Notes under the pieces: model-generated
Seen by the model: the letters and a program-made list of their open reading frames with translations, nothing else
What the model was told of the DNA's origin: nothing
The model's database searches: none
Part shown: piece after piece, positions 1 through 64,000 of the stretch
How the letters are laid out: every line of letters begins with the position of its first letter
How positions within the stretch are numbered: the first letter of the stretch is position 1
Program-made: the position numbers and the translations under genes
Assembly: GCF_020736365.1 (NCBI RefSeq)
Contig: NZ_CP085988.1
Span: 1,742,001-1,806,000 of the forward strand
Origin: Clostridium sp. M62/1
Lineage (GTDB): Bacteria; Bacillota; Clostridia; Lachnospirales; Lachnospiraceae
DNA length: 64,000 nt
Direction of reading: 5' to 3'

Positions 1-2
1 GG

Positions 3-182
3 AGGAGCCGGCAGCCATCTCTGACTGCCGGCGTGTATGAAAAAGAATTTGTAACGGCTCCAACCCATCTGAGATTATCAACAGGCAAGTCTGCAGACGG
101 ATTGTTTCATGAAGGCGGGAACAGTCGTCTGTTCGCCGCGTTCAATCAAACGATAGTGCCGGCAGGGTTCTGTCTTCCCTAA
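3..182 (+). other. Open frame entering from the left edge, uncertain coding
   Basis: One plus-strand frame is open from the window edge to a TAA at 180-182 (about 59 codons). I do not recognise the peptide and it lacks a visible domain. It could be the 3' end of a gene outside the window or a chance frame through structured DNA, because the same stretch contains two strong inverted repeats (7-32 and 161-200). Coding status is undecided. Confidence 0.2.
7..32. repeat. Perfect 8-bp hairpin
   Basis: GCCGGCAG (7-14) pairs exactly with CTGCCGGC (25-32) around a 10-nt loop. No T-run follows on either side, so it is not an obvious terminator. Confidence 0.5.
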
Positions 183-233
183 GGAAGGAGAATTCCTGCC
201 CCTCAGCTAAAAAAGCAGTGACTTTTTTAACTG
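161..233. terminator. Two adjacent hairpins, possible bidirectional terminator
   Basis: The first hairpin has GGCAGG (161-166), TTCT (168-171) and CTTCC (174-178) pairing with GGAAG (183-187), AGAA (189-192) and CCTGCC (195-200), giving 15 pairs with small bulges around a CTAA loop. The second pairs TAAAAAAG (208-215) with CTTTTTTA (222-229), and CAG/CTG at its base. It has T or A runs on both strands, as expected for a factor-independent terminator between the gene left of the window and the retron. Between 234 and 386 I see no gene. Confidence 0.4.
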
Positions 234-386
234 TCCTAAGCATAACAGGAGAGTGTGAAAAAAATATGTAAAAGCTGTGAAGAAATTATGAACAATACAG
301 CCCGGGAGAAAGGAGGCAGTGAACGGGCAGAATTTAGCTACTTTCTTTTTTGGAAGGGGTGTGATAAGATGATACCAGATGCGGCT

Positions 387-717
387 GGCCTGCGTCCTGA
401 GAATATCAGGCCGGGCTGCCGCTGAAGCATTCCGGGAGGTCAAAGCGCCGGGAAAGCGTAAGACCTGGAAAAAACAGGCGCGCGGCAGCGAATGGAACAT
501 AAGGGTTCCCAAAGGAGCGAGTCGCTCTTTTTGTCAGAAGGGAGGGGCAGGCAGCGCTGTCTGCCTTCCAAATCATCTGCACCGTACAGGGAGCGCCCAT
601 GCGGTGCATGAACGCCGGTATCCCCTGCGGGGATATTCAGTACGGCTCCGAAGATTCGGCATTGCTGTGACAGTGCCGCCCGCCTGAATGCTGTGAGACT
701 GACTGAGGCTGCAGGCT
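387..717 (+). ncRNA. Candidate retron msr-msd RNA
   Basis: This region lies immediately upstream of a retron reverse transcriptase, where retron RNAs are encoded, and is dense in hairpins. Candidate a1/a2 end pairing is 387-401 with 703-717 (13 of 15 positions pair, two as G-U). A second long-range helix joins GCATTC (427-432) to GAATGC (686-691). Local hairpins in order: CCTG/CAGG near 466-480; 494-498/505-509; 515-518/524-527; a 9-pair stem near 546-565; TGCACCG (578-584) with CGGTGCA (602-608); TATCCCC (619-625) with GGGGATA (629-635), itself enclosed by GCCG (614-617)/CGGC (643-646); and CGGCATTG (657-664) with CAGTGCCG (671-678). An AGC at 426-428 could hold the branching guanosine. The exact ends and the msr/msd boundary are inferred, not shown. 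Confidence 0.5.
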
Positions 718-747
718 GTGACTGTACAGGAGAGGAAGGGATTTAAG

Positions 748-1761
748 ATGGGAGAGACAGGGCTGTGGAATCACTGCAGCAGCAGGCAGTGCGTGGAGAT
801 GATTCTCTCAATGAAACTTCTGGGCTATGCCTCCCTCACAGAGGAGCAGGAGCTTTCTGTCCTCTACGAACTGAGCAATCATGCGTCCCGCCATTACAGG
901 GAGGCGGTGATCCCGAAACGGACGGGAGGTGTCCGGCATCTGATGGTTCCAGACAGCACACTGAAGGCAGTACAGCGGCGGATTCTTAGGAATGTTCTCT
1001 CCGGACTTGAACTTTCTGAACAGGCATACGCCTACAGGAAGGGAGTGGGAATCAGGGAAAATGCGGCTGTCCATACGGGGCAGGAAAAGATTCTCAAGCT
1101 GGATATTCATGACTTTTTCGGAAGCATAACCAGCTCCAGCGTCTATGGGCTGGCGTTTCCAGGAACTGTGTTCCCTCCCCAGGTGAGAGGTCTTCTGACT
1201 TCCCTGTGCTGTCTGAGAGGAAGGCTTCCCCAGGGCTCTCCTGCTTCTCCGGCCATTTCCAATCTGGTGATGCGGCCCTTTGATGAGCATATGGGACTCT
1301 GGTGCCGCGAGAGAAATATCAGATACAGCCGCTACTGCGACGACATGACCTTTTCCGGCAGCTTTGATGCGGGCAAAGTCATCCGGAAGGTTTCCGGCTT
1401 TCTGTCTGAGAGGGGCATGAGGCTGAACTGGAAAAAGACGGGAGTTTACGGGAAAAACTGCCGCCAGGAGGTGACGGGCCTTACGGTCAATGAGAAGGTG
1501 CAGCTTCCAAAAGAATTGAGAAGACAGCTTCGCATGGAATGCTATTACTGCCGCAGATTCGGGACGGAGAGCCATATGGAGCGCCTGGGCCTGGCAGAAA
1601 GTGAGAGTGAGGAGCACTTTCTGATGAGGCTTTTAGGAAGGCTTGAATATGCTCTGAGCGTCAGCCCCGGCGCAAAGGAGTTTGAACAGGAGAGGGAGTA
1701 TTTCCGGGAGCAGCTGAAAGCCCTCAGAGAGAGAAGGGCACAGAAAAATCAGAAGGGATGA
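748..1761 (+). CDS. Retron reverse transcriptase
   Basis: This 337-residue protein has a typical length for a stand-alone retron RT. Visible motifs in order: the N-terminal fingers (KRTGGVRHL, residues 58-65), the retron-specific NAxxH motif (NAAVH, 105-109), RT3 (LDIHDFF, 118-124), RT4 (LPQGSPASP, 160-168), the catalytic YCDD box (196-199) and the retron-specific VTG motif (VTGLTVN, 242-248). Retron RTs use a structured RNA as both primer and template to make branched msDNA, usually as part of an anti-phage system with an effector. The frame stays open to a GTG at 718, but the ATG at 748 has a GGAAGGG ribosome site seven bases upstream and leaves the putative a2 arm outside the gene. No recognised retron effector (HNH/ATPase, nucleoside deoxyribosyltransferase, two-TM protein, protease) is adjacent. 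Confidence 0.93.
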   Translation: MGETGLWNHCSSRQCVEMILSMKLLGYASLTEEQELSVLYELSNHASRHYREAVIPKRTGGVRHLMVPDSTLKAVQRRILRNVLSGLELSEQAYAYRKGVGIRENAAVHTGQEKILKLDIHDFFGSITSSSVYGLAFPGTVFPPQVRGLLTSLCCLRGRLPQGSPASPAISNLVMRPFDEHMGLWCRERNIRYSRYCDDMTFSGSFDAGKVIRKVSGFLSERGMRLNWKKTGVYGKNCRQEVTGLTVNEKVQLPKELRRQLRMECYYCRRFGTESHMERLGLAESESEEHFLMRLLGRLEYALSVSPGAKEFEQEREYFREQLKALRERRAQKNQKG

Positions 1762-1794
1762 GCGGTTCACCCATCCAATAAGGAGGACAAGATC

Positions 1795-2121
1795 ATGGAG
1801 ATTGAGAGAAGAGAGAATGCCAACGGAGGAAAAGGAACGATTTTTGTTAAGCGCATCCTGAATGAAGAGGAGTTAAATGGAAAGTGCAAGATGTTTGCCG
1901 AGGTGACGATCCCGGCAGGGTGTTCCCTGGGTTACCATGTTCACAGCAGGGAGAGCGAAACCTACTATATCGTAAAAGGGCAGGGCGAGTATAATGACAA
2001 TGGAACCACAAGGATTGTAAATCCGGGAGACCGTACCTTTACCCCTGACGGCTGCGGGCACGGGATCGCAAATAACACGGAGGAGGAGCTGGTGTTTATG
2101 GCTCTGATTATTCCGGATTAA
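1795..2121 (+). CDS. Small single-domain cupin protein
   Basis: A 108-residue protein with a single conserved beta-barrel cupin. Motif 1 is visible as GYHVHSRESETYYIVKGQG (residues ~42-60), with two histidines and a glutamate placed to bind a metal, and motif 2 includes PDGCGHGIAN (~84-93). Such mini-cupins range from sugar or acid isomerases to regulators, and the substrate cannot be read from sequence. The start at 1795 follows a good AAGGAGG site. It begins 33 bp after the retron RT on the same strand, so co-transcription with the retron is possible. That is only a positional argument for a functional link. Confidence 0.85.
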   Translation: MEIERRENANGGKGTIFVKRILNEEELNGKCKMFAEVTIPAGCSLGYHVHSRESETYYIVKGQGEYNDNGTTRIVNPGDRTFTPDGCGHGIANNTEEELVFMALIIPD

Positions 2122-2324
2122 GATAAAATTTTGCGCAGAGCAGGAAAGCCAGCCTGGCATCGTGGAATGAAAATCCGCAGGAATGCGGCATAGTTCCGGA
2201 TGTCAGGCCTTTGTGATCGGGCATGCAAAAGCCGGAAGAGACGAAAGGCTCACCGGCAGAAAAGACAGTATGGCAGAAAGACAGTGCCGCAGAAAAACAG
2301 CAGGGACAGCGAAAGGAGCAGGGA

Positions 2325-2789
2325 GTGAAACGACACAGATTCAGATTTACCATATACAGCGGGGTTCTGGTTCTCATCCTTCTTTTTCTGGCTCTTCAGG
2401 GGAAGAGGCCGGATAAACAGCTCATGTTTGATGAGAATTCCAGGACGGATATTTATATACATACAGAGACCGGCCAGGAGCCGGCCATCGATCCGGCGGA
2501 CTTTTTTCCGGATGTTGAGGGGCTTTCCCTGGATCTGTTCGAATATGATCTGAGCGGATGCAGTTTGGAACAGCCGGGGGAATATACGGTTCCGGTTTAT
2601 TATGACGGAAAGAAGACAAATGCCGTTCTCCGCATAATCGTTGAGGACGGCAGCACAGGCGGCGAGGAGACGGCGGGCGTGCTGTCCGACACAGCAGGAC
2701 AGGAGATGGCCGGGGAGGTCAGGGAAAAGCCGCTGCCGGGCAATTTCGTTTATGAGGGCAGCGGAGAGGAAAGGGAGGTGGAACCGTGA
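2325..2789 (+). CDS. Single-pass membrane protein with Ig-like extracellular part
   Basis: About 154 residues. After a short basic N-terminus (KRHRFRF) comes one hydrophobic segment (residues ~9-24), then an outward region with the look of a bacterial Ig-like/DUF5011-type beta domain (ENSRTDIYIHT ... GEYTVPVYYDGKKTNAVLRIIVED), then a Gly/Glu-rich tail. The frame extends back to an ATG at 2223 with no ribosome site. The GTG at 2325 has an AGGAG six bases upstream and places the transmembrane segment at the N-terminus, so I prefer it. The stop overlaps the sbcD start (GTGA), so the two are translationally coupled. Function is unknown. Confidence 0.65.
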   Translation: MKRHRFRFTIYSGVLVLILLFLALQGKRPDKQLMFDENSRTDIYIHTETGQEPAIDPADFFPDVEGLSLDLFEYDLSGCSLEQPGEYTVPVYYDGKKTNAVLRIIVEDGSTGGEETAGVLSDTAGQEMAGEVREKPLPGNFVYEGSGEEREVEP

Positions 2790-3973
2790 AGTTCTTTCAT
2801 CTTTCCGATCTCCATATCGGAAAACAGCTGAACGGGTGGAGCCTCAGGGAGAACCAGGAGGCTGTGCTGGGACAGATAGTGAGGTATGCAGAGGAATACC
2901 GGCCGGATGCGGTTCTGATCTGCGGGGATATCTATGACAAGTCTGTCCCCTCCGGGGAGGCATATTCCATATTTGGAGGATTTCTGGAACGCCTGGCAGG
3001 GATCGGGATTCCGGTGCTTGTGATTGCCGGAAATCATGACAGCCCGGAGCGTCTGAGCTTTGCGGGGCAGATTCTCGAGAAGGAGCGTATTTTTATCAGT
3101 TCATTTCCTCCGTCAGAGAAGGGGGAACGCCTGAGGCGGGTGACGCTGTCCGACAGGTGGGGGGAGGTGGATTTCTACCTCTTTCCTTTTATGAGACCCG
3201 GGTACGTGCGCCGGCTTTTGGCGGCAGAGAGCGGTGAGCAGGAGGATATATCGGTTCAGAGCCTCACCTATGATCAGGCGTTCCGGCTGATGCTTGAGAG
3301 GGAGGAGATTGACAGCAGCAGGAGAAATGTGATCCTCTGCCACCAGTTTTTTGTGAGCGCCTCTGAAAAGCCGGACACCTGTGAGTCAGAAACGGCTGTG
3401 CTCATGGCGGGAGGGCTGGACCAGATTGATATTTCAGCCCTTGACTGCTTTGATTATGCCGCTCTGGGGCACCTCCATGGCTCCCAGAGGGTGGGAAGAG
3501 AGTCCGCCCGCTACTGCGGAACACCCTATAAGTATTCCGTCAGTGAGGAGCGCCACAGGAAGGCTGTGGTTATGGTGGAGCTTGGAAGAAAGGGGGAGGA
3601 GCCCCTTCTCTCGTTTCTGCCCTTAGCCGGGGTTCAGGACGTGCGAAAGGAGAGAGGAACCCTTAAACAGGTCCTGAGCCGGGCTTTTGAACCGTCCTGC
3701 CATGATTTTGTAAGCATTGTCCTGACCGATGAGAGGGAACCGGCCAACTTCAGGGAACAGCTGAGGGAGAAATACGATCACATTCTGGAGATAAGGATTG
3801 ACAATGAGAGGACGAGAAGGAGACTTGAAGACGAAAAAGAGCCGATTCCCGTGTTAAAGCCCATGGAGGCGTTTCGCCAGTTCTTTTCCATGATTTTGAA
3901 CAGCGATCTGACAGAGGAGGAGGAGAGGCTCATGGCCCAGGTGATTGAGGAAGCGAAGGAGGAAGAGGATTGA
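2786..3973 (+). CDS. sbcD: SbcD, nuclease subunit of the SbcCD exonuclease
   Basis: A 395-residue calcineurin-like phosphoesterase of the Mre11/SbcD family. The metal-binding motifs are present: DLHIGK near the N-terminus (SDLHIG, residues 7-12), GDIYDKS (~48-54), GNHDSPERLSF (~83-93), CHQFF (~186-190) and the late GHLHG (~228-232). With SbcC it forms an ATP-dependent exo/endonuclease that opens DNA hairpins and removes protein-blocked ends. It starts with GTG, overlapping the previous stop, behind AGGGAGGTGG. It ends in TGA overlapping the TTG start of sbcC. Its nearness to a retron, whose msDNA is hairpin DNA, is worth noting. Confidence 0.95.
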   Translation: MKFFHLSDLHIGKQLNGWSLRENQEAVLGQIVRYAEEYRPDAVLICGDIYDKSVPSGEAYSIFGGFLERLAGIGIPVLVIAGNHDSPERLSFAGQILEKERIFISSFPPSEKGERLRRVTLSDRWGEVDFYLFPFMRPGYVRRLLAAESGEQEDISVQSLTYDQAFRLMLEREEIDSSRRNVILCHQFFVSASEKPDTCESETAVLMAGGLDQIDISALDCFDYAALGHLHGSQRVGRESARYCGTPYKYSVSEERHRKAVVMVELGRKGEEPLLSFLPLAGVQDVRKERGTLKQVLSRAFEPSCHDFVSIVLTDEREPANFREQLREKYDHILEIRIDNERTRRRLEDEKEPIPVLKPMEAFRQFFSMILNSDLTEEEERLMAQVIEEAKEEED

Positions 3974-6900
3974 AGCCGCTGAGACTTGTCATGTCTGCTT
4001 TTGGCTCTTACCTGAAGCAGACGGAAATTGATTTTGAAGCTCTGGGGGACGGGATTTTTCTGATCACAGGCGATACGGGAGCCGGAAAAACCACCATCTT
4101 TGATGCCATAGCCTTTGCCCTTTACGGGGAGACCAGCGGCCAGAGAAGGGACGGCTCTATGATGCGCAGCCAGTCTGCCTTACCAAAGCAGGAGACCAGG
4201 GTGGAACTGGTATTTTCAGACAGAGGAGAGGTTTACCGGATTGTGAGAAGCCCCTCCTATGAACGTCCGAGTCTGAGAAAGAAGAAGGACGGGGAGCAGG
4301 CCATGACGACCCAGCCGGCCAGAGTATCACTGTTTCTTCCGGACGGCTCGGAATTTCCCGGAAAGATTTCAGATGTCAATGAAAAAATACGGGAGATTGT
4401 GGGAGTTGACAGAGGGCAGTTTTCACAGACGGCTATGATTGCCCAGGGGGAGTACATGAGGCTTCTAACAGCAGGCTCCAGAGAGAGAAAGGAGATCTTT
4501 TCGAGAATTTTTGATACAGGAGTGTATGAGCGGATTCAGCGAAAGCTCAGAGAGCGAAACAGCGAGCTTGCAAAGAAGCTGGAGGACAATGGGAAGTTCT
4601 GCCTGCGGGAAGCTGAGCGCATCCGTGTGCCCGAGGAGAGCGGACTTGCCCCCAGGTGGGAGCAGGCAGTTTCCAGCCTGGAGAGCTGCCCGGAGGAGAT
4701 TCTGGCTGTTTCAAAGGAGGCGTGCAGCTTCAGCAGGATGGAGGCTGAGAAGGAGCGCAGGGAGGATGAGAGACTGGTCGATGAGCTGCACAGGCTGGGC
4801 AGCAGGATTGAGAGAGCCCGGCGCGTGTCTGAGCTTAAAGAGCAGGAGAAAGCGGCGGAGGAACACCTGCGCCTGCTCCAGAGTTCTCAGGAGGTGTTTG
4901 AAGAGAAAAAGAGAAGGCTAAAACTGGGCAGGCAGGCGGCGCCGGTCTGGCAGAAGGAGGACGAAGCCAGGAAAAAGGAGGGAGAGTGGATCGAAGCGGG
5001 GGAGAGGCTCGGGGAGATAAAGGAAAAACTCTCAGCGCTCTCGGAAGATTTTTTGCAGGCAGAGAAGGACAGCGGGGAGGCAGAAAGCAGATACCGCGCA
5101 GAACAGCCGGGGCTTTTAGAGCAGGAGCAGGAACTGAAACGCTCCCTTCCTCTCTACCGTGAGCTGGAACAGTGCATGGCCTCCATCCGTGCAGAGGAGG
5201 TTCGCAGGGAGAGGACAAAGAGGGAGGAGGAGGCTTCTGCTGAAGGGCAGGAGGACTGTCTGAAACGCCTGGCTGCCCTGAAGGCGGAGAGAGAGGAAAA
5301 AAGAGACAGCGGCCTGAACCTGGAACGGTGCAGGGCTGAGATAGAGCGGCTGAAAAAGAGAAAGGACGAAGTTACCCAGCTTGGACGAAAGTTAAAGGAG
5401 CTGGAAGAGAGGGAGAAACGCTTAAAAGAGGAGCAGGATATTCTGGGCAGGGAGAGCAGGAACTATGAGCAGGCCGCCGCTGACTACGACAGGCTGTACC
5501 GGATATTTATACTGTCCCAGGCGGGGCTTCTGGCAGAGGAGCTCAGGGAGGGAAAGCCCTGCCCGGTCTGCGGTTCCTTAAGCCATCCCTGCCCTGCCCG
5601 GCTTCTGGATGAGCGCGTGACGGCAGAACAGCTGGATCGTGCAAAGAAAGTGAGAGAAACGGCTGACAGGGCTGCGAGAGAGCGCTTAGCCTGTGTGCGG
5701 GCCCTGAAAGCCGAGACAGGGGTAGTAAAAAGCCAGTGTGAAGCTATGTATGAGGCCATCAGAAAGCCAGGGGCGGATGAAGTTAAAGAACACGCGGTCT
5801 TTGACAGGCAGAATGCCTTTCAGGAAATGAGAGAGCTGTTTTTTGAACTTCAGGAAGAGCAGAGGCAGAGAGAGCGGGAAGAAAAAGAGTGGGAGAAGGC
5901 CAGGATCCGCCTGTCAGAGATTGACGTTTTGATGGAGAAGGAGGAGAAAAAAAGAGAGGATCTGGAAAGGAAGAGAAAGGAACTCTCCGGAGAGCTGGCA
6001 GGGACGGAGTCCAGGCTGAGCAGCCTGAAGGCGAGATACGAGGAGCAGAAAAAGCAGCTCCTCTTTGAGACAGGTGAGCAGGCAGAGGAGAGGCTTTCCA
6101 GGATACAGGAGGCTGCCGGAAAGCTCCTGGCCGAAAAGGAGAAGGCGGAAAAAAGGAAGGAGGAGCTTGGAAGGCAGACCGGTCTTCTGAAGGGGCGGCT
6201 GGCCTCCGAGGAGGAAAAAGAGAGGAAGCTTCTTAGTCAGAAAGAGCAGATTTACGGTGAGTGGCAGGAGCTTCTCCAGAAAATGGGATTTTCAGGAGAG
6301 GAGGAATACAGGAGTGCGATTCTTAAGGAGGGGGAACAGGAGCGCCTGGAAGCTGATATTTCACAGTACGAGCAGAGTCTTACTGCCGCCTCTTCCGCCC
6401 TTTTGCAGTGCCAAAAAAGCCTGGAGGGATTAGAAGAGGAGGAGCTTTCGCCTCTCCTCGAGAAGGAAGAGGCCATGAAGCAGGAGCGGCGGCTTGCCTC
6501 TTTCAGGCTTTCTGAGTCAGCCTCCAGACTGGCGGAAAATGAGGGAGCCTGCAGGGAGCTTGAAAGGCTCCTTGGAAAGAGAAGGAGGCTTCTTGAAGAA
6601 TACGGGCCGGTCAACCGTCTCTGCCTGGCTGCAGACGGGAAGGTGAGCGGCACGGCGCGGATGGATTTCCAGACCTATGTGCAGAGACAGTACTTTTCCC
6701 AGATGATCCATGCGGCAAACATCAGGCTCAGGCGGATGACGCAGGGGCAGTTTCTCCTTCGGTGCCGGGAGTTTGGAGATCTCAGCCTGCGCGGGGAGGC
6801 AGGCCTGGATCTGGATGTATACAGTGTGGACACAGACAGCGTCCGGGATGTGAAAACCCTCTCCGGCGGCGAGGCCTTTCTGGCGGCCCTTTCCATGGCT

Positions 6901-7155
6901 CTCGCCATGGCAGATGTGATCCAGAATACGGCGGGGAGCGTGGAGATGGATGCGCTGTTTATCGACGAGGGCTTCGGCTCGCTGGATGATGAGGCCAGAG
7001 CCAGGGCGATCTCCGTTCTCAAAGAGCTGTCAGGCGGAAAGCGCATGATCGGCATTATCTCCCACGTGGCAGAGCTGAGAGAGCAGATGGGAAGGAAAAT
7101 CGTAGTGAAAAAGGGGGAGGAAGGTAGCTTCATCCGTCTGGAGACGGAAGAGTAG
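3970..7155 (+). CDS. sbcC: SbcC, SMC-like ATPase subunit of SbcCD
   Basis: A 1061-residue Rad50/SbcC-type ATPase. Walker A GDTGAGKTT lies near residue 34. Two long Glu/Lys/Arg-rich coiled-coil arms surround a zinc-hook CPVC near residue 530, which dimerises two complexes through a shared metal. The ABC signature LSGGE is near 965 and Walker B (ALFIDEGFGSLD) near 995. The start is TTG at 3970, overlapping the sbcD stop. AAGGAGG lies six bases upstream, and the encoded MKPLRLVMSAFG matches the usual SbcC N-terminus, so the internal ATG at 3991 is less likely. It forms one transcription unit with sbcD and the membrane protein before it. Confidence 0.95.
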   Translation: MKPLRLVMSAFGSYLKQTEIDFEALGDGIFLITGDTGAGKTTIFDAIAFALYGETSGQRRDGSMMRSQSALPKQETRVELVFSDRGEVYRIVRSPSYERPSLRKKKDGEQAMTTQPARVSLFLPDGSEFPGKISDVNEKIREIVGVDRGQFSQTAMIAQGEYMRLLTAGSRERKEIFSRIFDTGVYERIQRKLRERNSELAKKLEDNGKFCLREAERIRVPEESGLAPRWEQAVSSLESCPEEILAVSKEACSFSRMEAEKERREDERLVDELHRLGSRIERARRVSELKEQEKAAEEHLRLLQSSQEVFEEKKRRLKLGRQAAPVWQKEDEARKKEGEWIEAGERLGEIKEKLSALSEDFLQAEKDSGEAESRYRAEQPGLLEQEQELKRSLPLYRELEQCMASIRAEEVRRERTKREEEASAEGQEDCLKRLAALKAEREEKRDSGLNLERCRAEIERLKKRKDEVTQLGRKLKELEEREKRLKEEQDILGRESRNYEQAAADYDRLYRIFILSQAGLLAEELREGKPCPVCGSLSHPCPARLLDERVTAEQLDRAKKVRETADRAARERLACVRALKAETGVVKSQCEAMYEAIRKPGADEVKEHAVFDRQNAFQEMRELFFELQEEQRQREREEKEWEKARIRLSEIDVLMEKEEKKREDLERKRKELSGELAGTESRLSSLKARYEEQKKQLLFETGEQAEERLSRIQEAAGKLLAEKEKAEKRKEELGRQTGLLKGRLASEEEKERKLLSQKEQIYGEWQELLQKMGFSGEEEYRSAILKEGEQERLEADISQYEQSLTAASSALLQCQKSLEGLEEEELSPLLEKEEAMKQERRLASFRLSESASRLAENEGACRELERLLGKRRRLLEEYGPVNRLCLAADGKVSGTARMDFQTYVQRQYFSQMIHAANIRLRRMTQGQFLLRCREFGDLSLRGEAGLDLDVYSVDTDSVRDVKTLSGGEAFLAALSMALAMADVIQNTAGSVEMDALFIDEGFGSLDDEARARAISVLKELSGGKRMIGIISHVAELREQMGRKIVVKKGEEGSFIRLETEE

Positions 7156-7187
7156 GCGGGAGAAGAGGTTTCCTTCGCAGGAGCAAA

Positions 7188-7333
7188 AGCGGCGGGAAAG
7201 CGTTAGCCCGCCGTGCAGAAAGCGAGGAAAACCTATGGTTTTCCTCGCTTAGGGGCTTCGCCCCATGAAGGGAAAGAAGGAGAAAGCATACGGTGAGCAA
7301 GCTCCCCGCCTGCTTTTCCTTTCTTTCCCTTCG
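7188..7333. repeat. Cluster of four consecutive hairpins between sbcC and rnfC
   Basis: Four stems follow one another: GGCGGG (7191-7196) with CCCGCC (7207-7212); a perfect 14-bp stem 7220-7233/7237-7250 with a 3-nt loop; GGGGC (7252-7256) with GCCCC (7260-7264); and a long imperfect arm beginning GAAGGGAAAGAA (from 7267) pairing with the arm ending in CTTTCCCTTC (to ~7331), around an inner GAGC/GCTC. None is followed by a convincing T-run in the sense direction. It may be an intergenic repeat of the REP/MITE kind or an sbcC terminator array. It contains no open frame of interest. Confidence 0.6.
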
Positions 7334-7393
7334 CACGGCTCAGGTGTACTGAAATTTATACACCGATTATTATGATTACGTTAAATTTTCCAA

Positions 7394-7422
7394 TTGTTAA
7401 TTTTTTTTCACTATGGTATACT
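7394..7422 (+). promoter_or_regulatory. Probable rnf operon promoter
   Basis: TTGTTA (7394-7399) and TATACT (7417-7422) are separated by exactly 17 bp, 90 bp before rnfC, in an AT-rich stretch. This is a good sigma-A promoter shape although the -35 is only a partial match. Confidence 0.6.
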
Positions 7423-7440
7423 ATTTTCGATGGTTCTTAC

Positions 7441-7466
7441 TGTGAAATTGTGACATATAATTCACA
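7441..7466. promoter_or_regulatory. Inverted repeat downstream of the rnf promoter, possible operator
   Basis: TGTGAA (7441-7446) and TTCACA (7461-7466) form an inverted repeat. A second TGTGA (7449-7453) also pairs with the same TCACA. The site lies just after the predicted start of transcription, where a repressor would block the operon. The halves recall redox or Crp-type sites, but the spacing fits none of the common consensus forms. Confidence 0.35.
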
Positions 7467-7511
7467 TTTTTTACAGGGAAGAAAATAAACTAGAGAAAGA
7501 GGGTTTATTAG

Positions 7512-8837
7512 ATGGGTTTGGCTACATTTATAGGCGGTATTCATCCATTCGAGGGCAAAGAACTGTCTGAGGATAAACCGATTCAGATTCTTCCCCCGGT
7601 TCAGGGTGAAGAGATGGTATTCCCGCTGTCCCAGCACATCGGCGCTCCTGCCCGTCCTCTTGTTAAGAAGGGCGATCAGGTATTAAAAGGCCAGATAATT
7701 GCTGAGGCCGGCGGCTTTATTTCTGCCAATGTCATCTGTTCCGTCTCCGGCACGGTGAAGGGGATTGAGCCTAGGCTGGTGGCGAACGGCGCCATGGTTG
7801 ACTCCATTGTTGTGGAGAACGACGGACAGGACAACGCGGCAGAAGGATTCGGTGAGAAGAGGGATTACACCAAGCTCTCCAAGGAAGAGATTCGCGGCAT
7901 CATTAAGGATGCAGGAATTGTCGGATTGGGAGGAGCAGGCTTCCCGACACATGTAAAGCTGACTCCAAAGGACGACGCTGCCATTGACACAGTAATCGTA
8001 AACGGCGCTGAGTGTGAGCCGTATCTGACAAGCGATTACAGGCTTATGATGGAGCAGCCGGAGAAGATTATCGGCGGACTGAAGGTCATCTTACAGCTCT
8101 TTGACAATGCAAAGGGCGTGATCGGTATTGAAAACAATAAGCCGGAGGCGATTAAGAAGATTACCGAGATGGTGAAGGATGAGCCGAGAATCGAGGTATG
8201 TCCTCTTCTTACAAAGTATCCCCAGGGCGGCGAGCGTACTTTGATTTACGCGGTGACAAAGAGAGAGATCAACTCCTCCATGCTGCCGGCGGATGCAGGC
8301 TGCGTGGTGGACAACATTGACACGGTTGTCTCTATTTATAATGCAGTGTGCGAATCCACTCCGCTTATCAGAAAGATTATCACAGTAACCGGCGATGCCA
8401 TTGCAAATCCGCAGAACTTTGAGGTAAGGCTGGGAACAAGCTACAACCGTCTGGTTGAGGCAGCCGGAGGCTTTAAGGAGCAGCCGGAAAAAATGATTTC
8501 CGGAGGCCCCATGATGGGACAGGCGCTGTTCTCCACAGACTTCCCGGTAGCCAAGACCTCCTCTGCGCTGACTACTTTCACAAAGGATGAGGTTGCGGCA
8601 CAGGAGCCGACTCCATGTATCCGCTGCGGGCGCTGCGTGGATGTATGTCCTGAGCACCTGGTTCCACAGCTTATGATGTCCGTTGCCGAGAGAGGCGATC
8701 TGGAGGGCTTCCAGAAATTAAACGGCATGGAGTGCGTGGAGTGCGGATGCTGCGCGTTTACCTGTCCGGCCAAGAGGCCGTTAACTCAGGCCTTCAAGGA
8801 AATGAGAAAGGCTGTTGCGGCAAGCCGCAGAAAGTAG
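7512..8837 (+). CDS. rnfC: RnfC, NADH-facing subunit of the Rnf complex
   Basis: A 441-residue RnfC. The N-terminal biotinyl-like/barrel part is followed by the NAD/flavin-binding core (GLGGAGFPTHVK, residues ~139-150, and NGAECEPYLTSDYRLM) and two C-terminal 4Fe-4S motifs (CIRCGRCVDVCP and CVECGCCAFTCP). Rnf couples ferredoxin oxidation to NAD+ reduction while exporting Na+ or H+, and RnfC is the cytoplasmic entry or exit point for NADH. It is the first gene of a tight six-gene operon in the clostridial order C-D-G-E-A-B and is preceded by the promoter at 7394-7422. Confidence 0.97.
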   Translation: MGLATFIGGIHPFEGKELSEDKPIQILPPVQGEEMVFPLSQHIGAPARPLVKKGDQVLKGQIIAEAGGFISANVICSVSGTVKGIEPRLVANGAMVDSIVVENDGQDNAAEGFGEKRDYTKLSKEEIRGIIKDAGIVGLGGAGFPTHVKLTPKDDAAIDTVIVNGAECEPYLTSDYRLMMEQPEKIIGGLKVILQLFDNAKGVIGIENNKPEAIKKITEMVKDEPRIEVCPLLTKYPQGGERTLIYAVTKREINSSMLPADAGCVVDNIDTVVSIYNAVCESTPLIRKIITVTGDAIANPQNFEVRLGTSYNRLVEAAGGFKEQPEKMISGGPMMGQALFSTDFPVAKTSSALTTFTKDEVAAQEPTPCIRCGRCVDVCPEHLVPQLMMSVAERGDLEGFQKLNGMECVECGCCAFTCPAKRPLTQAFKEMRKAVAASRRK

Positions 8838-8850
8838 GAGGTGTGAAGAA

Positions 8851-9786
8851 ATGGGAAAATTATTTAACGTATCGTCATCACCTCACGTGAGAAACAAGAT
8901 CACCACGCAGAGCATCATGTTTGACGTGGCGATTGCTATGATTCCTGCGAGTGTATACGGTGTATGGCAGTTCGGAATGCACGCCCTGCTGGTGCTGATT
9001 GCGACAGTAGTTGCCTGCGTGCTCTCCGAGTATGTATATGAGAAACTGATGAAGAAGCCGATCACCATTTCCGACGGAAGTGCTGTTGTAACAGGTATGA
9101 TCCTGGCCCTCAACATGCCGCCGCAGATTCCGCTGTGGATGCCGTGTCTGGGAGGCGTGTTCGCGATCATCGTTGTAAAACAGCTTTACGGAGGACTTGG
9201 ACAGAACTGGATGAACCCGGCTCTGGCAGCCAGATGCTTCCTCCTGATTTCCTTTGCAGGAAAGATGACAACCTTTACGGAACCGTTTTCTGACGCTGTT
9301 GCCAGTGCCACACCTCTTGCACAGTTAAAGGCAGGGGAAACTGTTGACGTGATGGCCATGTTCGTCGGACGGATTCCGGGAACCATCGGTGAGGTTTCTG
9401 TGATCGCTCTGTTAATCGGAGCTGCATACCTGGTTTGGAGAAGAGTCATCTCCCTCAGAATCCCGCTTACATACATTGCCACTGTGGCAGTATTTGCGGC
9501 GATTTACAGCGGCTTTGATATGTACTATGTGGCAGCCCACATCTGCGGCGGCGGACTGATCTTCGGTGCCTTCTTCATGGCAACAGATTATGTTACAAGC
9601 CCGATTACTCCAAAGGGACAGTATGTATTCGGAATCTGCCTGGGACTTCTCACGGCTCTGTTCCGTATCTTCGGCGGTTCTGCAGAGGGCGTTTCCTACG
9701 CGATCATCTTCTGCAACATTCTCACTCCGCTGATTGAGAAATATACCCTTCCGACAGCATTTGGAAAAAAGGGAGGTAAGAAATAA
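8851..9786 (+). CDS. rnfD: RnfD, membrane subunit of the Rnf complex
   Basis: A 311-residue multi-spanning membrane protein of the NqrB/RnfD family. Conserved pieces include SPHVRNKITTQSIM at the N-terminus and the covalent-flavin region around SATPLAQLK (residues ~163-171), where the threonine of the SATPL motif is the expected FMN attachment site. An open frame runs back to 8815 inside rnfC, but the ATG at 8851 has AGGAGGT eight bases upstream and gives the usual N-terminus. The stop overlaps the rnfG start by one base. Confidence 0.95.
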   Translation: MGKLFNVSSSPHVRNKITTQSIMFDVAIAMIPASVYGVWQFGMHALLVLIATVVACVLSEYVYEKLMKKPITISDGSAVVTGMILALNMPPQIPLWMPCLGGVFAIIVVKQLYGGLGQNWMNPALAARCFLLISFAGKMTTFTEPFSDAVASATPLAQLKAGETVDVMAMFVGRIPGTIGEVSVIALLIGAAYLVWRRVISLRIPLTYIATVAVFAAIYSGFDMYYVAAHICGGGLIFGAFFMATDYVTSPITPKGQYVFGICLGLLTALFRIFGGSAEGVSYAIIFCNILTPLIEKYTLPTAFGKKGGKK

Positions 9787-10400
9787 TGGCAGGAAAATCT
9801 GGATTTATGAAAGACGCCTTCATCCTGTTTGCAATCACCCTCATTTCCGGTCTTGCACTGGGAGGCGTATATGAGGTAACAAAGGAACCTATTGAACAGG
9901 CAACTATTGCGGCAAATAATGCAACGTACCAGTCTGTTCTTCCTGAGGCCAGCAGCTTCGAGGAAGATACAAGCCTGGCATCTTCCATTGAAACCTGCAA
10001 TACAGAGCTTGCCGGGATGGACTTTGGAAATGTAGGCGTTGACAGCGTTCTTATTGCAAAAGACAGCTCCGGAGCAGAGGCAGGATATGTGATTAATACA
10101 CATTCTAACGACAGCTACGGCGGTCCGGTTGAAATCTCTGTAGGCTTTAATGCAGAGGGAAGCATTTCCGCTATTGGCTTCCTGGCCATTGATGATACTC
10201 CAGGTCTGGGCTTAAAGGCCAAGGAGCCGGCATTCAAGGATCAGTATGTGGGAAAGAATGCTGATGCACTTACAGTAACGAAGTCAGGAAACGCCGGAGA
10301 GACAGAGATTAACTCCATCAGCGGCGCTACTATCACTTCCAGTGCAACAACAAATGCAGTAAATGCAGCTCTGTATTTCCTGCACAATTATTTAAACTAA
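9786..10400 (+). CDS. rnfG: RnfG, FMN-carrying subunit of the Rnf complex
   Basis: A 204-residue protein with one N-terminal membrane anchor (residues ~9-27) and an outward FMN-binding domain. The covalent flavinylation motif is visible as SGATIT near residue 178, and the preceding DTPGLGLKAKEPAF is also typical. It carries electrons on the outer face of the Rnf complex. Start and stop are coupled to rnfD by a TAATG overlap. Confidence 0.95.
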   Translation: MAGKSGFMKDAFILFAITLISGLALGGVYEVTKEPIEQATIAANNATYQSVLPEASSFEEDTSLASSIETCNTELAGMDFGNVGVDSVLIAKDSSGAEAGYVINTHSNDSYGGPVEISVGFNAEGSISAIGFLAIDDTPGLGLKAKEPAFKDQYVGKNADALTVTKSGNAGETEINSISGATITSSATTNAVNAALYFLHNYLN

Positions 10401-10415
10401 CAGGAGGTGGGATTC

Positions 10416-11270
10416 ATGGGAAAATGTATGGAGCGTTTATATAACGGTATTGTCAAGGAAAACCCAACCTTCGTCCTGATGTTAGGTATGTGTCCGACCC
10501 TGGCTGTAACCACATCGGCCGTCAACGGTCTGGGCATGGGACTTTCCACCACAGCCGTTCTTATATTTTCAAACCTGATTATTGCGCTGCTGCGAAACAT
10601 TATTCCGGATCGTGTTCGTATCCCGGCATTTATCGTTATTGTAGCCAGCCTTGTAACTATTGTACAGCTTTTAATTCAGGGTTATCTGCCCTCCCTTTAC
10701 ACGGCTCTGGGCGTATACATCCCGTTGATCGTAGTAAACTGTATCATTCTGGGCCGTGCAGAAGCATATGCTTCCAAGAATGATGCCCTTTCCTCCGCTT
10801 TCGACGGACTTGGAATGGGACTTGGATTTACCATTGCTCTGACATGTATCGGTGCCGTGCGTGAGATCTTAGGTTCCGGAGGTGTATTTGGATTTACCTT
10901 TATCCCGGAAGATTTCCGCATTTCCATCTTTGTTCTGGCTCCAGGTGCTTTCTTCGTACTTTCTATTTTGCAGGCATTGCAGAACAAGTTTAAGGCTCCG
11001 TCTGCCACAAATGGTTCCGTAAAGCGCTCTGAGCTTGTCTGCGGAGGCGACTGTCTTCACTGCCAGGGCTCTGCATGCTCTGCGAACCACGCCCTGATTG
11101 CCGAGAAGGTAGCTGAGGAGGCTGCGAGAAAGGCAGCAGAGAAGAAGGCGGCAGCTGAAAAGGCGGCAGCAGCAAAGAAGGCAGCAGCTGAAAAAGCAGC
11201 GCAGGAGCAGAAAGCGGAGACTCCTGCAGCAGAGGCAAAAAAGGAAGCTGACGCTTCCAAGACAGAGTAG
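10416..11270 (+). CDS. rnfE: RnfE, membrane subunit with an unusual Cys and Ala/Lys/Glu tail
   Basis: A 284-residue protein. The first ~200 residues are the six-helix NqrD/RnfE core (NPTFVLMLGMCPTLAV, VYIPLIVVNC). After the core comes a four-cysteine stretch with spacing CX3CX2CX4C (residues ~208, 212, 215, 220), followed by about 60 residues made almost entirely of Ala, Lys and Glu. Many RnfE proteins end soon after the core, so this tail is an addition. It could bind a metal or cluster and form a helix on the cytoplasmic side. ATG 10416 is preferred over GTG 10407, which lies inside the AGGAGGTGG ribosome site. Confidence 0.93.
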   Translation: MGKCMERLYNGIVKENPTFVLMLGMCPTLAVTTSAVNGLGMGLSTTAVLIFSNLIIALLRNIIPDRVRIPAFIVIVASLVTIVQLLIQGYLPSLYTALGVYIPLIVVNCIILGRAEAYASKNDALSSAFDGLGMGLGFTIALTCIGAVREILGSGGVFGFTFIPEDFRISIFVLAPGAFFVLSILQALQNKFKAPSATNGSVKRSELVCGGDCLHCQGSACSANHALIAEKVAEEAARKAAEKKAAAEKAAAAKKAAAEKAAQEQKAETPAAEAKKEADASKTE

Positions 11271-11283
11271 GAGGAATGGATAG

Positions 11284-11892
11284 ATGAAAGAATTACTTTT
11301 AATTGCCATCGGCCAGGCCCTGGTAAATAACGTCGTATTAAGCCAGTTCCTCGGACTTTGTCCGTTCCTTGGCGTATCCAAAAAGGTAGAGACATCTGCC
11401 GGAATGGGCGCAGCCGTTATCTTCGTTATTACCATTGCATCTGCGGTGACAAACATAATTTATACAGTATTCCTGAACCCGGAGACGAATATTATCGTCA
11501 TCGGCGGACAGCATGTCGATCTGAATTATCTGCAGACGATTGTATTTATCCTTGTTATTGCAGCTTTAGTACAGTTCGTGGAGATGTTCCTGAAGAAGAA
11601 CATGGTTTCCCTGTATCAGTCCCTGGGTGTTTACCTGCCTCTGATTACAACAAACTGTGCGGTACTCGGTGTTGCCCTGAATAACGTAACAGACGGATAT
11701 AACTTCATCCAGAGCGTTGTCAGCGGTATCGGTATTTCCGTCGGATTTACAATTGCTATTATTTTGCTTGCAGGCGTGCGCGAGAAGATCGAGCACAACG
11801 ATGTGCCCTACAATTTCCAGGGTTCACCGATTGTCCTTATCACTGCAGGTCTGATGTCAATTGCATTTTTCGGATTTTCCGGATTAATTTAA
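11284..11892 (+). CDS. rnfA: RnfA, membrane subunit of the Rnf complex
   Basis: A 202-residue six-helix membrane protein of the NqrE/RnfA family, homologous to RnfE but in inverted topology. Recognisable segments are NNVVLSQFLGLCPFLGVSKK (residues ~15-34), QSLGVYLPLITTNCAVLGVA and the final AGLMSIAFFGFSGL. The two conserved cysteines, one in each half (LCPF and NCAV), coordinate the intramembrane iron-sulfur centre shared with RnfE. It is preceded by GGAGGAATGG and followed 15 bp later by rnfB. Confidence 0.96.
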   Translation: MKELLLIAIGQALVNNVVLSQFLGLCPFLGVSKKVETSAGMGAAVIFVITIASAVTNIIYTVFLNPETNIIVIGGQHVDLNYLQTIVFILVIAALVQFVEMFLKKNMVSLYQSLGVYLPLITTNCAVLGVALNNVTDGYNFIQSVVSGIGISVGFTIAIILLAGVREKIEHNDVPYNFQGSPIVLITAGLMSIAFFGFSGLI

Positions 11893-11907
11893 GGGAGGAA
11901 ACGAAGG

Positions 11908-12699
11908 ATGAGTGTAACAGGTATTATTATCGCTGCCGTAATCGTCGGCGCTACCGGTATCATCATCGGTGTGCTCCTCGGGATTGCCAGTGAAAAGTTT
12001 AAAGTAGAAGTGGACGAGAGAGAGATTCTCGTCAGAGAAGAGCTGCCGGGAAACAACTGCGGCGGCTGCGGTTATCCCGGATGTGACGGTCTGGCGAAGG
12101 CCATCGCCGAGGGAAAAGCAGCCGTTGACGCCTGTCCGGTAGGAGGCGCCCCGGTAGGAGCTAAGATTGCAGCTATCATGGGCGTGGAGGCAGGTACCAG
12201 CGAGAAGAAGGTTGCCTTTGTAAAATGTAAGGGAACCTGCGACAAGACAAGGGTTCAGTACAATTACTACGGCATCCGGGACTGCAAGAAGGCATCTGTC
12301 GTGCCTGGCGCCGGAGATAAGGCCTGCTCTTACGGATGCATGGGCTTTGGCTCCTGTGTGGCTGCCTGCCAGTTTGACGCCATCCATGTTGTCGACGGCA
12401 TTGCAGTTGTGGACAAGGAAAAATGCGTGGCCTGCGGCAAATGTGTAGCTGCCTGCCCGCAGAAGTTAATTGAGCTTGTTCCCTACAAGGCAGAGCATCT
12501 GGTACAGTGCAATTCCCACGACAAGGGGCCGGCTGTCAAGGCAAAATGCGACGCCGGATGTATCGGATGTACCCTGTGCACCAAGCAGTGTGAATTCGAC
12601 GCCATCCACATGGACAACAATGTGGCTGTCATCGACTATGAGAAATGTACAAACTGCGGCAAGTGCGCAGAGAAGTGCCCGGTTAAGGTTATCAAGTAG
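11908..12699 (+). CDS. rnfB: RnfB, polyferredoxin subunit of the Rnf complex
   Basis: A 263-residue protein. An N-terminal transmembrane helix (residues ~3-26) is followed by the Fe-S domain NNCGGCGYPGCDG (~50-62) and then several 4Fe-4S ferredoxin motifs (CMGFGSCVAACQ, CVACGKCVAACP, CIGCTLCTKQCE, CTNCGKCAEKCP). It accepts electrons from soluble ferredoxin and is the last gene of the operon. A hairpin with a T-run follows 78 bp downstream. Confidence 0.97.
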   Translation: MSVTGIIIAAVIVGATGIIIGVLLGIASEKFKVEVDEREILVREELPGNNCGGCGYPGCDGLAKAIAEGKAAVDACPVGGAPVGAKIAAIMGVEAGTSEKKVAFVKCKGTCDKTRVQYNYYGIRDCKKASVVPGAGDKACSYGCMGFGSCVAACQFDAIHVVDGIAVVDKEKCVACGKCVAACPQKLIELVPYKAEHLVQCNSHDKGPAVKAKCDAGCIGCTLCTKQCEFDAIHMDNNVAVIDYEKCTNCGKCAEKCPVKVIK

Positions 12700-12776
12700 A
12701 GGTCAGAAAAACTCAGGCAGTTGTTTCTTTCCTTTTATATCCTGAACAAGGCAGATTGAAAACGTTATGTAAAAAG

Positions 12777-12830
12777 AAAAACGTCATGGGTAGTCAGAAA
12801 AACTCTGATTGTCTATGGCGTTTTTATTTT
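12777..12830 (+). terminator. Terminator of the rnf operon (copy 1 of a repeated hairpin)
   Basis: AAAACGTCAT and GTCAGA (12777-12797) pair with TCTGATT and ATGGCGTTTT (12804-12824), followed by more T residues to 12830. A second, decayed copy with matching flanks lies at 15231-15305. Confidence 0.8.
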
Positions 12831-12949
12831 TGTATATCAAGAGTTTCACAGAACGAACGGATCATAATTTAACTGCAAGTACAATACGAAATGGTCTTAT
12901 GTGGTATATAATGAAATACGAGATATAAAAACAGAGGTGGGGAGACACC

Positions 12950-13108
12950 ATGTCTATTTACATTACGGGAGATTGCCACGGGGACTACCGCCGATTCAGC
13001 ACGGAGATATTCCTGGAGCAATATATGATGGGAAAGAAAGACTACGTAATCATCTGCGGCGATTTTGGTTATAGGTCGGAAGATTGTGTATGCAGATTTT
13101 TGCGATAA
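12950..13108 (+). pseudogene. Truncated metallophosphoesterase N-terminus
   Basis: A 52-codon frame with a good GAGGTGGGG ribosome site. It encodes the start of a calcineurin-like phosphoesterase, with the first metal motif GDCHGD (residues 7-12) and the second CGDFG (~39-43) both present. The sequence then departs into unrelated DNA and stops at TAA 13106-13108. A functional enzyme of this family is several times longer, so this is a remnant, probably cut by the recombination that assembled the accessory block. Confidence 0.75.
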
Positions 13109-13220
13109 AATGGACAGAGAATCAGAAGATTTTAGAGCAAAAACGATTTATAAGCAAGAGCCAGAATATAAAGAGCGTACAAGTATTTTGAGAAAAATGG
13201 AACTTCAGAAAATAAAATAA
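13083..13220 (+). other. Short open frame, possible 3' gene remnant
   Basis: A frame offset from the phosphoesterase remnant reads for 45 codons to TAA 13218-13220 with a charged composition (KMDRESEDFRAK ... ILRKMELQKIK). It has no ribosome site or start and looks like the tail of a lost gene joined to the truncated phosphoesterase. I cannot assign it. Confidence 0.3.
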
Positions 13221-13305
13221 TATTATAACTTGATCTTGTGCACTATATAATCAAAAGTTTTGTATCGAGTTAAACAGGTATAAAAACCAAGCCGATTACA
13301 AGAAA

Positions 13306-13364
13306 GTAACATAATGTATTGCAAAATAACATAAAATATGTTATTTTATATAAAAATATGTTAC
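13306..13364. promoter_or_regulatory. Nested palindromic operator of the AbiE-like pair
   Basis: Four half-sites are symmetric about one centre (13335). The inner AAAATAACATA (13323-13333) and TATGTTATTTT (13337-13347) form a perfect 11-bp dyad with a 3-nt spacer. The outer GTAACATA (13306-13313) and TATGTTAC (13357-13364) form a second dyad with exactly the same midpoint. A possible promoter (TTGCAA 13319-13324, 17 bp, TATTTT 13342-13347) lies inside, and AAGGAG for the downstream gene directly follows. This arrangement fits an autorepressor of the AbiEi kind. The assignment to the adjacent regulator is inferred. Confidence 0.65.
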
Positions 13365-13377
13365 AAGGAGATGCCAT

Positions 13378-14328
13378 ATGAAAAAGCAATTAGAGCAGTA
13401 TTTTGGCTGCGAAGTGAAAATAGCAGAATACAAGAATAAATTGCCATTGCCGATTTTTATGACTATGCGTGATATTACGATGGTTGAAATATATGGTGTT
13501 AACTTTGCCATTATAGATGTTATGAAAGAAACGGAGCTAAGTGTTGCCGCAATGAAAAAGCAGAAGGCAAAGTATGAGAAAGCATTGCAGTGTCCTGTGG
13601 CATATGAAGTGGTGCTAAACAGCGTGTCCATGAGAAATGCTCTGGTGAAAAACGGAGTTCCGTTTGTGGATTTGCCAGGAAATGTATTCTTACCATTTAT
13701 GGGGCTTGTATTGCTGGATGTGTATCGTAAGCAGTTTGTTAAGGCAGATAAGATGATGCCTGCCACGCAGATGGTATTCCTGGAACTTTTGTATATGGAT
13801 GATGAGGAATCTTTGTTAAAAAGTGAGGTTGCAAATAAGCTAAATCTTACGAAAACCTCTATCACAAGGGCAACAGCTCAATTAGAGAAAATGGGGCTCA
13901 TCCAACAGATTAAATCTGGGACAGAGATTACTGTTATGAGGAATTACTCACGCAAAGAGTATTATGAGAATGCAAAAGCATATTTGATTAACCCGGTTCA
14001 AAAAGAAATAACAGTTTTGCGATATGAAGCAACCTTTGAATCATTTAGCGCAGGAGAAACTGCTCTCAGTCAGGAGTCTGAATTGAATCCGCCTAGAATG
14101 GAAGTACGTGCAATCTACAAGGGTGAGGAAGTTGTGGATCAGTTGGAAATTGTGGATGCCAGATCGGAAGACCCAGACAAATGTCTGAAGGTACAATTAT
14201 GGAAATACAACCCTTCTTATTTTGCAAGAGAAGGGCGTGTTGATCCTGTTTCACTTGCATGTACATTCAAAGGTAACGAAGACGAAAGAATAGAAATGAG
14301 TATTGAAGAACTGTTGGAGGAATTATAA
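13378..14328 (+). CDS. Winged-helix regulator, probable AbiEi-like antitoxin
   Basis: A 316-residue protein. A central helix-turn-helix of the MarR/winged-helix kind is visible at about residues 141-175 (KSEVANKLNLTKTSITRA). The flanking N- and C-terminal regions are not recognised. It directly precedes a nucleotidyltransferase-family gene with no gap (TAAATG). Together with the nested palindrome at its promoter this suggests a type IV toxin-antitoxin pair in which the regulator represses its own promoter and counters the toxin. The partner gene is broken here (see next entry), so this may be an orphan antitoxin or regulator. The frame is intact and the ribosome site AAGGAG is good. Confidence 0.6.
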   Translation: MKKQLEQYFGCEVKIAEYKNKLPLPIFMTMRDITMVEIYGVNFAIIDVMKETELSVAAMKKQKAKYEKALQCPVAYEVVLNSVSMRNALVKNGVPFVDLPGNVFLPFMGLVLLDVYRKQFVKADKMMPATQMVFLELLYMDDEESLLKSEVANKLNLTKTSITRATAQLEKMGLIQQIKSGTEITVMRNYSRKEYYENAKAYLINPVQKEITVLRYEATFESFSAGETALSQESELNPPRMEVRAIYKGEEVVDQLEIVDARSEDPDKCLKVQLWKYNPSYFAREGRVDPVSLACTFKGNEDERIEMSIEELLEEL

Positions 14329-15080
14329 ATGGTACCGGGGATAGGTTCTTTTAGAGAAAAATTCAAAGATTATACGGATTATTACACTATTATTGGTGGA
14401 ACCGCCTGTGATATTTTGCTTTCAGAGGCAGACCTTCCGTTTCGGGCGACAAAAGACATTGACATGATTTTGATTATGGAAGATAACTTCCCGGAATTTG
14501 CAAGTATATTCTGGGAATACATAAAGGAAGGCAGCTATAAGTGCGGATGGTAGAATGAAGAAAATATGCACTTTTATCGTTTTACAGAAGGGAAATTTGG
14601 TTATCCAACTATGATCGAACTATTTTCAAGAAATCCGGGCTATCATCTTGAAATAGAAGAGGGGATCGTGCCGATTCATGTCGATGATGATACTTCCAGC
14701 TTATCAGCAATCCTTTTGAATGATGACTTTTATAAGTTTATGATGGCTGGCCGAAGAGTCGTCGATGGTATTGGGGTTCTGGGAGCAGAACATTTGATCC
14801 CCTTCAAAATGTATGCATGGGTTAATCTTTTAGACAGAAAGAGAGCCGGAGAACATGTAAACGAGAAGGATTTAAAGAAGCATAAATACGATGTATTCCG
14901 CCTGCTGCAGATTGTTACAGATGGAACAAAAGTTGAATCAGAAGGCTGGTGACAGAAAGTATTCATAGATATATTGAGGAAATCAGTGCAGTAGATGAAT
15001 CGGAAGTCCGACTTTTGCAGATGGGAATGCCTTTTGATAGAGATAGGGGTGTGGAGTTGCTGAAGGAGATTTATTTGTAA
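14329..15080 (+). pseudogene. Broken AbiEii-like nucleotidyltransferase
   Basis: The first 74 codons encode a nucleotidyltransferase fold with the glycine motif and acid pair in YTIIGGTACDILL ... FRATKDIDMIL, the pattern of the AbiEii/MNT superfamily. The frame is cut by TAG at 14551-14553, and the same frame continues with clearly related protein from about 14554 to TGA 14950-14952. The C-terminal ~44 codons then continue in another frame (from about 14946, VTESIHRYIEEI ...) to TAA 15078-15080. There are thus two lesions, one amber stop and one frameshift. The product is probably inactive unless there is readthrough or a sequencing error. It is translationally coupled to the regulator upstream. 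Confidence 0.72.
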
Positions 15081-15230
15081 GTAAAATTGCTTTACATCCA
15101 ACCGGAATTGCAAGGAAACTGTACCGTTAAAGGTGTTTCAGAAATAAAGGGGAAAAAGAGGATTGTGTATTAGATATGCTTATTTCATAAACAAAGGGAA
15201 AAAACTGTATTAAAAGCGGTCTAAAACAAG

Positions 15231-15305
15231 ATGGATTGAAAGTGCTATGCAAATAAAAAGACGTCATAGGTGGTCAGAAAGATTCTGATTACCCGTGGCG
15301 TTTAT
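15231..15305 (+). repeat. Second, decayed copy of the rnf terminator hairpin
   Basis: The flank GGATTGAAA and the hairpin 15261-15303 (ACGTCATAGG..GGTCAGA with TCTGATTACC..GGCGTTT) match the terminator region at 12751-12826, including the upstream flank, but the T-run is lost. The two copies bracket the accessory segment with the phosphoesterase remnant and AbiE-like pair. The rest of 15081-15400 holds no recognisable gene. Confidence 0.65.
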
Positions 15306-15407
15306 GGGTATTGATGAACAGGGCGGTCCCTATCCGCTTTTGTATATGAGACGGGAGTAATCGGGAAAGTTAGCGGAGCGACGAATCGAAAGTTGGAGGG
15401 GCATAAT

Positions 15408-15600
15408 ATGAGCGTTAGTAAAAAGGGCAAACGAAAAATTTGCGTTAAAAAAAGAAAATGTTTGGTCTGTGAGCGAAGATTATGATAGTCCATATTACAT
15501 CTTGAATATATGTTCTATGGAGATAAGCAATGAGTTCGAAAAAGGTAGAATAGATACGGAAAGACTGGTAGGAGGACAGGATGCCTGCATATTTTAATTT
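15408..15600 (+). pseudogene. Frameshifted remnant of an unidentified small gene
   Basis: ATG 15408 has a GGAGGGG site and reads 25 basic codons with a CxxC-like end (KCLVCE) before TGA. In the neighbouring frame the DNA reads on in a protein-like way (KFALKKENVWSVSEDYDSPYY ...) to TAA at 15598-15600, overlapping the start of the next gene. This looks like one gene split by a frameshift after roughly 10-18 codons. Family not recognised; an immunity-type protein is a guess from context only. Confidence 0.35.
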
Positions 15601-16198
15601 ATCACTGCAATTTGAAAGAAAGAGTCTGTATTCTGATTTTGTGAAAGATTTTTTCGAGGCTTTGGAACAGGCGGGGATGCAGTATTTGTCCGGCTATTGG
15701 GAGGCGGATGGAAATTCCCGAAATGAGATCATTCAATGGAATCAAATGAAATTAGAAAAGGATTTTCAACTGGGCTTTACGGAACATTATTCTCATGATT
15801 ATAAGCAGGTACTGTATTCTTTTCACGGATATTCAGAGGTGAGGGGATTTTGGATGAACCAATATCCGGAGAAGGGCTGTTTTACATATGAGCTTATCAT
15901 ACCAGAAGATGAGGTACTGACGCATGAAGGAGGCGGAGTCCTCGAAAAGGAACACGAGAAAATTCTGATGGAGTTGGCAAAACGAATATGGGAATTTTCT
16001 TATATTCGTTCGATTCAGACAGGCCTGGAAGGCGATGATGCATCGGCAGGTCCTGCAGAAATGAAACAGGGAAAAGCACCAAAGATGCATCCATTTGCAA
16101 TTTTGGGCGAAAAATATATGATGAAAGAGATCAAAGGACTTATGATTCGACCCTTGAATGGGAAACGTAAGGGATGGCTTTATTACAGACAACCTTAA
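15581..16198 (+). CDS. Hypothetical protein, possibly immunity-type
   Basis: A 205-residue cytoplasmic protein with no membrane segment or signal peptide, preceded by GTAGGAGGACAGG. It is acidic and aromatic-rich (NLSLQFERKSLYSDF, GFWMNQYPEKGCF). The length, composition and setting among small broken genes resemble immunity proteins of polymorphic toxin systems, but no motif confirms this and no toxin is adjacent. I do not recognise the family. The frame appears intact. Confidence 0.6.
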   Translation: MPAYFNLSLQFERKSLYSDFVKDFFEALEQAGMQYLSGYWEADGNSRNEIIQWNQMKLEKDFQLGFTEHYSHDYKQVLYSFHGYSEVRGFWMNQYPEKGCFTYELIIPEDEVLTHEGGGVLEKEHEKILMELAKRIWEFSYIRSIQTGLEGDDASAGPAEMKQGKAPKMHPFAILGEKYMMKEIKGLMIRPLNGKRKGWLYYRQP

Positions 16199-16212
16199 AA
16201 GAGAGAGGAAGT

Positions 16213-16299
16213 ATGAACTGCTTTGGTACCCACGGTCCTATGAGAAATGTCTGGAATCAGGTAATATACCGATGGCGCAAATACAAAAAACGACTCTGA
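16213..16299 (+). other. Short open frame, 28 codons
   Basis: ATG 16213 follows GAGAGGAAG and reads a small basic peptide ending YRWRKYKKRL before TGA. No family is evident, and it may be a remnant in the accessory block. Confidence 0.25.
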
Positions 16300-16429
16300 C
16301 TGAATCTGCGCTGTTATAGGCAGAGGGCGATGAAATAATGATTCAGATATAAAAAAGAGCTTTGGCTATTGAAATGTCAACATAATACCTAGAAGAAAAG
16401 TAGGTATATAATAGTAGGGGTGGATAAGA

Positions 16430-16642
16430 GTGAAACGTTTTTTTGCAATGTTTATTGATGTAACCATATTAGTAGTTTTTTTTTACTTTTACACAATCCC
16501 TTTCACCATTCCATCAAATGGATTTGGTCTCTATTTTTTCCAATTTTCCTGGGTGCTCTTGTATTTAGCGTATAATTTTACAGCAGATTATTTTTACAAT
16601 GGAATTAGTATAGATTGTGTCAATAGTTTTTCGCAAAATTAA
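16430..16642 (+). pseudogene. RDD-like membrane protein truncated by an insertion sequence
   Basis: A GTG start behind AGGGGTGG gives about 70 residues with two hydrophobic segments. The beginning KRFFAMFIDVTIL has the Arg and Asp spacing of RDD-family membrane proteins. The coding sequence runs into the left inverted repeat of the IS256-type element (from 16629), where the last codons VNSFSQN are IS-derived. No continuation of the gene is visible right of the element, so the insertion was accompanied by deletion. Confidence 0.6.
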
Positions 16643-17961
16643 AATCTTGCCGTTTGGCAGCCGGTAGTCAGCCGGCTATGATATCAGACAGCTGATCCTC
16701 TTCTGGATTGAAAAGATGATCCATATTCATGTAACGTCTGGCTCCCCAGCTTGTTGCTGCTACATGACGCAGTCTGGCACATACGAGCATCAAGGCGCTC
16801 TGCCCGTCAGGAAAAGCGCCGATCGCTTTTGTACGGCGTTTAATCTCACGGTTGAGACGCTCAATCGCGTTATTGGTCCGGAGCCGGGTCCAATGCTGCG
16901 TAGGAAAATCCATATAGGTCAAGGTTTCCTCGATTCCGTCCTCCACCTTTTTGGCAGCTTTGGCAAGCTTCATAGACCGGAGTTTTTCCGATACCTGGAG
17001 CGCTTTTTCACGAGCAGCATCCTTGCTCTCCTGTGCATGGATCGCCTTGAGCATAAGCGCTACCGTTTTCATCTTGTTACGGGGCGTAACAGAAAATATA
17101 TTTCTGTAAAAATGAACTGTACAACGCTGATATCTGGCATCCGGAAAGACTTCTGGAATCGTTTCAAGCATGCCGAGGTTCTTGTCGCCAATGATCAATC
17201 GAACACCAGTAAGCCCGCGTTCCTTCAGCCATACGAAGAAAGAACGCCAGCTTTCACGATCTTCCTTCATCCCTTCAGCGGCACCAAGGATCTCCCGGCA
17301 GCCATCCTGGCTGACGCCAATGGCAACAAGAACAGAAACATTCTGGATTTCGCCGCCCCAGCTGCGTTTCAGGTAAACGCCATCTACGTAAACATAAGGA
17401 TAGCTTCCAGAAAGCGGACGGGTACGCCAGGTTTCGATATGTTCATAAGCCTTTTTGTTCAGGTTACTGATGGTTCCAGGAGATACTTTTGTTCCCCATA
17501 AAGCCTCGGTGATATCCTCAACGCGGCGTACAGAAACACCGGCCAGATACATCTCAATCAGAGCTTCTTCCACGGAAGATTCTCTGCGGCGATATCTTTC
17601 AATAATGGCCGTCTCGAAAGGAATGCCCTTGAGTTTTGGAACTTTCAGCTCCACTTCGCCTGCAGCTGTATGGAGATTCCGTTTATAATGGCCGGAACGA
17701 TATCCCTGGCGATCAGAAGAACGCTCATACTTTTCAGCGTTAACTAATTCGTCGGCTTCCTTATCAAGCAGGGCATTTAAAGTCTCCTCAACACTGCTGC
17801 GGACAAGATCCTTTAAATCGTGCTTTATTAAATCCTCATTTAGCTGTATAATCTTATCAGACATGGTTTTATAGCCTCCTTTGATAGATTTGGTTGTGGT
17901 GACTTAATTTTACCAAACGGCTATAGACCATGTCTATTTTTATGAAATTGATTTTGCGAAA
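16629..17961. mobile_element. IS256-family insertion sequence
   Basis: A complete transposase gene on the minus strand lies between terminal inverted repeats: TTTCGCAAAAT (16629-16639) at the left and ATTTTGCGAAA (17951-17961) at the right. A further inner inverted pair is CCGTTTGG (16650-16657) and CCAAACGG (around 17913-17920). I see no convincing 8-9-bp target duplication, which agrees with loss of flanking DNA after insertion. Confidence 0.8.
16668..17864 (-). CDS. IS256-family (mutator-type) transposase
   Basis: A 398-residue DDE transposase. The DDE residues lie in YVDGVYLK (residue ~161), IGDKNLG (~228) and NAIERLNREIKRR (~336). The C-H spacing between the last D and E (RYQRCTVHFYRNI) and the SPGTISNLNKKAYE segment are typical of IS256/mutator enzymes. 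The frame is intact and preceded on its strand by AAAGGAGGC, so it is probably active. It inserted into an RDD-like gene. Confidence 0.95.
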   Translation of the reverse strand: MSDKIIQLNEDLIKHDLKDLVRSSVEETLNALLDKEADELVNAEKYERSSDRQGYRSGHYKRNLHTAAGEVELKVPKLKGIPFETAIIERYRRRESSVEEALIEMYLAGVSVRRVEDITEALWGTKVSPGTISNLNKKAYEHIETWRTRPLSGSYPYVYVDGVYLKRSWGGEIQNVSVLVAIGVSQDGCREILGAAEGMKEDRESWRSFFVWLKERGLTGVRLIIGDKNLGMLETIPEVFPDARYQRCTVHFYRNIFSVTPRNKMKTVALMLKAIHAQESKDAAREKALQVSEKLRSMKLAKAAKKVEDGIEETLTYMDFPTQHWTRLRTNNAIERLNREIKRRTKAIGAFPDGQSALMLVCARLRHVAATSWGARRYMNMDHLFNPEEDQLSDIIAG

Positions 17962-18019
17962 TTAATTATACGTCATCCATAGAAAAAGTACAAACCGAGA
18001 GGTCCTATTAAAGTACGGC

Positions 18020-18066
18020 AAAAATCCGGCATCCTGCTCTGAAAACAGAGAAGACGCCGGATTTTT
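18020..18066. terminator. Bidirectional terminator
   Basis: AAAAATCCGGC (18020-18030) pairs exactly with GCCGGATTTTT (18056-18066), with an inner CTCTG/CAGAG stem. A-runs and T-runs on both sides make it usable in both directions. It is 100 bp beyond the end of the minus-strand nucleotidase gene. Confidence 0.85.
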
Positions 18067-18082
18067 GGCTGTAACGAGCAGA

Positions 18083-18160
18083 AGTGCCGCTCAATCATTT
18101 AGTATTAATGATTTTGCGGCACTCCCCTTACCATCCGGCTGTTTACAGCCCAAGGTAAGG
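18083..18160. repeat. Two further hairpins after the nucleotidase gene
   Basis: AGTGCCGC (18083-18090) pairs with GCGGCACT (18116-18123), with an inner ATCATT/AATGAT. CCTTACC (18126-18132) pairs with GGTAAGG (18154-18160), with an inner GGCTG/CAGCC. Both lie between the nucleotidase stop and its terminator and would be in its 3' untranslated region. Confidence 0.5.
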
Positions 18161-18165
18161 ATGGA

Positions 18166-20307
18166 TTATTTCTTATTCTGCCGCTTTTTCCATACTGCAG
18201 CTGCGGCTGCAGCGGCGATCACAACTACTGTCACAGGAACTACAGGGAAGCTGTTTTCAGGCTGTGCAGCCGGAGCGGTGCTGTCCGCGGCCTCTGCGCT
18301 TTCTGTCTCTTCGCTGCTTTGGGATTCTGTGGATTCGCCTCTTTCCTCATCAACCGGATCGCAGCTTCCGTCTGACAGGAAGGTTAAAACCGGCTGCTCC
18401 CGGAATTCATCTACGGTAATTCCGAATCCGGAATAATTGTCTACATAGATTTCCTGCTGTGTATCTGCCAGCCGGACTCCGTGAGCCCCGTCTGAAAGAG
18501 TAATCTGCAGGATTCCGTTTTCATCTGTGATGCCGTTCTGCCGCTGACCTCCATCTACCCGGTATGACAGCTCCTGGCCGGCCAGCGGCTCTCCGGACTG
18601 GTCTGCAATCAGGACAGAAGCGGTATAGTCCTTTGGCTCATACCCGTCGCCTCTCATCTGAATTCTGTTTCCGGTTCCCGCATATCCCTGCAGCACTCCG
18701 TCCTTCATACAGCTTTCCAGATAGGTCTGTACGGTTTCAAGCTCTCCCCCGGCCTCTCCGTATTTGGGAAGGTCTGCCAGCATGGTATAGTCGTTTCCGC
18801 CGCTCATAATGTAATTGTTGCTGGCCATCATGATCTCTGTAGTGGTATCTTCCCGATCCAGCGGCTCTGTCTGCCCGTCCAGCGTGATGGAAACTACCTT
18901 CTGTCCCTCTTCCCCATCCGGATTAAAGACTGTCGTGAAGCCGGAGATCTGGAGAAAGCCGCCGGAATTCGTCTGCTGAAGAAGCATTCCGGTTTCCTTA
19001 TCCTGTCCGTCCAGAGCCGTACCGGAAACCTCCATCACCTCGTAGAGGATCGCAGGTGTGACCTTTTTAAGGTAAATGGTATTGGAAAACGGGAAGGCTG
19101 AAATCAGATCGCCCATGGTAATGTCTCCGTTGGGGGACATGGCGCGGATGCCGCCGCCGTTTTCCACTGCAATCACCGGCAGATCAGTATCTGTTCCCAG
19201 GGTCTGCAGATAGGTTTCTGCAGCGCTGCGGAAAGCATCTGCCGTAAAGTCACCGTAATTTGTTTCAACCAGACGGGTCAGCGCAACCACACCAACCTGT
19301 CCGGCCCAGAGTGTGGTTTCTGTGGTGCTTACCGTTTCTCCGAGAAGATCGGACTGGGAGGACTCGATTTGCTTAAGCCGCTCAGCGACGGCAGCATCAG
19401 GGACGATGTCTGCCAAATCAGCGGGTCCCAACAGTTCTTCTGAAGCAGATACTTCATCGCCGCGGACTTCCAGGGTCAGCTTTCCGATACCTGCCATTCC
19501 GGAGCCGGTCTGGACGATCAGGATGCCGTTTGTCTCTTCATTTTCTACTGTATGGCTGTGTCCGTCAATGATTACGTCAATTTTATCCTGGTACTCCCCG
19601 GTCATCGCGTCTGCCAAATCTGCGCTGGTACAGGAGGCGTCCATATTTCCCATATGACACATGGCGACGATCACGTCTGCCCCCTCCTCTTTCAGATGAT
19701 TGATCTCTGTTTTCGCAGTCTCTATCTCATCCCTGAATTCCAGATCCTTGATTCCAGCCGGGTTGGTGGAGCTGGCGGTATCTGCCGTAGTCAGACCGAA
19801 AAAGCCAATCCGAACCCCATTCTGTTCAAGAACTGCATGGCAGCCGCTACTGTCCTCCTGCACATCCTTAAGAAGGGGACTGCCATTTCGGTATATATTG
19901 GCTGCCAGGACAGGAAAATCCGCCTTCTGCGCATTGGACAGAAAGGTTTCCGTTCCAAAATCAAATTCATGGTTTCCCGGTGTCATCAGATCGTAACCGG
20001 CCAGGTTCATGAGCTCGATTACATCTGCTCCTTTTGTCAGGGAGGCCAGAGGGAGTCCCTGAGTTGCATCGCCGGCGTCTACCAGAATAGAATTCGGGGT
20101 ACTTTCCTTCAGCCCTGCCGCCAGAGCAATGCCAACAATCTCTTCCCCGTCGCCGTTTAGATAGCCGTGGGTATCATTTGTGTGATAGATAATCACCTCC
20201 TGCACAGCATCGCCGTCCTCCTGGTTTCCTGCAGTCTGTGCGGAAACGGTCATGGAAAGCGGCATACACAGTATCAAAGCGGCAGATAAAAACTTTTTCA
20301 TCATCAT
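18166..20307 (-). CDS. Secreted 5'-nucleotidase / bifunctional metallophosphoesterase
   Basis: A 713-residue UshA-like protein. An N-terminal signal peptide (to about SAQTAG) precedes the metallophosphoesterase domain with HTNDTHGY (~41-48), DAGDATQG, GNHEFDFG and GHSHT. A C-terminal 5'-nucleotidase domain follows, with GDFTADAFRSAAETY, ENGGGIRA and the FPFSNTIYL substrate region. A carboxypeptidase-like beta stretch and a Ser/Glu-rich linker follow, then a hydrophobic helix (VVPVTVVVIAAAAAAAVW) with a basic tail. It is therefore probably anchored in the membrane rather than sortase-linked. It hydrolyses extracellular nucleotides to nucleosides and phosphate. The start MMMKK follows AGGAGGC. 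Confidence 0.93.
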   Translation of the reverse strand: MMMKKFLSAALILCMPLSMTVSAQTAGNQEDGDAVQEVIIYHTNDTHGYLNGDGEEIVGIALAAGLKESTPNSILVDAGDATQGLPLASLTKGADVIELMNLAGYDLMTPGNHEFDFGTETFLSNAQKADFPVLAANIYRNGSPLLKDVQEDSSGCHAVLEQNGVRIGFFGLTTADTASSTNPAGIKDLEFRDEIETAKTEINHLKEEGADVIVAMCHMGNMDASCTSADLADAMTGEYQDKIDVIIDGHSHTVENEETNGILIVQTGSGMAGIGKLTLEVRGDEVSASEELLGPADLADIVPDAAVAERLKQIESSQSDLLGETVSTTETTLWAGQVGVVALTRLVETNYGDFTADAFRSAAETYLQTLGTDTDLPVIAVENGGGIRAMSPNGDITMGDLISAFPFSNTIYLKKVTPAILYEVMEVSGTALDGQDKETGMLLQQTNSGGFLQISGFTTVFNPDGEEGQKVVSITLDGQTEPLDREDTTTEIMMASNNYIMSGGNDYTMLADLPKYGEAGGELETVQTYLESCMKDGVLQGYAGTGNRIQMRGDGYEPKDYTASVLIADQSGEPLAGQELSYRVDGGQRQNGITDENGILQITLSDGAHGVRLADTQQEIYVDNYSGFGITVDEFREQPVLTFLSDGSCDPVDEERGESTESQSSEETESAEAADSTAPAAQPENSFPVVPVTVVVIAAAAAAAVWKKRQNKK

Positions 20308-20675
20308 TTTAGCCTCCTGTTATCTTCCTTTAAAATATAGTACGTCTGCCTGTTTCAGATCTTTTACTGCTCAATGGGTATTTTATCGGACGGTTGGGAT
20401 TCTGTCAATTGAAAGCACCTGAGGCTTTAACTGCTGTACAGAAGGGCATCGGGATTGCCTCAGGACACTGATTTCTGTGCAGAGGTCAGAGCAGGGCAGA
20501 AAGAAGCCGGCTGGGCTCTTCAGGCAGCAGGAGATAGATTATCCCTTATGCAGTTGTGATATAATTGCATGCTTATAGATTGTATAAATTTCTGTTGCAG
20601 TGCAGAAGATATTTTTGTATACTGTTTTTTGGCTCAAATGAAATACAGAAAGATAACGAGAAAGGTGATTCAGAA

Positions 20676-21932
20676 ATGAAGCAAAATGAAAGAAGCGCTG
20701 TCCTCTCCAAAGCTGCAGGGGCAGGCGTGATGATAGTTTTATCTGGTCTGCTGGCAGCCGGTTCCGGGCCGCTCTACAAGGCAGTTGCCGGAAGGAACAG
20801 GGAAGTGTCCGAAACCCCGGTTTACTATGCAGGTACGTATGAGGGGACAAGCCGGGGGTATGGCGGCCCTGTGACAGTCAGACTGACCGTTTCAGACTAC
20901 GCCATTGAGGATGTCCGTATCTCAGCGCCGGAAGAGACGCCGGAAATCGGAAAGGCCGTTGCGGTTCAGCTCTCAAACGAGATGTGGAGAGCTAACTCTT
21001 TCAGCGTGGACAGTGTATCCGGAGCCACGATGACCAGCAACGCAGTCAAGAAAGCAGTTGGACAGTGTCTGGAGCAGGCAGCCAGAGAGGGGACAGAGGC
21101 AGCGAAGCTGTTTGAGGCAGAATTCAGGAGCGAGAAGGAGGCCAGGGGCCTTCCGGAGCTGTCAGAAATTCTTCCGTCTGTGCCGGATGGAGATTACATT
21201 TACCGGGATACCGCAGATGACGGCTCCGGCCACTTTAATGAGATCCGGGTGACAGTTGAAAAGGGCACGCTCACGGCTCTCTCCTGGGACGCAGTGGCAA
21301 TGGACGGAAGCGGAAAACGGGAACAGTCCCTGAGTGGCCAGTATGTGATGACAGAAAACGGCCCCCTCTGGCACGAGCAGGCAGACACCCTGGCTCAGTA
21401 TGTTGTTGAAAACCAGTCCACGGAAGGGGTTGTGGAAGGCGCAGGGGTCACAGACGCCCTGGCATCTGTGAGCATCTACCCAGGCGGTTTTGTGGACGCT
21501 GTGAAAAAATGTCTGATGGCCGCCTCCGGAGATCTGTCCTTTGCCTCTCTGGAAGAGCTGCTTGCAGGGGCAGAGGATGGAACATACAGCTATACAAGCC
21601 CGAAAAAGGATGACAGCGGGATGAGTGACCGCATTGACCTGACCGTGAAGGACCATGCCATCGCGGCCCTGGTCTGGGATTCAGTGGGGGAGGATGGAAC
21701 CGGAAAACGCCAGCTTTCCATGGACGGTCAGTACCAAATGACGGAGGACGGCCCCCTCTGGTACGAGCAGGCGGACACCCTGGCCAAATACGTGCTGGAG
21801 AATCAGTCCGTAGAGGGGCTGTCCGACAGCGAGGGCTATGCAACGGATGCAGTCAGCTCAGTGAGCATCAATATTTCTGGTTTTATCAATGCGCTGAAAG
21901 GCTGTCTGAGTCAGGGAAACAGGGTAAGCTAA
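20676..21932 (+). CDS. Membrane-anchored FMN-binding protein with duplicated C-terminal domain
   Basis: About 418 residues. After an N-terminal membrane segment (residues ~13-33) comes an FMN-binding domain with the flavinylation motif SGATMT (~112-117), as in RnfG and NqrC. Two tandem copies of a ~115-residue module follow, each with DGDY/DGTY, WDAV/WDSV, a GKR.LS.GQY stretch, GPLWxEQADTLAxYVxENQS and a closing SI..GF..A segment. The module resembles major membrane immunogen-type lipoproteins, but there is no lipobox cysteine. Extracellular flavin-based electron transfer is a likely role. An open frame extends back to 20565, but the ATG at 20676 starts the membrane anchor and follows AAAGGTG. 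Confidence 0.75.
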   Translation: MKQNERSAVLSKAAGAGVMIVLSGLLAAGSGPLYKAVAGRNREVSETPVYYAGTYEGTSRGYGGPVTVRLTVSDYAIEDVRISAPEETPEIGKAVAVQLSNEMWRANSFSVDSVSGATMTSNAVKKAVGQCLEQAAREGTEAAKLFEAEFRSEKEARGLPELSEILPSVPDGDYIYRDTADDGSGHFNEIRVTVEKGTLTALSWDAVAMDGSGKREQSLSGQYVMTENGPLWHEQADTLAQYVVENQSTEGVVEGAGVTDALASVSIYPGGFVDAVKKCLMAASGDLSFASLEELLAGAEDGTYSYTSPKKDDSGMSDRIDLTVKDHAIAALVWDSVGEDGTGKRQLSMDGQYQMTEDGPLWYEQADTLAKYVLENQSVEGLSDSEGYATDAVSSVSINISGFINALKGCLSQGNRVS

Positions 21933-22073
21933 GCGGGCCGGAAGCTGATTTTACAGCCCTGTAAATTTTCGGAAACAGGGAAAGGCTGGAAGAAAAAGCA
22001 GCAGAGAAAAAAGCAGGAAATAAAGTTAAACAGGGAAAGAATAACAGAAACTATAATAATAAAAAAACTGTGA

Positions 22074-22142
22074 AAAACAGCCGACTAAAACAGAGGAGGA
22101 GCATATCAAAGAGGATTGCCTTCTGTTTCAGGCGGCTGTTTT
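22074..22142. terminator. Long convergent terminator hairpin
   Basis: The arm 22074-22097 (AAAACAGCCGACTAAAACAG and beyond) pairs with 22119-22142 (ending GGCGGCTGTTTT) with only a few mismatches. It lies between the convergent FMN-binding gene and the MerR gene and has T-runs for both. Confidence 0.75.
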
Positions 22143-22168
22143 CTGTTCAGAGGTATCAAGCCAGTGAA

Positions 22169-22915
22169 TCATTGGCGGATAATCTCCGCATATCCTTTCA
22201 GATAGTCGACCTTTCTTCCGTCCTGTATTTCACTCATGAGAAAATTAGCCAGAATAATGCCGGTTTTTCCAAGACTTCGGATAGGGATGAGTTTTTCCAG
22301 CAGATTGCTGGCATAGCCCTCATCTGGAAGCTCCTCAATCAAAAAGGCGGCGTACTCGCGGTCCTCTGTCTTTTTCCAGATCAGTTCTCCCTGGCAGGGC
22401 AGTCCATCGGCAATCATACCGCGAACTTCCCTGTCTGGATACTCCGTGTCGATCAGGCGCACATAGAGAGAGGGATTCTGGGTATAGCGAACCAGCTTGT
22501 CCCGATCACTGTACTGAAAACGTGTCACAGAGGAAAATGGAACACGTTCCATGGAAAAATCCACTTTTTTCAGAAACTCGATTTCCCCTATGTGCTTCTG
22601 TTTCAGCTCCACCGCCCGCTGCATGGATTCAAGGCTCTGTATCTGCCTTTCCAGCTGTTCCCCCACGCCTGTCAGCACCTTGCTGTAATCCTCCAGGCTG
22701 AAATGGCTGAAATGCTCCATCTCACGCACAGGAATGCCGATTTTTCGGTAAAAGGCGATCTCTGCAATGTTCAGCAGATCCGCAATGGTATATTTTCTGT
22801 AGTTGTTCAATTCCTGATAAACGGAAAAGATGCCGGCATCCTGCCAGTACCTGAGTGTATGCTCCGGTATGTCTAACAGACGGGACACCTCTCCGATAGA
22901 TAAGTATTTTTCCAT
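22169..22915 (-). CDS. MerR-family regulator with effector-binding domain
   Basis: A 248-residue protein. The N-terminal winged helix reads SIGEVSRLLDIPEHTLRYWQ (residues 6-25) and continues with NNYRKYTIADLLNI. A coiled-coil linker (~75-110) is followed by a C-terminal part with the shape of a GyrI-like/BmrR ligand-binding domain. Such proteins twist a promoter with over-long spacing upon binding a small ligand, often a drug or metabolite. It is divergent from the carrier gene at 23207, and a perfect palindrome with two TATAAT boxes lies between them, so it probably controls both itself and that gene. Confidence 0.85.
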   Translation of the reverse strand: MEKYLSIGEVSRLLDIPEHTLRYWQDAGIFSVYQELNNYRKYTIADLLNIAEIAFYRKIGIPVREMEHFSHFSLEDYSKVLTGVGEQLERQIQSLESMQRAVELKQKHIGEIEFLKKVDFSMERVPFSSVTRFQYSDRDKLVRYTQNPSLYVRLIDTEYPDREVRGMIADGLPCQGELIWKKTEDREYAAFLIEELPDEGYASNLLEKLIPIRSLGKTGIILANFLMSEIQDGRKVDYLKGYAEIIRQ

Positions 22916-22954
22916 AGTATTGTCTCGGTTCCTTTCAGACAGCGCAGATGCGCA

Positions 22955-22985
22955 GGTATAATGACTGTTTTACGGTCATTATACC
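22955..22985. promoter_or_regulatory. Palindromic operator with opposing -10 boxes
   Basis: GGTATAATGAC (22955-22965) and GTCATTATACC (22975-22985) form a perfect 11-bp inverted repeat with a 9-bp spacer. Each arm contains a TATAAT on its own strand, one facing the carrier gene and one facing merR. A further TTATACCAT occurs near 23064. The interval 22986-23206 holds no gene that I can see. Confidence 0.6.
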
Positions 22986-23206
22986 ATCTCGACTAGCGTC
23001 TCGATGGGACTGCTCGTCAAATGCATGCTCATGCAAGCATGGCATGCGCTTTCCTCGCTATTATACCATATCCGCCAACGGATTACACAGGGGTTTTGTG
23101 AATTCCTGTGCTGCGGCTGCAGATGGCTATTGACTCTCAAGTTACTTGAAGCTTTATAATTCAAATAAATGAAACATCTGAATATGAACAGAGGAGGAAT
23201 GAAGGT

Positions 23207-24619
23207 ATGAGCGGAGCTGCCAAGAAGAAAAAATGGTTTGAGAATGTCAAGATGCCGCATACGTATGTCATCCTGATCACGATTCTTGTGATTATGACGA
23301 TTCTCACCCATATTATCCCGGCCGGACAGTATCAGAGGGTGGAGGATCCGGTCAGCGGGACAACGGTTGTGGTGCCGGACAGCTTTGAGTTTGTGGACAT
23401 TGAGGCGCCGGGCTTTTTTGACATTTTCCTGGCCCTGCAGAGAGGGTATGTGGATGCGGCGGATATTATGTTTCTGATTATCTTTGCCTACGGATTTGTG
23501 TATATGCTGGTGAAGAACGGAACCATGGACGCCGCCCTGGGAACCCTGGTCAGGCTGGTGGGAAAAAAGATACAGCTGATGATCCCGATTACCATGATTG
23601 TGCTGGGACTTTTAAGCTCTACCATGGGAATTTTCGAGGAGGTTTACGGTCTGTTTCCCGTCTTTGTGGGGATTGCGGTAGCTCTGGGGTATGATATGGT
23701 GGTGGGAGGCGCGATTGTCTACCTGGGCGTGGCTATCGGGTATGCGTCGGGAACCTTTAATCCCTATACGGTCGGAATTGCCCAGGATGTGGCAGGAGTG
23801 CCCCTCTACTCGGGACTTGGCCTCAGGATCGCCGTTCTGATTGCCTTTGAGCTGCTGGCGATTCTTTATATCATGCATTACGCCCGCAAAGTAAAGGCCG
23901 ATCCGACGAAATCTGTTATGTATGGGGTGGAAACAGACTTTGCTCAGAGAAAGAGTCTGGAGGAGCTGACGGGTGCAAGGATGAATACAAGGCAGAAGCT
24001 GTGCCTGCTCCTCTTTCTGGGGACGCTGTGCGGACTTCTCTATGGAATCACCCAGGCTGGCTGGGGCATCAACGAGATTGCGGCCATGTTTCTGATGATG
24101 ATGATCTTCGTGGGAATTGTCAGCGGGTATTCAGCTACGGAAATCTGCAAAACTTTTATTGAGTCTACGAAGTCTATGGTATCCTCCATGCTGATTGTGG
24201 GATTTACCAGAGGGATCCTTCTGATTATGAAGGATGGAATGATTTCAGACACCATCGTCTACTACCTGGTCAATCTGCTTTCCGGTGCCAGCAAATATGT
24301 TTCTGCCTACGGAATGCTGATCCTGCAGAATATTATTAAATTTTTCATCACAGGCTCCTCCAGCCAGGCCACGATCACCATGCCGATCATGGCGCCGACG
24401 GCTGAGCTGATCGGGCTCAGCAAGCAGATAGCAGTCCTGGCCTACCAGTTTGGAAACGGCTTTGCAGAAATGTTCTGGCCGACCTCCTGCGCTCTGGGCT
24501 GCGGTCTGATGGGCGTACCCATTAACAAGTGGTATAAATTTGTCACGCCGCTGTTTGGGCTGGTGCTGGTGCTGGAGTTTGTGTTTATGACAATCGCAGT
24601 TGCCATTGGATACTGTTAA
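23207..24619 (+). CDS. YfcC-family membrane carrier
   Basis: A 470-residue protein with about 12 hydrophobic segments, belonging to the YfcC/DcuC-type anaerobic carrier superfamily (annotated variously as basic amino acid or C4-dicarboxylate carriers). Family features are MPHTYVILITILVI and HIIPAGQYQRV at the N-terminus, the EEVYGLFPVF segment and the late FFITGSSSQATITMPIMAPTAEL (~380-400). Substrate is uncertain; a peptide or amino-acid derivative fits the adjacent amidohydrolase. It is preceded by GAGGAGG and lies 15 bp before that gene, with a close paralogue beyond it. Confidence 0.85.
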   Translation: MSGAAKKKKWFENVKMPHTYVILITILVIMTILTHIIPAGQYQRVEDPVSGTTVVVPDSFEFVDIEAPGFFDIFLALQRGYVDAADIMFLIIFAYGFVYMLVKNGTMDAALGTLVRLVGKKIQLMIPITMIVLGLLSSTMGIFEEVYGLFPVFVGIAVALGYDMVVGGAIVYLGVAIGYASGTFNPYTVGIAQDVAGVPLYSGLGLRIAVLIAFELLAILYIMHYARKVKADPTKSVMYGVETDFAQRKSLEELTGARMNTRQKLCLLLFLGTLCGLLYGITQAGWGINEIAAMFLMMMIFVGIVSGYSATEICKTFIESTKSMVSSMLIVGFTRGILLIMKDGMISDTIVYYLVNLLSGASKYVSAYGMLILQNIIKFFITGSSSQATITMPIMAPTAELIGLSKQIAVLAYQFGNGFAEMFWPTSCALGCGLMGVPINKWYKFVTPLFGLVLVLEFVFMTIAVAIGYC

Positions 24620-24634
24620 GAGGAGGCAAAAAGA

Positions 24635-25783
24635 ATGGTTATTAAAAACGGACAGGTTCTGCTGTTTGAGGAGGGCGGATTTTTAAACAGGGACATCCGC
24701 ATCAGAGACGGGAAAATAACAGAGGTTGCAGAGCAGATTATCCCGGATGAGGGGGAGGAAATGGTGGAGGCATCAGGAAAATATGTAACTCCCGGCCTGA
24801 TAGACGCTCACAGCCATATCTGCATCAGTGAGGAGGGAATGGGAGCTGTGGGCGACGACTGCAATGACTACAGCGACGCCGTGATGCCCTATCTTGACAC
24901 GCTGGATGCCATCAATCCCTTTGATCTGGCGGTAAAATCAGCGGTGGAGGCAGGTGTGACCTCAGTCTGTGTCTGTCCGGGAAGTGACAGCGTAATCGGA
25001 GGAATGTGCAGCGTTATAAGCCTTTCCGGCACGGTGGCTGACCAGATGCTGCTGATGGGGAAGGCCGCAGTCAAATGCAGCTTTGGGGAGAATCCGAAAA
25101 ATGCGGGATACGGTTTTAAGTCCCGGATGGGAAATGCCTGGCTTCTCAGGAAATGTATCGAAGACGCCTTAGAATACCGCCGCAGAAAGGAGGAGTCATT
25201 AAAAGCCGGTTCCCATTTCAGAACAGATATAGGAATGGAACATATGCTGCCTCTGCTTGAGAGAAATATTCCTCTCCATGCCCATGCACACCGGGCAGAT
25301 GACATCTGCACGGCAGTCAGGATTGCCAGAGAATACAATCTGAAGCTGGTGATTGTGCACTGCACAGACGGAGTTTCTGTGTTAGACTATCTGAAGCAGT
25401 TTGACTATCCGGTTATTCTGGGGCCGACCATCAATCCCAGGTCCAAGCTGGAGTGTATGGCGAAGGGGTTTGAGACAGCCGGGATTATGAGCCGGGCCGG
25501 GTTTAAGGTCTGCATAACAGCAGATCACGATGTGACTCCTGTCTATTATCTTCCAGTCTATGCAGCCCAGGCCGTGCGAGCCGGTATGGACGAGACAGAG
25601 GGACTGAAGGCCATCACGAAAAATCCGGCGGAGGTTCTGGGAATCGGGGAGAGAAAGGGCGAAATAAAGCCTGGAAAGGATGCAGATCTGGTTATCTGGT
25701 CCGGAAGGCCCTTTGCATTTGAGACAAAGGCCGAATCTGTCTTTATTATGGGAAAAAGAGCTGCAGGGAGCGAAGAAAGATAA
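24635..25783 (+). CDS. Metal-dependent amidohydrolase
   Basis: A 382-residue amidohydrolase of the imidazolonepropionase/dihydroorotase-like superfamily. The metal motif DAHSH (residues ~58-62), HAHAH (~214-218), HCTD (~246-249) and TADHD (~297-301) supply the usual His and Asp ligands, and the C-terminal NPAEVLGIGERKGEIKPGKDADLVIW closes the beta-sandwich. It probably hydrolyses a cyclic or N-acylated amino-acid derivative brought in by one of the two carriers flanking it. AAGAGGAGG precedes the start. Confidence 0.88.
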   Translation: MVIKNGQVLLFEEGGFLNRDIRIRDGKITEVAEQIIPDEGEEMVEASGKYVTPGLIDAHSHICISEEGMGAVGDDCNDYSDAVMPYLDTLDAINPFDLAVKSAVEAGVTSVCVCPGSDSVIGGMCSVISLSGTVADQMLLMGKAAVKCSFGENPKNAGYGFKSRMGNAWLLRKCIEDALEYRRRKEESLKAGSHFRTDIGMEHMLPLLERNIPLHAHAHRADDICTAVRIAREYNLKLVIVHCTDGVSVLDYLKQFDYPVILGPTINPRSKLECMAKGFETAGIMSRAGFKVCITADHDVTPVYYLPVYAAQAVRAGMDETEGLKAITKNPAEVLGIGERKGEIKPGKDADLVIWSGRPFAFETKAESVFIMGKRAAGSEER

Positions 25784-25796
25784 AAGGCATACAGAG

Positions 25797-25837
25797 AGCG
25801 TGCCCCTGGACAGGGTGAGACTGTCCGGGGACACGCT
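25797..25837 (+). terminator. Hairpin between amidohydrolase and second carrier
   Basis: AGCGTG (25797-25802) pairs with CACGCT (25832-25837), with inner CCC/GGG and GGACAG/CTGTCC (25808-25813/25821-25826) pairs, followed by TTT. It is a partial terminator or attenuator separating the two genes. Confidence 0.5.
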
Positions 25838-25905
25838 TTGCGGCCGTTGTAAAAGGAGAGAGGGCAGCTCAAAGACAAAAGAAGGAAATGGGGGAACGGA
25901 CGCAT

Positions 25906-27297
25906 ATGGGTTCGATGAAAACAAGGCTTCAGAATATCAGGATGCCTCACACTTATGTTATTTTGACAATGATCCTTCTTGTGGTGGTGGGACTTACCTA
26001 TATCATTCCGGCGGGGGAGTATACGAGGATACTCGATCCGGCAAGCGCAAGAGAGATTGTGGAGGCCGGATCCTTTCACTATGTGGAAGGAAAGCGGCCG
26101 GGACTGTTTGGGATTTTCCTGGCCCTGCAGAGAGGGTATGTGGATGCAGCGGATATACTGTTTCTGATTATCTTTGCCTACGGCTATGTATACATGCTGA
26201 TTGACAATGGGACATTAAATGCCCTGATCAATGGTCTGATTCGGATGCTGGGGAGGAGAACCTTTTTAATTATTCCTGTGGGAATGACGGCATTTGGGGT
26301 GCTCGGCTCCACCATGGGGATATTTGAGGAGGTTTACGGACTGGTTCCCGTGTTTGCCGGGATTGCGGTGGCTCTGGGATACGACGTGATTGTGGGAGGT
26401 GCCATCGTGTTTGTGGGGGTGGCCACAGGCTTTGCGGCAGCCACTCTGAATCCTTTTTCTGTGGGAATTGCCCAGAGCATTGCCGGGGTTCCGATGTTCT
26501 CCGGGCTTTTGTTCCACGCAGCAGTCTTTGTGGTGTTTCAGACTGCAGCTATCTTATACGTTATGTGGTATGCAGACAGAATTAAGAAAAATCCCGAAAA
26601 GTCGGTGCTCTGGGGGGAGAAGACAGATATCCTTCCTGCCTATGAGCGGAGGGAAGAGCCCATGACGGTGCGTCAGTGGATTTGTATTCTCATGTTTCTG
26701 GGCGCGCTTGGAATGCTGCTCTATGGAACTACACAGCTTGACTGGGGGATCAATGAGATTGCAGCCATGTTCCTGATGATGATGATTTTTACGGGAATCG
26801 TCGGGGGATATGGGGCTACGAGGATCTGCAGAACCTTTATCGAATCCACCAAGGGAATGATTTCCTCCGTGCTGGTGGTGGGATTTACCAGAGGCATCCT
26901 GCTGGTCATGCAGGATGCCAGGATTGCAGATACGGTAGTCTTCTATCTGTCACAGCTTCTGAGCGGACAGAGCCGGGTGGTTTCCTCGGTAGGGATGCTG
27001 ATGATTCAGAATGTTATCAATTTTTTTATTACCGGTTCCTCCAGCCAGGCTGCAATCACGATGCCTATTATGGCTCCGGTGGCCGATCTGGTGGGAGTCA
27101 GCCGTCAGACGGCTGTTCTGGCATACATGTTCGGAGACGGATTTTCCGACATGTTCTGGCCAACGGCCTGTGCCCTGGAATGCGGACTGATGGGAATTCC
27201 GATCAGTAAGTGGTATAAATTTATGACCCCTCTGTTTGGGGGCATGATAGTGCTGCAGGTGCTGTTTATTATAATATCTGTGTATGTATTCGTCTGA
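25906..27297 (+). CDS. YfcC-family membrane carrier, paralogue of the first
   Basis: A ~463-residue protein closely similar along its full length to the carrier at 23207 (PHTYVIL, HIIPAG/YIIPAG, EEVYGLVPVFAGIAVALGYD, FFITGSSSQAAITMPIMAP). It is therefore a local duplication. The frame opens at ATG 25888, but that start has only one to two bases from its GGA. The ATG at 25906 has GGGGGA nine bases upstream and is preferred. With the amidohydrolase between the pair, the three genes look like one uptake-and-cleavage unit, or one importer and one exporter. Confidence 0.82.
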   Translation: MGSMKTRLQNIRMPHTYVILTMILLVVVGLTYIIPAGEYTRILDPASAREIVEAGSFHYVEGKRPGLFGIFLALQRGYVDAADILFLIIFAYGYVYMLIDNGTLNALINGLIRMLGRRTFLIIPVGMTAFGVLGSTMGIFEEVYGLVPVFAGIAVALGYDVIVGGAIVFVGVATGFAAATLNPFSVGIAQSIAGVPMFSGLLFHAAVFVVFQTAAILYVMWYADRIKKNPEKSVLWGEKTDILPAYERREEPMTVRQWICILMFLGALGMLLYGTTQLDWGINEIAAMFLMMMIFTGIVGGYGATRICRTFIESTKGMISSVLVVGFTRGILLVMQDARIADTVVFYLSQLLSGQSRVVSSVGMLMIQNVINFFITGSSSQAAITMPIMAPVADLVGVSRQTAVLAYMFGDGFSDMFWPTACALECGLMGIPISKWYKFMTPLFGGMIVLQVLFIIISVYVFV

Positions 27298-27338
27298 GCA
27301 TTCTGAAAAATCAGGACTGTTTAGCCGGCAGGATATGT

Positions 27339-28232
27339 TCAGACGTACTCCTGCAGTATCTCAAGGCTCAGCCTGTAGGAAGCCTGTTCTCCTTTTTTGA
27401 GGATGCGAAGGTGATTCTTGTGAAGAAACTCGTCATCCTCGTCTGAGCAGGCAGAGGAGCCGTTCCAGGGCTCGATGCAGATATATTCAGCTTCCGGCAC
27501 CGGCTTGGTCCAGAATGCTACGGTGGCAAAATCCTCAAAGTGAGCATGGATGCCGCGGCCTGATCGCGGATTTATGATGGACACCTCGTGGCTGTCAGGC
27601 CGGTCAAACCAGAGTGCATCCTCAGAAAACAGGGAATGACTCAGGGAAATATCTGTCCCACTTCCGGGGAAGGGGTGCTCGGAGTTTTTGTCAAACTGGA
27701 GCTTTTCAAGGTCATAAGCTCTGTATCCACGAAGCTGGGGCCTTCCAAAGCGGATGACATAGTCATCAAAGGACTCGCCTGCAAAGAGCGGACATCGGAT
27801 GGCAGGGTGAAGTCCGTAGCAGAAGGGAAGTTCCCGGTCTGCCGGATTTCTGATTTCAGTGAAAAAGGTGAGAGTCTTTCCGTCCAGGGAGTAGGTGATG
27901 GAAAACTCGAAGGCAAAGGGAAACGAGTCCTCCGGGAAGTCTGAATCAGACATGCCCAGCGTGACGGAGGATTCTGTGCGGTTTAAAAGATGAAACTGAG
28001 TATTTCTCGTAAAGCCATGCTTGGGCATCTCCCATACCTTTCCCCCGATAATCGTTTTTCCGTTTCTGAGGTTTCCGATAATGGGGAAGAGGAGAGGGGA
28101 GCAACTGGACCAGACCTTAGGATTTCGCTGCCAGATATATTCTGTGCCCTGCTCGTCCATAAAAGAGATGAGCTGTGCCCCCAGACTGTCCACCCGGGCA
28201 GAGATACCATTGTTGGTGATTTCATAGATCAT
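27339..28232 (-). CDS. Aldose 1-epimerase-like protein
   Basis: A 297-residue protein of the galactose mutarotase/LacX family. Recognisable are LGAQLISFMDEQGTEYIWQ near the N-terminus, PKHGFTRNTQF (~81-91) and FCYGLHPAIRCPLF (~140-153) with the catalytic histidines, and the glutamate region EYICIEPWNGS (~252-262). It probably equilibrates anomers of a free or phosphorylated sugar. An upstream extension to 28358 is open but has no ribosome site. The ATG at 28232 has AAGGAGG on its strand. It is divergent from tatD. Confidence 0.88.
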   Translation of the reverse strand: MIYEITNNGISARVDSLGAQLISFMDEQGTEYIWQRNPKVWSSCSPLLFPIIGNLRNGKTIIGGKVWEMPKHGFTRNTQFHLLNRTESSVTLGMSDSDFPEDSFPFAFEFSITYSLDGKTLTFFTEIRNPADRELPFCYGLHPAIRCPLFAGESFDDYVIRFGRPQLRGYRAYDLEKLQFDKNSEHPFPGSGTDISLSHSLFSEDALWFDRPDSHEVSIINPRSGRGIHAHFEDFATVAFWTKPVPEAEYICIEPWNGSSACSDEDDEFLHKNHLRILKKGEQASYRLSLEILQEYV

Positions 28233-28322
28233 AAAAGAAAACCTCCTTGCTTGTCTTAGGATCTTCTTATTCATTCCTCCAGGAAAAAGCTGTCCTGGGA
28301 GGAAAGAACAGGTTCTGGTTCC

Positions 28323-28351
28323 AGTATAATTGGTTTTTACAGAAGAATCAA
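28323..28351 (-). promoter_or_regulatory. Promoter of the epimerase-like gene
   Basis: On the minus strand TTGATT (28346-28351) and TATACT (28323-28328) are 17 bp apart, 91 bp before the start codon. Confidence 0.6.
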
Positions 28352-28366
28352 GAAACATCAGATACT

Positions 28367-28394
28367 TTGCGAAACAGAGGAGTTCTGGTATACT
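28367..28394 (+). promoter_or_regulatory. Promoter of tatD
   Basis: TTGCGA (28367-28372), 16 bp, TATACT (28389-28394), 97 bp before tatD. It is back-to-back with the epimerase promoter. Confidence 0.55.
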
Positions 28395-28490
28395 GATAGA
28401 CAGGGAAAAAATACAAATCAGGAAGAGCAGTTAAGAGACCGGAAAACTTTACAGAAGGTCTTCAACTGCGGACAAGGGAGGTACAGACAG

Positions 28491-29324
28491 ATGAAGCAGT
28501 CTGAGAGATGGATGGAGGAAGGAAAAACCGGAAATACCGCAAAGCAGCCGGGGATTACGGACAGTCACGCGCACCTGTGTTCGAGACAGCTTTTTCCCAG
28601 ATGGGAGGAAGTGGTGAGGGAGGCCAGAAAAGCCGGAATTGAGAAGATCCTCATTGTCTGCACCGAGGTGGAGGAGGCCAGAAAGGCCAGCAGAATGGCA
28701 GAAGGAGATCCCATGTTTGATGTGGCAGCAGCCTTTTATCCAAATGATATCCTGAAGGTGACAGACAGAGACTGGGAAGAGATGGAACAGCTTATACGAA
28801 GCCCTCAGATCAAAGTGGTGGGGGAGATAGGAATGGATTATTACCCCTATGAGAATCCCGTCCCGAAGGAGATGCAGAAGCAGGCCTTCATTCGCCAGAT
28901 GCGCCTGGCCAATGAGCTGGGAAAGCCGGTTTCCATTCATATGCGGCTGGCTACGGAGGACACCCGAAGCTATATGAAAGAATATCTGCGTGTTCCGGGA
29001 ATCATGCACTGCTACAGCGGAGGATACCGGGCTATGGGAGATTTCCTGGATATGGGAATGTACATTTCTTTTTCGGGAAATATTACCTTTGAGCTGGAGG
29101 ATGAGGAAACACAGAGAGCGGTGAGAGAGGTTCCCATGGACAGGATTCTGATAGAAACAGATGCTCCTTCTCTGACGCCGGCTCCTGTTCAGGACAGAGA
29201 GAATGAGCCGAAATATATCACCCATGTGATCGACCATATCTGCCGCCTGAGAGGAATCGAACGGGAAACGCTGATCCATGCTTCTTCAGAAAACTATAAA
29301 AGACTCATAGAAAAGGGGAGATAA
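28491..29324 (+). CDS. TatD-family hydrolase
   Basis: A 277-residue TIM-barrel metal hydrolase of the TatD/YcfH family. DSHAHL (residues ~24-29), GEIGMDYY (~116-123), HMR (~161-163), HCYSGG (~185-190) and the DAPSLTP segment (~219-225) give the expected metal ligands. Members are 3'-5' DNA/RNA exonucleases or quality-control deacylases. GGGAGGT precedes the start, and the next small gene begins 4 bp after the stop. Confidence 0.9.
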   Translation: MKQSERWMEEGKTGNTAKQPGITDSHAHLCSRQLFPRWEEVVREARKAGIEKILIVCTEVEEARKASRMAEGDPMFDVAAAFYPNDILKVTDRDWEEMEQLIRSPQIKVVGEIGMDYYPYENPVPKEMQKQAFIRQMRLANELGKPVSIHMRLATEDTRSYMKEYLRVPGIMHCYSGGYRAMGDFLDMGMYISFSGNITFELEDEETQRAVREVPMDRILIETDAPSLTPAPVQDRENEPKYITHVIDHICRLRGIERETLIHASSENYKRLIEKGR

Positions 29325-29327
29325 CAG

Positions 29328-29561
29328 ATGAATCCAATGGATATGATGAAATTTGCCGGAATGTGGGCCGGCTTTCGGGATAGACATCCAAAGATACCGA
29401 TGTTTTTTAAGAAGGCCTCGGAAACGGGAGCCTTCTGCGCAGGAACCGTTCTGGAGCTTACCATCAAAACCTCTGAGGGAAAAGAAATGACAGCAAATAT
29501 GAAGATACTTCCAGAGGATGTGGACCTTCTGAAGCAGATCGCGGGTGTGAAAGGAAAATAA
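29328..29561 (+). CDS. Small conserved hypothetical protein
   Basis: 77 residues in the same operon as tatD (3-bp gap). The N-terminal amphipathic segment (MDMMKFAGMWAGFRDRHPKIPMFF) is followed by a beta-rich part. The start sits on GGGGAGATAACAG. There is no recognised domain; the tight coupling and clean frame support it as a real gene. Confidence 0.65.
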   Translation: MNPMDMMKFAGMWAGFRDRHPKIPMFFKKASETGAFCAGTVLELTIKTSEGKEMTANMKILPEDVDLLKQIAGVKGK

Positions 29562-29612
29562 AAGGAAGACAGAAAGATAAAAAAAGAATAAAACAAGACA
29601 GAAGGAAGGCAG

Positions 29613-29654
29613 TCAGCCGCTTCGGTTATGGAAAGACCGGGCGGCTGATTTTTT
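29613..29654 (+). terminator. Factor-independent terminator
   Basis: TCAGCCGC (29613-29620) pairs with GCGGCTGA (29641-29648), with an inner CGGT/ACCG, followed by six T (29649-29654). It ends the tatD operon and isolates the recombinase gene. Confidence 0.9.
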
Positions 29655-29709
29655 ATGCTAATTTTTTGATTTTTTCTGTGTATTTTTGAAAAAGGTATAA
29701 AAGAAAGCT

Positions 29710-29747
29710 AATTATTGAAATATATCCAATAATTGATATGGTATAGT
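29710..29747 (+). promoter_or_regulatory. Palindrome and -10 box upstream of the recombinase gene
   Basis: AATTATTG (29710-29717) and CAATAATT (29727-29734) form an 8-bp dyad, followed by TATAGT (29742-29747). It is a plausible autoregulatory site for the recombinase; no good -35 is evident. Confidence 0.4.
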
Positions 29748-29784
29748 AATTTGGAAAAAATTTCAAGAAATGGAGAAAATTGCA

Positions 29785-30630
29785 ATGAAAAAAATGAAAA
29801 TGACAGAAGCTAAAATGGAAGCCTACCGCATTTATCTGATGGAATCAGAAAAAAGTCCGTCAACCATTGAAAAATATCTGAGAGATATCCGTAATTTTTA
29901 TCAGTTTTTGCCAGAAGAAAAAATCATTGACCGGGAAGCAGTGCTCCTTTACAAGCGGCAGCTGATTCCAAAGTACCAGATAAGCAGCGCCAATTCCATG
30001 ATTATTGCAGTCAACGGCTTTTTAAGCTTTATGGGGCTGGAAGAGCTGAGAGTAAAGGTATTCAAATTTCAGCGGGCCATGGTCAGTGATCCGGAGAGAG
30101 AGATACAGCGGGAGGAGTATATTCGGCTGGTGGAAGAGGCAGAGCGGATGGGAAAAAGCAGGCTGAGCCTAATCCTCCAGACGCTGGGAGCCACCGGAAT
30201 CCGCATCAGCGAGCTGGTCTGCATTACCAGAGAAGCAGTCAGTTCAGGGCGGGCAGCTGTAAACTTAAAGGGAAAGATGAGAGTAGTTATTCTTCCAAAA
30301 AGGCTGAGGGAGAAAATGGAAATATACTGCAGGGAAAATCAGATTTATTCAGGACCTGTTTTTGTCACAAGAGGAGGAAAGCCTGTTGACAGGAGCAATA
30401 TCTGGTCAGAGATGAAAATCCTCTGCAAAACAGCAGGGATTAACGAAAAGAAAATATTTCCCCACAACCTCCGCCATCTGTTTGCAAGAATTTACTATAA
30501 AAATAATCACGATATTGTCTATCTGGCAGACATTCTGGGACACAGCAGTGTGGAAACCACAAGAATCTATACAAGTATCAGCGGATTTGAACATGAAAAA
30601 GTTCTTGAAGATATGGAGCTGATTATCTAA
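29785..30630 (+). CDS. Tyrosine recombinase, probable DNA invertase of the capsule switch
   Basis: A 281-residue XerC/D-like site-specific recombinase. It has an N-terminal SAM-like DNA-binding part (YLMESEKSPSTIEKYLRDIR), then a catalytic domain with Arg I in GATGIRISELV, the HNLRHLFAR box (His-x-x-Arg), LGHSSVETTRIY and the nucleophilic tyrosine in the last motif. ATG 29785 has GGAG eight bases upstream; ATG 29770 has none. It is small, alone, and placed 46 bp before a pair of perfect inverted repeats that flank a promoter, ahead of the capsule operon. This is the layout of fim/Mpi-type and clostridial phase switches. Inversion activity is inferred from position. Confidence 0.88.
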   Translation: MKKMKMTEAKMEAYRIYLMESEKSPSTIEKYLRDIRNFYQFLPEEKIIDREAVLLYKRQLIPKYQISSANSMIIAVNGFLSFMGLEELRVKVFKFQRAMVSDPEREIQREEYIRLVEEAERMGKSRLSLILQTLGATGIRISELVCITREAVSSGRAAVNLKGKMRVVILPKRLREKMEIYCRENQIYSGPVFVTRGGKPVDRSNIWSEMKILCKTAGINEKKIFPHNLRHLFARIYYKNNHDIVYLADILGHSSVETTRIYTSISGFEHEKVLEDMELII

Positions 30631-30676
30631 AAAATAGTCAGATGAAGAAAAAGTCGAGAAAATACAGCGAAATATG

Positions 30677-30787
30677 ACAAAATAAGAATAATGTAGTAAT
30701 AAAGCAACAAAAATTCCTAAGTTTCTTTTCAATATCTCATTGTATCAAAGGCTATCAGTAAAGTCAACAACGGAATTCTTATTTTGT
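30677..30787. promoter_or_regulatory. Invertible promoter element (capsule phase switch)
   Basis: ACAAAATAAGAAT (30677-30689) and ATTCTTATTTTGT (30775-30787) are perfect 13-bp inverted repeats enclosing 85 bp. The enclosed DNA holds a promoter reading on the minus strand (next entry), toward the recombinase and away from the capsule genes. Inversion would place that promoter 42 bp or more upstream of the first capsule gene in the correct direction. No equally good plus-strand promoter is visible in the current orientation. Confidence 0.75.
30739..30767 (-). promoter_or_regulatory. Sigma-A promoter inside the invertible element, facing away from the capsule genes
   Basis: On the minus strand TTGACT (30762-30767) and TACAAT (30739-30744) are separated by exactly 17 bp; both boxes differ from consensus by one base. 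In this orientation transcription would run antisense into the recombinase gene. Confidence 0.75.
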
Positions 30788-30828
30788 AGTAAAAAATGGA
30801 AACCGGCGGACTGAAAGGAAGAAGAGAG

Positions 30829-31569
30829 ATGCTCAGGAGAAAGGTAAAAGCAGAACTTACTGATGTGCACGCCCATATTCTTCCGGGAGTCGACGATGGA
30901 GCTGAAAGTCTGGAGGAAGCCAGACAAATGCTTCAGATGGCATATGACCAGGGGATCCGACGTATCATCGCAACCCCTCACTACCGGCGGGGACAGGATA
31001 CAGCGCGGCTCAGAGAGCTGGCCCGGGAGCTTAAAAAAGAGGCAGAAAAGATAGACTCCGATTTTAGAATCTATTTAGGGCAGGAGCTTATGGATTCAGA
31101 GGAGCTTCTGGAAGATCTGAAAGAAGGAAGGGCCTTTACCATGGCAGGGAGCAGGTACATACTGATAGAATTTCAGCCTGTGGTTTCCTTCAGCCATATG
31201 TGCCAGCGCCTCAGGCAGCTGCAGATGGCAGGGTATCTGCCTGTCATAGCACATATGGAGCGGTATGAGTGTCTGAAAAGAGGGGAAAGAGTCAGGGATC
31301 TGATTCAGGCAGGGAATTTTACACAGATGAATTTCTCCAGCCTTCAGGGAAATCCCCTTCACAAAAATACCAGGTGGTGCAGGAGACAGGTTTTAGATGG
31401 AAACGTGCATCTGCTGGGAACTGATATGCACCATATCAATCAGAGAACACCGGATATAAAGAAAGCAGTCAGCTGGCTGAGCAGAAACTGCACACGGAGC
31501 AGGCTGTACTGGATGGTCTGGAAAAATCCGGCTTACATCATTAAGAAAAAAGAAGGAATGGGCAGGTAG
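30829..31569 (+). CDS. CpsB-type protein-tyrosine phosphatase
   Basis: About 246 residues, a PHP-fold phosphatase of the CpsB/CapC/YwqE family. The metal motif DVHAHILPGVDDG (residues ~8-20), TPHY (~46-49), HMERY (~142-146) and GTDMHH (~198-203) are present. It dephosphorylates the CpsD-like tyrosine kinase encoded two genes later and tunes capsule export and length. The frame opens at ATG 30796, but that start has no ribosome site. ATG 30829 has AAAGGAAG/GAGAG and is preferred. It is the first gene of the polysaccharide operon, directly after the invertible promoter. Confidence 0.9.
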   Translation: MLRRKVKAELTDVHAHILPGVDDGAESLEEARQMLQMAYDQGIRRIIATPHYRRGQDTARLRELARELKKEAEKIDSDFRIYLGQELMDSEELLEDLKEGRAFTMAGSRYILIEFQPVVSFSHMCQRLRQLQMAGYLPVIAHMERYECLKRGERVRDLIQAGNFTQMNFSSLQGNPLHKNTRWCRRQVLDGNVHLLGTDMHHINQRTPDIKKAVSWLSRNCTRSRLYWMVWKNPAYIIKKKEGMGR

Positions 31570-31575
31570 AGGGAG

Positions 31576-32280
31576 ATGGAAAAAAACAGATATGAGGAAA
31601 ACGACGAGATTGATCTGTTGGAATTATTTTATGAATTAAAGAAAAAGCTGTGGCTGATTATTCTGGCAGCCATAATCGGCGGAGGGGCATTTGGACTGTA
31701 CAGCAAGATGATTCTTGTTCCCAAGTACACATCCACAGCCATGATGTATGTTCTATCAAAAGAAACTACTCTGACATCTCTGGCAGATCTCCAGATAGGC
31801 AGCCAGCTGACTCAGGATTACAAGGTGATGATAACCAGCCGTCCTGTTCTGCAGCAGGTGGTTGATGAGCTGGGGCTTGAATATGGTTATAAAGCACTGA
31901 GAGAAAAACTCACCATCGACAATCCGAAAGATACAAGAATCCTTACCCTGTCGGTAGAGGATCCCGATCCGATCCTGGCGGCAGATATTGTAAACACGGT
32001 TGCAGAATGTTCCTCTGAGTATATCGGGGAGATAATGGAGATGATTCCTCCTAAGATTGTGGAGGAGGGCGAGGCGGCCGTCGCACCGACCAGCCCTAAT
32101 GTTAAGAAAAATGCCGTTATGGGAGCAGCAGGCGGAATCTTTCTGGTCTGTGCTTTCGTTGCAGTCCGCGTGATTGTGAACGACACTGTGAAGACAGAGG
32201 AGGATGTGGAGAAATATCTGAAACTGTCTGTACTGGCGTCTGTTCCGGAAAAGGATAAAGGAAAGAGAGGGCAGCGCTGA
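31576..32280 (+). CDS. Chain-length determinant / CpsC-type kinase adaptor
   Basis: A 234-residue Wzz-domain protein. A first transmembrane helix (LWLIILAAIIGGGAFGLYS, residues ~24-42), an external helical region and a second helix near 176-196 end in a short cytoplasmic tail. In Gram-positive systems this protein activates the separate CpsD kinase and controls polymer length. The ribosome site AGAGGGAG precedes it, and the kinase follows after 2 bp. Confidence 0.92.
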   Translation: MEKNRYEENDEIDLLELFYELKKKLWLIILAAIIGGGAFGLYSKMILVPKYTSTAMMYVLSKETTLTSLADLQIGSQLTQDYKVMITSRPVLQQVVDELGLEYGYKALREKLTIDNPKDTRILTLSVEDPDPILAADIVNTVAECSSEYIGEIMEMIPPKIVEEGEAAVAPTSPNVKKNAVMGAAGGIFLVCAFVAVRVIVNDTVKTEEDVEKYLKLSVLASVPEKDKGKRGQR

Positions 32281-32282
32281 TT

Positions 32283-32984
32283 ATGGGAAAGATGATGAAG
32301 GTGGTGAATATCCACACAGATGAAAACAGGGATTTCCGCTTTGAGGAAGCGATTAAGACGCTGCGCACCAATATCCAGTTCAGCGGCCCCGACATTAAGA
32401 CGGTTATGTTTACAAGCGCTGTGCCGGGCGAGGGAAAAAGTCAGATTACCATATCAGAGGCCATGTCCCTGGCAGGGCTTGGTAAAAAGGTACTGGTGGT
32501 AGATGCAGACATTAGAAAAAGTGTTCTCCTTACACGATACCAGGTAGAACAGGAGGTACACGGGCTTACGGAGTATCTGAGCGGTCAGAGGCAGATGGAG
32601 GAGGTGATCTGCACCACAGACATCCAGGGGATGGATATTATTTTTGCAGGCCCGTACTCGCCGAACCCGTCAGAGCTTCTGGCGGAGCCTCTGTTTAAAG
32701 AACTGATTCTAAAAAAGAGAGAAGAATATGATTATATTCTGATCGATACGCCTCCTATGGCAGGCATTACGGACGGAGCTATCATCTCCACGGTATGTGA
32801 CGGAGCAGTTCTGGTGATAGCGGCAGGAACGGTCAGCCGCAGGATTGAGAGGAGAATCAAGGAGCAGCTGGAAAAGAGCGGCTGCCGGATTTTAGGAGCA
32901 GTACTTAATAAGGTTACATCAGAGCATGGAGGCTATTACGGGAAGCGATACAGGAAGTACTATGGCTATGGTGCGGAGAAGTAA
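32283..32984 (+). CDS. CpsD-type bacterial tyrosine kinase
   Basis: A 233-residue P-loop kinase. Walker A SAVPGEGKSQ (residues ~45-54), Walker A' VLVVDADIRKS (~70-80) and Walker B ILIDTPP (~152-158) are present. The C-terminus carries a tyrosine cluster (GGYYGKRYRKYYGYG) that is autophosphorylated and acted on by the CpsB phosphatase. Phosphorylation state governs capsule polymerisation and attachment. Several ATG codons lie at the start (32283, 32292, 32295); the first gives the N-terminus listed. Confidence 0.93.
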   Translation: MGKMMKVVNIHTDENRDFRFEEAIKTLRTNIQFSGPDIKTVMFTSAVPGEGKSQITISEAMSLAGLGKKVLVVDADIRKSVLLTRYQVEQEVHGLTEYLSGQRQMEEVICTTDIQGMDIIFAGPYSPNPSELLAEPLFKELILKKREEYDYILIDTPPMAGITDGAIISTVCDGAVLVIAAGTVSRRIERRIKEQLEKSGCRILGAVLNKVTSEHGGYYGKRYRKYYGYGAEK

Positions 32985-33068
32985 TCTGGCAGACAGAACG
33001 GACGGACAGCGCGGGGGAGAGATAAGCCAGTCATAACAGATTCAAATAAATTGAAAAGAGTGAGTGGT

Positions 33069-33311
33069 ATGAAAAAGAACAAACGAAGGAAAAGGCTGAT
33101 AATTTTATTCATGGTGCTGATGATTGGGGCAGCTGCGGCAATGCTGAGCAGCCGTTTGGGTATCAGCGGCAGCGGAGAACAGGGAGGCCCGCGATGGGAT
33201 ATTTTAGCAGCAGAAGGACTGCTGCTGGCGGGGGGCTATGGTCTGGCTCTGGCTGCTGGAGGAGAGGGCAGAAAACGTTTGAGAAAGGACGTGTCTTCTC
33301 ATGTCGGTTAA
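33069..33311 (+). CDS. Small two-helix membrane protein
   Basis: About 80 residues with a strongly basic start (KKNKRRKRL), one hydrophobic segment (IILFMVLMIGAAAAML) and a second (ILAAEGLLLAGGYGLALAAG), then a basic tail. It overlaps the next gene by 11 bp, so it is translated with it. The family is unknown. The initiation codon is taken as ATG 33069; the frame is open from a TTG at 33051. Confidence 0.55.
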   Translation: MKKNKRRKRLIILFMVLMIGAAAAMLSSRLGISGSGEQGGPRWDILAAEGLLLAGGYGLALAAGGEGRKRLRKDVSSHVG

Positions 33312-34716
33312 AAACCGCTCCTTTTATATTTTGATCGATCTGGCAGCGATGGCGGCGGCGTATGTGATGACACAGCTGGCCCTGTACGGCTCCTTGCCGG
33401 CCAGGATGAAATGGTACGGCCTTACAATGGTGCTGGGAGTTTATCTGGTATCGGATCTGTTCTTCGGACATGAGAAGCCGCTGGCGGAGGAAAGCGCTGT
33501 GGAAACTTTTCTGGACGTGGTGAGGCAGACGGTCTATATGGCCTTTCTGTTTGCCCTCCTCTTGTTCTTGCTGGGGCAGAGAGGCGGGGATACAAGACTG
33601 TTTTTCGTCCTCCTGGTGCTGTTTTCCTTTGGATGTCTTTACCTCGGCAGAATTTACTGCAAGGCAGTGATCTTCAATTACTATGGAAATGAAAAAAACA
33701 GAACCCGCCTTTTAATCTTTGCAAATCCGTCGAATGTGCAGAAGGCTATGGGCCGGCTCGCCGCCTCCAACCTGTATATGTATGAGCTGATAGCCCTGGT
33801 GATCATGGACCGTGAGGGAAAGAACCCTGAGCTGTATCTGATCAGGCCAAAAGATACAGGAGGATATGAGAGGAAAAGCACTTCAGACTTTGATCTTACC
33901 GAGTATCTCAAGCGCCAGGCAGTAGATGAAGCCCTGATCAGCCTGCCGGACAGCAGCAGGGAATGCATCAGCAGCCTTTTAGAGAAGCTGCAGTGTATGG
34001 GGATTGTCGTCCATGTGGCGGCCAGCAGCCTGGGACTCTCAGAGGAGGAAAAGCAGATAGGAGAGCTTGGACTCTACCGGGTTCTGACCTACGGCCCCCG
34101 AATTTTCCGTCCCTCTGAACTGATATTAAAGAGGGCCATGGATATTCTGGGAGCAGCTGTGGGGATTTGCCTGACCGTTTTAATCGGACTCTTCGTCGTT
34201 CCGGCCATCAAGCTGGAGTCTCCTGGGCCGGCTGTTTTTAAGCAGACCCGCATTGGGAAAAACGGCCGGAAGTTTTCGATTTATAAGTTTCGTTCCATGT
34301 ACATGGATGCGGAGGAGCGAAAGAAGGAACTTATGAAGCAGAATGAGATGGAAGGGTTCATGTTTAAGATGAAGGACGACCCGAGAATTACGAAGGTAGG
34401 AAAGTTTATCAGGAAAACGAGTATAGACGAGCTTCCGCAGTTTTTTAATGTGCTGCGGGGAGATATGAGCCTTGTGGGAACGAGGCCTCCGACCGTGGAC
34501 GAGTTTGAGCGCTATGAGGAGCATCACAAAAGGCGCCTTTCGCTCCGGCCTGGGATTACAGGCATGTGGCAGGTAAGCGGACGCAGCGACATCCAGAATT
34601 TTGAGGATGTGGTGAGGCTGGATCTGGAGTACATAGACAACTGGTCTGTCTGGCTGGATATTAAGATCCTCTTTCAGACAGTCTTTGTTGTCCTTCTCCA
34701 CAGGGGGGCAGAATGA
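33301..34716 (+). CDS. Undecaprenyl-phosphate sugar-phosphate transferase (initiating enzyme)
   Basis: A 471-residue polyprenyl glycosylphosphotransferase of the WbaP/CpsE type. The N-terminal half has four hydrophobic segments and a flexible soluble part. The C-terminal catalytic half begins KRAMDILGAAVGI (~280) and includes SPGPAVFKQTRIGKNG, KFRSMYMDAEE, KTSIDELPQFFNVLRGDMSLVGTRPP and the closing LRPGITGMWQVSGRS. It transfers the first sugar phosphate to the lipid carrier. The start is ATG 33301, overlapping the preceding small gene; its stop overlaps the LCP gene start. Confidence 0.94.
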   Translation: MSVKNRSFYILIDLAAMAAAYVMTQLALYGSLPARMKWYGLTMVLGVYLVSDLFFGHEKPLAEESAVETFLDVVRQTVYMAFLFALLLFLLGQRGGDTRLFFVLLVLFSFGCLYLGRIYCKAVIFNYYGNEKNRTRLLIFANPSNVQKAMGRLAASNLYMYELIALVIMDREGKNPELYLIRPKDTGGYERKSTSDFDLTEYLKRQAVDEALISLPDSSRECISSLLEKLQCMGIVVHVAASSLGLSEEEKQIGELGLYRVLTYGPRIFRPSELILKRAMDILGAAVGICLTVLIGLFVVPAIKLESPGPAVFKQTRIGKNGRKFSIYKFRSMYMDAEERKKELMKQNEMEGFMFKMKDDPRITKVGKFIRKTSIDELPQFFNVLRGDMSLVGTRPPTVDEFERYEEHHKRRLSLRPGITGMWQVSGRSDIQNFEDVVRLDLEYIDNWSVWLDIKILFQTVFVVLLHRGAE

Positions 34717-35756
34717 CAGAAAATAAAAAAAGGCAGAGATGGTTGGCGGCAATTCTGAGAATTTTCGTGTTTGCCGCGGCGGTAGGGTTTGTCACCTTTT
34801 CAGTCCAGTCTTATCAGAAAAAAAAGGAAGCAGAGATGACGGCTGAAATGCGGAAAAGCGAAAGAGAGAAAAATGGCCTCCAGACAGGAGACAGGGAGGC
34901 TGTCAGAGTTTATAACGGAAAGGAATACAGACAGAATACTCTGAACACTGTGATTCTCTGTGTGGGAGTTGACACAAGCGGGGCTGTAGAGCAGCAGAAG
35001 GTTTCCGGCGCGGGAGGGCAGGCAGATGTGATGGCCCTTCTGATACAGAACCGGGCGACAGACGAGGTAAATATTCTCACCATTCCGAGAGACACCATGA
35101 CAGAGATCAGGCTGTTTGATCTGAATGGAAATTATCTGGGAACGGATGTACAGCACCTGAACCTGGCCTACGGCTACGGAGACGGAGAGCAGGAGAGCTG
35201 TGAGCTTCTCACAGAGGCAGTGGAAAATCTGCTGGGGGGAGTGGAGATAGACGGGTATGTTTCCGTCAATATGAGCGCAATCCCTGTTTTGAACGATCTG
35301 GTGGGAGGAGTTACGGTTACCATTGACGATCCTGGCATGGAGGGAAGAGATCCCAGCCTCCCCTATGGTGAGACCGTTACCCTTCACGGAAAGCAGGCAG
35401 AGACCTATGTGCGCTACAGAGACACCGATGTTTCACAGAGCGCCATTTCAAGAATGGATCGCCACAGGACCTACGCGAAGGGATGGATGGAACAGGCTGA
35501 GAAGGAACAGCAGAAAGACAGCCAGTTTCTTGGAAAAACCTTTGACGCGCTGCAGGAGTATATGGTTACAGATCTGAACAAGGATGCATATCTGGATGCA
35601 GGTCTGGCAGCCATGGGTACAGAAAATCTGTTTGGCGGAGATCACTTCTTCACAGTGCCCGGCGAGGGAACTGAAGGGCTTGTCTATGACGAGTTTTACC
35701 CTGACGGAGAGGCATTTGAGGAAATGATTATAGAGCTGTTCTACAGGGAAACGTAG
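34713..35756 (+). CDS. LytR-CpsA-Psr (LCP) family protein
   Basis: A 347-residue protein with an N-terminal membrane helix (residues ~12-28), an alpha-helical stretch and an extracellular LCP domain. Conserved features are ILCVGVD near 80-86, the arginine in TIPRDTMTEI, HLNLAYGYG and YVRYRDTDVSQSAISRMDRHR. LCP enzymes transfer polysaccharide from its lipid carrier to peptidoglycan, so this one probably attaches the locus product to the wall. ATG 34713 overlaps the previous stop. Confidence 0.92.
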   Translation: MTENKKRQRWLAAILRIFVFAAAVGFVTFSVQSYQKKKEAEMTAEMRKSEREKNGLQTGDREAVRVYNGKEYRQNTLNTVILCVGVDTSGAVEQQKVSGAGGQADVMALLIQNRATDEVNILTIPRDTMTEIRLFDLNGNYLGTDVQHLNLAYGYGDGEQESCELLTEAVENLLGGVEIDGYVSVNMSAIPVLNDLVGGVTVTIDDPGMEGRDPSLPYGETVTLHGKQAETYVRYRDTDVSQSAISRMDRHRTYAKGWMEQAEKEQQKDSQFLGKTFDALQEYMVTDLNKDAYLDAGLAAMGTENLFGGDHFFTVPGEGTEGLVYDEFYPDGEAFEEMIIELFYRET

Positions 35757-35812
35757 GGCAGAAATGCCGGACGCCTGCAGAACAGAAATAAAAAAGAAAG
35801 GAGAGAGCTACG

Positions 35813-36430
35813 ATGAAAATCAGGTATCAGGCCGGAATTCTGGCAGCAGCGCTGTCACTGTCTGTAATGACCATGGCATTTGCGGCCGGAAGTCCCAGCA
35901 CAAATCCCAGGCCGATCGGCGGAGGCGGCTCCAGTTCAAGTTCAGGTCCCAGACCGATTGGCGGCGGAAGCTACAATCCGGGAGGCCCTGGACTCACGAC
36001 CATCGAAGACGGCAGCACGCCTGAGGCTTCCGGAGGAAGCGGGGCGCTGTCTGGCAATACGAATACCGGAGTTAGCGTGACTTTCACGGAAAACTTCGGA
36101 GCTTCGATTTCAGACAACCAGATCGCGCAGGTGAATGCGGGGCTTTCCACTATCCAGTCTCTGCCTTCTGACACAGATCTGACAGGGTACAACCCGTTAG
36201 TCAGAATTCAGAACATGGAGACAACTGCATCCACTGACGGTCAGCCGATCCAGTTCAGCATCTATGTGCCGAACCTGGTAGAGGGACTGAACAATATTCA
36301 GATTCTGATACAGAATCCCAGTACCGGGAAATGGGAGCTGGTAGCGCCTACAGCTGTCAGCACCGGTACAAAGACAGTAACGGTATCTCTTAATTATGCA
36401 GGACCGCTTACAGTCGTATACAAGAACTAA
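35813..36430 (+). CDS. Secreted low-complexity protein with PRPIGGG repeats
   Basis: 205 residues. A clear signal peptide ends at about AFAAG (residues ~20-26). A Gly/Ser/Pro linker follows with PRPIGGG occurring twice, then a soluble beta-rich region (GVSVTFTENFGASISDNQIAQVNAGL ... VVYKN). There are no sortase or membrane anchors. AAAGGAGAGAG precedes the start. It sits inside the capsule operon between LCP and the wall-binding protein, so a surface or matrix role is probable; I know of no named family. Confidence 0.7.
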   Translation: MKIRYQAGILAAALSLSVMTMAFAAGSPSTNPRPIGGGGSSSSSGPRPIGGGSYNPGGPGLTTIEDGSTPEASGGSGALSGNTNTGVSVTFTENFGASISDNQIAQVNAGLSTIQSLPSDTDLTGYNPLVRIQNMETTASTDGQPIQFSIYVPNLVEGLNNIQILIQNPSTGKWELVAPTAVSTGTKTVTVSLNYAGPLTVVYKN

Positions 36431-36446
36431 GAGACAGGAAGGGAAG

Positions 36447-36482
36447 GGCAGCAGTGTTTTGATGAAAGGCAGTGCTGCCTTT
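36447..36482 (+). terminator. Hairpin with short T-run
   Basis: GGCAGCA (36447-36453) pairs with TGCTGCC (36473-36479), followed by TTTC; the inner part can also form AAAGGCAG/CTGCCTTT. It is a weak terminator or attenuator within the operon. Confidence 0.45.
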
Positions 36483-36647
36483 CTGCCTGGCCTGGTTAAA
36501 ATAAAAAAATAAATATAAAAGATGAAAAAATATTGATATATGCATGAATTTTGAAAAGAAGGAGCAGCAGATGTGCAGACTGGGAAAGCTGCTTTTGAGA
36601 TAGAGAAGGCAAAAGGAAAAAATATTCTGAGAAGGAAAAATACGAGT

Positions 36648-38795
36648 ATGAAGAAGCGTTTTTTAAATTTACCGGAGTGTCTGTCCGGACTGGAAGCAAA
36701 AACATGGAAAAGACGACTGGTCTCTCTGGCTGCCGGTATGCTTTTGCTGGCCTCCTTCCCCGCCCTTGCAGCCGGACGGTGGCAGAGTGCAGAAGGAGAA
36801 AAATATTACATAAAGGAAGACGGATCCCGGTATGAAAATACCTGGTTTTCGATAGAAAGCGTACCTGCAAATCCTCTGGCAAAGGTGACGGTGACCTGGT
36901 ACTATGCCGGGCCGGACGGAGCCGTCCTCACCAATGGATGGCATGAAATAGAGGGGAAACATTATTATTTCTACCCAGGAGGAAATTCACCCAGAAATGT
37001 TTTCTTCAATCTGGACGGAAAGCGCTACTACGTGGATGAGACGGGAGCCCGGGCGGAAAAGGGCTGGTTTTCTGTCACGACCGTCAATTCTTCTACCGGC
37101 GTTTCTTCTGTCAGCTGGTATTATGCAAACCCGGACGGAAGCCTGAGGACAGGAGGCTGGCAGGTGATTGACGGTGTGGAGTATTACTTTGACGCCAATG
37201 GAAGATCACCGAGAAATAACTGGGTAAATATTGAGGACGCCCGGTATCATGTGGACGAACGGGGCGGAAAGCAGACGGGCTGGTTCTCTGTCTCCGGCGT
37301 AAACGGAAATGGACAGGCATACGAAAACTGGTACTATGCCGAGCCGGATGGAAAACTGGCGAGAAACGGCTGGAAGGATCTGGAGGGCCATCGGTATTAT
37401 CTGGATGCAAATGGATTGTCCTATCGGAAACGCTGGTATGTGGACGGTGATAAAAACCGATACTATCTGGATGAAGAAGGAATCCTTCAGCAGAATGGCT
37501 GGTTCCGAATCTCAAACACCAACGCTTCCACAGGAGTGACCACGGAAAACTGGTACTGGGCAGATGCGGCTGGTTCCGCAAAAAAAGACGGAGCGTATGA
37601 AATAGACGGAGCCATGTACCGGTTTGATGCCAACGGCACGATGTATAAAAAGAGATGGTACACCGATGAGAAGGGAAAAAAACAGTATTTCGGAGAAAAC
37701 GGAGCCATGTGCCGGAATCAGTGGTTTTCCATCAGCGGAGAGCGGGCGGACGGCAGCGAATATACCAACTGGTATTACGCCGGTGAGAACGGTTATGTTC
37801 TGACCGGCGGCTGGAAGAATATTAATGGAAAAGATTATTACTTTAACACGGGAGGCAATATTTCCACCGGATGGCTGGATGATGATAAATACTACTGCGG
37901 TGACGACGGAGCCAGAAGGCATGGCTGGGATTGGATCCAATTGGACGAGGACTGGATTGACGACAACGATAATGTAAAAAAATATGCAGATCGGAACGGG
38001 GAGTGGGGCTGGTTTTACTTCTCGCCGGAAAACGGCAGGAAGAGGGAAAGCGGCTCCGGCTTCGAGGAAAGCCGGGTAGACGGAACTACTTACTGCTTTG
38101 ACACCTATGGGATTATGCAGATGGGCTGGGTCAAAATGAGGGGAGCTTCCCCGGCTCTGAGCGGGTACCGGTACTATTTTCCATATGCGGGGCTGGAAGG
38201 ATTTATACAGGGACAGAAGGCAGAAGACTGCTGGCTGATGACGGAGCTTCCGGAAGATATTGACGGGGCATCCGGGGAAAAATGGCGGTATTTTCAGGGA
38301 AATGGAGCCCCTGTGTGTGCTCCGGCAGGAAGGTACGTGATTCAGAAAATTGACGGAAAGAAGTATGCCTTCGACGACAGGGGAGCCGCCAGAACCGGTC
38401 TTCTGGAAATTGATGGGGAAGTTTATTACTTTGGAGAGCCGGACGGCGACTATTCCATGGTCACCGGAGCCTGTGAGCTTACTGATGACACTGGAGAAAA
38501 GGCAGATTACTATTTTGAAGCAAGCGGAAAAGGGACGACAGGTATTAAGAACGGACGCTTTTACTATAAGGGAAGACTCCAGACTGCAGACCGGAATGCA
38601 AAGTACGAAGTATTCCGGGTACCGGGAAAAGGGCTGCGGCTGATTGACTCAAACGGCAAGGTGGTAAAGGGCAGAAAAGTGACTGACGGTGACAAGTGCA
38701 GATGGAAGGTAAATTCCAGCGGAACCATCGAGGAATTTGGCTCCGACTATGTGGCAGAGATTACAGAGCCGGAGACAGTACCATACGAAGGCTAG
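36648..38795 (+). CDS. Large secreted protein with cell-wall-binding repeats
   Basis: About 715 residues. A signal peptide with a long basic region (SLAAGMLLLASFPALAAG) is followed by at least ten aromatic repeats of the choline-binding/cell-wall-binding type, in which Gly-Trp, Tyr-Tyr and a final Gly recur (NGWHEIEGKHYYFYPGG, RTGGWQVIDGVEYYFDANG, LTGGWKNINGKDYYF). No catalytic domain is apparent, so it may be a surface scaffold or matrix component. The frame opens upstream at 36573, but the ATG at 36648 begins the signal peptide and follows GAAGGA. It lies within the polysaccharide locus. Confidence 0.85.
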   Translation: MKKRFLNLPECLSGLEAKTWKRRLVSLAAGMLLLASFPALAAGRWQSAEGEKYYIKEDGSRYENTWFSIESVPANPLAKVTVTWYYAGPDGAVLTNGWHEIEGKHYYFYPGGNSPRNVFFNLDGKRYYVDETGARAEKGWFSVTTVNSSTGVSSVSWYYANPDGSLRTGGWQVIDGVEYYFDANGRSPRNNWVNIEDARYHVDERGGKQTGWFSVSGVNGNGQAYENWYYAEPDGKLARNGWKDLEGHRYYLDANGLSYRKRWYVDGDKNRYYLDEEGILQQNGWFRISNTNASTGVTTENWYWADAAGSAKKDGAYEIDGAMYRFDANGTMYKKRWYTDEKGKKQYFGENGAMCRNQWFSISGERADGSEYTNWYYAGENGYVLTGGWKNINGKDYYFNTGGNISTGWLDDDKYYCGDDGARRHGWDWIQLDEDWIDDNDNVKKYADRNGEWGWFYFSPENGRKRESGSGFEESRVDGTTYCFDTYGIMQMGWVKMRGASPALSGYRYYFPYAGLEGFIQGQKAEDCWLMTELPEDIDGASGEKWRYFQGNGAPVCAPAGRYVIQKIDGKKYAFDDRGAARTGLLEIDGEVYYFGEPDGDYSMVTGACELTDDTGEKADYYFEASGKGTTGIKNGRFYYKGRLQTADRNAKYEVFRVPGKGLRLIDSNGKVVKGRKVTDGDKCRWKVNSSGTIEEFGSDYVAEITEPETVPYEG

Positions 38796-38877
38796 CGGAG
38801 GATAACCAAAGATCCGGCAAAAAATCAGAAGCCGTGAGCAGAAGATACATCATCCTTACAAAAGGGAGGAAACAGGA

Positions 38878-39813
38878 ATGAAACCAGCGTTAGTTATTCT
38901 GGCCGCCGGCATGGGGACCAGATTCGGAAAAGGAATCAAACAGCTGGAGCCGGTGGGACCCAAGGGGGAGCTTATCGTGGACTATTCCATCCATGATGCC
39001 CTGGAGGCAGGTTTTGGCAAGGTAGTATTCATAATTCGAAAAAGCATGGAGCAGGATTTCCGGGAGCGAATCGGAAAACGGATTGAGAAGCAGGCAGAGA
39101 CAGTCTATGTTTTTCAGGAGCTGGAGGATCTGCCGGAAGGCTTTTTGCTTCCGAAGGGACGAACGAAGCCCTGGGGAACAGGCCACGCCCTTTTATGCTG
39201 CCGGGAAGTGATTCATGAGCCCTTTGCAGTGATCAATGCAGATGACTATTACGGAAAAGAGGCCTTTCGAAAAATGGCAGCCTTCCTTACTGCAGAAAAG
39301 CTCAGGACCCAGGACGGAGTTCTGCACGGATGTATGGCAGGCTTTGTTCTGAAAAATACTTTAAGTGACAGCGGAACCGTCACAAGGGGAATCTGCCGGG
39401 TGACAGAGGAGGGACTGCTAAGACAGGTCATAGAAACCTATGAGATACGCAAAGAAATGGGGAGCATTGCCCAGGGAGTTCAGAAGGGCGAGCCGGTTAT
39501 CCTGAATCAGCAATCTCTGGTATCTATGAACATGTGGGGATTTTCAGAAGATTTTCTGGGAATTCTGGAAAAGGGATTTTCGGAGTTCCTCTCCTCCGCT
39601 AAGCTGGATCCTTTAAAGAGCGAGTACCTGCTTCCCGATATCGTGGACCGGGAAATTCGGAATGGCCGATGCACAGTCATGGTTTTAAAGACGGAAGACC
39701 GGTGGTTTGGAATGACTTACCAGGAGGATGTACCTGCGGTGAAAGAGGCCATCCGGAGGCTGATTGACGAAGGCCAGTATCCGGAGAAATTGGTACAGGA
39801 AACGGGCAGATAG
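38878..39813 (+). CDS. Sugar nucleotidyltransferase-like protein
   Basis: A 311-residue protein with a Rossmann-like nucleotidyltransferase fold. The N-terminus shows the signature LAAGMGTRFGKGIKQLEPVG (residues ~8-27, with the G-x-G-x-R and Lys) and the metal-binding AVINADDYYGKEAF (~118-131). It probably makes an NDP-sugar or NDP-alcohol for the locus; the substrate is not visible. It is preceded by AAAGGGAGG. Confidence 0.85.
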   Translation: MKPALVILAAGMGTRFGKGIKQLEPVGPKGELIVDYSIHDALEAGFGKVVFIIRKSMEQDFRERIGKRIEKQAETVYVFQELEDLPEGFLLPKGRTKPWGTGHALLCCREVIHEPFAVINADDYYGKEAFRKMAAFLTAEKLRTQDGVLHGCMAGFVLKNTLSDSGTVTRGICRVTEEGLLRQVIETYEIRKEMGSIAQGVQKGEPVILNQQSLVSMNMWGFSEDFLGILEKGFSEFLSSAKLDPLKSEYLLPDIVDREIRNGRCTVMVLKTEDRWFGMTYQEDVPAVKEAIRRLIDEGQYPEKLVQETGR

Positions 39814-39887
39814 CAGAGGCAGGAGAAAAGAACAGAAGAAGGAAAGAGGAACGGAGACAGGTACACTCTGCGGGAGGGAGAGAAGCC

Positions 39888-40397
39888 ATGAACCGACAGG
39901 AATATGACAGGGCAGCCTCATTCTGGACAAGCCGGGAATCGGAACTTAAACGGATGGAGCCGGGACAGCTCCTTTCAAAGATGGAGGAATTCCTAACTTC
40001 CCACAATACCTGCGCCCTGGCAACGGGAAGCGGGAGTTTCGTCCGGTGTACTCCGCTGGAGTACGAATACTTCAGGGGACGGATGTGGATTCTCACAGAG
40101 GGAGGGCTGAAATTTGCAGCACTGAGAGACAACAGCCGGGTCAGTGCGGCAGTCTATGAGCCCTATACAGGATTTGACTCCATGAAAGGCATCCAGATAA
40201 CCGGAACCGCCCAGGTGGCGGAGCCGGGAAGCAGGGAATTTAAAGAGTATCAGATTCACAGGAAGGAAAAAGAAGGGGAGGGAGCAATGATTCCGCAGGG
40301 ACTTTATCTTCTGGTGATTCACCCTGAGAAGATGGAAGGGGTGTTTGGGGAGTTTCTGGAGCTGGGGTATTCGGTCAGGCAGACGGTGGAGATGTAG
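39888..40397 (+). CDS. Pyridoxamine 5'-phosphate oxidase family protein
   Basis: A 169-residue split-barrel flavin protein of the PNPOx-like family. CALATGSGSFVRCTPLEYEYF and MWILTEGGLKFAALRDNSRVSAAVYEPYTGF match the flavin-binding barrel. Many such proteins are general FMN, heme or F420 reductases; this one lacks features that fix the substrate. GGGAGGGAG precedes the start. It looks like an insertion of a general metabolic gene into the locus. Confidence 0.85.
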   Translation: MNRQEYDRAASFWTSRESELKRMEPGQLLSKMEEFLTSHNTCALATGSGSFVRCTPLEYEYFRGRMWILTEGGLKFAALRDNSRVSAAVYEPYTGFDSMKGIQITGTAQVAEPGSREFKEYQIHRKEKEGEGAMIPQGLYLLVIHPEKMEGVFGEFLELGYSVRQTVEM

Positions 40398-40519
40398 AGG
40401 AAGCCGGAGGATCATGCTGGACGCCAAAGAGGGGCATATAGTGGTGCGGGTTTGGTGGTGAACGCTGCAGCCACAAACAACAGCTTTTCAGAAGATACTT
40501 AGGAAGGGATGCGCAGAGA

Positions 40520-40966
40520 ATGAAGGATAAACTAAAAATTGCAATGCTGGGACATAAGCGCATTCCATCAAGGGAAGGCGGTATAGAAATTGTCGTTGAG
40601 GAACTGTCCACGCGGATGGTAAAGATGGGTCACTCTGTGACTTGTTACAACCGGTCAGGCCACCATGTCAGCGGTAAGGAATTTGACAGAGATGTACATA
40701 AAGCATACAAGGGAGTGAAGCTAAAATCAGTCTTAACGGTTAACTGCAAAGGGCTTGCAGCAATGTCGTCCTCATTCTTTGGAGCGATCTGTGCTGCCCT
40801 TGGAAGATACGATGTGGTTCATTTCCATGCAGAGGGTCCCTGCGCCATGATGTGGCTGCCGAAACTGTTTGGTAAACGCTGTATCGCAACGATACACGGA
40901 GCTTGTGAAATAATAGAGACAACCGGAAAAAGCCTGATAAATCAAGGGTTTTGGCGGCTTGACTGA
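40520..40966 (+). pseudogene. Truncated rhamnosyltransferase-type glycosyltransferase (DUF1972)
   Basis: The first ~133 residues are a good N-terminal domain of the DUF1972/Cps2T glycosyltransferase family (LKIAMLGHKRIPSREGGIE, VVEELSTRMVKMGHSVTCYNRSG, VVHFHAEGP, RCIATIHGAC). After IIE the reading runs into the repeat unit at 40918 and stops after about 16 unrelated residues. The donor-binding C-terminal domain is lost. Full-length relatives, such as the gene at 46453, have about 400 residues. Confidence 0.8.
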
Positions 40967-41196
40967 TTGATCTCAATTTCTGTTCGAACGGGTGATCAGC
41001 GGTCAGCCAGACCTTGATAGCGGTTTTACGGTGCTGTTCCATCATCATTTACCCAAAATGTAAGGACAGAAATTGAATAAGAAGGAGGTCAGTCGAGCCT
41101 GCCGAGGGACTCCCAGTAGGGAGTCCCCGACAGGCTATTTGTCGTGTTTTCCTTTAGTGTTAATGGAATCAAAATTGGTTTTATGAGCAGTGAAGG
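40918..41196 (+). repeat. Structured repeat unit, copy A
   Basis: About 279 bp, matching copy B at 42560-42834. Left part: GACAACC.. AAATCAAGG.. CGGCTTGAC. A closing stem pairs 40973-40985 with 41064-41076. A long hairpin follows at 41096-41136 (about 17 pairs, one bulge, AGTA loop), then the conserved TTGTCGTGTTT. A short hairpin pairs ATGGAATC (41163-41170) with GGTTTTAT (41177-41184), and the unit ends ATGAGCAGTGAAGG. No open frame of meaning. The stems differ in sequence from copy B but are still paired, which argues for a functional RNA. Confidence 0.7.
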
Positions 41197-41258
41197 CAAA
41201 GGAAGATATTTGAATAAGGGGAGAAGAAAAAGTAACTTACTGGGGGAGTGAAGTAAGG

Positions 41259-41405
41259 ATGGGCGAGAATACAAAGAAGTTGAGAATTGCAATGTTCGGC
41301 CAGAAAAGGTGAAGCCGAAATAGTGGCTTCGAGGGGGTAGTCGAAGAACTCAGCACTCGGATGGTGAAGTTAGGTTACCTGGTGACCTGCTATATGAAAA
41401 AATGT
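41259..41405 (+). pseudogene. Second broken copy of the DUF1972 glycosyltransferase start
   Basis: ATG 41259 reads KKLRIAMFGQKR and stops at TGA. In another frame the DNA continues with sequence matching VVEELSTRMVKLGYLVTCYM, as in the intact family. It is a frameshifted N-terminal remnant, ending at the acyltransferase gene. Confidence 0.7.
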
Positions 41406-41419
41406 TGAGGTGTGAATCG

Positions 41420-42433
41420 ATGATAAAAAATAAAGAAAGAGAAATATGGGTAGATAATATTAAGGTTATCGCATGTACACTTGTTCTGTTGGGACATTTT
41501 TTTCAGAGTATGGTTTCGGCAAATTTAATGCCTGCCAATGATTTATATCAATGGTTTAATCAAACAATTTACTATTTTCATGTACCCTTGTTCTTTATTT
41601 GTTCTGGTTATTTATATCAGAAATTGAGCAAAGTGAACAATATAACCAGCTGGGCTCATAATATTTTAAAGAAAGCAATAAATTTAGGGGTTCCATACTT
41701 TACATTTTCATTTCTTACTTGGGCAATGAAAACTATTTTTTCGGGTTCTACTAATAGTTCAATAAGTGGATTAGGTGAGACGTTATTTTTTAAACCAACA
41801 GGAGCTTACTGGTATTTGTATGCGCTATTCTTTATCTTTTTGATTACACCAACTTTTAGAAATAGAAGAATGAATTTTGTAGGATTCGTCATAGCATTGA
41901 TTTTAAAATTTGTCTCAATCATCTGTGGCGGATTTGGAGTAAATGCAATATCTTATGTTTTATCAAATGAGATATGGTTTGTAATCGGGATGTGTTTAAA
42001 TGCAGTAAACTTTGAGGTATGGGATGTTGGTAAAATTAAGGTCTCGATTGTTACAGGGATTGTATTTCTCGCTTTGAGCATAGTTGTTTATCTTCTGGAA
42101 ATTGATAACGGACTAATAGGTTTTTTACTAGGCTTATTAGCTTGTGGTTCTATTATTGTAGGAATTTATATCATATATAAAAATAGAAATCAATCCGTAC
42201 TGTTTGCCTTTCTCTCGAAATATACGATGCCAATTTTCGTAATGCATACTCCGTTTGCTGCAATGATGCGAATTGTATTACTTAGATTGGGAATATATAA
42301 TCTTGTGCCGCATTTCATTTTAGGAATAGGTATAAGTTTTGCTGGCCCTATAATAGCAGCGTTTATAATGCATAAATCTAAATGGCTAGAATTCTTTCTT
42401 TACCCAGGGAAATTGATAAAAATGAAATTCTAG
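41420..42433 (+). CDS. Membrane O-acyltransferase (acyltransferase-3 family)
   Basis: A 337-residue protein with about ten hydrophobic segments. The start EREIWVDNIKVIACTLVLLGHFFQS has the conserved D-N-I-K-V and the catalytic histidine in LGHFFQS, as in OafA/ExoZ-type acyltransferases; FHVPLFFICSGYLY is also typical. It probably acetylates a capsule sugar. The base composition is much more AT-rich than the flanking genes, and the gene lies between copies A and B of the structured repeat, so it is likely a cassette acquired by recombination. The start at 41420 follows GAGGTG. Confidence 0.88.
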   Translation: MIKNKEREIWVDNIKVIACTLVLLGHFFQSMVSANLMPANDLYQWFNQTIYYFHVPLFFICSGYLYQKLSKVNNITSWAHNILKKAINLGVPYFTFSFLTWAMKTIFSGSTNSSISGLGETLFFKPTGAYWYLYALFFIFLITPTFRNRRMNFVGFVIALILKFVSIICGGFGVNAISYVLSNEIWFVIGMCLNAVNFEVWDVGKIKVSIVTGIVFLALSIVVYLLEIDNGLIGFLLGLLACGSIIVGIYIIYKNRNQSVLFAFLSKYTMPIFVMHTPFAAMMRIVLLRLGIYNLVPHFILGIGISFAGPIIAAFIMHKSKWLEFFLYPGKLIKMKF

Positions 42434-42502
42434 CATGCAGAATAATTTTGCGTCGATAATAAAGGTGTTTTTATTTTATAAATGTGCGGGAGTGGACTTA
42501 AG

Positions 42503-42604
42503 ATGGGAGAAAGTAAAAAACTGAAAATTGCAATGTTTGGTGATGGAGATATAATAGGGACAACCAAGAAAAACCACGTAAAATCAAGGCTTTTGACGGC
42601 TTGA
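42503..42604 (+). pseudogene. Third broken copy of the DUF1972 glycosyltransferase start
   Basis: ATG 42503 reads GESKKLKIAMFGDGDIIG, matching the first residues of the glycosyltransferase family, then enters repeat copy B and stops at TGA 42602-42604. Confidence 0.7.
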
Positions 42605-42834
42605 CCCGAATCTCAAATCTAAATTTTTATGCAGAGAGGGTTTAGAGACGATAAAAGCTATAACAGTGGATGGCTTCTTGGCTGCTCTATTTGACCCAAC
42701 CATGAGAGCGTAAAAATTTGAATAGGAGGTTTGAGGCAAGCCTATGCCAGGCACGAAAGTGTCTGGTATGGGCTTGTTGTCGTGTTTGTCTTTAGCGTTG
42801 ATGAAATCAGAGCTGGTTTCATGAGCAGTGAAGG
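42560..42834 (+). repeat. Structured repeat unit, copy B
   Basis: About 275 bp, same layout as copy A. The closing stem pairs 42621-42632 with 42708-42719 (12 pairs). The hairpin 42738-42775 has 17 consecutive pairs (three G-U) and a GAAA tetraloop. Conserved TTGTCGTGTTT starts at 42777. The short hairpin ATGAAATC/GGTTTCAT precedes ATGAGCAGTGAAGG. It ends 35 bp before rmlA, so it would lie in the leader of the rhamnose genes. Confidence 0.7.
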
Positions 42835-42869
42835 TAAGCCAGGACAAAAATATGACGAGGAGAAACAAA

Positions 42870-43766
42870 ATGAAAGGGATCATACTCGCCGGAGGCTCCG
42901 GCACAAGATTATATCCATTGACGAAGGTTATTTCCAAACAGCTCTTGCCTGTTTATGACAAACCAATGATCTACTATCCGATGTCCGTTCTGATGAATGC
43001 AGGCATCCGGGAAATTCTGATTATCTCTACTCCACAGGACACGCCCCGTTTCGAGGACTTGTTGGGTGACGGCCATCAGTTTGGCGTCAACCTCACCTAT
43101 GCGGTTCAGCCTTCTCCGGACGGTCTTGCCCAGGCTTTTATTATCGGAGCAGATTTCATTGGGAACGAGCCTGTGGCGATGGTCTTGGGCGATAACGTCT
43201 TTGCCGGACACGGCCTGAAGAAAAGATTGAGAGCGGCTGTTGCCAATGCAGAATCCGGTAAGGGTGCAACGGTGTTTGGGTACTATGTGGACGATCCCGA
43301 ACGATTCGGCATCGTAGAGTTTGATAAGAACGGCAAGGCCGTCAGTATCGAGGAAAAGCCGGAACATCCAAAGAGCAATTACTGCGTGATTGGCCTTTAC
43401 TTCTATGACAATCAGGTCGTGGACTATGCCAAGAGCCTGAAACCTTCCGCACGCGGTGAACTGGAAATTACCGACCTCAACTGGATATACCTAGAAGCTG
43501 GAAAACTGAATGTAGAACTGTTGGGCCAGGGCTTTACTTGGCTGGATACCGGCACCCATGAGAGCCTGGTAGACGCAACCAATTTTGTCAAGACGATGGA
43601 GCAGCACCAGCATCGTAAGATCGCCTGCCTGGAAGAAATTGCGTATCTGAACGGCTGGATTACCAAAGAGGAGGTTCTGGCCGTCTATGAGGTATTGAAG
43701 AAAAATCAGTATGGCCAGTATTTGAAAGATGTCTTGGACGGCAAATACCTGGATGTGCTGCACTGA
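42870..43766 (+). CDS. rmlA: Glucose-1-phosphate thymidylyltransferase
   Basis: A 298-residue protein with [35 protein letters not shown], the RmlA signature (nucleotide loop, catalytic Lys and sugar site), and GDNVFAGHG and [11 protein letters not shown] further on. It makes dTDP-glucose, the first step to dTDP-L-rhamnose. The frame opens upstream at 42828, but the ATG at 42870 gives the family N-terminus and follows GAGGAG. It is followed by rmlB, rmlD and rmlC in that order. GC content is higher than in the later glycosyltransferase genes. Confidence 0.97.
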
Positions 43767-43790
43767 AATAGATAGAGGAGAAAAGAGAGT

Positions 43791-44864
43791 ATGAAGAAGT
43801 ATTTGATCACTGGCTGTGCCGGTTTTATTGGTTCCAACTTTGTTTATTATATGCTGAAAAAATATCAGGACATTCTGCTGGTCAATCTGGACAAGCTGAC
43901 CTATGCCGGAAGCCTTGAAAATCTGAAAGGCGTTGAGGGAGACCCACGCCATGTCTTTGTGCAGGGCGATATTTGCGATAAAGACCTGGTCGCCAGTCTG
44001 TTTGAAAAATATGACTTTGATTATGTAATCAACTTTGCTGCGGAGAGCCATGTAGATCGCAGCATTGCCAACCCGGAAATCTTTGTCCAGACCAATGTGA
44101 TGGGGACGATCAATCTTCTTCAGCGGGCGAAGGAAGCCTGGTATAACCCGGAGACAAAAGCCTGGAAAGAAGGCAAGAAGTACCTTCAGGTTTCTACCGA
44201 TGAGGTTTACGGCGCGCTGGGTACAGAAGGCTATTTTACTGAGACCACTCCGCTGTCTCCCCACAGCCCCTATTCTTCCTCCAAAGCCAGCGCGGACCAC
44301 TTTGTGCAGGCGTTCCATGACACCTATGGTATGCCGGTGAATATCACCCGTTGCTCCAACAACTACGGTCCTTACCAGTTCCCGGAGAAGCTGATTCCCC
44401 TGATGATTAACAATGTCAAGCATCACAAGCAGCTCTCTGTGTACGGTGACGGTATGCAGATCCGTGACTGGCTGTATGTGGAGGATCACTGCAAGGCCAT
44501 CGACATGGTGGCAAACGATGGCAAGATCGGCGAGGTCTATAACGTGGGCGGACACAACGAACGCCCCAACATCTTCATCGTTAAGACCATTATCCAGCAG
44601 CTTCATGACCGCCTGAAGGATGAGGGCATCTCTGAAGACCTGATTAAGCATGTGGAGGATCGTCTGGGTCATGACCGCCGTTATGGCATCGACCCTACTA
44701 AGATTAAGAATGACCTTGGGTGGTATCCAGAGACTCCATTTGAGAAGGGCATTGTCCTGACCATCGACTGGTATCTGGAGCATGAGGACTGGATGAACAA
44801 TGTGACCAGCGGCAATTACCAGAAATACTACGAGGCAATGTATAAAGCAAAAGTGGAAATCTAA
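43791..44864 (+). CDS. rmlB: dTDP-glucose 4,6-dehydratase
   Basis: A 357-residue short-chain-type dehydratase. GCAGFIGSNFVYYML binds NAD; the catalytic Ser/Thr, Asp-Glu and Y-x3-K are in VSTDEVYGALG and HSPYSSSKASADHF (the YSSSK motif). It converts dTDP-glucose to dTDP-4-keto-6-deoxyglucose. It is the second gene of the rhamnose set, preceded by AGAGGAG. Confidence 0.97.
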   Translation: MKKYLITGCAGFIGSNFVYYMLKKYQDILLVNLDKLTYAGSLENLKGVEGDPRHVFVQGDICDKDLVASLFEKYDFDYVINFAAESHVDRSIANPEIFVQTNVMGTINLLQRAKEAWYNPETKAWKEGKKYLQVSTDEVYGALGTEGYFTETTPLSPHSPYSSSKASADHFVQAFHDTYGMPVNITRCSNNYGPYQFPEKLIPLMINNVKHHKQLSVYGDGMQIRDWLYVEDHCKAIDMVANDGKIGEVYNVGGHNERPNIFIVKTIIQQLHDRLKDEGISEDLIKHVEDRLGHDRRYGIDPTKIKNDLGWYPETPFEKGIVLTIDWYLEHEDWMNNVTSGNYQKYYEAMYKAKVEI

Positions 44865-44885
44865 AGGGTTGAGGTTGTGGGAAGG

Positions 44886-45800
44886 ATGAAGTTTTTTGTA
44901 ACTGGCGTCAATGGTCAACTTGGCCATGACGTGATGAATGAATTGAATAAAAGAGGTCATGAAGGTGTTGGTTCCGACATTGCAGGGTCTTATGCCGGTA
45001 TTGCTGACGGATCGGCTGTAACCAGCATGCCCTATGTCGGCCTCGACATTACTGACAAAGAAGCCGTGCTGAAGGTTATTTCTGAGATTAAGCCGGACGC
45101 CGTCATCCACTGCGCAGCGTGGACAGCAGTGGACATGGCAGAAGACGACGACAAGGTGGAGAAGGTTCGTGCCGTCAATGCAGGTGGAACTCAGAATATT
45201 GCAGAGGCCTGTAAAGCCATCGACTGCAAAATGCTCTATTTGTCCACAGATTATGTGTTTGATGTGCAGGGAACGGAGCCTTGGCAGCCGGACTGTAAGG
45301 ACTATAAGCCGTTGAACGTCTACGGTCAGACCAAGCTGGAAGGCGAGCTGGCGGTGGCGAACACACTGGAGAAGTACTTCATCGTTCGTATTGCATGGGT
45401 GTTCGGTCTGAATGGCAAGAACTTCATCAAGACGATGATCAATGTGGGTAAGACCCATGATGAGGTCCGGGTGGTTAACGACCAGATTGGCACGCCGACC
45501 TATTGCTTTGATCTGGCGCGGCTTCTGGTGGATATGTGCGAGACAGAGAAGTACGGCTACTATCACGCTACGAATGAGGGCGGTTATATTAGCTGGTATG
45601 ACTTCTGCTGTGAGTTTTACAAGCAGTATGGCTTGAAAACGAAGGTAACACCTGTGACTACTGCGGAGTATGGCCTGAGCAAAGCCGCCCGGCCATTCAA
45701 CAGCCGACTGGACAAGAGCAAACTGGTGGAGAATGGCTTCCAACCGCTGCCCACATGGCAGGATTCAGTAAGCCGTTACCTGAAGGAAGCACAGCTGTAA
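44886..45800 (+). CDS. rmlD: dTDP-4-dehydrorhamnose reductase
   Basis: A 304-residue reductase with GVNGQLGHDVMNEL (NADPH loop, residues ~8-21), the STDYVFDVQG segment and the catalytic YGQTKLEGE motif. It makes dTDP-L-rhamnose in the last step. ATG 44886 is preferred to the GTG at 44877. A decayed copy of its 3' end lies at 47668, so the rhamnose genes were once arranged differently. Confidence 0.96.
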   Translation: MKFFVTGVNGQLGHDVMNELNKRGHEGVGSDIAGSYAGIADGSAVTSMPYVGLDITDKEAVLKVISEIKPDAVIHCAAWTAVDMAEDDDKVEKVRAVNAGGTQNIAEACKAIDCKMLYLSTDYVFDVQGTEPWQPDCKDYKPLNVYGQTKLEGELAVANTLEKYFIVRIAWVFGLNGKNFIKTMINVGKTHDEVRVVNDQIGTPTYCFDLARLLVDMCETEKYGYYHATNEGGYISWYDFCCEFYKQYGLKTKVTPVTTAEYGLSKAARPFNSRLDKSKLVENGFQPLPTWQDSVSRYLKEAQL

Positions 45801-45828
45801 ACGATAGAAAGATTTGGAGATAAAGACA

Positions 45829-46434
45829 ATGGGACAGATAAGTGTTGAAAAGAACGTAGGTGGCATCGAGGGGCTGTGTGTGATTACTCCGGCTGTCCAC
45901 GGCGATGCTCGTGGTTATTTCATGGAGACCTATAGCCAGAGGGATATGGAAGAGAACGGAATCAACATCAATTTCGTTCAGGACAACCAGTCCATGAGTG
46001 TGAAAGGTGTGCTCCGTGGACTTCACTTCCAGAAGAACTTTCCGCAGACCAAGCTGGTTCGGGTGATTAAGGGCTCTGTATTCGATGTGGCGGTTGACCT
46101 GCGCTCCGGCAGCGAGACCTACGGAAAATGGTACGGCATCGAGCTGACCGAAGATAATAAGAAGCAGTTCCTCATTCCCAGGGGGTTCGCACACGGATTC
46201 CTTGTGCTGAGTGATACCGCAGAGTTCTGCTATAAGTGCGATGATTTCTACCATGCAAGCGATGAGGGCGGTCTTGCTTGGAACGACCCAGAGATTTGTA
46301 TTGTGTGGCCGAAGGTTGAAGGGACGTATCAAGGCACAGCAAGTGCTGAAGGGTATAGCGTAGACGGAGTGGCACTCAATCTAAGCGATAAAGATCAGAA
46401 GTGGCTTGGATTGAAGGACACATTCAAGTTTTGA
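45829..46434 (+). CDS. rmlC: dTDP-4-dehydrorhamnose 3,5-epimerase
   Basis: A 201-residue cupin-fold epimerase. DNQSMSVKGVLRGLHFQ (~60-76) has the catalytic histidine, and RVIKGSVFDVAVDLRSGS, PRGFAHGFLVLSD and KCDDFYHASDEGG follow in order. It performs the middle step of rhamnose synthesis. TTTGGAG lies upstream of ATG 45829, so the TTG at 45814 is not the start. Confidence 0.96.
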   Translation: MGQISVEKNVGGIEGLCVITPAVHGDARGYFMETYSQRDMEENGININFVQDNQSMSVKGVLRGLHFQKNFPQTKLVRVIKGSVFDVAVDLRSGSETYGKWYGIELTEDNKKQFLIPRGFAHGFLVLSDTAEFCYKCDDFYHASDEGGLAWNDPEICIVWPKVEGTYQGTASAEGYSVDGVALNLSDKDQKWLGLKDTFKF

Positions 46435-46452
46435 GAACATAGGGGTAGAAAA

Positions 46453-47661
46453 ATGCATCGGGAAAACGAAGTACAACATGTATTTCTGGTAGGCGCTAAA
46501 AGCTTAGGAGCCTATGGAGGTTATGAGACATTTGTAAACAAACTAACCGAATATCATCAGAATGATTGTAGAATCAAATATCATGTGGCATGCAAAGCTA
46601 ATGGACAGGGCGCAATGATTCCGGCAAAGATAGATGGCGCTGTTATTACATCTCCGACTACTTTTACATACCACAATTCAGAATGTTTTCAGATAAACAT
46701 TCCAGAGAGACTTGGCCCCGCGCAGGCAATTTATTATGACTGTAGCGCGATGACAGAGTCAGTGAAAATCATTAAGGCCCAGAAAATCAATAATCCAATT
46801 GTGTATGTTATGACATGTCGGATTGGTCCATTCTTTGGAAAGTATGTAAATGCTATCCATAAGCTTGGTGGAAAGGTTTATTTGAATCCTGATGGGCACG
46901 AGTGGAAGCGAGCTAAATGGAGCAGACCAGTAAGAGCATACTGGAAAAAGAGCGAGGAGTTGATGGTAAAACAGAGTGATCTGATTATCTGTGACTCTAT
47001 AAATATCGAAAAATATATTAAGAAAAGATATGGTGTGACGAATACTACATACATTGCATATGGCGCTGAGACAAGAAAATCTGTTGGCGCGGATGAAAGA
47101 TATGCCAAGTGGCTGAAAGAAAAGGGTCTTAGTGACGGATGCTTTTATTTGGTCGTTGGACGATTCATCCCCGAAAATAACTATGAGACGATGATCTGCG
47201 AGTTTATGAAGAGCAACACTACAAAGGACTTAGCTATTATCACAAACTCGGATGAGAAGTTCTTAGAAGAGCTTGATAAGAAACTGGGCTTTCAGAAGGA
47301 TAAAAGAATCAAATTCGTAGGTACTGTGTATGACCAGGAATTACTGATGAAAATTAGAGAGCAGGCATATGCCTACTTACATGGCCATGAAGTTGGAGGT
47401 ACAAATCCAAGCCTTATTGAAGCTTTGGGAAGCACGGAATTGAATCTTTTGTTGAATGTTGGCTTTAATCAAGAGGTTGGTTTGGAGTCGGCTCTTTATT
47501 GGACAAAAGAAGATGGCAATTTGGCTCAACTAATTGATAAGGCTGATGCTATGAAAGCTGAAGATAGATTGGCATTGGGGGCTAAAGCAAAAGAAAGAGT
47601 TAGAACCGCATACAGTTGGAAGCTCATTTGTGACAGATATGCGGAAGAGTTTTTGAGATGA
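46453..47661 (+). CDS. DUF1972-family rhamnosyltransferase-type glycosyltransferase
   Basis: A 402-residue GT4-like enzyme of the Cps2T/DUF1972 kind. The N-terminal domain (FLVGAKSLGAYGGYETFVNKL) has the same start as the three broken copies upstream, and the donor-binding part includes LVVGRFIPENNYE and HGHEVGGTNPSLIEALG. Enzymes of this family often add rhamnose to a GlcNAc- or glucose-primed lipid, which fits its place right after the rhamnose genes. It is the only intact copy in the window. Confidence 0.92.
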   Translation: MHRENEVQHVFLVGAKSLGAYGGYETFVNKLTEYHQNDCRIKYHVACKANGQGAMIPAKIDGAVITSPTTFTYHNSECFQINIPERLGPAQAIYYDCSAMTESVKIIKAQKINNPIVYVMTCRIGPFFGKYVNAIHKLGGKVYLNPDGHEWKRAKWSRPVRAYWKKSEELMVKQSDLIICDSINIEKYIKKRYGVTNTTYIAYGAETRKSVGADERYAKWLKEKGLSDGCFYLVVGRFIPENNYETMICEFMKSNTTKDLAIITNSDEKFLEELDKKLGFQKDKRIKFVGTVYDQELLMKIREQAYAYLHGHEVGGTNPSLIEALGSTELNLLLNVGFNQEVGLESALYWTKEDGNLAQLIDKADAMKAEDRLALGAKAKERVRTAYSWKLICDRYAEEFLR

Positions 47662-47667
47662 GTGGAT

Positions 47668-47843
47668 GGTTTTGAGCCGAAGGTAACAACTGTACATACA
47701 GAAGAGTATGGAATAAGCAAAGCCAAAAGAACTGTGAACAGTAGACTGGATAGAAGCAAGTTGGTTGAAATGGGATTTTGGTCGCTTCCTTCTTAGCAGG
47801 ATGTAGTATTACGAAAAACAGATATAGCGAAACTGTAGATTTA
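47668..47843 (+). pseudogene. Decayed 3' end of a second rmlD
   Basis: Translating from 47668 gives KVTTVHTEEYGISKAKRTVNS and RLDRSKLVEMGFWSLPS, which aligns with the C-terminus of the intact rmlD, then TAG at 47794-47796 where rmlD has a Trp codon. Matching continues weakly to about 47843. The rest of that gene is absent. Confidence 0.8.
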
Positions 47844-47893
47844 GGTGCTGACTTAAAATATTCTTTTTACCAGATTTGAAGGAGGATTTTTAT

Positions 47894-48730
47894 ATGCAAG
47901 AAATGACTAATCAAGAGATGCAAGCGGTAGAACTTGATGTATTGAGGGTATTAGCGCGGATATGCGAAGAGCAGCATCTGGATTACTTTCTTATCTACGG
48001 AACATTATTAGGAGCTGCACGCCATAAAGGTTTTATCCCTTGGGATGATGATCTTGATATTATGATGAAGCGTGCTGATTATGATAAGCTTCTGAAATAT
48101 TTGATGGATCATGAAAGTGAGCTTTTACCGTATAAGTTGTTCTGTAAGTATAATAATCCAGAATACCCATTTATGATTGCAAGATTTTGTGATACCCGTT
48201 ACAAGTATGTTGCAAATAATGAGAAGGACTGCGGCATGGGCATTTTTGTGGATATCTATCCTTTGGATGGCGCTGGTCGCACATGGAAGGAAGTTCAGAG
48301 AAAGGGTAACTATTATAGATTCCTCTCTTCTATGTGTTTTCTCGCATCAAGAGAACACTTTTTTGTTGCACACGAGGAGTATTCATCAAAGAAGAGTATC
48401 AAACAGACGATAGTAAAGTATCCTTTGTATTTGATTGCTAAAACTACAGGCGTGCGTTTTTGGTTCAAGCGTCTCGAAGCGTTGAAAGAGAAGCATAAAT
48501 ACAGCGAATGTGATTATGTTGGGCCAACCACTTGGCAGAGTGATTATAAGCGCGATGTGATGAAAAAAGAGTGGGTTGACGAAACTGTATTGATTGAATT
48601 TGAAGGGGAACAGTTCAGAGCACCAAAAGAGTATAAAAAAATACTTAAGCATAAATATGGTAATTATATGGAGATGCCTCCTGTAGAGAAGAGAGTAGCT
48701 ACACATGATTACAAGGCGTATAGAAAATAA
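47894..48730 (+). CDS. LicD-family phosphotransferase
   Basis: A 278-residue LicD protein. The hallmark GTLLGAARHKGFIPWDDDLDI (residues ~36-56) is intact with its aspartates. LicD proteins transfer phosphocholine or other phospho-substituents to surface glycans. ATG 47894 has AAGGAGG upstream; the earlier frame start is a TTG. From here the base composition becomes clearly AT-rich. It is followed by a HAD phosphatase and two nucleotidyltransferase-like genes that may supply its donor. Confidence 0.93.
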   Translation: MQEMTNQEMQAVELDVLRVLARICEEQHLDYFLIYGTLLGAARHKGFIPWDDDLDIMMKRADYDKLLKYLMDHESELLPYKLFCKYNNPEYPFMIARFCDTRYKYVANNEKDCGMGIFVDIYPLDGAGRTWKEVQRKGNYYRFLSSMCFLASREHFFVAHEEYSSKKSIKQTIVKYPLYLIAKTTGVRFWFKRLEALKEKHKYSECDYVGPTTWQSDYKRDVMKKEWVDETVLIEFEGEQFRAPKEYKKILKHKYGNYMEMPPVEKRVATHDYKAYRK

Positions 48731-48743
48731 GAGGTTAAAGAAA

Positions 48744-49382
48744 ATGAGCAAGATCAAGGCGGTAATTTTTGATATGGATGGAGTGCTGATTGATGCAAAG
48801 GAATGGCATTATGAAGCACTCAATAAAGCACTGTCCTTATTCGGATATGAGATCAGTAGATATGACCATCTGATTACTTATGATGGACTTCCGACTAAGA
48901 AAAAATTGGAAATGTTGTCTATGGAGAGAGGACTTCCTGAAAGACTTCATCCGTATATCAACATGCTAAAGCAGAAGTATACAATTGAACGAGTATATAT
49001 GGACTGTCATCCTATTTTTACTCATCAGTATGCATTGTCTAAATTAAAAGCGGAAGGTTATCATCTTGCTTGCGCATCTAATTCAATCAGAAATTCAATT
49101 CAGCTGATGATGGAGCAGAGCGATTTGTTGCAGTATTTGGATTTCTTTTTGAGTAATCAGGATGTTGTAAAGTCAAAACCGGATCCTGAGATTTATATAA
49201 AATCTATTGAGAAGCTTGGACTCACTCCAGAAGAGTGCGTTGTATGTGAAGATAACAAGAATGGCATTATGGCAGCCAAGGCCGCTGGCGCACATGTATT
49301 GGAAATTTCCACTGTGTACGATGTAAATTACGATAATATCAAGAACTTTATTCATAGTATCGAAGCAAAAGAGGTAAAGTAA
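48744..49382 (+). CDS. HAD hydrolase of the beta-phosphoglucomutase type
   Basis: A 212-residue HAD with FDMDGVLIDAKEWHYE (residues ~9-24), CASNS (~113-117), KSKPDPEIY and CEDNKNGIMAAKAAG, the motif order of beta-phosphoglucomutase-like phosphatases. It may prepare a sugar or alditol phosphate for the neighbouring cytidylyl- or nucleotidyltransferases. It lies 13 bp after licD and abuts the next gene by one base. Confidence 0.9.
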   Translation: MSKIKAVIFDMDGVLIDAKEWHYEALNKALSLFGYEISRYDHLITYDGLPTKKKLEMLSMERGLPERLHPYINMLKQKYTIERVYMDCHPIFTHQYALSKLKAEGYHLACASNSIRNSIQLMMEQSDLLQYLDFFLSNQDVVKSKPDPEIYIKSIEKLGLTPEECVVCEDNKNGIMAAKAAGAHVLEISTVYDVNYDNIKNFIHSIEAKEVK

Positions 49383-49383
49383 T

Positions 49384-50124
49384 ATGAAAGTGATTATTCC
49401 TATCGTTGGAAACGATTCTTTAGAAAACAATACTGATTATATGCTGAGCCTTTATGAGATTGAAAGAAAAACGATTTTTCAGTACTGCTATGATTTCTTG
49501 AAGCCGATAAAGGATGCTGAATTTATTGTCGTTCTCAGAAAAGCGGATGTTAAAAGATATCATTTTGATCAGATAGTAAAGCTGTTGATTCCTGATGCAA
49601 AAATTGTAATAGCTGAAGGAAATACGAAGGGTTCGGTCTGCAGTTGCTTGCTTGCAATTGACTATATCAAGGATGATGAGCCGTTGGTTATTTCAAGTAG
49701 CAATCAGCTGTTTCTTGCAAATACAAATGAAGTTGTAAATGAATTTATTGAGAAAGATTATGATGGAGGGATTGTCACATTCGAAGATATTCATCCTAAG
49801 TTCTCATTTGTTAAACTGGATAAGGAAGGATTGGTTATTGAGGCCGCTGAAAAAAGACCTATTAGTAAGCATGCTACTGCAGGATTCTATTATTTCAAAA
49901 AAGGATCTGACTTCATTGAAAGTGCCATTTCTATGTTGTCAAAGGATGCATCTGTAAATGGACTGTTTTACCTTTGCCCTGTATATAATGAAATGATTTT
50001 GAAGCAGAAAAGAATTGGAGTTTATCCTATTGAAAGAGAAGATTATTTCCTGCTGAAGACCGAAGGCGGTATTGAGGCATATAAACAGTATCTTAAAGAA
50101 CAGAGAGGAAAGAAAAATGATTAA
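49384..50124 (+). CDS. Nucleotidyltransferase-like protein with degenerate signature
   Basis: A 246-residue protein with the overall shape of a sugar nucleotidyltransferase (VVLRKADVKRYHFDQIVK, LVISSSNQLFL, YYFKKGSDF), related in length and layout to the gene directly after it. But the N-terminal loop reads IPIVGNDSLENN, lacking the G-x-G-x-R nucleotide-binding consensus. It may be inactive, regulatory, or bind a different substrate. It overlaps the next gene by eight bases, so the two probably act as a pair. Confidence 0.75.
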   Translation: MKVIIPIVGNDSLENNTDYMLSLYEIERKTIFQYCYDFLKPIKDAEFIVVLRKADVKRYHFDQIVKLLIPDAKIVIAEGNTKGSVCSCLLAIDYIKDDEPLVISSSNQLFLANTNEVVNEFIEKDYDGGIVTFEDIHPKFSFVKLDKEGLVIEAAEKRPISKHATAGFYYFKKGSDFIESAISMLSKDASVNGLFYLCPVYNEMILKQKRIGVYPIEREDYFLLKTEGGIEAYKQYLKEQRGKKND

Positions 50125-50854
50125 TATAGTTATACCGATGGCTGGCCGTGGAAGCAGATTTGTAAATGCCGGATACAAGAAGCCGAAACCGTTAATTGAT
50201 GTGAAAGGTCATTATATGATTGAGTGGGTAGTAAAGAACCTGACTCCTGCATGTGAGCACAGATTTATATTCTTGTGTTTACAAGAGCATATTGATCAAT
50301 TTGGCCTTCCGGAGTACTTAGAAAAAATAGCTCCTGGTTGTGTTGTTATTCCAGTGAATCAGGTGACTGAAGGAGCAGCATGCACTGTATTACTTTCAGA
50401 AGAGTATATCAATAATGATGATGAACTTATGATTGCAAATTCTGATCAGTATGTAGACTGTGATATTAATGAGTACATTAATGCTCAGGGAGATAATGAC
50501 GGTCTCATTATGACAATGTATGCAGATGACGATAAATGGTCATTTATTGCTTTCGATGATCAGAAACTTGTAACAATGGTTAGGGAGAAAGAAGTAATCT
50601 CTAATGAGGCTACAGTAGGCATTTATAACTTTAAGCATGGAAAAGATTTTGTACGTTATGCGCACAAGATGATCGACTTGGATCTGCGAGTAAAGGGCGA
50701 ATTCTATGTGGCTCCTGTCTACAATATGCTAATTGATGACGCTAAGAAGATTGTTTTTCATAATATTGGTAGTGTTGGCGCAGGAATGTACGGATTAGGT
50801 GTACCGGAAGATTTGAAAGCATTCTTGGCGCATCCAATTTCTGAGAAGTTTTGA
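50117..50854 (+). CDS. Nucleotidyltransferase (NDP-sugar or CDP-alcohol type)
   Basis: A 245-residue protein with an intact signature IPMAGRGSRFVNAGYKKPKPLIDV (residues ~5-28) and a NSDQYVDCD metal segment (~113-121). It resembles small LicC-like and glycosyl-1-phosphate nucleotidyltransferases. Next to LicD it could make CDP-choline or a related CDP-alcohol; that is inferred from context. The start at 50117 overlaps the previous stop. Confidence 0.82.
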   Translation: MINIVIPMAGRGSRFVNAGYKKPKPLIDVKGHYMIEWVVKNLTPACEHRFIFLCLQEHIDQFGLPEYLEKIAPGCVVIPVNQVTEGAACTVLLSEEYINNDDELMIANSDQYVDCDINEYINAQGDNDGLIMTMYADDDKWSFIAFDDQKLVTMVREKEVISNEATVGIYNFKHGKDFVRYAHKMIDLDLRVKGEFYVAPVYNMLIDDAKKIVFHNIGSVGAGMYGLGVPEDLKAFLAHPISEKF

Positions 50855-50875
50855 TTTGACTAGGAGAAAAGCACC

Positions 50876-51817
50876 ATGGGGCTGAAACAAATATTTGAAA
50901 AACAGGGTGGTATGAAACTGCTTAAGCAGTATTGGCGAGGTGGTGCTTTTTTCACTGCTGTAGGCGAATTTGTTTTGCTTGGAAAAAGCAGAACGGCATT
51001 AGAAATCCTTAGATTATCAACACAGCTTAAGACAAAACAAAAACTTTATAAGAGATACCATCGGGTTTTAGATGAGTTTGAAAAAAACTACGACAACAAT
51101 GCATCACATGAGGTATCGAACAAGGTATGGATATGTTGGTTCCAAGGAATTGATCAGGCTCCGGCACTTGTACAGAAATGCTATCAGTCAGTGAAGGAAA
51201 ATATGGCTGATAAGGATGTTGTGTTGCTTACAACAGAGAATATGTTTGACTATATTCAATTCCCGCCGTTTATTGTTGAAAAGTGGAAAGCTGATATCAT
51301 TACACATACGCATATGACAGATCTTATGCGATTAGAACTTCTTATTCGTTATGGTGGGTTGTGGCTTGATGCTACTGTTTTTTGCAGCGACAGTAGTATT
51401 CCATCCTATTTTTATCAATCAGATTTGTTTATGTATCAATGCCTGAAGCCGGGACGTGATGGGCACGCAAACTATATTTCTTCGTGGTTAATGTCTGCGA
51501 AAACGAATAGCAAGGTGTTAATGGCGGTGAGAGACCTGTGTTATGCATACTGGAAAGAGAACAACAGCATGTGGGATTACTTCTTGTTGCATGACTTTAT
51601 CGCAATCGTTTTGGACAGATTCCAAGAGGATGCACGAGCCATCGTTCCAAGAGATAATGCAACTCCACATATATTGCTGCTTAGATTGTTTGACAAGTTT
51701 GATGAAGAAACCTGGAATACAATTAAAGCCCAAACACAGTTTCATAAGTTGACGTACAAATTTACGGAAGAACAAAAACGAATGAAAGGCACGTACTATG
51801 ATGTGCTGTTTCGATAA
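50876..51817 (+). CDS. Capsular polysaccharide glycosyltransferase (GT32-like)
   Basis: 313 residues. VWICWFQGIDQAP (~84-96) and the DXD-type segment in LIRYGGLWLDATVFC (~158-172) match the capsular polysaccharide synthesis glycosyltransferase family. It transfers a sugar to the growing repeat unit at the membrane. TAGGAGAAAAGCACC precedes it. AT-rich like its neighbours. Confidence 0.87.
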   Translation: MGLKQIFEKQGGMKLLKQYWRGGAFFTAVGEFVLLGKSRTALEILRLSTQLKTKQKLYKRYHRVLDEFEKNYDNNASHEVSNKVWICWFQGIDQAPALVQKCYQSVKENMADKDVVLLTTENMFDYIQFPPFIVEKWKADIITHTHMTDLMRLELLIRYGGLWLDATVFCSDSSIPSYFYQSDLFMYQCLKPGRDGHANYISSWLMSAKTNSKVLMAVRDLCYAYWKENNSMWDYFLLHDFIAIVLDRFQEDARAIVPRDNATPHILLLRLFDKFDEETWNTIKAQTQFHKLTYKFTEEQKRMKGTYYDVLFR

Positions 51818-51828
51818 GGATAATGACT

Positions 51829-52989
51829 ATGAAAAAAGCCGGATTATGCGTTCGATATGATTGCAACAATTATGGAAGCATGTTGCAGATTCTTGCCACT
51901 CAAAAAGCAATTGAGAAAATGGGATGGCAATATGAAATAATACGATACGATAAACAAACGCTGTTATTTCTTATAAAGAATATCACCCGTTTGTTTAATC
52001 CTTACTTCATGAGAGGGAAAATAATAGCTTACAAAAAGAATAAAAGCATAAAGGCAAATCCTGAGATACAGAAGAACAATGCCGCTCGTTTGAATAGATT
52101 CAGAGATTATCGTAAGAAATATATTGGTCCGTACTCAACAGTCTTCAAAGGTGAGAAAAAGCTGACTCAGGCAACCTTGGCTTACGATGCTGTTATTGTT
52201 GGAAGTGACCAGTTATGGACACCAGCCGGAATAAAAAGCAGATTTTATAATTTGTTATTTGTTCCAGATAGCGTAAGAAAAATAGCGTTTGCAACGAGCT
52301 TTGGAATTAGTGAAGTACCAAAAAACCAAATAAAACTGACAAAAGAATACTTAGAGCGTATTGAGTTTTTGAGCGTTAGAGAAACAACAGGAGCTGATAT
52401 CATCAAGAGATTAACTGGTAGAGATGCTAAAGTTGCTGTGGATCCCACGCTTCTATTTAATGAAGATGAGTGGAATTCTATTTTTCCATATGAAAGACAG
52501 AGTTCAGAACCATATATATTCGCCTATTTTTTAGGTACATCTGAAGTGCATAGGAGACTCGTGGAGGAGTTCGCGAAAGAAAAGAACCTAAAAATTATAA
52601 CTTGTCCTCACCTTGATGAATATGTTGAATCAGATAATGAATTTGGTGATGAACAGAGGTTTGATGTTGATCCGGTTGATTTTCTTAATCTGATTAGAGG
52701 TGCCGAGTATATATGCACGGATTCATTCCACGGCTCGGTATTCTCTATTTTGAATCACAAAAAATTTGTGACATTCAGTAGGTATACAGATGCAATCAGG
52801 AAGTCAAAGAATGGTCGTATTGTAAGCCTTTTTAGTCAGTTGGGCATCTCGAATCGACATGTTACAAGTTATGATACTGGAATTTCAGATATTATTGATG
52901 CAGAAATAGATTATGGTTCTGTTGATTCTGTGTTAATTGGGTTGAGAAATGAAACCTATGAATTCCTTGATAAAGCGTTAAATGGATAA
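51829..52989 (+). CDS. Polysaccharide pyruvyl transferase family protein
   Basis: A 386-residue protein with a GT-B-like fold of the CsaB/WcaK type. The start LCVRYDCNNYGSMLQILATQ, IVGSDQLWTPAG, ATSFGISEVP, FLSVRETTGADIIKRL and TDSFHGSVFSI are the usual conserved blocks. It adds a ketal pyruvate from phosphoenolpyruvate to a sugar. ATG 51829 is chosen for its AAGGA spacing; ATG 51823 is too close. It is paired with the following 4Fe-4S protein, a common arrangement. Confidence 0.9.
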   Translation: MKKAGLCVRYDCNNYGSMLQILATQKAIEKMGWQYEIIRYDKQTLLFLIKNITRLFNPYFMRGKIIAYKKNKSIKANPEIQKNNAARLNRFRDYRKKYIGPYSTVFKGEKKLTQATLAYDAVIVGSDQLWTPAGIKSRFYNLLFVPDSVRKIAFATSFGISEVPKNQIKLTKEYLERIEFLSVRETTGADIIKRLTGRDAKVAVDPTLLFNEDEWNSIFPYERQSSEPYIFAYFLGTSEVHRRLVEEFAKEKNLKIITCPHLDEYVESDNEFGDEQRFDVDPVDFLNLIRGAEYICTDSFHGSVFSILNHKKFVTFSRYTDAIRKSKNGRIVSLFSQLGISNRHVTSYDTGISDIIDAEIDYGSVDSVLIGLRNETYEFLDKALNG

Positions 52990-53001
52990 AGGATTGCAGA
53001 A

Positions 53002-54207
53002 ATGAAAAATATATGCTCAGATATTCAATCGTGTACAGGCTGCACCGCATGTGCTAACGTGTGTCCAAAGGGCTGCATTGAGATGAGAGAAGATTCAGAA
53101 GGTTTTTTATACCCTTTTGTTGATGAGAAGGCGTGCGTTAACTGTAAATTATGTGAAAAAACCTGCCCTGTTAATAATCCTCCAAAGCTTAATGATGTTC
53201 AAAAGGGATATATTGTTAGAAACATAGATAAGAGAATTGTAAGCAATAGTACCTCTGGTGGAACAAGTGCGGCATTTGCGAATTATGCGTTTCAACAAGA
53301 GGGGATCATATTTGGCGTTGGTTATGATAACAATATGGTTGCTAGGCACTTTGGCATCAATCGGACAGAAAAAGATCGTGTCAGTGAGATGCAAGGATCC
53401 AAATATGTGCAGAGCACTCTGGGGATGACCTTCAAAGAAGTCAAAACAGTGTTGGATTCAGATACATTTGTAGTATTTACAGGAACTCCTTGTCAGATAG
53501 CAGGCTTAAAGTCCTATTTGAACAAGGAATATAAAAACCTGATTACTGTTGATTTAGTGTGTCATGGAGTTTCTTCACCACTTCTGTTTAAAAAATATGT
53601 TGAATATATGGAAGATAGGTACGGATCAAAAGTTACGGATGTGAGATTTCGTAATAAGACCTATGGATATCATAGTAGTACTATGATGGTTGCTTTTGAA
53701 AGCGGAAAGAGATACTACGGTAGTGGAAGAATAGATTATATGGCGAAGGCTTATTTTAGCGGAGCCTGCTCGAGAAAGTGTTGTTATCAATGCTCATTTA
53801 AGGGGGATGCAAGATGTAGCGATTTGACAATATTTGATAGCTGGAATGTCGGTAAGCTTAATCAGGATTGCAAAGATGACGATCTAGGATTCACTAATGT
53901 TTTTATCCATACAAAGAAGGGAGATACATTTGTTAATGAACTTACAGGTGCTCTTCAATTATGGGAAGCTGATCCGGTACTAATGCATTGCTTAGATGGT
54001 GTTATGATTTCTAAGCAGCCATCGAGGGCAGCATTTCGAGAAGAATTGCTTCGGAAAATCGCTCAAGGACAATTCCAGGAGGTAATGCAACGATATCTGC
54101 CTGTTACGACAAAGGATCATGTCGTTGAATGGGGAAAAGGGATGCTTCACAGAATGGGTATTATGAGAATTGTGAAGCAGGTGAAAAATGGAGGAGACAG
54201 CAAATGA
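53002..54207 (+). CDS. 4Fe-4S protein, FrhB/FdhB-type, polysaccharide-associated
   Basis: A 401-residue protein. Two N-terminal ferredoxin motifs (CTGCTACANVCPKGC and CVNCKLCEKTCP) are followed by domains of the coenzyme F420 hydrogenase/dehydrogenase beta subunit family (TSGGTSAAFANYAF, GTPCQIAGLKSYL, DLVCHGVSSP, CSRKCCYQCSFKGDARCSDL). Members next to pyruvyl transferases in capsule loci are thought to carry out a redox step on the sugar. Its true reaction is unknown. The stop overlaps the next start (ATGA). Confidence 0.88.
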   Translation: MKNICSDIQSCTGCTACANVCPKGCIEMREDSEGFLYPFVDEKACVNCKLCEKTCPVNNPPKLNDVQKGYIVRNIDKRIVSNSTSGGTSAAFANYAFQQEGIIFGVGYDNNMVARHFGINRTEKDRVSEMQGSKYVQSTLGMTFKEVKTVLDSDTFVVFTGTPCQIAGLKSYLNKEYKNLITVDLVCHGVSSPLLFKKYVEYMEDRYGSKVTDVRFRNKTYGYHSSTMMVAFESGKRYYGSGRIDYMAKAYFSGACSRKCCYQCSFKGDARCSDLTIFDSWNVGKLNQDCKDDDLGFTNVFIHTKKGDTFVNELTGALQLWEADPVLMHCLDGVMISKQPSRAAFREELLRKIAQGQFQEVMQRYLPVTTKDHVVEWGKGMLHRMGIMRIVKQVKNGGDSK

Positions 54208-55196
54208 AAACGTTAACGATTTCTATCGCAGCGTATAATGTTGAAGATTATTTGGGAGACACATTGGAATCTTTCTGTATTCCGGAAGTAATGGATGATA
54301 TTGAAGTTCTTGTTGTAGACGACGGATCAAAAGACAATACTCATCAGATTGCAGAAAAATACCAAGAAAAATATCCAAATACATTTAGATGCATTCCAAA
54401 AGAGAATGGAGGTCACGGCTCAACTGTAAATAAGGGTATTGAACTGGCATCTGGTAAATACTTTAAAGTGGTCGATGGCGATGATTGGGTTCAGAAAACT
54501 GACTTTGTACAGTTGGTTGAGTATTTGAGAACTGCGGAGACAGATTTGGTTTTAACGGATTTTAGCCGTGTATATACAGATGGAAGCAAAAAGAAAGAGC
54601 TTTACTTTTCTGAATTCGAGGTAGGAAAAGTATATCCTGTTTTAGATATGCCCGAAATCGAAAGCATTGCTATGCATTCCATTGCCGTTAGAAGTCAACT
54701 ACTAAAGAACAATGGAGTTCGGCTTTCAGAGAAGTGTTTTTATGTTGATATTGAGTATGTAGTTTATATTCTAAATCATGCAGAATCTGCTGTTTACATG
54801 CCATATGATGTGTATATGTATAGATATGGAACTCCTAATCAAAGTGTTAATGTTAAAAATATGATAAAAAACATTGGCATGAGGATAAAGGTATCCTCTG
54901 GGCTTGCGGAGTACGTAACTATTTATAAAAAATCAGCAGAGTTTAATCCTAAGCGCTATGAATTGATGAAGAAAAAAGTAGTGAGGATGATTTCCGGTAC
55001 ATGTTTGGTGTACTTGGCTTATGATGATACTAAAATTGCAAAGAAGGAATTAAAGGCCTACGAAGAAACTATCAAATCTATCTCAAAGGAGTTGTTTGAC
55101 GAATCTGGAAATGAGAAAAAAGTAAGAATCATGCGTTTTATGAACCATGTATTATTTCCGATCGAGAATAAGATGTATCATTTGTTAAAAATGTAG
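54204..55196 (+). CDS. Family 2 glycosyltransferase
   Basis: A 330-residue GT-A enzyme. ISIAAYNVEDYLGDTLESF (residues ~5-23), VLVVDDGSKDNT and KVVDGDDWV (the DXD-type motif) define GT2. GGAGGAGACAG precedes the start, which overlaps the previous stop. There is no clear membrane anchor. It adds one sugar of the repeat unit; the donor is not visible. Confidence 0.93.
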   Translation: MKTLTISIAAYNVEDYLGDTLESFCIPEVMDDIEVLVVDDGSKDNTHQIAEKYQEKYPNTFRCIPKENGGHGSTVNKGIELASGKYFKVVDGDDWVQKTDFVQLVEYLRTAETDLVLTDFSRVYTDGSKKKELYFSEFEVGKVYPVLDMPEIESIAMHSIAVRSQLLKNNGVRLSEKCFYVDIEYVVYILNHAESAVYMPYDVYMYRYGTPNQSVNVKNMIKNIGMRIKVSSGLAEYVTIYKKSAEFNPKRYELMKKKVVRMISGTCLVYLAYDDTKIAKKELKAYEETIKSISKELFDESGNEKKVRIMRFMNHVLFPIENKMYHLLKM

Positions 55197-55212
55197 GCGA
55201 TAGGGTGATGTA

Positions 55213-56397
55213 ATGCATTTTTCATGGAAAATATCGAAGAATCAATTGATATTTGGATTACTGTATTCGATTTTTATATTTTCAGAACAGGTAGCTGATG
55301 ATGGTTCTGTATTAGCACGGTTATCAAATACCGTTGATTCTTTAAAAATAAAATACATGATGGCAGTTCTAGCAATAGGAATTCTTTTGTTACGTTACAT
55401 AAGAAATCCAGGTAGATTTGTTCGATTTAGAGATGAGGCAAAGAACGTTTTATTAACTACGGTTATTTTGTCCACTATTACAGTAATCAAGCAAATGCAG
55501 AATGGTTTTATGGGGGCTAGCTATAATGAAGTGTTCTTCTGGCTTGTTCCAATTATTTATGTCTATTTTTTGGTTAACTGCATTAATGACATAAAACCGT
55601 ATATGGATACGGCATTTATCATACAGCTCATCTTTTTCTTTATTGATATTATGGACAAACTGTCTATAAAAAATATACTTGCGATTAATTTTATCACTTC
55701 AAACTCAGCGTTTGAGAGTGAGTATTCTTTTTACGGTCTTGTGTTTTTTATGTTCTATTTATTCATGAAGGATAAGCGGAGGGCTGTACTTAGTTTATTC
55801 ATGACAATCCTGGCATTTAAGAGAATGGCAGTAATGTTCGCATTGGTCGTATTGATTATGAGTGTGCTCCAGACAAAACGAGGAACGTTTAATAAGACCC
55901 CATCGCCAAGAGGAGTGTTTATTGTGACAGTGCTTTTTATCATTGTCCCGATAGGTTTTCATTTGATATGCTCTGATTCGTTTGGAAGCTGGTTTTATAG
56001 CGTTACAGGATTAAACTTTAATGCATTTATATCCGGACGATTAGAAAGACTAAATCTCTGTATCGATAATGAAATGAGATACGGACTTGGATCATCAACA
56101 CAGTTTTTGAACGAGGTCCTAGGAAGAGGTTTTAGCAGAAATCTTCATAATGATGTGCTTCGAATATATCTAGAATGCGGTATTATTGGAACAATAGCTT
56201 TTACATATGATTATTTCAAAATGGCGTCGAAATCGAGAATGTCCTTTATGCTGATGTTGTACTTGTTTACAGATATGATGTTTAATCATTTTCTTGGAGC
56301 TGGAAGAACAGCATTCTGGATTATTATTTATTTAGCTATATGCTCATTCAATGAAGCATCTCGGGCTTCGAGCTGGCTATTAGAAGAGTATAAGTAA
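55213..56397 (+). CDS. Polysaccharide polymerase-like membrane protein (Wzy type)
   Basis: 394 residues with ten or more hydrophobic segments and a larger loop near the C-terminal third (GFSRNLHNDVLRIYLECGIIGTIAF), where O-antigen and capsule polymerases carry conserved His and Arg residues. Sequence conservation in this group is low, so the call rests on topology and on the neighbouring flippase. It would join repeat units on the outer membrane face. Confidence 0.75.
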   Translation: MHFSWKISKNQLIFGLLYSIFIFSEQVADDGSVLARLSNTVDSLKIKYMMAVLAIGILLLRYIRNPGRFVRFRDEAKNVLLTTVILSTITVIKQMQNGFMGASYNEVFFWLVPIIYVYFLVNCINDIKPYMDTAFIIQLIFFFIDIMDKLSIKNILAINFITSNSAFESEYSFYGLVFFMFYLFMKDKRRAVLSLFMTILAFKRMAVMFALVVLIMSVLQTKRGTFNKTPSPRGVFIVTVLFIIVPIGFHLICSDSFGSWFYSVTGLNFNAFISGRLERLNLCIDNEMRYGLGSSTQFLNEVLGRGFSRNLHNDVLRIYLECGIIGTIAFTYDYFKMASKSRMSFMLMLYLFTDMMFNHFLGAGRTAFWIIIYLAICSFNEASRASSWLLEEYK

Positions 56398-56419
56398 CAT
56401 TTGAGATGTGAGTGGTGTT

Positions 56420-58369
56420 ATGGAAAGAGACAAAATATATAATCTCGATGGAAAAAAATGGATATTGACGGATTTCTTCGACACCTTAGTTCATAGAACT
56501 GTCCATGAAAAGACAGTTAGAAAATGTTGGGCAGGTTTGGTATCTGAACAACTAGAAAATAAGGTCTCCCCCAATTTATTGCTATCCATTAGAAGTACAG
56601 CAACAAAGCAACTTGCGAAGACAAGTAAAACTGAAGAACTTTGTCTGGTAGATATACTAGAAGAAATGTATGTTTATTTACATTCTTTAATATCTATTCC
56701 TCTAGGAAGATTTATTGAACTCTGTGTTGATGCAGAGTTATTGGCTGAAACAAAGCACCTGTATTTGGATGACTCAATGATTGCGTTCTTAAGAGAAAAA
56801 AAGAAAGAGGGCTTTAGAATTGCTGTTGTTTCAGATACATATCTCTCAGAAGACAACTTAAAGAGAATAATGACTTGCTTAGGCATTGATGATTTTACCA
56901 GTGTGCTTTTTGTATCAAGCGAATATGGAGTAAAAAAACAAACAGGAAATTTGTATGAAGTTGTAATAAAGGCTTTAGGAAATGCTGCGGATTTAGTTAT
57001 GTTTGGCGATAGCAAGATAGCCGATTATGAAATGCCGTTAAAGCATGGAATCGAGAGCTATCAGCTAGAGTGGTCGGATAACTATACGTGTGTTGATGTT
57101 AAAAAAGAATTTAGGCGTTTGTATGTTGAAGGAAAGAAAACACCATTTTCCAACTACGCCTTTATATATTATTTGTATATAGATAGATTGTATCACCGAT
57201 TAGTAGAGCTGAATGCTAAGAAAGTTTTTTTTCTTGCCCGAGAAGGTTACTTTTTAATTACTCTATTTAATTCTTATCAATCTGCTAAAGCCCGAAAGTT
57301 TGATGCAGAATACTTATATGTTTCCAGAAAGGCTACATTACTTGCTTCGCTACAAGGATCTGCAGAGACGGAATTCTTATCAATCTTTAGATCATATAAG
57401 GATCTGGATATTGAATCATTCCTTAAAAATCTCTCCTTTACAGATGACGAGGTTGAAACTGTAGAGAGAGAATTGGATGTAGATTGTTCAAAAGTAATAT
57501 ATGGTTTACATCATTCTTGCGAGTTTCAGACCTTGTTAAAATGTGAAGTATTCAAAGATATTCTTGACAGAAAATGTATAAGAGAAAAGAAGTTATTTGA
57601 ACAATACATTAAGCAGCAGGGAGTATTTGCAGGAGATGAAATTATACTAGTTGATGTTGGTTGGAAGGGGACAATTCAAGATAATGTTTATTATGCCTTA
57701 GGCGAAAAATATAAAATCAGAGGGTTATACTTAGGATATGAGAATTGCACTGGAAGCGAGAGTTGGCATAACATAAAAGAAGGCCTAGTATTTTCAAAAT
57801 ATCCTGCGCCTTCAAAAAACTTTTCGATGTGGGATTTTGAAACTCATTTAATAGAGCAGATGTTGGCAGCTCCTCATGGTTCAACATATGGTTACCGTGA
57901 TGAAAATGGAATGATAATGCCTATCCTTGAAGAGTATAGCGATGAGGATAAGGAATTGTATTCTCTGGCAAAAAGCGTTCAAGATGGAATCACAGAGGTT
58001 TTTATTGGCTTATGCGATGTTATTAATTCAAATTACGTCAGCACAGCTGAGATTGTTTCGCTGTTATCGTTATATCATCTTAAGACACTTCTGCTATTGG
58101 ATGAAAAATGTATTGAATTTGAAAGAGTGGCTCTAACACCCAAAACGAACAATTTTGGTTGGTTCAAAAAAATACCTACACGAACGAGCAAGAAGGAAAA
58201 GATATTATCAATGCTAAAAGATCTTAAGCAGATTAAGACTTCGGGGCTTGGCTTTATGAGTTTCGTTAGCTATTTTTCAATCAAACTTAATGCGAGACAT
58301 AAGTATTCGTGGAAAAAAATTGCTTATAGGCTTGTTTATGTAGTTGAGAGAATGCTGCTGGAAAAATGA
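56420..58369 (+). CDS. Large HAD-domain protein of capsule loci
   Basis: About 649 residues. The N-terminal part (to ~230) is a HAD-like phosphatase (LTDFFDTLVHRTV, VVSDTYLSEDNLKRIM, MFGDSKIADYEM). The remainder has an unassigned domain beginning NAKKVFFLAREGYFLITLF and including VDVGWKGTIQDNVYYALG. Proteins of this shape recur in capsule and O-antigen loci, but I know of no proven activity. ATG 56420 is preferred to GTG 56408. Strongly AT-rich. Confidence 0.75.
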   Translation: MERDKIYNLDGKKWILTDFFDTLVHRTVHEKTVRKCWAGLVSEQLENKVSPNLLLSIRSTATKQLAKTSKTEELCLVDILEEMYVYLHSLISIPLGRFIELCVDAELLAETKHLYLDDSMIAFLREKKKEGFRIAVVSDTYLSEDNLKRIMTCLGIDDFTSVLFVSSEYGVKKQTGNLYEVVIKALGNAADLVMFGDSKIADYEMPLKHGIESYQLEWSDNYTCVDVKKEFRRLYVEGKKTPFSNYAFIYYLYIDRLYHRLVELNAKKVFFLAREGYFLITLFNSYQSAKARKFDAEYLYVSRKATLLASLQGSAETEFLSIFRSYKDLDIESFLKNLSFTDDEVETVERELDVDCSKVIYGLHHSCEFQTLLKCEVFKDILDRKCIREKKLFEQYIKQQGVFAGDEIILVDVGWKGTIQDNVYYALGEKYKIRGLYLGYENCTGSESWHNIKEGLVFSKYPAPSKNFSMWDFETHLIEQMLAAPHGSTYGYRDENGMIMPILEEYSDEDKELYSLAKSVQDGITEVFIGLCDVINSNYVSTAEIVSLLSLYHLKTLLLLDEKCIEFERVALTPKTNNFGWFKKIPTRTSKKEKILSMLKDLKQIKTSGLGFMSFVSYFSIKLNARHKYSWKKIAYRLVYVVERMLLEK

Positions 58370-58378
58370 GGTGATTAA

Positions 58379-59122
58379 GTGGCAACAGACCGGAAACAAA
58401 AATCAATCGGAAAAAATGTTATTTGGAACGGAATTCTTTCTTTGTCATCTATTTTGTTCCCGATAATTACATTTCCATATATAACGAGAGTTCTGGGGGT
58501 AGAAACAAATGGAGCAATATCATTTGCTACTTCAGTGGTGAATTATTTCGCACTTTTTGCGACACTGGGGCTATCGTCATATGGCGTAAAAGCGTGTGCT
58601 CAAGTAAAAGATGATAGAAACCAACTCTCAAAAGTAACGCAAGAACTTTTGATGATCAGTTCTATAGCTGCAATTATTGTATTAGTGGTTTTATATCTTA
58701 GTCTGTGGTTCGTGCCTCAATTCAAAAGTTATAGATCATTGATGATGGTGTATAGCGTTAATATTGTGCTGAATGTCCTCGGAATGAACTGGATGTATCA
58801 AGGCATCGAGAAATATAAATATATCACCACAAGATCAATTGCGTTTAAGATTATCTCGATTGTATTAATGTTTCTTTTTGTTAAGAAACCGTCTGATGGT
58901 GTTATTTATGCAATTATTTCTGTGTTTGCAGTTAGTGCAGGAAACATTCTGAATATCATTTATTCGCACAATTATATTTCTTTTAAGAGATATAATGAAT
59001 ATAGTTTTAAAAGGCATTTGAAACCCATTTTTATTTTGTTTGCAACAAAGTACAGTTTACAAGGGACTACACAGGGTAGGTATCTGACGGGAGGTGTTCC
59101 GCCCGTCAGATTTTCCATGTGA
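58379..59122 (+). pseudogene. Polysaccharide flippase (Wzx) truncated by a mobile element
   Basis: A GTG start behind GAGGTGA gives the N-terminal half of a PST/Wzx flippase (IGKNVIWNGILSLSSILFPIITFPYITRVLG, LGLSSYGVKACAQ) with about six helices. Flippase sequence ends near FILFATK (about 59050), where the mobile element begins; the last residues to TGA 59120-59122 are element-derived. Full-length relatives have about 470 residues. The right half is not in the window. Without a second flippase the repeat unit could not be exported. Confidence 0.88.
59082..59111. terminator. Hairpin at the left end of the element
   Basis: ATCTGACGGG (59082-59091) pairs exactly with CCCGTCAGAT (59102-59111), followed by TTTT on the plus strand. 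It overlaps the recombinase stop codon and may stop transcription entering the element from the capsule operon. Confidence 0.65.
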
Positions 59123-60617
59123 TATTCAAGCTGTCGCTTGTGGCGGCTATGGTGGTAATCATCAGATCCACCACCCGCCGCTTGTCGTCAAAGGATACAT
59201 TCTCCCAAGTGTCGAGATAGCCGGAAATCTGGCTGACCTGTTCCGGGCTGATGGCTTCCACCGTCAGTTCCGCTATCCTCGCCAGAAGTTCCTGCTTGCG
59301 CCCGTCCAGTTCCGCTATCTTCACATTCACATAGGAGAGCAGGACATTGTTTGCGCCCGTCAGACTGTCCACTAACTTTTCAATCTCGCTGTCCACATGG
59401 AGAAGTTCTACTTGCAGGGCGGCGATTTTCGGGTTTGCCTTTGCCGCTTTCTTCCCGCCCGTCAGCGTCTTGTGCTTTTCCAGCTTTTTCACCATCTGCT
59501 GATAAACCACCGCTTCCAGTTCCGAAGTGATGATTTTCCCGCACCCGGCACAGCTTTTATTGTCCAGCCGCTTTGTGCAGCGGAGATATTGCTTTCCCAC
59601 AGGATTGTTAATGCTCATAAGGGCATACCCGCAGTTCCCGCACTTGATTTTTCCCGCCAGCCATGTATGGGTGGCTTTCCGGGCAGACTGGATTTTCATG
59701 TTGTTCATCAGCTTCTTGCGGCAGGTCAGCCAGATGTCAGAGGGGACAATGCCCTCATGGGGAGCCAGCACCAGCATTTGGTCTTTCAAGTCGTTCTTTT
59801 TGCTGGGCTTCACATCCCGCCCTTGATACAGATAGCAGCCGTTCATGCCCGTAAAATCGGCAGCGTCATTGACAATGACCGTCCATTGACTTTTGAAAAA
59901 TTCGTACACATCAAGGTCTGCCTGCACATAGACAGGATTGCGTAACATCTGCGCCAGCGTGGGGCGTATCAGTTCTTTACCGTTGAATAAAATCCCCTGT
60001 TCGGCAAAGTACCGGGTAATGTCTCCATAGGAAGTTGTGGGCTGAGCATACATCTCAAACATCAGCCGGATATTTGCCGCTTCATCTGGGTTTACCACCA
60101 GCTTCTTTGTGTTGATACCGTCCAACTTAATCGGCTCTGTATGGAAGCCGTAAGGGGCTTTCCCGCCCATCTTGAAACCACGCTGACTGCGGGAGTAGTA
60201 AGCGTCCGTTACCCGCTTCTGTATCGTTTCCCTTTCAAGCTGGGCGAACACAATACAGATATTTAACATCGCCCGCCCCATCGGGGTGGAGGTATCAAAC
60301 TTTTCCGTAGAGGACACAAACTCTACATTGTACTGCTGGAACAGCTCCATCATGTTTGCGAAGTCCAGAATGGAACGGCTGATACGGTCGAGTTTGTAAA
60401 CCACGACCTTTGCAATCAAGCCCCGCTTGATGTCCCGCACCAGTTCTTGAAACTTCGGACGGTCTGTGTTCTTGCCGCTGTACCCTTTGTCTGTGTATTC
60501 CTTGCAGTTACCGCCTTTCAACTCATATTTGCAAAATTCAATCTGGCTTTCAATGGAAATGCTGTCCTTTTTGTCCACCGATTGTCTTGCATAGATTGCG
60601 TCTATTCGATTATTCAT
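59106..60617 (-). CDS. Large serine recombinase
   Basis: A 503-residue resolvase/invertase-type integrase. The N-terminal catalytic domain begins DAIYARQSVDKKDSISIESQ (with the nucleophilic serine in RQSVDK) and includes YTDKGYSGKNTDRP and VYKLDRISRS. The central recombinase domain (GFKMGGKAPYGF) is followed by a zinc ribbon (IKCGNCGYALMSINNP ... CAGCGK) and a coiled-coil tail, as in TnpX/TndX-like enzymes. It inserts and excises the element. Its start follows AAAAGGAGC; its promoter lies in a hairpin at 60647-60684. Confidence 0.95.
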   Translation of the reverse strand: MNNRIDAIYARQSVDKKDSISIESQIEFCKYELKGGNCKEYTDKGYSGKNTDRPKFQELVRDIKRGLIAKVVVYKLDRISRSILDFANMMELFQQYNVEFVSSTEKFDTSTPMGRAMLNICIVFAQLERETIQKRVTDAYYSRSQRGFKMGGKAPYGFHTEPIKLDGINTKKLVVNPDEAANIRLMFEMYAQPTTSYGDITRYFAEQGILFNGKELIRPTLAQMLRNPVYVQADLDVYEFFKSQWTVIVNDAADFTGMNGCYLYQGRDVKPSKKNDLKDQMLVLAPHEGIVPSDIWLTCRKKLMNNMKIQSARKATHTWLAGKIKCGNCGYALMSINNPVGKQYLRCTKRLDNKSCAGCGKIITSELEAVVYQQMVKKLEKHKTLTGGKKAAKANPKIAALQVELLHVDSEIEKLVDSLTGANNVLLSYVNVKIAELDGRKQELLARIAELTVEAISPEQVSQISGYLDTWENVSFDDKRRVVDLMITTIAATSDSLNITWKI

Positions 60618-60646
60618 ATTGTCGCTCCTTTTCTTAAAAAAGAAAC

Positions 60647-60693
60647 GGAGCTGCTGACACCTTTATTATACCGTCAGCAGCCCCGCAAATCAA
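60647..60693 (-). promoter_or_regulatory. Recombinase promoter embedded in a terminator hairpin
   Basis: On the minus strand TTGATT (60688-60693), 17 bp, TATAAT (60665-60670). The same DNA folds into a 12-bp stem, 60647-60658 with 60673-60684, whose loop contains the -10 box and which is followed on the minus strand by a T-rich run. It can therefore end transcription from the small gene upstream and start that of the recombinase. Confidence 0.7.
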
Positions 60694-60711
60694 CGATGGC
60701 TTCGGAAAATC

Positions 60712-60903
60712 TTATGCTCCGGCTTCCTCACTCTGCCGCTTGTCGGCATACTTGCGGAACACCTCATAAAGCTGCTGTTCCAGCTCCCGGCGTTTTGCCG
60801 CTTCCTGCTCCGGCGTGAATACCGGGGAGAGATTTTCCAGCGTGATTTCCTTTCCCTGAAAAGTCACGACTTCGGTTTCTTTCTTGTATCTGATATGCTC
60901 CAT
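60712..60903 (-). CDS. Small element-encoded protein
   Basis: 63 residues, taking the ATG at 60903 with GGAGGT upstream; the frame is open eight codons further. The sequence is charged, beta-rich at the start (EHIRYKKETEVVTFQGKEITLENL) with a helical C-terminus (EQEAAKRRELEQQLYEVFRKYADKRQ). Such small proteins are common between recombinase and relaxase in this element type. Possible excision or regulatory factor; not established. Confidence 0.6.
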   Translation of the reverse strand: MEHIRYKKETEVVTFQGKEITLENLSPVFTPEQEAAKRRELEQQLYEVFRKYADKRQSEEAGA

Positions 60904-60973
60904 AGTACCTCCGTATTTAATTTTCAAAGTGCAGTGCCGCCATGCTGCGGCGTGAAATGTTTTCTGTCATCAA

Positions 60974-61915
60974 TCACCGTTCCCTTGTGTGCCGCTGTTG
61001 GCGTTTCAGTTCTGCCAGCACCTCCGGTGGGATGCGGTCTACCAGCTGCTGAATGTCGTGCAGCTCGCTTTCCAGCTTTGCCCGTTCCATCGTATCTTTC
61101 ATCTTGCCTTTTTCGCTGGCTTTGGCTCTGGCTTCCAACTGTTCATTTTCCGCCAAAAGGTCGTTTATCGTGACCTTGTATTTTTTGAGCTGCCCAGAGA
61201 AGTTCTCCATCTGCGGAAACCACTTTTTCAGCAGGGAGAGGGCTTCCTCTTTCTTCTTTCCGGCATTCAGCGGGTTAATGCCGTCCAGCGTGGCTTCAAT
61301 GGCTCTTGCCTGTTTGGAGAGATTGACCGCCTGCTTAAACAAACGGGTGGGGATATGCTTCCTGCCTGTCTTGCTGGCACTTTCCCCACGCTCCAAGTCA
61401 GGATATTTCTCCACCATATAGGCGTGAAAATCGTCCTGCCACTTTGTCAGGTTTGCCCGGTTGCCGATAATCTCCTTTGCACACAGGCGGTTGTCCTCTG
61501 TAAGCGGGACAAGGACCAAATGCAGGTGGGGCGTTTTCTCGTCCATGTGTACCACCGCCGACACGATATTTTCTTTCCCTACCCGCCTGATTAAGAAATC
61601 AGCCGCCCTCTGGAAAAATTCCTGTATTTCCTTTGGGGACTTCTTCTTGAAAAACTCCGGGCTGGCGGTAATCAGCGTATCCACAAACCGGGTACTGTCC
61701 TTACGGGTACGGCAGCCAGCTTGTTCAATGCGGCTTTTAATGAAGTGGTAGTACCTGCCCTCTGGCTTAACGATATGGAAGTTGTACTTGCTCCGGCTGG
61801 TGTCAATATCCGGGTTGCTGGCGTACTGTTCCTTTTGCCGTTCGTGATGGGCTTCCAGCGGTCTTGCTGGATTGCCCTTGTGTTTTTCAAATCGCAAAAT
61901 TGCGTGTTGTGCCAT
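60974..61915 (-). CDS. MobV-family relaxase
   Basis: A 313-residue Mob/Pre-type relaxase. MAQHAILRFEKHKG at the N-terminus, SRYNFH-like RSKYNFHIV, the HUH-type HMDEKTPHLHLVLVPL (residues ~134-149) and a coiled-coil C-terminus (LSLLKKWFPQMENFSGQLKKYK ... LESELHDIQQLVDRI) are present. It nicks oriT and drives mobilization using another element's transfer machinery. AAAGGAGTTTC precedes the start. Confidence 0.93.
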   Translation of the reverse strand: MAQHAILRFEKHKGNPARPLEAHHERQKEQYASNPDIDTSRSKYNFHIVKPEGRYYHFIKSRIEQAGCRTRKDSTRFVDTLITASPEFFKKKSPKEIQEFFQRAADFLIRRVGKENIVSAVVHMDEKTPHLHLVLVPLTEDNRLCAKEIIGNRANLTKWQDDFHAYMVEKYPDLERGESASKTGRKHIPTRLFKQAVNLSKQARAIEATLDGINPLNAGKKKEEALSLLKKWFPQMENFSGQLKKYKVTINDLLAENEQLEARAKASEKGKMKDTMERAKLESELHDIQQLVDRIPPEVLAELKRQQRHTRER

Positions 61916-61943
61916 GAAACTCCTTTCCCCGTTCCGTTCCTTT

Positions 61944-61970
61944 CCGGGACTTTTCCACAGGAAAATCCCG
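61944..61970. other. Candidate origin of transfer
   Basis: CGGGACTTTTCC (61945-61956) and GGAAAATCCCG (61960-61970) form an 11-bp inverted repeat with one bulge and a 3-nt loop just upstream of the MobV gene on its strand, the usual oriT position for this relaxase family. The rest of 61971-62100 is AT-rich without a gene. Confidence 0.4.
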
Positions 61971-62100
61971 CAGAAAATATCTCGGATCGGATAGGAATGG
62001 ATAAGATATAAATAAAATCGTTTTAATCTCTGTATTTCTATATACCGTCCGGTTTTCGTACTTCAAGAGGATTGATTATCGTACTTGTGGAGTGCGGTTT

Positions 62101-62496
62101 TCAGTCCGACCGCGTTCCATAACCGGATTTCTTGAAGTCGGTATTTGGAACCGCTTCATAGGATTTTGGGTAAATGCGGTTGGGTTTTCCACAGCCCTGC
62201 TTCTGGATCTCCACCAGTCCGGCATATTGCAGCTCCCGCAGGGTATTGACCGCTTTCTGTCGCCCACAGTGGAGCAGCTCCACCACCTCGTTGATGGGAT
62301 AGTAGAGGTAAATCCGCCCGTATTCGTCCGCCCAGCCATTTTTCCGGGATAGGTCTGTTCGGCGCAGGATAAAGGCATACAGTACCTTTGCTTCGTTGGA
62401 CAGTGGCGTGAATGTGGGGGCTTCAAAAAGGAAATTAGGAAGCCGGGTAAAGCTGACCGCCTTTTCCGGCTGATGGATATAAATGGTGTTTGTCAT
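62101..62496 (-). CDS. RepA_N-type replication initiator, short form
   Basis: A 131-residue protein. NTIYIHQPEKAVSFTRLPNFLFEAPTF, LSNEAKVLYAFILRRTDLSRKNGWADEYGRIYLYYPINEV and CGRQKAVNTLRELQYAGLVEI are the conserved N-terminal domain of RepA_N/replication initiator A proteins. The usual C-terminal domain is missing, because the frame ends at TGA right after GTRSD. It may support replication of the excised circle or be a degenerate remnant. Confidence 0.8.
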   Translation of the reverse strand: MTNTIYIHQPEKAVSFTRLPNFLFEAPTFTPLSNEAKVLYAFILRRTDLSRKNGWADEYGRIYLYYPINEVVELLHCGRQKAVNTLRELQYAGLVEIQKQGCGKPNRIYPKSYEAVPNTDFKKSGYGTRSD

Positions 62497-62607
62497 ATCG
62501 TGTTTTGTGGACGGTTAGAAGCCCGTTTTCTGGGGCAGACGGTAGTTTCTATTGCCTGCCCCTGTTCTGTGCTTGCAAAGCCTTGTAAATCAAGGACTTT
62601 TCAGCCC

Positions 62608-63186
62608 CTAACTGTCCACACAAGACCTCCTTTTCCGTTCACTTTCTGTTTTCTGCCGCCTGTGAACTCTGGCGGCACAGCCGGGGCAGTATTTCGCCCG
62701 GTTTGACTTTGGGACGAACACTCTGCCGCAGACCGCACAGCGTTTCAGCTCCTTATCCCGGAAAATCTCCGCTTCCAGCGTCCCGATTTGCGGCAAGACC
62801 GACCAGCGGAACCACTTACAGCAGACCGAGAAAGAAATGGTCTGGGGGCAGGTGTGGGTGTCCCCCTCGTCAAGGAGCATACAGTTCCCGTCCTCATAGT
62901 TGCAGCACTCCCGGCGGATCAGGGCGTTTGCCTGTTTCCTCTGTGCCGGTGTCATGCGGTAAAGGGAACCGTCCTGTCTGCGCTCTATGGGCGGCAGTCG
63001 TTTATATGGGTTCTCTCTCATGTGTTCCCTCCATTTTTCCTTTGCCGTTCTCCCCGAAAAGGCTTCCTGCCCCATTCCTGCGGCGTGTTCCGGCGTTGGC
63101 ACGCTCCCCGGACTTCGGGACATTTTGTCCCGAAGTGGCTCGTTGCGGTGCTTCCCCTGCCGGGGTATTCCTTTTCGGACGGTCAT
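62608..63186 (-). CDS. Cysteine-rich VLP-domain protein
   Basis: 192 residues. The N-terminal ~50 residues are low-complexity and basic. The core has LTxAQRKQANALIRRECCNYEDGNCMLLDEGDTHTCPQ-like sequence (about 77-115) and ends in two zinc-binding CxxC pairs (CAVCGRVF, CPGCAARVH). This cysteine-rich VLP family occurs on mobile elements beside RepA and MobV; its role is unknown. The start may be further downstream, since the listed ATG lacks a strong ribosome site. Confidence 0.75.
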   Translation of the reverse strand: MTVRKGIPRQGKHRNEPLRDKMSRSPGSVPTPEHAAGMGQEAFSGRTAKEKWREHMRENPYKRLPPIERRQDGSLYRMTPAQRKQANALIRRECCNYEDGNCMLLDEGDTHTCPQTISFSVCCKWFRWSVLPQIGTLEAEIFRDKELKRCAVCGRVFVPKSNRAKYCPGCAARVHRRQKTESERKRRSCVDS

Positions 63187-63365
63187 TCTGTTTTCAAGGT
63201 GCAGCTCATCGATGAACTACCTTAAGTCTACACCTAAAAGACCGCCCGCCCCGTATATCCATAAGGTCGGAAATCAGCCCGGAAAACTCTCTATTTCCAC
63301 GCTCTTGGAATTGTGGTAGAATAGAAGAAATAGAATGGCAAATCGAAATTTCACGGAGGTATATT

Positions 63366-63860
63366 ATGGGACTGTTTTCAAAGAAGAAAAATGAAGAAGT
63401 GGCTATTGATGAACTAACACCACAAATAAAAACTAAGTTAGATGAATTAGCCCAAAAAGGCAATCAGTTTGAGGAAGAAGAACAATATGAGGAAGCTATA
63501 CAAGCATGGAAAGAAGCTCTTAGCCTAATCCCAGAGCCACAGCAATTTTACAGTGAAACCATATGGTTTTTAGCTGCCATTGGCGATATTTATTTTCAAA
63601 AGAAACAATACGAAAAAGCACACGAATGCTTTGACAAAGCAAGGGGGAATTTGAGCGGCGAGGGATATGGAAATCCGTTTGTTATGCTTCGATTAGGTGA
63701 ATGTTGTTTAGAAATAGGGGACGAAAAAAACGCCACAGAATATTTGCTTAGAGCCTATATGTTTGAAGGAAGGGAGATATTTGAGCCTGACGAGGACGGT
63801 AATGATGATGGCAAAAAATATTTTGATTATTTAAGAACTCATGTTGAAAACATTGAGTGA
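63366..63860 (+). CDS. TPR-like protein, probable cargo
   Basis: A 164-residue helical protein. Two or three tetratricopeptide-like units are visible (QFEEEEQYEEAIQAWKEAL, GDIYFQKKQYEKAHECFDKA, GECCLEIGDEKNATEYLLRAYM). The N-terminus is basic (GLFSKKKNEE). Such proteins are common immunity or adaptor proteins in toxin modules, but no toxin partner is visible. It is on the opposite strand to the mobilization genes and more AT-rich than they are. Confidence 0.7.
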   Translation: MGLFSKKKNEEVAIDELTPQIKTKLDELAQKGNQFEEEEQYEEAIQAWKEALSLIPEPQQFYSETIWFLAAIGDIYFQKKQYEKAHECFDKARGNLSGEGYGNPFVMLRLGECCLEIGDEKNATEYLLRAYMFEGREIFEPDEDGNDDGKKYFDYLRTHVENIE

Positions 63861-63910
63861 AGATTAAGATAACACAGTTCCCATTTATCGAGCAGACAAG
63901 GAGGGAGAGC

Positions 63911-64000
63911 ATGGAACTATCCATACAAGAACGATTGAAAGATTTGCGTGTGGAGCGTGGGCTGACGCTGGAGCAGCTTGAGGAGCAGGTAAATCTCTCC
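63911..64000 (+). CDS. XRE-family helix-turn-helix regulator (partial at window edge)
   Basis: ATG 63911 follows GGAGGGAGAG. The 30 visible codons read ELSIQERLKDLRVERGLTLE and onward, the first two helices of an XRE/Cro-type DNA-binding domain. Only the start is in the window; it is probably a regulator of the mobile element. Confidence 0.8.
   Translation, partial: MELSIQERLKDLRVERGLTLEQLEEQVNLS

Follow-up and report, generated by a model that had tools for sequence, protein, structure and literature searches.

The window analysed here, a 64,000-nucleotide stretch of DNA from Clostridium sp. M62/1, contains a tyrosine recombinase gene, followed on the same strand by a short segment between inverted repeats and then by genes for polysaccharide synthesis. 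The features, in positions of the window, are:

29611..29654, plus strand: terminator-like hairpin before the recombinase gene (-24.7 kcal/mol, z -4.6), then a T run
29785..30630, plus strand: tyrosine recombinase, proposed flipper of the switch (PF00589, PF02899), with R, K, H, R, H and Y invariant in 16 family members
30677-30689: left 13-bp repeat arm, ACAAAATAAGAAT
30677..30694, plus strand: left 18-bp site, ACAAAAT-AAGA-ATAATGT, 2 mismatches to ACATAAT-N4-ATTATGT
30686..30778, strand not applicable: segment of 93 bp predicted to invert, spacer centre to spacer centre, from the AAGA spacers that the sites share
30739..30767, minus strand: promoter TTGACT-17-TACAAT with extended -10, directed towards the recombinase (OFF), geometry as in the family
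30770..30787, minus strand: right 18-bp site, ACAAAAT-AAGA-ATTCCGT in the minus-strand reading, 3 mismatches to the consensus
30775-30787: right 13-bp repeat arm, ATTCTTATTTTGT
30829..31569, plus strand: cpsB/capC-like gene, first after the switch (PF19567, 1e-67)
31576..32280, plus strand: Wzz-type chain length determinant (PF02706)
32283..32984, plus strand: CpsD/Wze-like tyrosine autokinase (TIGR01007, above cut-off)
33301..59122, plus strand: remaining polysaccharide locus (sugar transferase, LCP, Rml genes, LicD, Caps_synth, glycosyltransferase, weak Wzy, partial Wzx, others)

The genes after the switch look, from their domain matches, like a Wzx/Wzy-type polysaccharide locus, which presumably forms one unit making a capsule. 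A choline-binding protein and a pyruvyl transferase are also encoded, and no promoter-like site was found in the scan of positions 32900-33400, which span the 317-bp gap before 33301. The most likely start of cpsB is at 30829, preceded by AAAGGAAG, in an ORF open from 30796. This places the first gene of the locus about 41-42 bp past the right repeat, as given in the first-pass annotation of this DNA, and an interval of ~41 bp would leave no room for a whole promoter. The choline-binding repeat protein (36573-38795) and the LicD family gene (47876-48730) may be a hint of phosphocholine on the polymer. In the region 58379-61915, the Wzx-like ORF covers only positions 2-205 of 274 of the Pfam model and abuts a minus-strand serine recombinase and a Mob_Pre gene, as though a mobile element had inserted.

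The recombinase, described in the first-pass annotation as standing alone ahead of inverted repeats, is indeed an intact ORF with both domains of a tyrosine recombinase and with the repeats 3' of the gene. The ORF is open from an ATG at 29770, but the ATG at 29785 is the likelier start, since the resulting length of 281 aa is found in 7 of the 10 related proteins compared. Residues R145, K169, H232, R235, H258 and Y267 (numbered from 29770), presumably the catalytic positions, are those invariant across the 16 family members, and the protein is 44-53% identical over its length to the other 15. In NCBIfam it comes closest to Xer models but stays under the cut-off of each, scoring well short of the curated level for XerD (125.3 versus 329.6 required) and XerC (108.2 versus 335.15). 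Matches to the tyrosine-type DNA invertase models are weak (9.5e-05 and 2.8e-04) and also under cut-off. The strong hairpin and T run ahead of the gene suggest that it is probably its own transcription unit.

The two 13-bp repeats are perfect, their arms being 100% complementary and bracketing 85 bp as had been claimed. Between them, as also reported, is a near-consensus promoter facing away from the capsule locus, with TTGACT running from 30767, a 17-bp spacer and TACAAT ending at 30739 (10/12 matches, and a TG preceding the -10). If the segment were inverted, this promoter would by computation occupy plus-strand positions 30697-30725, with the cpsB start codon 103 bp further on. When the 198-bp gap was simulated 20,000 times with a first-order Markov model, 0.02% of the copies held a repeat of at least 13 bp. 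Whole-window Markov copies held a mean of 0.45 repeats of this length 30-400 bp apart, and 0.017 with an equally good promoter; the real window has three such repeats, and only the one at the capsule switch has an equally good promoter. The scan, which detects loops of 3-8 nt only, found no plus-strand terminator between the recombinase and cpsB, so that some read-through might reach the capsule genes even in the OFF orientation.

On sequence grounds, the switch module belongs to a very large family of clostridial switches, in which the site consensus ACATAAT-N4-ATTATGT lies directly 3' of the recombinase. At least 7998 relatives of the recombinase were recognized among 8000 protein candidates scored, and the genome_contigs scan gave at least 80 loci, with titles almost all from Clostridia or other Bacillota. 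Many relatives, at 42-53% identity, are present in 61 related genomes. Six of the eight genomes of the genus have matches at 1e-40 or better, with eight each in genomes G004 and G007 and a single one in the genome of the window. Near-identical relatives of the window recombinase and relatives at 64-78% identity are known as full-length proteins, the latter having surfaced only as proteins, in the protein search. Among 397 genomes of the bacterial family there is one other match beyond 1e-88, at 52% identity; the best match in the genome_contigs scan, from which records very near to the window may have been left out, is likewise at 52%, and no close orthologs were found in viral_contigs. An inverted repeat of at least 15 bp is present 3' of the recombinase in 60 of the 68 loci that have at least 500 bp of downstream sequence among those listed, compared with 4 of 78 listed loci for the 5' side.

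An exact scan of the eight genus genomes, with half-sites fixed and the spacer free, found 58 sites, and none with the reversed control pattern. By hand count these include 24 neighbouring pairs no more than 500 bp apart, and the spacers are reverse-complementary in 24/24. The other 10 are five third sites near a same-spacer pair and five singles, four of these within ~420 bp of a contig end. Across 95 called elements (of 96, L109 being dropped for mis-called sites) the spacers never differ from arm to arm, outer half-sites differ in 21 and inner half-sites in 6; the rule for calling these sites favours alike arms, so the exact half-site scan is the cleaner test of the spacer. Strand exchange by tyrosine recombinases requires a matching spacer. 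That spacers differ among the switches of one genome was considered as evidence of insulation and rejected, as this is expected by chance too.

Some arrangements of sites are more elaborate. Four CpsB switches, L149-L152 (G004:C215, G007:C10), carry the right site twice, the copies lying 31 or 43 bp from each other and agreeing in spacer, which would offer alternative inversion end points. At L188 (G004:C229:1-8500), sites at 1, 283 and 6453 have one common spacer, and the ~6-kb unit might also invert. In G002:C18:27693-28686 there are two successive same-spacer site pairs and a 215-bp inverted repeat, either a duplicated switch or an assembly artefact.

The window switch is a diverged member of this family. 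Its sites begin 46 bp past the recombinase stop codon and share the spacer AAGA, with 2 and 3 mismatches to the 14 consensus positions, and the window's genome has no exact consensus sites, its own having diverged. The 13-bp repeats noted at first, exact as they are, are therefore part of true sites of 18 bp, the inner halves of which differ. The 75 bp between the 18-bp sites is the shortest called, against a typical segment length near 244 bp, and the spacing of 93 bp from centre to centre is the closest among the 95 elements (next 142, median 262). The two sites mismatch each other at three inner positions, which ties two other elements for the most arm mismatches; no other element has three in the inner half. 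The inner half-site ATTCCGT is present in both arms of L102 and L124. Close site spacing can hinder synapsis, and with sites unusually close and partly mismatched the switch may be slow or locked. It had also been stated that the recombinase and site pair are specific to this locus. This holds within the genome, where the scan saw no second spacer-matched pair and the next-best recombinase is 31% identical, but not outside it, given the size of the clostridial family.

A promoter scoring at least 11 by the script is present in 33 of 98 segments, compared with 13 in five mononucleotide shuffles of every segment. The great majority of the strong promoters face OFF (26, with 6 facing ON and 1 tie; binomial p 0.0005, relatedness ignored), which would make OFF the usual assembled state. 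The distance from the -10 to the faced repeat has a median of 44 bp in the 33 strong cases and is 49 bp in the window, measured from the 13-bp repeat. The promoter stands out less clearly in the six segments of G004 and G007 that are linked to CpsB: L149 and L154 have one of at least 11 facing OFF, L146 is a tie and the three others score 10.5 facing OFF.

Among sister switches, both orientations are found, from one genome to another. Relative to the homologous L158, L159, L161, L165 and L166 (G002, G003), L162 of G004 has its segment inverted, with both flanks aligning, the right flank of L161 weakly. The segment of L164 (G002) is opposite in G003, where it comes from two contigs ending inside the segment. 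Other inverted pairs, such as L100/L122, have only the recombinase-side flank in common, and the orthologous pairs L146/L154, L149/L150, L151/L152 and L158/L159 have the same orientation. The contig breaks at sites in G003 were considered as a sign of mixed orientation and rejected, since both broken ends show one orientation.

Each of the eight CpsB genes detected in the genus, which come from four of its eight genomes, has a spacer-matched site pair no more than 1.5 kb upstream, compared with none of 29 examined in other genera. The latter are 29 loci from 68 non-own matches listed, one with 15 bp upstream and six with 691-1401 bp. The order recombinase, sites, cpsB recurs in six further CpsB genes of two congeneric genomes (G004, G007). 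In G005, the CpsB gene has a spacer-matched pair (L187 2774-3001; G005:C1:922773-923000) and no family recombinase alongside, the only one in that genome being ~49 kb from the CpsB switch, an arrangement suggestive of either a relic or a recombinase acting in trans. Among the first genes downstream of the family's sites, CpsB/CapC accounts for 6 of 66, with 4 NusG matches, 5 SLH and the rest varied or unmatched (the Pfam scan took 66 of 83, the 17 omitted being mostly very long or very short ORFs), and capsule is thus a minority target. NusG-domain genes lie behind the same-family switches L158, L162 and L166 of the genus, and are reminiscent of the UpxY-led capsule operons of Bacteroides.

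Capsule control by the family is not confined to the genus, a proposal that was rejected on finding in Hungatella hathewayi DSM 13479 (G077) a recombinase, three sites and three ORFs with CpsB ~2.9 kb past the last site. In the tree, the window recombinase clusters with metagenomic proteins, apart from the CpsB-linked recombinases of its congeners, and holding these together was rejected by the AU test (p 0.0035, for a group chosen after the first tree). CpsB loci have thus taken up recombinases of this family repeatedly, or the recombinases were exchanged.

The arrangement is likely to be a self-contained phase-variation cassette, an invertible-promoter switch for the capsule locus, caught OFF. 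The tyrosine recombinase would bind the two 18-bp sites just 3' of its own gene and exchange strands within the shared AAGA spacer, inverting the 93 bp. In the assembled orientation, the sole good promoter between the recombinase and the capsule genes aims back at the recombinase, which would leave the capsule locus OFF barring read-through; flipped, the same promoter would face cpsB from 103 bp and turn the locus ON. Action of the recombinase on these two sites, flipping of this particular switch and activity of its promoter are presumed. The points in favour are the combination of repeat, promoter and spacing, its low chance, the pairing and matched spacers in the family, the promoter geometry, the sister orientations and the CpsB order; those against are the closest sites, the inner mismatches, possible read-through, capsule as a minority target and the G005 pair without a recombinase. 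The comparison with the family adds to the case for an invertible promoter, assembled OFF, which is the best reading of the locus, as first proposed.

A relic, in which a former working switch is now locked or nearly locked OFF, its segment shrunk and one inner half-site drifted, is unlikely. It would fit the shortest spacing among the 95 elements and the three inner-half mismatches, but the recombinase is intact with invariant key residues, its near-identical and 64-78% relatives are full-length, the ATTCCGT half-site is found in both arms of two other elements and the window's two sites still agree in their spacer. Inversion might instead act after initiation, by moving a terminator or leader structure rather than a promoter, as it does at cwpV of C. 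difficile. Terminator-like hairpins are present on the plus strand in 13/74 family segments set to the OFF orientation and on the minus strand in 9/74, against 0.8 and 0.6 in shuffles; yet none was called in the window segment, which has a strong promoter inside it, and this explanation is very improbable here. That the repeats arose by chance beside an unrelated recombinase, such as the remnant of a mobile element, is scarcely credible, with a repeat probability in the gap of ~0.0002, recombinase-site pairing in 60/68 loci of the family and matched spacers in 24/24, even though the sub-threshold Xer matches mean that no curated name backs an invertase.

Beyond the phase-variation cassette itself, it is conceivable, though doubtful, that Clostridia have built multi-locus capsule phase variation like that of Bacteroides, in which every locus is served by a recombinase of its own and cross-recombination is blocked by a locus-specific 4-bp spacer, and in which the OFF promoter, convergent into the recombinase 3' end, damps the recombinase and makes OFF stable. 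Such damping would explain the 26 OFF, 6 ON and 1 tie.

In Bacteroides, invertible promoters before several polysaccharide loci per genome are driven by Mpi, a single master enzyme of the serine type. The likeness lies in having such promoters at more than one polysaccharide locus within a genome, while the window enzyme is of the tyrosine type (PF00589) and not a serine invertase, and the clostridial family has a tyrosine recombinase beside nearly every switch instead of one master enzyme. The fim switch of E. coli, a short invertible promoter with tyrosine recombinases, is alike in both respects and differs in its target. Both the Bacteroides capsule promoters with Mpi and the size of the fim switch are mentioned in passages of Sekulovic et al. 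2018 (PMC5903667), which place clostridial invertible sites mostly near signalling and chemotaxis genes and give capsule for Bacteroidetes. The RecV switches of C. difficile described there share with the window a tyrosine recombinase, short inverted segments and a host in the Clostridia, with surface and signalling targets; the likeness is one of description, and RecV serves several distant switches, unlike the adjoining recombinase here.

Closest is inverton group 139 of Jin et al. 2025 (PMC11892184), of which 32/33 are clostridial and which is linked with invertase group 35, a tyrosine recombinase gene being near nearly all. In the two examples named there, repeats of 26 and 14 bp enclose 205 and 227 bp, lengths and spacings as in the window's family, and orientation shifts are reported at read level. 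The group is probably the window's switch family, set alongside it by description, as the main text of that paper does not give the motif; its passages on the group name no capsule target, in contrast to the switch before the capsule locus here. Elsewhere, a 2025 review of surface polysaccharides in the gut (PMC12413058) takes B. thetaiotaomicron as its phase-variable example, and two further titles concern a phase-variable capsule of Akkermansia (PMC13343947) and, for Eggerthella lenta, megabase inversions of capsule clusters (PMC13174815). In literature searches with slight coverage of subscription journals, no title concerned invertible capsule promoters in Lachnospiraceae, and no report was found of clostridial capsule loci each with its own switch recombinase.

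Capsules shape the encounters of gut bacteria with phages and with the immune system; the best-known flip-switched examples come from Bacteroides. Since the site motif and matched spacer can be found by a simple pattern, switch states could be scored in existing reads. The findings point to a separate clostridial version of flip-switched capsules, in which most switches adjoin a recombinase gene. They also indicate that, within a single genus, CpsB loci acquired recombinases of this family on more than one occasion.
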